A stretch of DNA of 32,492 nucleotides from Candidatus Hydrothermota bacterium (lineage in GTDB: Bacteria > Hydrothermota > Hydrothermia > B15-G9 > DRBW01). Every line of letters starts with the position of its first letter. Within the stretch, counting starts at the first letter, position 1. Positions 1-32,492 of this stretch are shown here, one piece after another. Location of the stretch: NCBI GenBank assembly GCA_021158525.1, contig JAGGUL010000126.1:1-32492 (forward strand), in the 5' to 3' direction. The position numbers and the translations under genes are program-made. The notes below the pieces were generated by a model that was not told the DNA's origin, did not search any database, and was given only the letters and a program-made list of their open reading frames with translations.

Positions 1-855
1 GCAATCGGTATCGTCGCGTCGCAGAACGTTACTGTATTAATTCGTGGCGAGAGCGGAACCGGCAAGGAGCTTGTCGCGAGAACCCTGCACGCGGCTAGCC
101 CGCGAAAAAACCGCAGGTTCGTGGCAGTCTCCTGTGCAGCCATACCCGAGAGCCTGCTCGAATCGGAGCTCTTCGGGTACGAGAGGGGGGCTTTCACCGG
201 CGCGACAAGGTCAAAACCCGGAAAATTCGAGCTCGCCGACGGCGGCACCCTGTTTCTCGATGAGATAGGAGATCTCCCCACGTCCCTGCAGGTGAAGCTC
301 CTCCGGGTTCTGCAGGAAAAAGAAGTGGAGAGGCTCGGCTCCACTTTGCCGAGAAAGGTGGACGTGAGAATAATCGCGGCCACCAACCAGGACCTCAGGA
401 AAAAAGTGGAAGAGGGAAGCTTCAGGGAGGACCTCTTTTACCGTATAAACACCATAAACATCCACATCCCGCCGCTCAGGGAGAGGAAGGAGGACATCCT
501 CCCACTGGCAGAGTTCTTCCTGCGAAAATTCTCTAAGGAAATGGGGAAAGACATAAAGGGCTTCGACAGGGAGGCGAGAAAAGCCCTGCTCTCCTATCAA
601 TGGCCCGGCAACGTCAGGGAACTGATAAACGTCGTGGAGAGGGCCGTAGTGCTCACCAGGAAAAACATCATCACCGCGGACCTCCTAGCGCTCGAGCCCC
701 TCAAAAGCCCCTTTCCGACTCTCGAGGAGCTCGAGAGAGAACACATCAAAAGGGCCCTGGATCTCGCCGGAGGCAATCTGACCAGGGCCTCGGAGCTCCT
801 CGGCATTCACCGAAATACCCTCCGGGAAAAACTAAAGAAGTACAATCTCAGATAA
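1..855 (+). CDS. Sigma-54-dependent transcriptional activator (NtrC family), 5' truncated by window start
   Basis: Frame 1 is open from base 1: [30 protein letters not shown] (Walker A), [15 protein letters not shown] (GAFTGA sigma-54 loop), [13 protein letters not shown] (Walker B), and a C-terminal Fis-type HTH ([24 protein letters not shown]). Confidence 0.95.
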
Positions 856-914
856 AACGCCTCAAAACTGTGCACCAGTGTAACTTTATGAGCCAGAAAG
901 GATTACGTCTAATT

Positions 915-958
915 GCGGTGGGGGCGTTGCACAGTTTCTGTGCAACGGCCCCCACCGC
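915..958. repeat. Long GC-rich hairpin, about 20-bp stem with one bulge and a TTT loop
   Basis: GCGGTGGGGGCGTTGCACAG-TTT-CTGTGCAACGGCCCCCACCGC. Lies between the activator stop and the next gene. No downstream T-run. Confidence 0.85.
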
Positions 959-1000
959 CTCAAAAACTTATCTTCCTGAAAATGAGAGACTTGGGCAAAA

Positions 1001-1016
1001 TGGCGTGGATATTGCA
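1001..1016 (+). promoter_or_regulatory. Candidate sigma-54 (-24/-12) promoter
   Basis: TGGCGTGGATATTGCA compared with TGGCAC-N5-TTGCA: GG-N10-GC spacing is exact, and 9 of 11 defined positions match. Sits directly upstream of the CDS at 1040. Confidence 0.55.
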
Positions 1017-1039
1017 CATAAGGGAACGGAGGTGACAGG

Positions 1040-1825
1040 ATGAAAGAGTTGAAACTTCTCGGAGTCTTGATCTTCTTGATCGTGGCGGGCTGCAGGCTTG
1101 TGGAACCTGATACGGAACCGCCGGCGGTGCCGGTCGGGCTGACCAGCATCACCGGCGACAGGGAGATTTACCTTTGCTGGTATCCCAACCAGGAGGAAGA
1201 CCTTGCGGGATATAAAGTTTATAGAAGCCTTCAGCCCTACGGCCTTTACAGGCTCATCGCAGTTGTCCATTCCCCTTATTATGTGGACGAGGGCCTCACC
1301 AATGGAGTGACTTATTATTATGCCGTCTCCGCCTTCGATCGTGCCGGCAACGAGAGCGATCTCACGCCCGAAATCGTCCATGACACTCCCCGTCCCGAGG
1401 GAAGGGGAGTTATATTGCTCGATTTTCGCTCATATCCATCCTCTTCCGGTTTTTCCTTCGCCCTCGAGGAGCCGGTCCACTACACGTCATCCAGCTGCGA
1501 TATATATTACGAGTATGACGACGACTACGGACTTCACTTCATGAACGTGACCGACGGAACGGACATACAGGATTTCGGCTACACCGAATCCCTCGACGAG
1601 ATAAACTGGGCACCCGAGTCGGGCTGGTCCGGCCTGGGATGGGTTGAATTGATCGAGGGACACTCTTATATTGTATGGACCAGGGACAACCATTTCGCCA
1701 AGTTCAGGGTCACGGAGCTCGGCGACGGCTTCGTGAAGTTCGACTGGGCCTATCAGGTTGATCCCGGGAATCCGGAGCTCAGCGCGAGACTGAGCTCCGA
1801 TAACGACGGGGAGGTGAGAGAATGA
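1040..1825 (+). CDS. Lipoprotein with a fibronectin type III-like domain
   Basis: Signal peptide and lipobox (LIVAGC), then an Fn3-like module (PPAVPVGLTSITGDREIYLCWYPN...YKVYRS...YYYAVSAFDRAGNES). SD GGAGGTGA at 1028-1035. Confidence 0.8.
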   Translation: MKELKLLGVLIFLIVAGCRLVEPDTEPPAVPVGLTSITGDREIYLCWYPNQEEDLAGYKVYRSLQPYGLYRLIAVVHSPYYVDEGLTNGVTYYYAVSAFDRAGNESDLTPEIVHDTPRPEGRGVILLDFRSYPSSSGFSFALEEPVHYTSSSCDIYYEYDDDYGLHFMNVTDGTDIQDFGYTESLDEINWAPESGWSGLGWVELIEGHSYIVWTRDNHFAKFRVTELGDGFVKFDWAYQVDPGNPELSARLSSDNDGEVRE

Positions 1826-3390
1826 AGCCGAAATCGGCATATTTCGCGGTATTTTTCCTGTTGATTGCAGCCCTGTACGCTCGCGAGCCGAGTTTCGGAA
1901 GGATCAGCATCATTGAGGGAGATGCAATGATATACAGGGCCGCCGATGGGGAGTGGGGGTACTGCACCCTCAACATGATCGTGGAGGAAGGGGACATCGT
2001 AAAGACAGGATACGACTCCCGGCTCGAGATCCAACTGGAAAGAGGCGCCCTGCTGAGGATGGACTCCAACACCAGGGTAAAGCTGAGAGAGGTCAGCTAT
2101 ATTCCCGAGGCTGATGAAGAGGACGTCACCTTAAGGCTTTATTACGGCACTCTCTCCATCAGCGTTCCTGGGGTAGGAGGGAACAACTATTTTCTGGTGG
2201 AAGGTGATGGAGTTACCCTGACCCTCTCCGAGAGGACCGTGGTCAGGATCGACTACCCCGGTGGGGAAGATTTTTACGTGTACGTCAAAAGGGGAGAAGC
2301 ACAGCTCACCACGGCCTACGAGACCAGGTATCTCAGAAAAGGAAGAGCGGCAAAGGCCCTTCCCGAGGGTTATATAGTGGAGTTAAGGCGAAAGCCGCCC
2401 AGAGACGATTTCGATCGCTGGTGCAGAGACCTCGATAGAGAATACCGGGAAGCCGGGCGTGCAGAATATCTCCCCCTCAGTATCTACATAGGGTATTCAG
2501 AGCTCTCGGAGTACGGCCGGTGGACCTTTGCAGCCGGAATAGGCTGGGTGTGGGTGCCCTATGTGGACGCCGGCTGGAGGCCCTATCGCCATGGCCGCTG
2601 GGTGTGGACCCTTCACTGGGGCTGGGTATGGGTGCCTTTCGAACCCTGGGGTTTCGTGCCCTACCACTACGGCAGGTGGGCTTACGTCGCTGGAATAGGC
2701 TGGGTATGGGTGCCGGGTCCAGTCTGGGGTCCGGGCTGGGTCGCCTGGTCCTGGAGTCCCGGCTGGATCGCCTGGGTTCCCCTCGATCCCTGGGACAGGC
2801 CCCTCATTTACATCGACATAGACGTCTGGTATTGCGTGGACTACAACTCTTTCGTATATCCCATTTACCGATATAAACGGCCCCATCACGGTGTATATCC
2901 TGACCCGGGCTACAAGCCTTACAGGACATCACCGCCAAAGCCCTGGCATTGGGAGAAAACCCCGCCCAAGGTCACTCCCGTGAGCACTGTTGTCGCCGAG
3001 AAAAAGGAGGGGAGACACGTTCTCCCGAAGGGAAATAAGGCTGTTCACCCTGACCACGGGGAGAAGAGATTAACTTCCCGTGAAGAAAACAGAAGGAGTT
3101 CGATCTGGCGGGAAGAGAGAAAGGAAACATCTCAGGATTTCAAAGCACGGAAAGCGAAAAAAGCCCCTGATAAAAGGACCAATAATAAAAGGGAAAAGCA
3201 GAAGCCCCGGCTCAGGCCTTCGGTCGAGAAGGCCAAGGAAATCCTTACAGGCAAATTCAACCCCCACGATATCCTCCGCCGTAAAGCCAAAAAGGACAAA
3301 ACTCCCGGTGCGGGCAGGAAAAAACACGCAGCCAGAAAAAGCCCATCGGCGCCGATAAAACTTGACATTTCCGGAGGAAAACGGAGATAA
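1822..3390 (+). CDS. FecR-domain protein with Trp-rich DUF6600-like repeats and a basic C-terminal tail
   Basis: Signal peptide. FecR-like segment (GDIVKTGYDSRLEIQLERGALLRMDSNTRVKL). Repeats of the form YGRW...GIGWVWVP...GW.PY..GRW. Lys/Arg-rich C-terminus. Overlaps the upstream stop by 4 bp. Confidence 0.85.
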   Translation: MKPKSAYFAVFFLLIAALYAREPSFGRISIIEGDAMIYRAADGEWGYCTLNMIVEEGDIVKTGYDSRLEIQLERGALLRMDSNTRVKLREVSYIPEADEEDVTLRLYYGTLSISVPGVGGNNYFLVEGDGVTLTLSERTVVRIDYPGGEDFYVYVKRGEAQLTTAYETRYLRKGRAAKALPEGYIVELRRKPPRDDFDRWCRDLDREYREAGRAEYLPLSIYIGYSELSEYGRWTFAAGIGWVWVPYVDAGWRPYRHGRWVWTLHWGWVWVPFEPWGFVPYHYGRWAYVAGIGWVWVPGPVWGPGWVAWSWSPGWIAWVPLDPWDRPLIYIDIDVWYCVDYNSFVYPIYRYKRPHHGVYPDPGYKPYRTSPPKPWHWEKTPPKVTPVSTVVAEKKEGRHVLPKGNKAVHPDHGEKRLTSREENRRSSIWREERKETSQDFKARKAKKAPDKRTNNKREKQKPRLRPSVEKAKEILTGKFNPHDILRRKAKKDKTPGAGRKKHAARKSPSAPIKLDISGGKRR

Positions 3391-3397
3391 TAATAAC

Positions 3398-3697
3398 ATG
3401 AGGAAGTGGGCATTTATACTGATATTTGCGCTTGCGAGCGGAGGGTTTGCCTCCCACGGCCGATCGGGGAATCCCGAAAGAAAGCCGGGGAAGCCGGCTG
3501 CCAGTAAATTCGATAACTTTGTGGACAAGGACGGCGATGGGGTCAACGACCTCGTCGAAAAGAAAAACTTCCTCAAGGGAATTCTCGAGATAATCAACAA
3601 AGAAGGCGAAAAGAAGGGCGATAAAAAAGAAGAAGGAAAGCCGATTAACGACAGCATTCGGAAAAAGAAAACCGGAAAAGAAAGGGGTGGAAGGTAA
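3398..3697 (+). CDS. Small secreted protein with a DxDGDGVND calcium-loop-like motif
   Basis: MRKWAFILIFALASGGFA signal peptide; FVDKDGDGVNDLVEKKN; charged tail. The ORF track begins at 3362, but the signal peptide begins at the ATG at 3398. Confidence 0.6.
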   Translation: MRKWAFILIFALASGGFASHGRSGNPERKPGKPAASKFDNFVDKDGDGVNDLVEKKNFLKGILEIINKEGEKKGDKKEEGKPINDSIRKKKTGKERGGR

Positions 3698-4091
3698 AAA
3701 GGACTCCGAATACGCCGGAATTCTGCTTCAGGCTTCCGGTGGAATCAGCATCTTAAAAGCCTATTCGATACTGATGCGGAAGGGGGAGTTATCTGCGCTG
3801 TGGGGAAAGAGCCAGAGTTTCGTTCTATACCTGGGCATTGCGGTTCTCCTCACCGGAGCTCTTCTCCTTTTATTCGGGGAATTCGTCAAGAGGGAAAGGA
3901 AAAAATTGATCTTGCCCTCGATTTTTTTTACCCTGTTAATGGCTTTGCTCTGGGCCTTTCCCGCCCTTTTCGTAAAAAAACTTTCGTCGGCCGATGCGGG
4001 TTTCGTCCTGCTTCTTTTCGGGCTCGTAATCTGGCAGCTTTACCTGATTTTCAGAAAAGATGGACAGAGCGATAAGGGCGCTGATAGGTGA
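3687..4091 (+). CDS. Predicted integral membrane protein
   Basis: 134 aa with about three hydrophobic segments (FVLYLGIAVLLTGALLLLFGEF, LILPSIFFTLLMALLWAFPALFV, AGFVLLLFGLVIWQLYLIF). GTG start; overlaps both neighbours. Confidence 0.55.
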   Translation: MEGKKDSEYAGILLQASGGISILKAYSILMRKGELSALWGKSQSFVLYLGIAVLLTGALLLLFGEFVKRERKKLILPSIFFTLLMALLWAFPALFVKKLSSADAGFVLLLFGLVIWQLYLIFRKDGQSDKGADR

Positions 4092-4947
4092 AGGTGAGTT
4101 CACTGCCTTTGTCGCTGTGACGAAGGAACTTGTGGAAGAATCCAGGCTGATCCACGGGACTTTTCCGACAGCCACGGCGGCTTTAGGCAGGGCCCTCACC
4201 CTCGTCGGTCTGATGGGACTTAACCTGAAGGGACGGGAGAAGGTCTCCATCCAGATCCTCAGCGAAGGTCCCATAAGGGAGATATACGCCCAGGGGGACC
4301 CCGAAGGCAACGTAAGGGGCTTCATCAGATGGCCCGATGTCGACCTTCCTCCAACTTCCGACGGAAAACTGAACGTGGAGGGAGCACTGGGGCGTCGGGG
4401 GATGCTTTACGTGTTGAGGGACTTCGGCTATGGCGAACCCTATATGGGAATGATCCCCCTGAAATCAGGGGGAATAGCCACCGATCTCGCTTATTATTTC
4501 ACGATCTCAGAGGGCATACCTTCGGCGGTGGCTGCCGGGGTACTGGTTGGCAAGAAGGGAGAGGTTCTCGGAGCCGGCGGATTTATCGTGCAGCCCCTCC
4601 CCGGCACATCCGAGGATCGGATTCAGGCGCTCGAAGAGAATATCAAAAAGATGCCGCAGATAAGCCGCCAGGTGGCTGAGGGAGCGACGCCCGAGGAAAT
4701 CCTGCAGATGATAGCGCAGGGCCTGGGAGCAGTTGTCCTCGCCCACAAACAGCTGCAGTATCGCTGCAGCTGCTCGAGAGAACGGGCAGAGAGGGCTCTC
4801 CTCTCCCTCGGAGAAGCGGAACTCATAGATATGATCGACAGGGACGGCGGAGCCGAGGTAAAATGCGAATTCTGCGGGAGGAAGTATCAGTTTTCCCGCG
4901 CTGACCTCGAACTCATCCTCTCCCGCATAAAAACCCGGGGCAACTGA
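4060..4947 (+). CDS. hslO: Hsp33 family redox-regulated molecular chaperone
   Basis: Hsp33 N-terminal fold signature; C-terminal redox zinc site CSC...CEFC (YRCSCSRERAERALLSLGEAELIDMIDRDGGAEVKCEFCGRKYQF). Confidence 0.95.
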   Translation: MDRAIRALIGEGEFTAFVAVTKELVEESRLIHGTFPTATAALGRALTLVGLMGLNLKGREKVSIQILSEGPIREIYAQGDPEGNVRGFIRWPDVDLPPTSDGKLNVEGALGRRGMLYVLRDFGYGEPYMGMIPLKSGGIATDLAYYFTISEGIPSAVAAGVLVGKKGEVLGAGGFIVQPLPGTSEDRIQALEENIKKMPQISRQVAEGATPEEILQMIAQGLGAVVLAHKQLQYRCSCSRERAERALLSLGEAELIDMIDRDGGAEVKCEFCGRKYQFSRADLELILSRIKTRGN

Positions 4948-4956
4948 AAATCCTTT

Positions 4957-4991
4957 GGTGTCGGGTCGTGCAGGTTGCACGACCCGACACC
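4957..4991. repeat. Perfect palindrome copy 1 (16-bp arms, GGT loop)
   Basis: GGTGTCGGGTCGTGCA-GGT-TGCACGACCCGACACC, beginning 9 nt after the hslO stop. Confidence 0.95.
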
Positions 4992-5103
4992 TCTTACTCT
5001 TCTGAATTCCAGTAGGTTATGAAATATGTCAGCGTGCGCATTAATCTTATCGCAAATCCCCTGCGCCGCAACGCAAACACCTGCCTTCGGGAAGTAAGAA
5101 TAA

Positions 5104-5144
5104 GTACCTCTCTCCCAAAAAGATAGGGAGTCTTTTAGAGGTAC
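5104..5144. repeat. Two-part stem-loop in the intergenic region
   Basis: GTACCTCT (5104-5111) pairs with AGAGGTAC (5137-5144); inner CTCCC (5112-5116) pairs with GGGAG (5126-5130). Confidence 0.6.
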
Positions 5145-5185
5145 GTTTATAAATTGCACACCCCATGCACGCCCCCCTCACATCC

Positions 5186-5208
5186 AAGTTTCTGATATTG
5201 AGAAACTT
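5186..5208. repeat. Inverted repeat with 8-bp arms
   Basis: AAGTTTCT-GATATTG-AGAAACTT, ending 3 bp before palindrome copy 2. Confidence 0.6.
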
Positions 5209-5211
5209 CTT

Positions 5212-5248
5212 TGGGGTCGGGTCGTGCAGGTTGCACGACCCGACCCCA
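5212..5248. repeat. Perfect palindrome copy 2 (17-bp arms, GGT loop)
   Basis: TGGGGTCGGGTCGTGCA-GGT-TGCACGACCCGACCCCA. Same core, orientation and loop as copy 1. Confidence 0.95.
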
Positions 5249-5288
5249 TCCTTTATTAATAAAATATACCATCAGGGGAGGTGTTAAG

Positions 5289-5894
5289 ATGAAAAAGCTT
5301 TATCCCGTCGTGCTCGCCCTTTTGTTCGCCTCCGCGCTGCACGCTCAGGAACCCTGCCAGGATACCGTTTATGCTTACGTTCACTCCGATACCGTCTACT
5401 TGCACCATGACGGCGCTTATTACAATTGCTGCGCTCTTATCGAATTCCAGATGGACATAAATGACAGCGTCATAGACATAACGGAGAGGGAGACATTTCC
5501 TCAGGGGCCCTGTTACTGTTATTGCTGCTTTAACCTCATGGTTCCCATAATCGGCCTGCAGAGCGGAACCTACCTGATCAGGGTCTGGGACAGCACTGGC
5601 ACAACACTGTACGGTGAGACGTGGGTCACAGTGAACTCGAGGCTCTCTCCCTCACTTGGCGAACCCTATCAGAGCCCCTGTTTCAGCGAGGTATGTGGTG
5701 ATGCCAACGGAGACCACGAGATCGACATCCTGGATATTCAGTACCTTGCCAGGTACCTCTATTCCGAGGGAAGCCTTCCTATGGCCCTCAGCGACCCCGA
5801 TGGCGACGGAGAATGGACTCAGTCCGATCTGATCTATCTCTTCCACTACCTTTTCGAAGGCGGGCCGCCGCCCTGCGGAGGGGAAAAGAACTAA
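5289..5894 (+). CDS. Secreted protein with a C-terminal dockerin-like domain
   Basis: Signal peptide MKKLYPVVLALLFASALHAQ. Paired Ca-binding repeats CGDANGDHEIDILDIQYLARYLY and LSDPDGDGEWTQSDLIYLFHYLFEGGPPP. SD GGGAGGTG upstream. The ORF-track start at 5211 lies inside the palindrome and is not used. Confidence 0.8.
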   Translation: MKKLYPVVLALLFASALHAQEPCQDTVYAYVHSDTVYLHHDGAYYNCCALIEFQMDINDSVIDITERETFPQGPCYCYCCFNLMVPIIGLQSGTYLIRVWDSTGTTLYGETWVTVNSRLSPSLGEPYQSPCFSEVCGDANGDHEIDILDIQYLARYLYSEGSLPMALSDPDGDGEWTQSDLIYLFHYLFEGGPPPCGGEKN

Positions 5895-6021
5895 AAAGGC
5901 CCGATAAAGAGGCAAAGCGCAGGGGAAAGCAACCCTTCCTGTGCCCTGTCTGAAGCGTTCCCTATTGATTCACGGGGGACACCCGTTATATCATTTCCAC
6001 AACAAAAAGCGAGGTTTGAGC

Positions 6022-9000
6022 ATGATCGGATTTGCCCTCAGAGTGTTTTTATTTTTAAGCATATCGTCTCCTGGCAAAGCCTATGGCATCCTGAGCCCTT
6101 CTCCGTCCCCTGACGGTAAAGAGATCGCCTTCTCTTACTACGGCGATATATGGATCGTGGGATCCGACGGCGGGGCCGCGCGCCGACTGACGGACTCCGA
6201 TGCCTTTGAGAGCACACCGGTCTGGTCTCCCGATGGACGATATATCGCCTTTATCTCCGATCGCGATGGATCCGACGATATCTACATAATCCCATCGTCG
6301 GGAGAAGAGCCGCCGCGCAGGCTCACGTACCATTCCTCCTGGGACTCGCCGTATTTCTTCAACGAGAAAGGAGACACCCTCTACTTCGGCTCCCGCAGGC
6401 TGGAGTATAGAGGAGCCCTCTACAAGGTCAGCGTTGCGGGAGGAACACCCATTAAGGCCGTTGACTTCAGCTTTTTCAATGCGAGGCCTGTTCCCGGCAC
6501 CGATACGGTCCTTTTTGTGAGGGGGTCTACCCCCTGGTGGCGCAGAAAGTACAGGGGAAGTGCCAACTGGGATATCTGGAAGATGAGCCTGAAAGACCAG
6601 ATCCCGATAAAGCTGACGGACTTCAGCGGAAGAGATGGATGGCCCATGTACTCCGTTGTCGACGGAAGAATTTACTTCGTATCGAACGACACCGCCGACA
6701 GCACCGCTCAGCTTTTCTCCATGAAACCCGACGGCACAGACAGGGAGAGAATCACCGACTTCGACGACGACGTGAGGTTCGCCCGGATCTCAAGGAACGG
6801 GGAACTGATAGTTTTCCGGGTCTTTACCGACCTCTACACCTATTCGGTGAGAAGCGGGGAGATGAAAAAACTTGAGGTAAGAGTCCAGGAGGATTACAAA
6901 AATTCCGAGTATTACAGGAGGAAACTCACACGGAACGCCACAGAATTCGCGCTTTCTCCGGATGAGACTGAGCTGGCATTCGTCGTATTCGGGGATATAT
7001 ACGTGATGGAAATCAAGGAAGACGGTGCCGGAGAGATAAGAAGGATAACCCACACCCCGGAACCCGAAAAATATATCTCCTGGCATCCGAAAGAGGAAAA
7101 GCTGATCTTTGCATCGTTAAAAAGCGGAAACTGGGACATCTATACCGTGGAGCCGGCCTCGGAAAATAAATTCTTCAGGGATTACAGTTTCAAGTGGAAA
7201 AAAATAATTTCGTCGGGCTCCACGGAGAAGAAGCCCCTGTATTCCCCCGATGGCAAAAAGATAGCTTTCATAAGGGACAACGGAACTCTGTACGTCGCCG
7301 ATAGCGACGGTAAAAAGGAAAAGAAACTCTTCGAGGAAAACGATGTCCTCTGGATAAGCTGGTCTCCCGATTCCCGCTACATAGCTTTCTCAAGGACGGA
7401 ACTGGCGTGGAGGGAAGATGTCTACATCGTCCCCGCAGAGGGCGGGAAGGCCTATAACGTCACCCAGCACCCCAACGACGATTACAAGCCAATGTGGTCA
7501 TCGGACGGAAGGCGCCTATCCTTCGCATCGAGAACGGCGGAGGGAGATCTGTGGATAAAGTACGTTTTTCTCAGAGAGGAAGATGAGGCCAGGGATCGGG
7601 AATACTGGAAGGAAATGGAAGACAGCCTCGATTCCATAAGGCCCATCGAGATCGACTTCGAAGGGATAAAGGACAGAATCCACGAGGTGACAAAGCTACG
7701 GGGCGGCTACAATTACTACACTCAATCCCCTGACGGCAAGCTCTATGCCATCCAGGCCGGAACGCCCTCCGGGACCGACATATGGACTGTGGACTGGCTG
7801 GGGGAAAAATTGAAGCGGAGAACCCAAGGGGGTGTCAATCCAAAGTCCATAACCATCTCAAGGGACAAAAAACATCTCTACTACCTCGACAGGAGGGGAA
7901 AGTTAAAGAGGATCTCTCTCGATGGGAATGCCTCTACACCACTGGCCTTTGAGATCGAAATCGAGATCCCTGACACGGCTCTGAAAAGGGCCCTCTTTGA
8001 AGAGGCCTGGTGGATACTCAGGGATGGATTTTACGACCCGAAATTTCACGGCGTCGACTGGGATTTCCTGGGAGAAAAATACAGAAAGCTCGCCCTCTCG
8101 AGGAGAACAGACCGGGATTTCCACTATGCAATCAGGATGATGCTCGGCGAGTTGAACGCCTCCCATCTTGGCATATGGAAGAGATCGAAAGACGAGGAAA
8201 AATATACGGGATGCCTCGGGATAGAGATAGATCATGATTACAAGGGGAAGGGGTTCCGCGTGAAAAGGGTGCTGAAAAAATCGCCGGCACAGTTACGGCT
8301 CGGACTCAAACCGGGAGACGTGCTCGTCGCGGTGAACGACGAAGAACTGGATAACACCAGGAACTTTTACTCTTATTTCAGAAAATTAAGCGGGGAAAAG
8401 GTCAAAATCACCTACATCCGCGACGGGAAGAAGAGGCTCGGCGAAGTCAAGCTGACGACTCCTTGGAAGATATGCGATCTTGTTTACAGGGAATGGGTAG
8501 AGGGGAACAGGCATATAGTTGACAGCCTCAGCAACGAAACCGTGGCTTACATACACGTGCCGGGGATGAACACAAAGGCGCTCAACGATTTTTACAGAGA
8601 AGTTTACAGCATGAGAGACAGGAAGGGGTTGCTCCTCGACATCCGATATAACGGGGGCGGATATACTCACGATCAGATGCTCAACTTCCTCAGGCGAACG
8701 GTCTATGCCTATTCGAAAGAGAGAGGAGAGGACGAACCCGTGTACAGTTCCGCCCTCCGCTGGGGCAAGCCCGTGGTCCTCCTCATCAACCAGAATTGCT
8801 ACAGCGATGCTGAGATCTTTCCAATGGGCTTTCGACAGCTCAAACTCGGAAAAATCGTTGGCGTCACCACCTTCGGGGCGGTCATAGGTACTTCCAACAA
8901 AACACTCATGGACGGCGAAACCGTGTTCCGGGAGCCTCACGTCGGCTGGTACAGGCTGAACGGGGTATCTCTCGAGAACAATCCCGTGGAGCCCGACGTT

Positions 9001-9102
9001 TACGTTGAGAACCCGCCGATGTATGACAACCGGCCCGGGGGTCCGCAGCTCCTCAGAGCCCTCGAGATATTGATGGATGAAATAGAAAAATCAGGAAACT
9101 GA
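6022..9102 (+). CDS. Tricorn protease-like S41 family peptidase (TolB/WD-like propeller, PDZ, S41)
   Basis: LSPSPSPDGKEIAFSYYGDIWIV, repeated SPDGKxIAF propeller blades, PDZ (SPAQLRLGLKPGDVLVAVNDEEL), and S41 segments ALLLDIRYNGGGYTHD-like (LLLDIRYNGGGY) and NQNCYSDAEIFPMGFR (catalytic Ser). Start chosen at the ATG after SD GAGGTTTGAG. Confidence 0.9.
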   Translation: MIGFALRVFLFLSISSPGKAYGILSPSPSPDGKEIAFSYYGDIWIVGSDGGAARRLTDSDAFESTPVWSPDGRYIAFISDRDGSDDIYIIPSSGEEPPRRLTYHSSWDSPYFFNEKGDTLYFGSRRLEYRGALYKVSVAGGTPIKAVDFSFFNARPVPGTDTVLFVRGSTPWWRRKYRGSANWDIWKMSLKDQIPIKLTDFSGRDGWPMYSVVDGRIYFVSNDTADSTAQLFSMKPDGTDRERITDFDDDVRFARISRNGELIVFRVFTDLYTYSVRSGEMKKLEVRVQEDYKNSEYYRRKLTRNATEFALSPDETELAFVVFGDIYVMEIKEDGAGEIRRITHTPEPEKYISWHPKEEKLIFASLKSGNWDIYTVEPASENKFFRDYSFKWKKIISSGSTEKKPLYSPDGKKIAFIRDNGTLYVADSDGKKEKKLFEENDVLWISWSPDSRYIAFSRTELAWREDVYIVPAEGGKAYNVTQHPNDDYKPMWSSDGRRLSFASRTAEGDLWIKYVFLREEDEARDREYWKEMEDSLDSIRPIEIDFEGIKDRIHEVTKLRGGYNYYTQSPDGKLYAIQAGTPSGTDIWTVDWLGEKLKRRTQGGVNPKSITISRDKKHLYYLDRRGKLKRISLDGNASTPLAFEIEIEIPDTALKRALFEEAWWILRDGFYDPKFHGVDWDFLGEKYRKLALSRRTDRDFHYAIRMMLGELNASHLGIWKRSKDEEKYTGCLGIEIDHDYKGKGFRVKRVLKKSPAQLRLGLKPGDVLVAVNDEELDNTRNFYSYFRKLSGEKVKITYIRDGKKRLGEVKLTTPWKICDLVYREWVEGNRHIVDSLSNETVAYIHVPGMNTKALNDFYREVYSMRDRKGLLLDIRYNGGGYTHDQMLNFLRRTVYAYSKERGEDEPVYSSALRWGKPVVLLINQNCYSDAEIFPMGFRQLKLGKIVGVTTFGAVIGTSNKTLMDGETVFREPHVGWYRLNGVSLENNPVEPDVYVENPPMYDNRPGGPQLLRALEILMDEIEKSGN

Positions 9103-9774
9103 GGCCTCTATAAATGCTCTGAAAACCTTTTTCCAGGCCTCCTCCTTCGCCCAGAGCCATTCTATATGGGGCTGAAGCCCGAGAAGAAAACCCTGCCCCT
9201 CGATGGCCTCGATAACGCCATCGGGAGCCCAGGCCACAGCCCTGAGTCCCTCCCCCAGCTCTTTAACGGCCTGATGGTGAAAGGAATTAACTTTTAACGT
9301 CTCCTTGCCCACGAGTTTATGTAAAAAACTACCCTCGAGAATCCTTATCTCGTGGATCGGATATTCATAGGGCAACCCCTGAACGTGATCCACGCCCCTG
9401 TGCTTCAGATGCTGATAAAGGGTGCCCCCGAAGGCCACGTTGATCACCTGAGCGCCCCTGCATATGCCGAGCACAGGAATGCCCTTTGAGCGGGCCTTTC
9501 TGACGAGTGTTAAATCGAGAAAATCCTTTTCCCTGTAAACCCCCTTCAGGTGTCCGCCGGGCCTTTCGCCGTAGAAGGAAGGGTGGATATCGCCTCCGCC
9601 CGGTATAAGGAGACCGTCGATAGAGTCCACCAGCCTGTTCACATCCTCCTCAGAGCTTATGTCGGAGAACAGAAAAGGTATTCCTCCGAATTCCAGGATG
9701 GTCTTCACGTAGACGCGCGGAAGGTAAACGCTGCTCTCCGAAACCCTGAGAGTCAATCCGATCCTCGGTTTCAT
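9091..9774 (-). CDS. Class I glutamine amidotransferase / gamma-glutamyl hydrolase-like (peptidase C26)
   Basis: LLIPGGGDIHPSFYGE, nucleophile elbow VLGICRGAQVINVAFGGTLYQ, NSFHHQAV, GLQPHIEW. Confidence 0.9.
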   Translation of the reverse strand: MKPRIGLTLRVSESSVYLPRVYVKTILEFGGIPFLFSDISSEEDVNRLVDSIDGLLIPGGGDIHPSFYGERPGGHLKGVYREKDFLDLTLVRKARSKGIPVLGICRGAQVINVAFGGTLYQHLKHRGVDHVQGLPYEYPIHEIRILEGSFLHKLVGKETLKVNSFHHQAVKELGEGLRAVAWAPDGVIEAIEGQGFLLGLQPHIEWLWAKEEAWKKVFRAFIEASVS

Positions 9775-11015
9775 CTTATCCTCGTCAAGAGAATCCCTTT
9801 TTCAGGGGCTCTGCTGACCTTAACGAGCCCCCTTTTCCTGAATTCCTCCACAACATCCTCAATGAAATCATATGGAAACTCGAGGGACTCATAAAGAAGG
9901 CGAAAGGGGGTCTCGATTGTTATATGAGAAAGGATCATATCTTCGGCGCTCTCGGCTTCGGCGACAGGGAGCTCCGGTGCCTCTTCGAGAAAATCCATGA
10001 AGGGATCTCTTTCCCTCTCCAGCAGGTTTCCCAGATCCCTCGTATAGACGTGCAGGTCCCCGCCATCGTACAGGGAAAGGAGAAAATCGGCCTGTGTTAC
10101 TCTCTTTCTGACCATTTTCTCGAGGAGCTCGAACCCGTCGAGGCCGAGCTTTCTCGCCGCAGGAAGAACAGAACCGACGAGTTCCTCCAGGATGTCGGAA
10201 GCCGGTACTCTCTCTCCCCTCCAATCAAACAGGGCCTGTAGCCCCCATCTCGCAGCTCTTCTCCTGTTGACCACGTATTCCATGTAAGTATTCCTGTCTA
10301 TCATCCCGGATCCGTGTCGCTCCGCGAGATTCAGCGTAAGGGCCACGATAAATATGGAGGCCTCGGCGAGCAGGGACACGGACAGAGGCGAATCCATGAC
10401 CCTGATTTCCACTGTGGGCTTCTCTATACCTTTAACCAACACGTCGTTGCCCCACACGAACTGTCCCAACCCCCTCTCAACGGGAACGATGACCGTCGAA
10501 CACCAATCGGCGAAGTATTTAACCCGATAGCTCTTAAATCCACCGGGGGGCTCAGAAATTCCCCAGAAGGGGCTGTTGGCCATGAAAGCTGCGATCAACG
10601 GGACATAAGGGGTGAGGGAACGGGCAAGGTCCTGGGCGACCTTTAAACTGTACACGCTGCCCACGTGCAGGTGATAGCCGGCAGCCTTCCCGAAAAGGGG
10701 ATGAGAGCCCAGTGGGAAGAAAACCAGATCTTTTTCCCGACAGACCCTTTTTATGGCACCGATTATCTCCCGGGTCCTACCGTCGAGTCCCTGATAATCA
10801 CTTAGAATCCCGCTTCTTATCTCGAGGAACTTGGAATCGAGACCACGGATATGATCGGTTCCGGTCCTGGTTTCGGGGATCTCAGCCTGAAGTTTTCGGC
10901 CCAACCTTTTTACCTCATCGGACTTTATGGGGATCATGTTCCTCCCGGTAAGGAAGGTCTCCCATTCGTAGCCGAAAGTCAGAGGGTCAAAGGCCGTCGA
11001 TCCCATGGCTCTCAC
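9771..11015 (-). CDS. Glutamate-cysteine ligase 2 (GCS2/YbdK)-like carboxylate-amine ligase with a C-terminal winged-helix-like extension
   Basis: FGYEWETFL N-terminus, KFLEIRSG, GYHLHVGS, KPTVEIRVMDSPLS. Overlaps the amidotransferase start by 4 bp (ATGA). Confidence 0.65.
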   Translation of the reverse strand: MRAMGSTAFDPLTFGYEWETFLTGRNMIPIKSDEVKRLGRKLQAEIPETRTGTDHIRGLDSKFLEIRSGILSDYQGLDGRTREIIGAIKRVCREKDLVFFPLGSHPLFGKAAGYHLHVGSVYSLKVAQDLARSLTPYVPLIAAFMANSPFWGISEPPGGFKSYRVKYFADWCSTVIVPVERGLGQFVWGNDVLVKGIEKPTVEIRVMDSPLSVSLLAEASIFIVALTLNLAERHGSGMIDRNTYMEYVVNRRRAARWGLQALFDWRGERVPASDILEELVGSVLPAARKLGLDGFELLEKMVRKRVTQADFLLSLYDGGDLHVYTRDLGNLLERERDPFMDFLEEAPELPVAEAESAEDMILSHITIETPFRLLYESLEFPYDFIEDVVEEFRKRGLVKVSRAPEKGILLTRIR

Positions 11016-12216
11016 CTCTGATTAATAGACTCGCCTCCTCCAGATCACGTTCTTCCGTGTCCACATCGAGCTTCCAGAGATGTGTCCCGTCGAATCCCCC
11101 TATTCTACTGTAGGAAATCCTTTTGCCCTTTAGCAGGAGCTCCGGTGCACGGCTTTCGACGGTAACAAGGGAGGAAATCAGCCTGTTCCTCTCCTTTTCC
11201 CCGTCGAAATCAAAAACTCCGAGATGAAACCCCGAAGCGCTGTAAAAGGTTCCGGGAATTAAGCCCAGGACGTACTGAGAAATTTCGCTTTTTTTCAGCG
11301 ATGCCTTTCCGAAGGCCGGCTCTACCGTGAAAAATGTGCCATAGCTCCTGTATGCCACATTCTCGGGTAACCGCGAGAATACCGCCAGAAGGGAGACACC
11401 CTCGGCCTCATCAAGAACGAGAATCCCCGGCAGGCTCATCCTGCTTATTTCGAGCACCCTGAAGAGAGAATCGAGATATTGAAAGTGATATCTCTCACGG
11501 ACCAGTCCGTCTCTGGCGGGTAACAGGATCACCGAGCGCCCCGGTACTCCCCTGACAGCCATCCGCATCCAGTAGTTCAGTTCGGCCTTTTTTCTGGCCT
11601 TAAAGGAAGTCCTCACGGTGAGAAGCGGGAAATCTCTCTCCAGATTTATCGCTTTCTCTATCTCGAAACCTTTAGCCCTGCCGGTAAGCCGGATCTCGCC
11701 CTCGTCGACCTCATATTCGTATTTGAGAGAAGACAGAGCTCCTCCATATTTTCCCGATTCAATGTGGTCGTCAACGCCTCCCAGCTCGATGTAGTTCACG
11801 TTGAGATACTCGCCTTTCCCCATGAAAAATTCTTTCCCCCTGTATTCCAGGGAGCGCAGCGTCGCGCCTCTGTGAGGCGCGACGCTGAACCGCAACACAT
11901 CGCTCTCAAAATTCACCTCAGAGTAACCATCGGCGTCCACGTCCTCCCTGAACACCTTCCCCGGAGCTAAAGGTTCCCTCCTGTATCTGACAAGTTCCCT
12001 GAGCTCTTCATAGGTGAGCACAACAAACTCGCCCTTTCGCGGTTTTAGCCTGTCCCGGTAAATCCTTTCGACCCAGAGATACCGCCCCTTTAACCCCGGT
12101 GGAAGCTTCAGGGCCGGATGGGCTTCCCCGACAATCCTGGTCCTGAGCCGAACCAGAGAAGCCTCGCCCTTTTCCACTTCCACCGATTCGATCACCTTTC
12201 CCAGGGCCTTCAACAT
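10987..12216 (-). CDS. Galactose-mutarotase-like / beta-sandwich carbohydrate-associated protein of unknown function
   Basis: SVAPHRGATLRSLEYRGKEFFMGKGEYLNVNYIELGGVDDH resembles an aldose-1-epimerase-like core. Start set to the ATG at 12216 (MLKALGKV) because the upstream extension runs through the putative promoter. Confidence 0.5.
   Translation of the reverse strand: MLKALGKVIESVEVEKGEASLVRLRTRIVGEAHPALKLPPGLKGRYLWVERIYRDRLKPRKGEFVVLTYEELRELVRYRREPLAPGKVFREDVDADGYSEVNFESDVLRFSVAPHRGATLRSLEYRGKEFFMGKGEYLNVNYIELGGVDDHIESGKYGGALSSLKYEYEVDEGEIRLTGRAKGFEIEKAINLERDFPLLTVRTSFKARKKAELNYWMRMAVRGVPGRSVILLPARDGLVRERYHFQYLDSLFRVLEISRMSLPGILVLDEAEGVSLLAVFSRLPENVAYRSYGTFFTVEPAFGKASLKKSEISQYVLGLIPGTFYSASGFHLGVFDFDGEKERNRLISSLVTVESRAPELLLKGKRISYSRIGGFDGTHLWKLDVDTEERDLEEASLLIRGESHGIDGL
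11857..11887. repeat. Perfect inverted repeat within a CDS (14-bp arms, 3-nt loop)
   Basis: CAGCGTCGCGCCTC-TGT-GAGGCGCGACGCTG, inside the mutarotase-like CDS and encoding part of SVAPHRGATL. Confidence 0.9.
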
Positions 12217-12223
12217 GTTAACT

Positions 12224-12252
12224 AAGATAAAGCCTGGGCAAAGCCAATGCAA
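12224..12252 (-). promoter_or_regulatory. Candidate sigma-70-type promoter for the mutarotase-like/GCS2-like operon
   Basis: Minus strand TTGCAT-N17-TATCTT, with the -10 ending 7 nt before the ATG at 12216. Confidence 0.35.
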
Positions 12253-12285
12253 AATGGGACTTGAAACGGGGTGTAAAATGGTAAT

Positions 12286-13584
12286 GTGAGGGAAGCCCTG
12301 CTTATAAATCCTCCTGTTTACGATTTCGCCGCTTATGATTTCTGGTTGAAGCCCTACGGCCTCCTCAGGATAGGCAGGCTTCTCTCAGGTCGCTTCAGGG
12401 TGCATCTCTTTGACTTCATGGACAGACATCATCCCTCTGTGGATGGCCTCACGAAAAGCACCCCTTATGGCACGGGCAAATACGCCAGCGAGATCGCCGA
12501 AAAGCCCCCGCCTCTCAGGCCCATCAAAAGGAGATACAAACGGTATGGCATCCCTCTGGATGTCTTCTTGAAGGAAGTCAGGAAACTGAGGCCTGAGTTT
12601 GTCTTTATTGCCTCTGGAATGACTTACTGGTACCACGGAATCGACGAGGTAGTCAGGAATATAAGAGAGCTTTTCCCAAGGGCGAAAATCGTCATAGGAG
12701 GCGTGTATGCTTCTCTCATGCCCGAGGACGTCTCAATGCGGTTTAACCCGGATCTGGTGGTTATATCCGACAGAATTGAATTACTGCGCGAGTTTATGGA
12801 GATTCCCGAGCCGCCTCAATTCAGCCCGCCGATCTGGGAAGCCTACAGGAAACTGAGATATGGAGTTATAAAATTGCAGGATGGCTGTCCATTTCGTTGT
12901 CCCTACTGTGCTTCGTGGGTCCTCTCGCCCAAGCTGAAAATAAGAGATCTGAGGGAGATCCTCGATGAGATCGATCATCTCTATAAATTGGGCGTTCGAG
13001 ACATCGCTTTTTACGACGATGCCCTTCTCCTCACGGCAAAGAAGTACTTTCCTGTCATATCTGACCACATGAGGAAGAGAGGATACAAAATACGATTTCA
13101 CACCCCAAACGCCCTCCATGCCAGGTTTCTCGACCGCGAAACGGCAAAGCTTATGAAAGAGATAGGGTTCAAATCCGTGTACCTCGGGCTGGAAACGGTG
13201 GATTCAGAAAGGCAGCTTCGGACCGGGGGGAAGGTCACCAATGAGGAACTGGAATCTGCCATCGAAAATTTGCTCGAAGCGGGCTTCGCCAGATGCGATA
13301 TAACCGTTTACATCATGATGGGCCTTCCCGGACAGGATACAGACGAAGTGGAAGCGAGCATCAGATATGTTCACTCGCTGGGAGTGAAGGTCATGCTGTC
13401 GGAATACTCGCCGATACCTCAGACTCCCTGTTTCGACGAAGCCAGGAAAATTCATCCCCTCGGAGATCCCCTCCTTCACAACCCATCGGTTTTCCCGGTC
13501 CTCTACTACGGCGAAGAAGAGGTAAACAGGCTAAAAGGCCTGAAAAACGGCTTAAATAAGAGACTCAGGGGTGTCTGTCCCTGA
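12286..13584 (+). CDS. B12-binding-type radical SAM protein
   Basis: LKPYGLLRIGRLLSG N-terminal domain, KIVIGGVYASLMPEDV, CxxxCxxC cluster DGCPFRCPYCASWVLSP, then FYDDALL and VYLGLETVDSERQLRTGGKVTNEE. Confidence 0.9.
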   Translation: MREALLINPPVYDFAAYDFWLKPYGLLRIGRLLSGRFRVHLFDFMDRHHPSVDGLTKSTPYGTGKYASEIAEKPPPLRPIKRRYKRYGIPLDVFLKEVRKLRPEFVFIASGMTYWYHGIDEVVRNIRELFPRAKIVIGGVYASLMPEDVSMRFNPDLVVISDRIELLREFMEIPEPPQFSPPIWEAYRKLRYGVIKLQDGCPFRCPYCASWVLSPKLKIRDLREILDEIDHLYKLGVRDIAFYDDALLLTAKKYFPVISDHMRKRGYKIRFHTPNALHARFLDRETAKLMKEIGFKSVYLGLETVDSERQLRTGGKVTNEELESAIENLLEAGFARCDITVYIMMGLPGQDTDEVEASIRYVHSLGVKVMLSEYSPIPQTPCFDEARKIHPLGDPLLHNPSVFPVLYYGEEEVNRLKGLKNGLNKRLRGVCP

Positions 13585-14061
13585 AGGACCACTCTCATTG
13601 TCTTCCAGGAGCCTGATGTCCTCCTTCACCATCTTCTCCCCTTCAAACCAGAACTTAGCCTCAAAGGGGCGTCCGGATATCACGAGGGGCAACCACTCGC
13701 GATCATCCTCCCACATCTCTCCGTAAGGAATGTCATCGATGTCGATCCACTGTGGCCTCGCTTCTTCGGTCTCAATGGGCCGGCCGCGGAAATCCTCCAC
13801 CCTGTACACGAAGACCTCCCAGTCCTCCTCGTTCACGGAGAAAAACTCAATATGTCCTACGAGCCTATAGCTCAGAACATCGATTCCCACCTCTTCTTTA
13901 ACCTCCCTGACCATCGCTTCTTCGGGGCTCTCTCCTGGTTCGATCTTTCCCCCCGGCCCGTTCCACTTTCCCCTGCCGTGGCCCTTCTTCTTCTCGATGA
14001 GGAGGATCTTTCCGTCCCTGATTATGTGCGCGATAACTGCCCTTATCACCTCACCTCTCAT
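13552..14061 (-). CDS. NUDIX hydrolase (MutT/MTH1-like)
   Basis: Nudix box GPGGKIEPGESPEEAMVREVKEEVGI. Confidence 0.9.
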   Translation of the reverse strand: MRGEVIRAVIAHIIRDGKILLIEKKKGHGRGKWNGPGGKIEPGESPEEAMVREVKEEVGIDVLSYRLVGHIEFFSVNEEDWEVFVYRVEDFRGRPIETEEARPQWIDIDDIPYGEMWEDDREWLPLVISGRPFEAKFWFEGEKMVKEDIRLLEDNESGPSGTDTPESLI

Positions 14062-14929
14062 TTTTCTGACTCCAGGCTATGAGGAGATCGACCGCATAAC
14101 CAGCATATTCTCCCCATCTGTCGAGGGCAAAGGCAATGAGCCCGTTGGGCTCTCGGAGACCGGGATCTGCATAGAGATACGCTATCATTTTCTGTATATA
14201 GCGATCGACCACCGGTATCTCATAAGCCCTGTAACCGTATAGAAGAGTTGCCCTCGCGGTGTATTCTCCCACGCCCCTAAATTTGACAAGGGCATCGATT
14301 CCGGAAAGAGGATCTCTGCCGAGCTCAACGAAGAAGTCACCGTCGACCTCTCTGGCTATGTCCCGAATGATCGAAGTCCTGTGGATGAGCCTTCTGTCTT
14401 TGAAGTCAAAGGGATCGAAATCCCTGAGCTCCTCCAACGATGGAAAGACGAAATCGACATATCCATCGGCCTCGACCCTGACCCCGAGGAGCTCCTTGAA
14501 TTCAGCAAGCATTTTGAAAAACACATCTCTCGAGACATTCTGACTGATTATCGCGGAGAACAACGCCTCGTGGGGTGATGGTGTGCTCTTGAGCCTGTAG
14601 CCGGGAAGCTCTCTGAGGGCCCTCGCGAGCATGGGGTCGCTTTTCGAGAGGCTCAGGAGAGGAACGAGATCTTCCCGGTGCCCCAACGTTTTCTCGATCA
14701 GGCGCAGAGCTCTCTCCTCATCTGTCTCGGCTCCCTTTATCCTCAGATACCATCCACCGTCGATCTTCTCGAAAAAGGCGAGAAAAAGGCTCCCCGTCTC
14801 CAGCGAGAAGGCCTTGTAAAACGTTCCCCCTTCTTCTTTCCAGGGAGAGAAACGGTATCCCCAGCGCAGGGCCTCCGGGTTAAAAGAAATGCCAAAAACC
14901 TCTGCCAGCTTGTAAGTCGTCTCTCGCAT
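14051..14929 (-). CDS. HhH-GPD family DNA glycosylase (AlkA/3-methyladenine or 8-oxoG glycosylase-like)
   Basis: SPHEALFSAIISQNVS, HhH VKFRGVGEYTARATLL, catalytic-Asp region EIPVVDRYIQKMI. Start set to the ATG at 14929, 6 nt downstream of a perfect TATAAT. Confidence 0.85.
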   Translation of the reverse strand: MRETTYKLAEVFGISFNPEALRWGYRFSPWKEEGGTFYKAFSLETGSLFLAFFEKIDGGWYLRIKGAETDEERALRLIEKTLGHREDLVPLLSLSKSDPMLARALRELPGYRLKSTPSPHEALFSAIISQNVSRDVFFKMLAEFKELLGVRVEADGYVDFVFPSLEELRDFDPFDFKDRRLIHRTSIIRDIAREVDGDFFVELGRDPLSGIDALVKFRGVGEYTARATLLYGYRAYEIPVVDRYIQKMIAYLYADPGLREPNGLIAFALDRWGEYAGYAVDLLIAWSQKNER

Positions 14930-14935
14930 TTTTTG

Positions 14936-14941
14936 ATTATA
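14936..14941 (-). promoter_or_regulatory. Candidate -10 element (TATAAT) of the glycosylase gene
   Basis: Minus strand TATAAT-CAAAAA-ATG. Six nt separate the -10 from the start codon, and no SD is present. Confidence 0.5.
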
Positions 14942-14955
14942 ACCGAAGAGGTCCC

Positions 14956-14985
14956 TTGTCTGAAGGTCTCCCCTGGCATTAAAAT
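14956..14985 (+). promoter_or_regulatory. Candidate promoter of the glycosyltransferase gene
   Basis: TTGTCT-N18-TAAAAT, then 8 nt to the ATG at 14994. Confidence 0.45.
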
Positions 14986-14993
14986 TATGCGGA

Positions 14994-16169
14994 ATGCCTA
15001 AGGTATTGATTCTCAATTCTTTTCCCTGTGATTGGGATCCCGACACTGTCGAGGGCTCTCCCGAAAACGCCTATATACTGAATTGCCTGGCCGACAGCGG
15101 ATTCGAACTTTTTATTCTGGCCCCCCCGGGTGGAGACGCATGTGGCAAAAGGATACCGTACAGGACCATCAAAATGCCCGCTCCCGCTGGGAAAAGGGGC
15201 AACAGGCTGAAACGCTATCTGAATCACGTAAAATTCTATATCCACCTGAACAGAGCCTTCATCTCGGAAGCGAAGGAAATCCTCAAGGAGGAAAAATTCG
15301 ATTTGATCTGGGCTATCGGAACGCCGGCAGCCCCTGCCGCTCACTGGCTGGGGGAAAAATACCGGATAAAAAAGGCCGTGAAAGCCCCCGGGGTCTTCGA
15401 GCTGAACTCATACCATCCCCTGATAAAGGCCCTGCCTTTATATTTTGTGGATCTAATCGCTTTCTCTCTGCCCTTCGACAGGTTTCTGCTGGTGGACGAC
15501 GGCACGCAGCCCGACCAGGTATTGTTGAGAATGGGCCGGAGCAGGGATCAGTTCGACATCTTTCCCAATCCCTATCCCGAGGAGTGGAAAATCGACGATA
15601 GAAAAAGGAGAGAACTGAGAGGAAAACTCGATATCCCCGAAGATGCAGTGACGGTGGGATGGGCTGCCAGATACCACCCCCTGAAGGGAGTGGATTTAAT
15701 AACACCCATCGTCCGTGAGATACTGGAGAGGTTTTCCGGGGTTTACTTCGTCTTTGCGGGCTTCAGGGAAGACGTATTTCCTCTGAGACATCCCAATCTC
15801 AGGTTCTTGGGGATGATACCCCACAGGGAGATGCTCGATTTTTACAACCTCATCGATATCTTCATCCAGACCAACAGGGCTTCGAGCTATGGGCTGCCGG
15901 TGATCGAGGCCGAATACCTCGGATTGCCAGTGATAGGATTTCGCGTGGGAGCTTCTGAAAGGGCCGTTGTCGATGGCGAGACGGGCTTCCTCATAAGGCC
16001 CTTTGATCTCGGGGAATACGTCGATAGGCTGAGTTTGCTGATCTCCGATCAAAACCTTCGGGAAGAAATAGGCAGGAAAGCGAGAAAATGGATAATCGAC
16101 AATCACATCAGCTGGAAGACCCGATGTGAGATGGAAAGAAAGGCTCTCATTAGCATCCTGAGGGAATAG
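14994..16169 (+). CDS. Glycosyltransferase family 4 protein
   Basis: KVLILNSFPCDWDPDTVEGSPENAYIL N-terminus; VTVGWAARYHPLKGVDLITPIV; FVFAGFREDV; GLPVIEAEYLGLPVIGFRVGASERAVVDGETGFLI (GT4 E-x7-E type region). Confidence 0.85.
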   Translation: MPKVLILNSFPCDWDPDTVEGSPENAYILNCLADSGFELFILAPPGGDACGKRIPYRTIKMPAPAGKRGNRLKRYLNHVKFYIHLNRAFISEAKEILKEEKFDLIWAIGTPAAPAAHWLGEKYRIKKAVKAPGVFELNSYHPLIKALPLYFVDLIAFSLPFDRFLLVDDGTQPDQVLLRMGRSRDQFDIFPNPYPEEWKIDDRKRRELRGKLDIPEDAVTVGWAARYHPLKGVDLITPIVREILERFSGVYFVFAGFREDVFPLRHPNLRFLGMIPHREMLDFYNLIDIFIQTNRASSYGLPVIEAEYLGLPVIGFRVGASERAVVDGETGFLIRPFDLGEYVDRLSLLISDQNLREEIGRKARKWIIDNHISWKTRCEMERKALISILRE

Positions 16170-16170
16170 C

Positions 16171-16422
16171 ATGGTCACCATAAAGTGCTCTGTCTGCCGG
16201 AGAAAGCTCTTCCGATATCACAAAGTTGGCAAGGGCAAGATCCTCAGGTTGTACAAGGAACGAATAGAGGCAGATTATTCGATACACAGGGGCAACGAGA
16301 TTCTCTGTCCCTGCGGCAATATCGTAGGGATCGATGTCGGCCCGTGGATAAAGATGAAAGGCGGCCATTTCACTGTCAGCGGGGCGAGGGAAAGAGGGTT
16401 TAAAGAGAAAAAAAGGAGGTAA
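16171..16422 (+). CDS. Small zinc-ribbon protein
   Basis: 83 aa: [11 protein letters not shown] ... [15 protein letters not shown] (CxxC...CxC). Begins 1 nt after the GT4 stop. Confidence 0.6.
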
Positions 16423-16426
16423 ATCT

Positions 16427-16840
16427 ATGAAATCCCATACCGTCTACATCACCTTCAATACAAAAAAGAGAAGAGAGCTCATCAGGATAACTGAAAAAGT
16501 GGAGGAGGCTGTCAGGGAAAGCAGGATAAAGGAGGGTTTCGCTCTTGTTTCTGCAATGCACATAACCGCGGGAGTCATCGTGAACGACGACGAGGAAGGA
16601 TTTAAGGAGGATTTCTGGGAATGGGCGGAAAAACTCGCCCCCTACAGACGCGATTACAGACATCATTTGACCGGGGAGGACAACTGCGATGCTCACCTCA
16701 AATCCCTGCTGGTCCATCATCAGGTGGTACTGCCCATTACTGACGGGAAACTTGACCTCGGACCCTGGCAACAGATCTTCTACGCCGAATTCGACGGCCA
16801 GAGGCCCAAGAGGCTTGTAATCAAACTGATCGGAGAGTGA
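16427..16840 (+). CDS. YjbQ family protein (UPF0047; secondary thiamine-phosphate synthase-like)
   Basis: [89 protein letters not shown] upstream. Confidence 0.9.
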
Positions 16841-16959
16841 TATATTTATCTTTTTACGCTGCAAACACTTAAAAGGACCTCTTTAAAATTCGGGTACTTT
16901 GTGTTATATATAAAACGGAGGTGGAGAAAGGGCAATAAAATCAAAAACTTAGGCGGGAT

Positions 16960-16977
16960 AAACCTTGAAGGAGGTTT
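16960..16977 (+). promoter_or_regulatory. Stem-loop overlapping the Shine-Dalgarno of the 879-aa gene
   Basis: AAACCT-TGAAGG-AGGTTT, with AGGAGG split between loop and stem, just upstream of the ATG at 16981. Confidence 0.35.
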
Positions 16978-16980
16978 GAA

Positions 16981-19620
16981 ATGGTTTATAAGCGTTTGCG
17001 GGGGTGTGGGGTTCTGTGTGGAATACTTCTTCTTTTAGCAACAAGCCTCTGGGGAGGGATTATTAAGGACGATTTTCTGATAAACGATGATTCGCTTTCG
17101 GGAAGCATGCAGGAGTGGCATTCATCAGCCCTTCTGGCAGGTGGGAATTTTGTCATAGTTATGACCGACCAGAGGGAGACCTATCAGATCTATGGACAGA
17201 TCTATGATCAGAACGGGAACCCCATAGGGGGCAATTTTCAGGTCAGTGAAGCCTACAGCATACTCAACCGCTATCCCGATGTCGCACCGCTCGCCGATGG
17301 CAGATTCGTCGTGACCTGGAACAGGCACACTTTCGGAGAAGACTGGTATGTCACCGCCAGGATCTTCAACTCCGATGCTCTTCCCGAGGGCGATGATTTC
17401 GATGTGCCCGAAAATTCCAGTGGCCACGAGAACTTTCCGTCTGTGTCGGCTTCACCGGATAGGATCTTATTCACCTGGCAGAACGGCCTGGACCTCAACA
17501 TATATGGCAGAGTTTTCGATACCGACGGCAACGCATTGACCGGGGATTTCCTCATATCGGAGACATCGGGCGAACACATGTGCCCTGTTTCGGCCTATGG
17601 CGGTTCGGGCTTTTTCCTCGTGACCTTTATAAGTTCTCTGGCCGACAGCGAATACGTGCTTATGGCCAGAAAGATAAGTCCCGATGGGACTCCCATCGGG
17701 AACAGCTTTATTCTTGGGAACATCAACACAGGGGATCCCAAACCTTACACCCACGACATCACGTCGTTCTCAGGAGGATTTCTCATCACCTGGTACGACA
17801 CGAGAGAGGGAGGTGACATATATCTGACGAAGCTGGACGAGAACGGGACTCCCGTCGGGGACGAGATCAGGGTGACCGAGATATCGGGAACCTGCCTCTA
17901 CAACGCTGTCGCCGCGAGCGATTCATTCTTCTTCGTATCCTACTGGGATATGCGGGAGGACTCGAGCAGGACTCTGGCTGGCGAAATCAAGGGTGACATC
18001 TGGGCCAGAATCATAAGGGCAGACGGCACACCCCTGACCGATGAGTTCAGGGTCAACTCCGATCCACCGGGAGCTCAGCAGGTTTTCACCGACGTGGCGG
18101 GATCGGGGAACAGATTTCTCGTGTCATTCATAGACAGGCGGAACCTTAACAAGGATGTATACGCCCGTCTCTATGAGCTTTCGGAACCTCTCGGCCCAGA
18201 ATTCCCCGTGGCCGATGACTCGGGGAGCGCGAAACAGATCTTTCCGGCCTGTGATGCTAATGTGAACGATGAGTTCGCTGTGGCGTTTGCCGACGACAGA
18301 AACGGGACGGATCCCGATGTCTTCGTCACCTTCCTGAGCCCCCTGGGCGAGTTCCTGACGCCCAACATCAATGTGGTACAGGCGGATACATGGAACACCC
18401 TTCAGAGTCATCCCGACGTTGCGCTCTCAGCCACTGGAAGATCGGTGGTGGTATGGCTCGATTACCGGAATAATTTCCCCATCGTGATGGGACAGATTCT
18501 CGACGAAAATCACGAGCTTCTGGGATCAAATTTCATTGTGAGCGATGGGAACACAGCATACAGCGTTTACAGGCCCACGGTCGGCATCAGGGATGACGGC
18601 TCTTTCGCCGTGGCGTGGATCGATAACCGCGCGGAAGGAGGAAATCGCCACAGGGTATATGTCAGGCTCTTCGATGCCGGCGGCACTCCTCTCGGCCCCT
18701 CTTTCCGGGCATCCGATGCAACGGGGGACTTCTTCGAGGAAGCCCCCACCCTTTCCATGAACAGAGAGGGATATTTCGTCGTCTCCTGGAAAGAAAAGCG
18801 AGACGCACAGGTGACGCCTTACGTGAGGCTCTTCGATCCTTCGGGGAGCCCGTTGACGAGTTCAATCATGGTTGCCCCGCCACAGGACGCGCTTCTCGAT
18901 CTGAGCAGCGGCATCGATTCCCTCGAGAACTTCGCCGTCGGATGGATCTGGAACCAGCACAGGATCATGGGCAAGGTCTTCGATTCATCCGGCAATGTGA
19001 TCGCCGGTCCTTTTGAGGTGTCAGGCAGCGACACCCTGTCAAATCAGAACCTCAGCGTCTCCATGTCGGCTTCCGGGAGAATAGCCTTTCTCTGGACTTC
19101 CTTCGGAACAGACCCTCAGGGGGAGGTCTGGACTCAGTACTTCGACCTGGAGGGCAATCCGCTCGGGAACAATTCTCTCATAAACGACAACGGGCAGGGC
19201 CAGTATCAGGTCTCCAGGGAATTCAGCTGCGCAGCATCTCCCAATGAGGTGATCTTCGTATGGGAAGACATGAGGAGACAGGGCAAAGGCACGGACGTTT
19301 TCGCCCAGATTAACGACTGGCAGGGCCAGCAGCTCGTCTCGGAAAGAGATGTGCTCGGACACGAGAAAAACAGATTGTTCCTCTATCCCAACCCGACGAG
19401 AGGCAATTTTGTTCTCCAATACTCCGTACCCTCCGGAGGAATCAGAGCTGTGTCGCTCTTTGATGCCTCAGGCAGAAAGATAGGAGATCTCTACAGGCCC
19501 GGTTCGGGCGACCAGCTACCCAGGTCCTATTACATCGGCAACCTGCCTCAGGGAGTCTATTTCGTTGTCGTAAAGACCGACAAGGAGAGCCAGAAAGCCC
19601 GAATAGAGCTTCTAAAATAG
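16981..19620 (+). CDS. Large secreted repeat protein with a T9SS-type/Por C-terminal sorting domain-like tail
   Basis: Signal peptide; many repeats of the form 'DGxFVVTWxDxR...xDIYxRxFdxxGxPxGxxFxV'; tail LFLYPNPTRGNFVLQYSVPSGGIRAVSLFDASGRKIGDLY...LPQGVYFVVVKTDKESQKARIELLK. Confidence 0.8.
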   Translation: MVYKRLRGCGVLCGILLLLATSLWGGIIKDDFLINDDSLSGSMQEWHSSALLAGGNFVIVMTDQRETYQIYGQIYDQNGNPIGGNFQVSEAYSILNRYPDVAPLADGRFVVTWNRHTFGEDWYVTARIFNSDALPEGDDFDVPENSSGHENFPSVSASPDRILFTWQNGLDLNIYGRVFDTDGNALTGDFLISETSGEHMCPVSAYGGSGFFLVTFISSLADSEYVLMARKISPDGTPIGNSFILGNINTGDPKPYTHDITSFSGGFLITWYDTREGGDIYLTKLDENGTPVGDEIRVTEISGTCLYNAVAASDSFFFVSYWDMREDSSRTLAGEIKGDIWARIIRADGTPLTDEFRVNSDPPGAQQVFTDVAGSGNRFLVSFIDRRNLNKDVYARLYELSEPLGPEFPVADDSGSAKQIFPACDANVNDEFAVAFADDRNGTDPDVFVTFLSPLGEFLTPNINVVQADTWNTLQSHPDVALSATGRSVVVWLDYRNNFPIVMGQILDENHELLGSNFIVSDGNTAYSVYRPTVGIRDDGSFAVAWIDNRAEGGNRHRVYVRLFDAGGTPLGPSFRASDATGDFFEEAPTLSMNREGYFVVSWKEKRDAQVTPYVRLFDPSGSPLTSSIMVAPPQDALLDLSSGIDSLENFAVGWIWNQHRIMGKVFDSSGNVIAGPFEVSGSDTLSNQNLSVSMSASGRIAFLWTSFGTDPQGEVWTQYFDLEGNPLGNNSLINDNGQGQYQVSREFSCAASPNEVIFVWEDMRRQGKGTDVFAQINDWQGQQLVSERDVLGHEKNRLFLYPNPTRGNFVLQYSVPSGGIRAVSLFDASGRKIGDLYRPGSGDQLPRSYYIGNLPQGVYFVVVKTDKESQKARIELLK

Positions 19621-20334
19621 ATCCTTCGTCAGGTTCGAATTAAGTATCGCCTCGAGGAGAGCGCTATCCTCTCTCCTCGCTGTGAATTTTTCGTAAAATT
19701 TGGAGAGACGCCAGGGCCGCTCCGGAGTATTTTCACCTTTAACGCTCAAAGTGCCGAGGACCTTGCCTATTCTGGGAAGATCGTACATGCTGTCTATCTG
19801 ACAGTTAAGCCTGTTCAGTTCGCCCCGGAAGACCTTTCGAACGCCCCTCTCGAATTCACAGAGCCTGTCAGCGACATCGAAGCGGTTCTCATCGTTTATC
19901 TCAAGATAGGGCACGGGAAAATAAAGGGCGAAACCATTCCCGGTCATACCTATGGCTGGTCTGAGGAATCCCTTCTCCTCGAACCAGTCCGCCACGCGCA
20001 GTGCCATCTCTTCCGCCCTTTTCAATTCTTCCCCTGTCGAGGGGACTTCGGGCTCTCTAACCGGGTCTATATCAAGCACGGCCAGCTGCAATCCGACTAT
20101 GTCATACATGTTCGCGGGCCTCTTGAGGTCCGGACGCCGATCCCGCAGGCCTGCGTATACATTCCTCTTTCCATTCCATTTTCTCGCGGCCTCTACGAAT
20201 TCATCCTCGTTCCCGACGATTTTCCACGCTGGGAAAAGCCCCCTTTTGAGAAACCTCAGCTCTGTGAGGTGTCGGTGATTCAGGAGCCTGTGAAAGTCCC
20301 TGACATCCGATTCGTTGAAATCAACGTCGCTCAT
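19612..20334 (-). CDS. Archaeo-eukaryotic primase (PrimPol)-like domain protein, standalone
   Basis: VYAGLRDRRPDLKRPANMYDIVGLQLAVLDIDPVREPEVPSTGEELKRAEEMALRVADWFEEKGFLRPAIGMTGNGFALYFP (DxD, then TGNGFA where SGNGYH-like is usual), then QIDSMYDLPRIGKVLGTLSVKGENTPERPWRLSKF, which matches the 'NxxRixKlxGTxxxKGxxTpeRPhR' block. Four-bp overlap with the upstream gene. Confidence 0.7.
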   Translation of the reverse strand: MSDVDFNESDVRDFHRLLNHRHLTELRFLKRGLFPAWKIVGNEDEFVEAARKWNGKRNVYAGLRDRRPDLKRPANMYDIVGLQLAVLDIDPVREPEVPSTGEELKRAEEMALRVADWFEEKGFLRPAIGMTGNGFALYFPVPYLEINDENRFDVADRLCEFERGVRKVFRGELNRLNCQIDSMYDLPRIGKVLGTLSVKGENTPERPWRLSKFYEKFTARREDSALLEAILNSNLTKDLF

Positions 20335-21923
20335 AGTACAACGGAATAGGAAAGGCTCATCCTGCTTTCCGTATAATCGCTTGAGTTTTCCGAGCTATAT
20401 CTCCTGAGCCTCCAGGCAGCTCTCAGAGACCCGAACCTGCCCAATTTATAGCTGCCTCTCAGAGAGAATTTAATGTCACTTCCGCCCTCGAGAGGCGCAT
20501 AGCTCAGGGCTACGTTTAGTCCTGCCTTTGAAACCCGTAAACCGGCACCGAGCGTATAGTAGATAAACCCGCTTTCCCCGCCGTCAGTGCGGGTCTGCAT
20601 GAAGTAAATCCCGAGAGAGGGAGTGAAATCCTTCGTCATCTGGAGCGAATAGTCTGCGGAAAACTTAATGGAGCTTGTCTCCGAGGTGTCAGCGGCATCT
20701 TCTTTGACAGATCTCTCAGCCGCTATGCCAAGGCGAAGGGTCTGCTGTTTCCAATAAGAGATAGCGAAGGCCGGGTCGAACCTGAGGGAGGAAACGCGCT
20801 CAAAGGATGACCTCAGGGAATCCTCCGATTCGTTTCTCACCCTCGCCTCGTGGTATGCGATGTTGAAGGCCACAAGTCCCGGCCTCGAATATCTGAACCT
20901 GCCCGAATAGCTCTGACTCTTAGCCGTTGCCAGCTTATCTCCCAGAAGGTTGTTTCTTTTGTCCTCGTAAGCCAGCTCAAATCGAAGGCCCTTCGCCGGC
21001 GCAAAGCTCACCTTCCCTCGATATTTTCTGTAGTCGTTGTGGGAAGAAGCCAAACCGAGAGAGGTAAATCCCGGCCCCAAATACCTGTACGAGAGATCGA
21101 ACTTTGCCAGCCAAACCCTGAGTTTCGCCCTTAATTTGTAGGCAAAATCGGCTCTTGTCGAATGTCTCGGCTTCATCAGGCTTTTGACTATCCCCGGGAC
21201 CTTGGCAGTGTCTAACTCAGGGCTGTTGAGGTCCCTCGTGTGCACGCTCGCCGCTGCCTCGCCCTCCAGGTCGAATCTCTTCCTGAGAAAGCTCAGAACG
21301 AAACCGAAGGCGCTCACCAGGTTTTCCTGAGGAAGCAGGTCTCCCGGGTTTTCTATGGAATGGGGGTCATCTCTGACCTTTATGAGGCTCAAAGCCGTTC
21401 TGATCTTCTTCCCGATGCCCACGCGGATCCCATATAGATACCTCCTGAAGGACCTGCCGATGCTGTCCTCGCATTCCCTCTTCGACCTGCCGCCTACGAG
21501 GAAAAGCCTGAAGATCCCCGGATGAAGGTCAAGGCCACCTCCTCTCAGTGTGACGCCCTGAAGGATCAGATCGCTGAACCTGGGGGGAAAATTCCCCAGA
21601 TAGACCTTTCCCCAATTCCACGCCGGGTTGAGAGATATCCTGTTTATGGGCTGAGTCACGATCCTCTGTTCGCCCTCGGAAGTGTAAAAGAAATCTGTGT
21701 TGATCCCGAAAGTCATGCCCAGAAAACTGATCGACGGAGTGAAACGAATTCTGAAAGTGTTCGGGGGCCTCCTCCCTTCTCTCCCCTTCATCGAATAATT
21801 TTCAAAATACACACCCAGGTTGCCACCGAGATTCACGCCATTCATGAGGCGGATCGACGCCGGTAGTTGAACGGCGAAGAAGAAAAGGGCAAGGACAAAA
21901 AACGCGTTTCTACCTGGCCTCAT
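20331..21923 (-). CDS. Predicted outer-membrane beta-barrel protein
   Basis: Signal peptide MRPGRNAFFVLALFFFAVQLPAS; alternating amphipathic strands; aromatic/hydrophobic C-terminal strand YTESRMSLSYSVVL. Start set after the ORF-track extension. Confidence 0.7.
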   Translation of the reverse strand: MRPGRNAFFVLALFFFAVQLPASIRLMNGVNLGGNLGVYFENYSMKGREGRRPPNTFRIRFTPSISFLGMTFGINTDFFYTSEGEQRIVTQPINRISLNPAWNWGKVYLGNFPPRFSDLILQGVTLRGGGLDLHPGIFRLFLVGGRSKRECEDSIGRSFRRYLYGIRVGIGKKIRTALSLIKVRDDPHSIENPGDLLPQENLVSAFGFVLSFLRKRFDLEGEAAASVHTRDLNSPELDTAKVPGIVKSLMKPRHSTRADFAYKLRAKLRVWLAKFDLSYRYLGPGFTSLGLASSHNDYRKYRGKVSFAPAKGLRFELAYEDKRNNLLGDKLATAKSQSYSGRFRYSRPGLVAFNIAYHEARVRNESEDSLRSSFERVSSLRFDPAFAISYWKQQTLRLGIAAERSVKEDAADTSETSSIKFSADYSLQMTKDFTPSLGIYFMQTRTDGGESGFIYYTLGAGLRVSKAGLNVALSYAPLEGGSDIKFSLRGSYKLGRFGSLRAAWRLRRYSSENSSDYTESRMSLSYSVVL

Positions 21924-23754
21924 CGAAACCCTCCCTTTTCTCAAGCCTTCCGACCAATTCTCGAAGAAGGGCATTCTCCTCTCCTCTATCCAGCTTTGAC
22001 CTCAGGTAATCGAGCAGCTCTTTCTCTCTGCCCGTCTTTCTCGCAGCTTCCATAAGGCCATCACAAACCTCACGGGTGGCCTTCAACTCGAGCGCCCTTC
22101 GAAAAGCGAGATATGCAGCTTCCATGTCTCCACTCTTCTTATAAAGGCCGGCGAGCTCGTAGTGGGCCCGGAAAATCTTGGGGTTAAGCCTGAGGGCCTT
22201 CTCGAAGTACAAACGGGCCCTTTCCAATTCGTCCCTTCCCTCGCAAAGACGCCCACAGTATATGAGGAGCTCCGGGTTGTCCCCCTTCTCCTCTACGAGA
22301 CCTTCGAGATAACGGGAGAGCCCTACTCCGTCGATCTCCCTCATGAGCTCGAAAGCCCTGTCAGCCTCATCACGGGCCCTCCTGGCTCTCTCCCCTGCCC
22401 TTTTCAGGGAAACCTCACTGGCATAACCGACGTCATCGGCCCCGTAGGCAGCGAGACCCATATAGCCTACGCCAGCCTGCAGGTCCAGGGCGAGCTCAAA
22501 GCACGTCTTCAGGTACCTGAAGGCCGAATCGGGCTCTTTCTCGGCCAGGCTCTCACCGAGCCTTAAATAGGGATAGGGATCACGGGATCCCCCTTTCACC
22601 GCTTTCATGAATCGGCCTAAAGCCGCAGCCGTATCGCCCAGCCTCTCGCACAGGATCCCCGAACGAGTGAGGAAATAGGGATCTTCCTTTCCCTCGTAAT
22701 ATATTTTGGCCCTCTGCACGTCCACTTCCTCCAGTAGAAGTCCCATCTCTCGAGCGAAGCCCGCATCCTCGGGATAACGTCTCAGAGCCTCCTCGAGGAC
22801 CTCGATCTGTTTCTCCGGATTCTGCAACTTTCCGGCGAAGTGATACATCTCCCAGTAACCTTTTCGACCATCATCCCATTTAGAGGCAAACTCCCTCGCC
22901 TCTTCGAAAGCGGATTCGTAATCCTCCGATCTCACGTAAAGTCGAATGATCTTCCTGTGAACATCGACATCACCGGGAAAGCGCCGCTCTATCTTCCTGT
23001 ATATCTCGAGGGCCCGCTCCTCGCGACCAAGGGCTATGTTCAGCTCTGCCGCGAAAAGATGAAGGTCTTTGCTGTCGGGAAACCTGGAGAGCCAGCCTTC
23101 CACAAGCGGCAAGGCATCAAGAGCGCGATTGAGCGCAACGAGCGCCCTGGCCTTGAGGAGGTAGACAGAGGGTTCATCGGGAAACCTCTTCAGACCTCCC
23201 TCGGCCAGTTCGAGAGCCTCCTGGCTCCCTCCAGTCTTCAAGAGAAGGTTTCCAAGGTCCACCAGGACCCTGAAGTTATCGGGGTCGTAAGTAAGTCCTT
23301 CCCTGAAAGAGACCATGGCCCTTGCCGTATCGCCGGACTGGAGCGCCTCCACCCCTCGCCTGAAAGAAATGAGGGAAAGCACCTTCGCCACTTCCTTCCT
23401 GTCGGGCTCCAAACGGGCCGCTTCCTTTGCTTCCGATTCGGCCCGTCCGATATCTCCCATCTCGTAATGAAGAAGAGCCAGAGAGACGATGGGCCTGATG
23501 TCATCGGGCAAGAGAGACCGGGCTTCCTTCAAAACTTCCTCTGACTCAGGGTATTTCTTTTCTCTCCTGTACACATCCCCGAGGAGCAAAAGGATCTCCG
23601 GGTTGGAAGGTTCTTCTTCCAGAGCCTGAAGAAACTCCTGCTCTGCCCGGGCAAGCTCGCCCTCCTCAAGAAGGGCGAGCCCTTCCCTGACATGAGACGA
23701 TTGAGTACCGACGAGCGCAGCGATGAGCTGCGCGAATATGAAAAATCCCATCAT
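21910..23754 (-). CDS. Tetratricopeptide repeat (TPR) protein, probably exported
   Basis: N-terminal hydrophobic leader MMGFFIFAQLIAALVG; many TPR units (ALLEEGELARAEQEFLQALEEEPSNPEILLLLGDVYRREKKYPESEEVLKEA...). Confidence 0.9.
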   Translation of the reverse strand: MMGFFIFAQLIAALVGTQSSHVREGLALLEEGELARAEQEFLQALEEEPSNPEILLLLGDVYRREKKYPESEEVLKEARSLLPDDIRPIVSLALLHYEMGDIGRAESEAKEAARLEPDRKEVAKVLSLISFRRGVEALQSGDTARAMVSFREGLTYDPDNFRVLVDLGNLLLKTGGSQEALELAEGGLKRFPDEPSVYLLKARALVALNRALDALPLVEGWLSRFPDSKDLHLFAAELNIALGREERALEIYRKIERRFPGDVDVHRKIIRLYVRSEDYESAFEEAREFASKWDDGRKGYWEMYHFAGKLQNPEKQIEVLEEALRRYPEDAGFAREMGLLLEEVDVQRAKIYYEGKEDPYFLTRSGILCERLGDTAAALGRFMKAVKGGSRDPYPYLRLGESLAEKEPDSAFRYLKTCFELALDLQAGVGYMGLAAYGADDVGYASEVSLKRAGERARRARDEADRAFELMREIDGVGLSRYLEGLVEEKGDNPELLIYCGRLCEGRDELERARLYFEKALRLNPKIFRAHYELAGLYKKSGDMEAAYLAFRRALELKATREVCDGLMEAARKTGREKELLDYLRSKLDRGEENALLRELVGRLEKREGFDEAR

Positions 23755-25721
23755 CTTGCCCTATAGGCTCTCGCCCTTTTGCTCTCGTTACCGGAGGTGT
23801 CGAGGGAAGTGATCCTGTAATAAAGGCCCTTCCTTCCCTCTCTGTCGATGAATTTCTCCGCCCTAAGGGGCCGATCGTTGAGCCTCTCGAAAACGCCGGT
23901 GGGCAAATCAGACCTGTAGACGTTATAACCGAGGAGGTCATCGACGGACACCTTTTCCCAGCGGATCTCGACGCCCTTCTCCGTGACCGTGATCTTAACA
24001 CCGGCCGGCGGAGGTGGCGGCGCGAAGTCACGGGCAAATTCAGCGATGAAATCAGTCCTACAGCTCTCGTTGCCCGCAGAATCCACGGCAGAAACGGCGT
24101 AATAATAACTTCTGCCCTTCTCAACGGAGGAGTCCACGAACTCGTAAGAAGCTGCACTCACCTCACCGATCTGCGATGGTTTGCCATCCTTGATCTTTCT
24201 GTAAATCCTGTAGAATGCCACGTCTGGCGAAGCGCTCACGCCCCACCGGATTTTTATCGTCCCGTCGGCGAGGGCCTTCGTATCGACGGAAAGGGGCGGC
24301 TCAGGAGGAACGTCATCGGGTATCTTCACCGAGAGAAATTTCTTCTCGCTCTCGTTCCGAGCCTGGTCGATGGCTGTCACGGCGTAAAAATATGTCCTGC
24401 CCGGTGCGAGCCCCTTCCTTCTGTAGCCGAGATCGAGATAATAGAGAGTGTCCGGTGGAATCGGCTCGCCCACAATCAACATGGCCTTTTCCGGTGACTT
24501 TCCCCTGTAAATCCTGTAGCCGAGAAGGCCTTCGTCATCGGGCTTTTTCCAGGTAAGCCTTACCTTCCTACCCTCGAACTCGTATCTGACGTCTCCTGGA
24601 GGCGGCGGGGGTGTCAAGTTCTTTGACCTCGCGGCGACAGCTCCGGAAGGTTTGCTCTCGTTGCCGCTCTTGTCGACAGCCACTACCTTATAGAAATACT
24701 GAATCCCGTATTTGACATCGGAATCGACATAGCGGGGCTTGTCTCCGGGAACAGGCTTTTTGTTGATCCTCACGAAGTTCTCTGAGGGCTCGGTAGATCT
24801 CAGGACGTAATAGTGCGATAGGTCGAGATCGACGTTCATGTTCCAGGTCAGTACAATCCTTCCCTCTTCGCCTTCTGCCTTCAGGCCCTCGGGTATCAGG
24901 GGAGGCGTCAGATCCCTCGGCACTGCCTTCGCTTTCGGGGAGGGAGGTCCTTCTCTGCCTGTGAAATCGCGGGCTTTTATGTAATAGGTGTACTCGATGC
25001 CGTTTTCCACCTTCCTGTCCTCCCTGATCATCCCGCCTTTCTGCCTCATCACCGGAACCTTATTGATCCTGATAAATTCTTTTTCTCCCCGGGCTTTCCT
25101 GTAAATGTTGAAGGTCACCGTGGCCTCCTCAGGCCTGCCGCTGTGAGGCGGATAATCCCATTTGATCCTCACGTAGCCGTCCCCTTCCTTGAGCTCCGGC
25201 TTATCGGGCGGCTCTGGCAGCATTTCCTGAAGTTTCACCTTCTCCTCGATCTTCCCCATTTCCTTTCCCCGTAGGTCCCTGAAGATTATCCTGTAACGTT
25301 GTCTTCCCCTCTTCACGCCGGCATCGATGAAAAGCCTGCCCGTTGCCCCGGCGACATTCAGGCTCGCGAGGCTGAAGGCAAATCCCACGCCGGGATCTCC
25401 CAACAATCTCCTCGCCACCTGCACCTCATCTTCCGCCTTCAGAGCCTTTTTCACCCAGTAATAGTCGTCCTCCAACGCCGTCCTGAACATCAGGGGATCT
25501 CTCACCGGAACCACCAATTTTTCATTCAGCTTCTTCCAATTCCCCCCTACTTCCCTGTAGATGTCAAACCCCTCACAGTATCTCGGAATTTCCGTGACGA
25601 GGATATAGGCCGTGTCGGACCTGTAGGCGACGAGAAAGGGAGGGGGTTCCCCTGCCTCAGCACTGAGAAGGGCTATCATCCCAACCCCCAAAGCCAAACC
25701 AAGATACCTCATTCCTCTCAT
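23751..25721 (-). CDS. Secreted protein with multiple fibronectin type III domains
   Basis: Signal peptide; repeated Fn3 modules (PPPPPGDVRYEFEGRKVRLTWKKPDDEGLLGYRIYRG...YFYAVTAIDQARNES). Confidence 0.9.
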   Translation of the reverse strand: MRGMRYLGLALGVGMIALLSAEAGEPPPFLVAYRSDTAYILVTEIPRYCEGFDIYREVGGNWKKLNEKLVVPVRDPLMFRTALEDDYYWVKKALKAEDEVQVARRLLGDPGVGFAFSLASLNVAGATGRLFIDAGVKRGRQRYRIIFRDLRGKEMGKIEEKVKLQEMLPEPPDKPELKEGDGYVRIKWDYPPHSGRPEEATVTFNIYRKARGEKEFIRINKVPVMRQKGGMIREDRKVENGIEYTYYIKARDFTGREGPPSPKAKAVPRDLTPPLIPEGLKAEGEEGRIVLTWNMNVDLDLSHYYVLRSTEPSENFVRINKKPVPGDKPRYVDSDVKYGIQYFYKVVAVDKSGNESKPSGAVAARSKNLTPPPPPGDVRYEFEGRKVRLTWKKPDDEGLLGYRIYRGKSPEKAMLIVGEPIPPDTLYYLDLGYRRKGLAPGRTYFYAVTAIDQARNESEKKFLSVKIPDDVPPEPPLSVDTKALADGTIKIRWGVSASPDVAFYRIYRKIKDGKPSQIGEVSAASYEFVDSSVEKGRSYYYAVSAVDSAGNESCRTDFIAEFARDFAPPPPPAGVKITVTEKGVEIRWEKVSVDDLLGYNVYRSDLPTGVFERLNDRPLRAEKFIDREGRKGLYYRITSLDTSGNESKRARAYRAR

Positions 25722-25733
25722 GACCTCCTCCTC

Positions 25734-28700
25734 TCAGAGATTAAGGATTTTCTCACCCTGGCTCTCCAGGCCCGCACCGTTTATAGCCTTAACTATCACC
25801 TTGATCTTCCAACGTTTCCTTCCCATCGAGACGGTCGCCGATGTATTTCTACCGGCCGATTTCCATTCTTGCATTGGAATCCACCTGTGATTCGCTCTCG
25901 ACCACCTGAAAACTCTATACCTGTATTCATAAATCCCCGACTGAGGATCATTGGAGGCCGTCCAGGTAATCCGCAGTAACCCCCTTGCGAAGGAATAGGT
26001 GAGGTTTACCTCCGGAGGATCGGGGGGAGAATTATCGTAAAAGTGAACTACCATGGTGGCGGTGTCGGGAAAACTGGCCAATCCTGCCCCATTGATCGCC
26101 CTTACCTGTGCGTAAATGGTGTCTCCTTCCCGCATGGCGATATCATGTATGTAGACCCTCTTGAATATGGGCGAGACCCTCGTCCAGTCTTTCAGCTCAT
26201 TTCCATAAGGAGTTCTGCCGAGGGCGTATTCATAACGGGCTACAGTCGATTGGCTATCCACGGAAGTTGCCCAGCGCAGGAAAAGGGTCTGAGGGCCACC
26301 GTAGTACGTCCGGACGAACTGATTTATGTCGGGAACTGTGGGAGGCGTCGTGTCCACAGTTATGCCGTCGGAAAGCCCCATGAGACTCTGCATTCCCTCA
26401 CCGTTCACGGCTTTGACCCCCACGTAGTAAGTACTGCCGTTCTGAAGGTTGAGGCCCCTGATGTTCAGCTCGGTCATGCCGCCGGCCGAAGTCCAGTCCT
26501 TGACGTCCGGCATATACACATTCGTGTGCAGCATAGGGAAGTAAACCATCGTCCCGACCGAATAAAGGTATTCGTTTATTCCCGATTGAGGATCGAAGGC
26601 ACGCCATCTCACGTGAAGAAGGTCTGAGCTCGAGGTGAAATCGCCATCGTCCTCGACGATGGGAATCGTCGGAGGCGTGGAGTCAACGCTGGAGAGGTTA
26701 AAGTTCACCACTCCTCCGCCGGCTTCCCTGTACGCAACCTGGACTTCACCCGTTCTCGTGATGGTGTACCCACCTCTTCCCCTCGCCCTCAGGTAAACGG
26801 TATAGAGCCCTTCCGGGTCCACACCTCTTATAAGGGGAATATCCGTACTCGTTCTCAGCCCCAGAGACCTGTACAACAGCAGGATAAGGGGCGGGAAGAA
26901 CCCTCCGCCCGAATCCGAAGAGGGTGCGACAGGACAATAGGAGTATTCAACTATGCCCTCGGGGTGATCGGCCGAGTAGTTCAGGTGGATTTTTGCATAG
27001 TCAACATTGGCGCTCCTGGAATACCCCGACAGATAGGTCACGAGCGGCGCACGGAGGAAGTCGGCTATGCTGTCCCTCACCTCCGCGTAATGCTCCCTCA
27101 TCTGTTCCTCAGTGTAATAGGTCGGAATGAATATTCCCCCGAAAGGACCTATCCCGGGATGGTAAACGTAGACCATTCGCCCCTCGGTTGTGAGAAGCGA
27201 GAGCTGATCGTAAAGATCATAGAGGAGCTCATACAGCCTGGATTCTCTCTCGAAAACCGCGCTCAAATCGAAAGTATATCTTATCCACTTCGTCACGAAC
27301 TCGTTCCTTGAATCGGAGAAGGTCTGTTTAACCGTGTCCCTCGTGGCGACTGTCCTGTTGATGAGATAGGTAAAGCCCGCATAAGGTATCCTGTACCAGA
27401 CCTGAAATCCGGTTGAGTCGCAAGCGTTCTTCCAGAAAGCGACGGAATCGCTCGGATTCGATCTCCTGAACATGTCGAGGTAGTGATGAAGGGGAAAGGT
27501 GCTGTCGAGCTCGTGCATGATCTGCTCCCTGTATGAGACGAGGTTTATCAGGTGGGAAAGAGGCGCACCGGGAATGCCCGAAGGATAAAGGCGTTCCGTC
27601 TGCTCGTGCACGGCGTTGAGGATGTCGTTCTCATGTCGGGAGAGATGGCTCCTGACGCTCGCCGATTGCTGCTGAACGAATTCGAGATAATCCAGAAATT
27701 TGCTGAAATATCTGGCGAATTTCTCATAGGCACCCGCGTAAGCCTCGCTGAGCTCGAAAACAGGGTTGGGCTGGGAGTACAGGATTCTCTCTATGGTGTC
27801 AATGTTCGCGGTGAATTTCAGTACCATCCCCTCGAGCGCGTTCTTATACGCTTCAAGGTCCTCCTTGACCCCCGCTATGTTCTCTCCGTTGGACTCGGCC
27901 CGCGACTCATCGAATCCAAAACCGGTCTGCACTGTTATGGTATTGCCCCCTACGGTGACGGTCGAATATTGAGGCGATCCCACAGGATTTCCAAGGGCAA
28001 GCTCCCTCACTGTGGGCAGCTCTCCCTGCAGGATGTTGTGATACCTCGCCAATTTCTCCTTGACGGCGTTCCGCCGGGCATCGATATCGTCCATCAGGTT
28101 CCTGAGCTCTTCGGCGAGCATCTCGAGGGTATCTCTGCCGGCGCCGATCGACCGGTTGGCGGGGTTGAAAAGCACCTGGTTGAAAACGTTGTCCAGCATT
28201 GGATTGGGAGCCCCCATCCTCTTGTCGGCGCTGTACATATTGTAGAAAAAGTTCCACCTCAAAGAATAGTGATTCACGGTGAGGGCGTTGACCAGGTTCT
28301 GGCCCATCCTTCCCACCTGCTCTTCACTCAGGGTCAGCAGGGAATTAAAGGCATCGTCGAGGGCCTGCTGCAAACTGTCCATGTCCTCCTCCATCTTATC
28401 GGCCAGGTGCTTGGCGTCCTCTATGATCTGATCGTAACGCGAATTCCTGCCGGTACCTCCATCCAGGCCATCGGCCCCTATGGAGATCCATATGCTCCCG
28501 GAGAACACCTCCACCCAGCAGCACTCTGCGGAAAACTCGCCCACACAGTAGACGACGTACTCAGGAGCCCCTATGAAGGCACCTTCAAGTCCGCCGCTTA
28601 CCCCGACGAGCCCACCGAGAATCTCTGCGCTTGCATGAAGCTTTGCGTACGCGCCCCACGAGACATTCCTCTGCCACCAGAGCATCATATCGAAGTCAAT

Positions 28701-31700
28701 GCCGCCCGAGAGCACATACAGGTTAATGCCCTTGTGAAAAGTGGTCTCAAGCAGAAAACCCGGCGGTCCCAGGAAGAAATCCGTACCCAGGGTGACGAAA
28801 GATATGGACGGCAGGACCACTATGTTGCCCGACATCTGAATTCCCCATACGTCGCTGCCGTAAACGTAAAAAGCGCCGCCCCCTCTTCCCTCGACGATCT
28901 GATAGAAGTTGACGTTCACGTTAAACTCGCCCTGGAGAAAGGCCGGGCTCCAGGAAATATCCAGATAAAAATCTCCAACGAACCTCTCCTCGAGGGCCAG
29001 TATCTCGGCATCGAGGGACCAGTAATTCTCGGTCAGGCTCATCAAGGCCCTGCCTTTCACGACGTTCTCGTCAGCCACATAGAGCCCAGCATACAGGAGG
29101 ATTCCAAAGGCCCCTGGCTCCGGCTTCTTCTCGTCGATGGTCCCCATTTTCTCCCTGTTGAATCCACACATCTCCCGCACGGCATCGATGTCAGCTGCAT
29201 CGGGATTATAGAAGAAACCGCCCCCCAGGTCATTGAGAAAGACCGAAGCATAAACCTGTATGTGAAGCTCCTGGGCAGCAAGGAAAAGCCCGAAAGAGGG
29301 CTCTCCAGCCTCGTTCTGCCCCACCTTGCCGACAACTATTCCTCCTGTCCCATTGGGGAGAGTGACCGAGCCCGCTATCCTGAGGGAGGGATTGGAATAA
29401 ACGAAATTGCTCAGAAGCTGGACGCCGGCGATATTCAGGTTTGCTCCGTCTATGTAGAACTTCTTACCGCCGTCTTTCTTTTTGTAGACGAGCAGCTTGT
29501 CAAAGCCGCCCGATGCCAGATCGGTTCCAAGCGTTATATGTGCCCCGGTCATAAGGAAGAAGTTGTCAACTTCGACGGTGACTGTATCTACCTGTCCGTT
29601 GCCCTGTCTCATTGCCGTGATGGTCGAGGCGTTTCTCGCATAGGTGAGGGTCGTGTCCTCCCCGAAGACCAGGGTATCGAGCTCCACGCTGACGAAACGA
29701 TAGATCTCGAAGTTTCCTCCCGTTATGGCCTGGCCGATATTCACGAAATTGCCGTGCTTGTCTATCCTGAGCTTTGTGAACTCCACCCCTCCCTCTACGT
29801 AGCGGAAGTTGAGGCCGAAAGTGCCCGATATGTGAAACTCAAAGGGGATCGCCTGGATCGCGAGGCTGGCGAAGTCCATGTAAAGGACCTTGAGGTCGAT
29901 CTTCTTGTTGTGAAGTATCTCTATGTCTCCGAGATATTCGGCCTTCCAGTCGACATTGCCGTCGAAATCAACAGTTATCCCCGGTAGCACTGAGTCGCCG
30001 ATCGTCTTTCCCAGGCTGATCCTGGTCTTCGTCGTATCTCCGACGACGGGGAAATAGAGATCGGCTATGATGCCGACCTCGCACTGGTCGTCCACAAGTT
30101 CTCCGTCCTGGAGCATGAGTCGCAATCCCACATAGCGGAGGTCGAAGGTAGCGATCCAGAGGTCGAACTCAGTGACATCGCCTCCCCCGAGACCGGGGCT
30201 TTCGGGACCTATGATGTTGACCCCGCCCACTATATTCCCGTCAAAATCTGTCTTCAGCGAAAAGCCGATGGGGCCGAGGGTATCGAGCGGGGACGGAAGG
30301 TTTACCTTTCCCTTCAGCAAGAGATACCAGTCCTCCTCTTTGTAAAAGGAGAGCGTATCCAGCAGAACGTAATCGTTGCCGGGTATGAACCTGAGGGGAT
30401 CGGGAAGGGCAAAGGTACCCCTTATGTTGAAATCCTCATCGGAAAACTCAAAGCGAAATCCACTGTAATTTAACAGAGTTGTGTCCCTGCCGTGCATCCT
30501 GAGCTGGATACTGCCCGAGAAAGATGTCCAGAAAAAGTCCTCGGAGCGATCGTAGCCCAGCTCGATGGCTTTATGGGGAGAAACATCGTGGATCCTGAAG
30601 GTGAAACCGAACATGGTGAACTGCTGATTCGTGCTGAAAGCTTTCCCCTCTATCCCGTTCGAAGTAACTATAATGTCATTGAGGGTGGTAATGGGGCTGC
30701 TTCCGGCATAGGGAATGTAAACCTGTGCGTCTATGAAAATCTGATCAGAAGGCCCCTCGTAATACACTTTTGTCACATGAAGAGCATCCTTGTAGAGCTT
30801 GAAAAGGGCCGAGTCCTCCGATTCCTTGATGATTTTCCCAGAGTTTATCGTGGAGGACTCGGGGTGGGAGGGATTTAAAGTTATATCGAGGCTATCTATA
30901 TCTACTCTGAGGGTCTCATCGTCGAAGGGCTTGATCCTCAAAAGCCCCGAACCGCTCATGACATAACGGCCTGCCGTGGGATTGGAGACAGTTCCCCTGA
31001 TCTTCTTGAGATAAATGAGGTCGGGGACCACGATGAGGCTGTCGAGACCGGGTATGAGCTGTTCTGTCATTTTGACGTAGTATTTCACGCTATCCACCTT
31101 CTCGTTGGGCTCCTCTATATAGTATTTGAGCCAGTGAGAACCCACTTTGCCCGAATCTGTGGGAATTGGAAGGCTCACGATCGTATCTGTATCCCCGACA
31201 TCCTCCCCGAAATCCATCCAGTGAGTGCCATCTATGTAAATCGCTCCCACAACGTGGCCCGAAGTTCCCGGCCTCGCCCACAGAGCCAGCCTTGAACTTA
31301 TCAGCTGTCCCACGAAAAGCGTGTCGGGAAGGATTATCTTGATGCTATCGATCTCAAATTCCCCTCCCTCGGGCGGTGCAGTAACGCCATACGTGAAGGC
31401 CCAGATCTCGCTTTTCCCTTCGTTCTCCCCGAGGGGACTTCCAGACGGATCCTTCGCCTGTACCTGCCAGACGTAGGTCTTGCCCGAATCGAGGTCCGGA
31501 GCATCTGCGGGGTAGGGATAGGAAGTCTGATTTACGAGGTCCGCCTCATGAAGAGGATACCCCTCAATGGCCTGCTCCTTCGTCTGTCCCTCCAGTACCT
31601 CGCATATTTTAAGGTGATAGGTCACTTCGTACCCGGGAGGCACCGATAGGGATGTCCAGCTGAAAGTCGGGTGGGGATCATCGAGAGTATCGCCGTCAGA

Positions 31701-32177
31701 GGGAGAAACAAGGGAGGGCGGAGAGGGAGCCACTATATCGAAGGAGGCACACTGATGGCCGAAAAGTTCCCCGGAAGAAGCTTTCTTCACATCCACGCAT
31801 ATCTGGTAATGGTCTTCGGGGATCCTCCCGCTCCTCACTATCTGTTCCCTGAGATCCTCGTTGAATTCCCCCCAGCCGCTCCAATCGGACATCTCGGTGT
31901 TATCGGTACTGCGGGTTTCCCCGGCCTCAAATACTATGGGATCACTTACGGCATTTATTATAGTGCCATGTACATCGCTTTCGATCTTGAGATAAATCCT
32001 GACGGTTTCAACAGCAGAGCTGTTGTTACTGATCTGAAGGGTTACTATTCCCGTCTGGTTCTCCCACTGGCTCACATAAGGCGGAGGGTAAGGCTGAACC
32101 GAGAGGTCGACCTCCCATTGGGCAGGAAGTGCAGATGAGAAAAGGAGCACAAGACATAAAACCCCAACAACCCTCAT
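25734..32177 (-). CDS. Giant secreted/surface protein: beta-rich N-terminal and central regions, helical segment, three C-terminal Fn3-like modules
   Basis: Signal peptide MRVVGVLCLVLLFSSALPAQ; N-terminal WEVDLSVQPYPPPYVSQWENQTGIVTLQISNNS (TANFOR-domain-like by recall); C-terminal repeats starting DSTPPTIP, DTTPPTVP and DNSPPDPP with (D)PQSGIxEYxYxV. SD GGAGGT precedes the ATG at 32177; the GTG at 32183 overlaps the SD. Confidence 0.85.
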   Translation of the reverse strand: MRVVGVLCLVLLFSSALPAQWEVDLSVQPYPPPYVSQWENQTGIVTLQISNNSSAVETVRIYLKIESDVHGTIINAVSDPIVFEAGETRSTDNTEMSDWSGWGEFNEDLREQIVRSGRIPEDHYQICVDVKKASSGELFGHQCASFDIVAPSPPSLVSPSDGDTLDDPHPTFSWTSLSVPPGYEVTYHLKICEVLEGQTKEQAIEGYPLHEADLVNQTSYPYPADAPDLDSGKTYVWQVQAKDPSGSPLGENEGKSEIWAFTYGVTAPPEGGEFEIDSIKIILPDTLFVGQLISSRLALWARPGTSGHVVGAIYIDGTHWMDFGEDVGDTDTIVSLPIPTDSGKVGSHWLKYYIEEPNEKVDSVKYYVKMTEQLIPGLDSLIVVPDLIYLKKIRGTVSNPTAGRYVMSGSGLLRIKPFDDETLRVDIDSLDITLNPSHPESSTINSGKIIKESEDSALFKLYKDALHVTKVYYEGPSDQIFIDAQVYIPYAGSSPITTLNDIIVTSNGIEGKAFSTNQQFTMFGFTFRIHDVSPHKAIELGYDRSEDFFWTSFSGSIQLRMHGRDTTLLNYSGFRFEFSDEDFNIRGTFALPDPLRFIPGNDYVLLDTLSFYKEEDWYLLLKGKVNLPSPLDTLGPIGFSLKTDFDGNIVGGVNIIGPESPGLGGGDVTEFDLWIATFDLRYVGLRLMLQDGELVDDQCEVGIIADLYFPVVGDTTKTRISLGKTIGDSVLPGITVDFDGNVDWKAEYLGDIEILHNKKIDLKVLYMDFASLAIQAIPFEFHISGTFGLNFRYVEGGVEFTKLRIDKHGNFVNIGQAITGGNFEIYRFVSVELDTLVFGEDTTLTYARNASTITAMRQGNGQVDTVTVEVDNFFLMTGAHITLGTDLASGGFDKLLVYKKKDGGKKFYIDGANLNIAGVQLLSNFVYSNPSLRIAGSVTLPNGTGGIVVGKVGQNEAGEPSFGLFLAAQELHIQVYASVFLNDLGGGFFYNPDAADIDAVREMCGFNREKMGTIDEKKPEPGAFGILLYAGLYVADENVVKGRALMSLTENYWSLDAEILALEERFVGDFYLDISWSPAFLQGEFNVNVNFYQIVEGRGGGAFYVYGSDVWGIQMSGNIVVLPSISFVTLGTDFFLGPPGFLLETTFHKGINLYVLSGGIDFDMMLWWQRNVSWGAYAKLHASAEILGGLVGVSGGLEGAFIGAPEYVVYCVGEFSAECCWVEVFSGSIWISIGADGLDGGTGRNSRYDQIIEDAKHLADKMEEDMDSLQQALDDAFNSLLTLSEEQVGRMGQNLVNALTVNHYSLRWNFFYNMYSADKRMGAPNPMLDNVFNQVLFNPANRSIGAGRDTLEMLAEELRNLMDDIDARRNAVKEKLARYHNILQGELPTVRELALGNPVGSPQYSTVTVGGNTITVQTGFGFDESRAESNGENIAGVKEDLEAYKNALEGMVLKFTANIDTIERILYSQPNPVFELSEAYAGAYEKFARYFSKFLDYLEFVQQQSASVRSHLSRHENDILNAVHEQTERLYPSGIPGAPLSHLINLVSYREQIMHELDSTFPLHHYLDMFRRSNPSDSVAFWKNACDSTGFQVWYRIPYAGFTYLINRTVATRDTVKQTFSDSRNEFVTKWIRYTFDLSAVFERESRLYELLYDLYDQLSLLTTEGRMVYVYHPGIGPFGGIFIPTYYTEEQMREHYAEVRDSIADFLRAPLVTYLSGYSRSANVDYAKIHLNYSADHPEGIVEYSYCPVAPSSDSGGGFFPPLILLLYRSLGLRTSTDIPLIRGVDPEGLYTVYLRARGRGGYTITRTGEVQVAYREAGGGVVNFNLSSVDSTPPTIPIVEDDGDFTSSSDLLHVRWRAFDPQSGINEYLYSVGTMVYFPMLHTNVYMPDVKDWTSAGGMTELNIRGLNLQNGSTYYVGVKAVNGEGMQSLMGLSDGITVDTTPPTVPDINQFVRTYYGGPQTLFLRWATSVDSQSTVARYEYALGRTPYGNELKDWTRVSPIFKRVYIHDIAMREGDTIYAQVRAINGAGLASFPDTATMVVHFYDNSPPDPPEVNLTYSFARGLLRITWTASNDPQSGIYEYRYRVFRWSRANHRWIPMQEWKSAGRNTSATVSMGRKRWKIKVIVKAINGAGLESQGEKILNL

Positions 32178-32303
32178 AAACACCTCCTTTTCAAAGAGCC
32201 CACACTTCTGGGGCAGAGGGGCACAACTTAAAGGGGGATTATATGTTGAACAGGAACGGCTTCACCCAATTCCACCCGATTAAGTGTGAGCGACATCACA
32301 TAT

Positions 32304-32333
32304 TTTATAATGCAAATTCTGGAAAACTGTCAA
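32304..32333 (-). promoter_or_regulatory. Strong sigma-70-type promoter candidate for the giant-protein operon
   Basis: Minus strand TTGACA-N18-TATAAA(AT), about 120 nt upstream of the ATG at 32177. Confidence 0.55.
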
Positions 32334-32343
32334 CAACTGAAGT

Positions 32344-32492
32344 CTATATACGGTACTTCTCTATCTCCTCGGGCTCGAAAGGGGCAACGCAGAGTTTCTG
32401 TGCCAGCCCGCCCTTATCAAAAAGAACGGTAACCCTGCCGTAGTTCTTCTTCGAGTAGCGAGCGAGAATCCTCGCGGATTTCAATAACTCTA
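32344..32492 (-). CDS. 3' end of an uncharacterised CDS truncated by the window end
   Basis: Minus strand open to the edge: ELLKSARILARYSKKNYGRVTVLFDKGGLAQKLCVAPFEPEEIEKYRI*. Not in the ORF track because no start is inside the window. Confidence 0.6.
   Translation of the reverse strand, partial: ELLKSARILARYSKKNYGRVTVLFDKGGLAQKLCVAPFEPEEIEKYRI

Follow-up and report, generated by a model that had tools for sequence, protein, structure and literature searches.

The window, i.e. the whole 32,492-nucleotide stretch of DNA analysed here, encodes a 240-aa stand-alone protein of the AEP (primase-polymerase) fold in which the histidine of motif II, a diagnostic residue of AEP primases, is replaced by an alanine (A136). 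We give a probability of roughly 0.55 to the joint reading, drawn from the alignments and the predicted structure, that it is a domesticated stand-alone AEP which would still work as a nucleotidyltransferase, in an accessory repair or repriming role and with a rewired phosphate pocket. The lineage to which it belongs is chromosomal, single-domain and missed by every Pfam model.

The assignment to the AEPs, made in an earlier note from the letters of the sequence, is far beyond chance, and the motifs quoted there are all present: VYAGL (residues 59-63), VLDIDP (86-91), TGNGFALYF (131-139) and IDSMYDLPRIGKVLGTLSVKG (180-200). In tblastn searches against phage records, the protein matched an unannotated faecal phage contig (E = 8e-13) and a 'DNA directed DNA polymerase' of Bacteroides phage C3_41T2LP (7e-11), and its orthologues matched PHROG 2478 (DNA polymerase/primase) with E-values up to 3.8e-5. 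A scan of viral contigs with a three-sequence profile found nothing; with a profile of eleven rows it recovered 46 relatives at E-values, calculated relative to the candidate stretches, down to 2e-28. HHalign of seven WOR-3 orthologues against 15 His-bearing phage AEPs gave a probability of 99.8 (E = 9e-30) and placed A136 opposite the histidine, so that the substitution described in the earlier note is seen in both the sequence and the profile alignment. A group of phage primases (L016, L031, L040, L044 and L062) likewise has an AEP domain that matches no Pfam model, and its PHROG 19 label names a DnaB-like helicase only.

We also examined the predicted fold. An AlphaFold (AF2) model built from a 30-row alignment had a pLDDT of 93.8 and a pTM of 0.91. 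A Foldseek comparison, which had been proposed as a check of the assignment, returned AEPs only among the confident PDB matches: AEPs were matched with a probability of 1.00 and made up all of the best 41 by E-value, in the order CRISPR-associated Prim-Pol (CAPP of Marinitoga, PDB 7p9j/7nqd; 2.7e-6, sequence identity about 12%), RepB' (4.3e-5) and LigD PolDom, with PriS and Prim-PolC also present. The TM-scores to solved AEPs were modest (0.33-0.54), which places the protein at a distance from all solved members; models of viral primase-helicases matched better, down to 3e-13 with a TM-score of 0.80. With phmmer and hmmsearch, PDB sequences gave chance matches only, and thus the link to solved structures depends on the fold comparison. 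Pfam, NCBIfam and PADLOC held no usable family. As the earlier note had stated, neither a helicase nor a PriCT domain is attached: there is no Pfam match, and the model has only two short helices past the AEP core. Of the features that define the superfamily, the fold, motif I (hhhDhD/E, here VLDID) and motif III (hD/E, here ID181) are present and the sxH of motif II is absent (G134-F135-A136, with C or Q in orthologues). Other published families of the superfamily also lack sxH, according to Kazlauskas et al. 2018 (PMC5862659), and its absence is therefore no bar to membership by homology.

Table 1. Positions in the window of the AEP gene, its motifs and the operon upstream
Feature	Position	Strand	Basis or remark
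Gene for the 240-aa stand-alone AEP (primase-polymerase fold)	19612..20334	-	ORF with ATG start, homology, AF2 model, Foldseek
Motif IV KVLGTLS: K191, S197	19744..19764	-	Alignment; motif IV as defined in PMC5862659
R188, conserved Arg past motif III	19771..19773	-	R in 53/56 AEP domains
D181, motif III acid	19792..19794	-	D in 54/56
Motif II TGNGFALYF	19918..19944	-	Alignment and HHalign
Codon of A136, which stands where motif II normally has its His	19927..19929	-	H in 42/56 relatives; C/Q/A in the WOR-3 clade
Motif I VLDID, metal-binding D88 and D90	20065..20079	-	D88: D in 55/56; D90: D in 56/56
Y60, candidate steric-gate Tyr	20155..20157	-	Y in 53/56; putative role
ATGA start/stop overlap of the AEP gene with the barrel gene	20331..20334	-	Barrel stop ends at 20331
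Operon gene upstream of the AEP gene, outer-membrane-barrel-like; pairing not conserved	20331..21974	-	Weak Pfam match and genome comparison
TPR-repeat exported protein, operon neighbour	21910..23754	-	ORF and Pfam
fn3-repeat exported protein, operon neighbour	23751..25721	-	ORF, Pfam and genome comparison
First operon gene, for an exported protein of 2149 aa	25734..32183	-	ORF and genome comparison

By its kinship to G142, the genome of the window belongs to the WOR-3 phylum. We searched 147 genomes of that phylum, and a wider set of 390 genomes was also covered. The phylum search gave seven stand-alone orthologues, the window copy included (G000, G034, G142, G094, G087, G103 and G084), and one fused primase-helicase (G139); the wider set added three genomes outside the phylum, in one of which the protein is fused over 966 aa and in another of which it is cut off by the end of the contig. 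As these are draft genomes, absence from any single one is weak evidence. In the tree, the seven orthologues form one clade and the His-bearing phage AEPs a separate one, each with support of 100/99. DnaG is present in all seven carriers, which means that their main primase is not the AEP. Ku was found in one carrier and is absent in G000. We know of no cultured model for the WOR-3 phylum. Three weaker matches from the whole-genome search (L003, L004 and L005; E 0.07-0.3) were set aside as lying within other genes (rRNA-dimethylase-like, glycosyltransferase-like and other).

D88, D90, D181, R188, K199, Y60, R206 and R209 are invariant in 7/7 orthologues. The orthologues share 42-71% amino acid identity, and pN is far below pS in all pairs (dS being mostly saturated), which indicates that the protein is under purifying selection. 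Such a pattern of invariant residues would be expected of a functioning nucleotidyltransferase site. At motif II, none of the seven has His: the window copy has Ala, the G034 orthologue Gln and the other five Cys. Several primase-helicases among the 56 AEP domains aligned have Leu, Gln, Tyr or Trp at this position. One WOR-3 genome carries an AEP fused to an SF3-like helicase region (L014, 1492-3684) with Leu at motif II (SGNGGLVVL).

The residues of motif II, motif IV and the position six further on (IV+6) read A-K-S in the window copy and C or Q, then R and N, in all six other orthologues, the window copy being the only one without the R-N pair of its clade; in phages they read H, K and then A, S or G. 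In these alignments the three positions, of which two are nucleotide-contact sites of motif IV, vary together, in agreement with the published functional coupling in AEPs, where motif II and IV+6 covary (PMC5862659). The same source describes a relaxed motif II in the PrimPol-PV1 supergroup (Gln, His or Tyr, and Arg or Lys in the DR0530-like family) and proposes that the motif IV Arg compensates for it; PolpTN2, whose motif II carries Gln, shows activity in vitro, and the R231A mutation abolishes it. A relaxed motif II is thus already known. We did not find Cys or Ala named at this position in the part of Kazlauskas et al. available to us and, as far as we have checked, a cellular single-domain lineage with either residue there is new.

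Among the relatives, L040 and L057 (one clade) and separately L028 have Tyr or Trp in motif II, Ala or Gly in motif IV and a Lys six residues further, a combination found in no His-bearing row; the alignment suggests that the Lys which holds the phosphate has changed place in two separate lineages. Two contig-end fragments of G334 (L027 and L030) resemble the halves of one relative with His and the R-N pair, and were kept apart and excluded from the evidence. H20 (20275-20277) and R166 (19837-19839) are invariant in 10/10 rows of the His-less branch; among His-bearing rows, H20 occurs in 3/40 and R166 in none. We do not claim these two residues as replacements for the His, since they may reflect shared ancestry.

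We suggest that the gene came from the primases of phages or other mobile elements, where it would have been fused to a helicase, and became a stand-alone chromosomal gene. Two-metal nucleotidyl transfer, as a primase and/or a short-gap polymerase, has most likely been retained. In place of the motif II His, R188, K199 and motif IV (Arg/Lys191 together with residue 197) would hold the phosphates of the incoming nucleotide, and Y60 may confer a preference for dNTPs, in analogy to Y63 of S-2L PrimPol (PMC8065100). Because every carrier also has DnaG, the role would be an accessory one, probably repriming or gap filling in DNA repair. The window gene would use the promoter of the surface operon by translational coupling, with no functional tie to that operon. 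It is a tentative proposition, to which we would give rather less than even odds, that the WOR-3 AEPs polymerise with Cys at motif II or, with Ala, lacking any polar or charged side chain there, the His being dispensable and replaced by a phosphate cage of motif IV, K199 and R188.

An alanine at 136 is unable to contact phosphate, and the window copy alone among the orthologues also lacks the R-N pair; both points count against an active enzyme. The earlier note had suggested a possibly non-catalytic AEP fold. Such a protein might bind nucleotide or nucleic acid in a structural or regulatory role, as a subunit. The polar residue of motif II has indeed gone (Ala in the window copy, Cys in five orthologues), the protein has no helicase, PriCT or zinc domain, and there is a precedent in crenarchaeal PriX, an inactive relative of the AEPs. 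However, the Asp pair of motif I, the Asp of motif III, R188 and K199 are unchanged across a clade of such divergence, and a binding-only protein need not retain the metal triad; the activity of PolpTN2 with Gln in motif II, and its loss in R231A, point the same way (PMC5862659). A non-catalytic protein therefore seems unlikely from the conserved residues, and less likely than an active one.

Alternatively, the gene could be a mobile-element primase that the window lineage acquired recently and that has begun to decay, in which case the Ala would belong to this decay. Mobile-element primases are the nearest wider relatives, the window copy deviates most at the nucleotide triad, and the gene was not found in the same-genus genome G001 or in the order, although G001 is only 84% complete. 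Against decay, the reading frame is unbroken and every other motif is present; the genes of the window include no phage, integrase or replication gene; and the composition of the gene resembles that of its neighbours (GC3 of 0.63 versus 0.60-0.67). The six other orthologues are spread across several families, and four of them, from four genera (G094, G087, G103 and G084), share flanking genes, so that the AEP is a stable chromosomal gene there. We regard recent acquisition and decay as improbable.

The four same-strand upstream genes are packed head to tail, which makes the AEP gene the last of a compact operon; its start overlaps the stop of the barrel gene by ATGA, as the earlier note had described. 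The plus-strand frame across the interval of the AEP gene is interrupted by a stop. At its 3' end, the AEP gene overlaps by 9 bases a convergent plus-strand gene (16981-19620), whose 879-aa product is an exported repeat protein and carries a tail for type IX secretion sorting (PF18962, 6e-10). Promoter and terminator scans near the AEP gene gave no useful excess over shuffles. The operon of 2149-aa, fn3, TPR and barrel genes (20331-32183), possibly a surface system, is shared at low identity with G008 and partly with G004, G006 and G019. Among other genomes of the order, the barrel operon recurs in G008 and G004, and G006 also has the large, fn3 and TPR proteins. There is no AEP behind the barrel in G004, and G004, G006 and G008 gave no AEP match.

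The significance that the earlier note attached to this linkage was not supported. It had named orthologues that never adjoin the barrel gene as a sign of chance adjacency, and the six orthologues lie beside unrelated genes, never beside the barrel operon: an alpha-2-macroglobulin-like protein and PBP1C in G094 and G084 (the former also in G087), a TldD-like protease in G034 and a CDP-alcohol phosphatidyltransferase in G142. The place behind the barrel gene is a local accident. That the AEP works with the barrel operon, e.g. in secretion or in the biology of the envelope, is highly improbable in spite of the compact operon and the ATGA overlap, given operons without the AEP, orthologues without the operon and, on reading the sequence, no evident signal peptide at the N-terminus. 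No DNA-repair gene is consistently linked to the AEP orthologues.

The clade can be compared with several known systems. As described by Kazlauskas et al. 2018 (PMC5862659), the PrimPol-PV1 supergroup (PolpTN2-like, RepB'-like, PrimQH and PrimHYQ) shares with it the acidic motifs I and III and a relaxed motif II (Q, C or A across the WOR-3 clade), and the G034 orthologue (Q-R-N) has the triad of PolpTN2 (Gln in motif II, R231 and N237). In contrast to PrimPol-PV1, the WOR-3 clade has Cys or Ala in motif II, lacks helicase, PriCT and HTH domains, and is encoded by a stand-alone chromosomal gene with no recognisable mobile element rather than by plasmids, phages or integrated elements. The supergroup has a conserved 'Rh' motif IV; six WOR-3 orthologues have the Arg, whereas the window copy has Lys191, and for this reason we do not file the window protein as PrimPol-PV1.

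Phage primase-helicases (e.g. that of Bacteroides phage C3_41T2LP, L016; AEP plus DnaB-like) are the nearest abundant relatives and have the same motif order, but they keep the His (SGNGFH), are fused to a helicase and fall in the separate clade. Unlike CAPP, the WOR-3 chain has no TPR or C-terminal domain, and neither the window nor the neighbourhoods read around the orthologues showed a cas-like gene, as judged by reading and partial Pfam scans. Prim-PolC (Mycobacterium smegmatis) and the LigD polymerase domain, which are bacterial chromosomal AEPs with DNA-repair roles, match in fold; they differ in their low sequence similarity, in the altered motif II of the WOR-3 protein and in the lack of Ku in 6/7 carriers.

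With Gln, Cys and Ala states beside an intact metal triad, this small, soluble-looking family offers a natural mutagenesis series for nucleotide holding in AEPs. Should the family prove active, bacteria would have an accessory primase-polymerase that belongs neither to NHEJ nor to CRISPR or mobile elements; should it prove inactive, it would exemplify an AEP retained for binding only.

Two further features of the neighbourhoods were noted. In a pattern chosen after the fact, archaeal-type ether-lipid genes lie near three AEP orthologues (L020, 4925-6773; L025, 1606-3222 and 5805-6527; L024, 11514-12548), and none lies in the window. G034 and G142 have a PcrB/GGGP-synthase family member, with the phosphatidyltransferase directly upstream of the AEP in G142; G034 also has a geranylgeranyl-reductase-like flavoprotein, and G084 has an FAD protein. 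In the window, 4.6 kb from the AEP gene, genes for a Nudix hydrolase and an HhH-GPD DNA glycosylase overlap head to tail on the minus strand (13552-15046) and are likely an oxidised-base repair pair.
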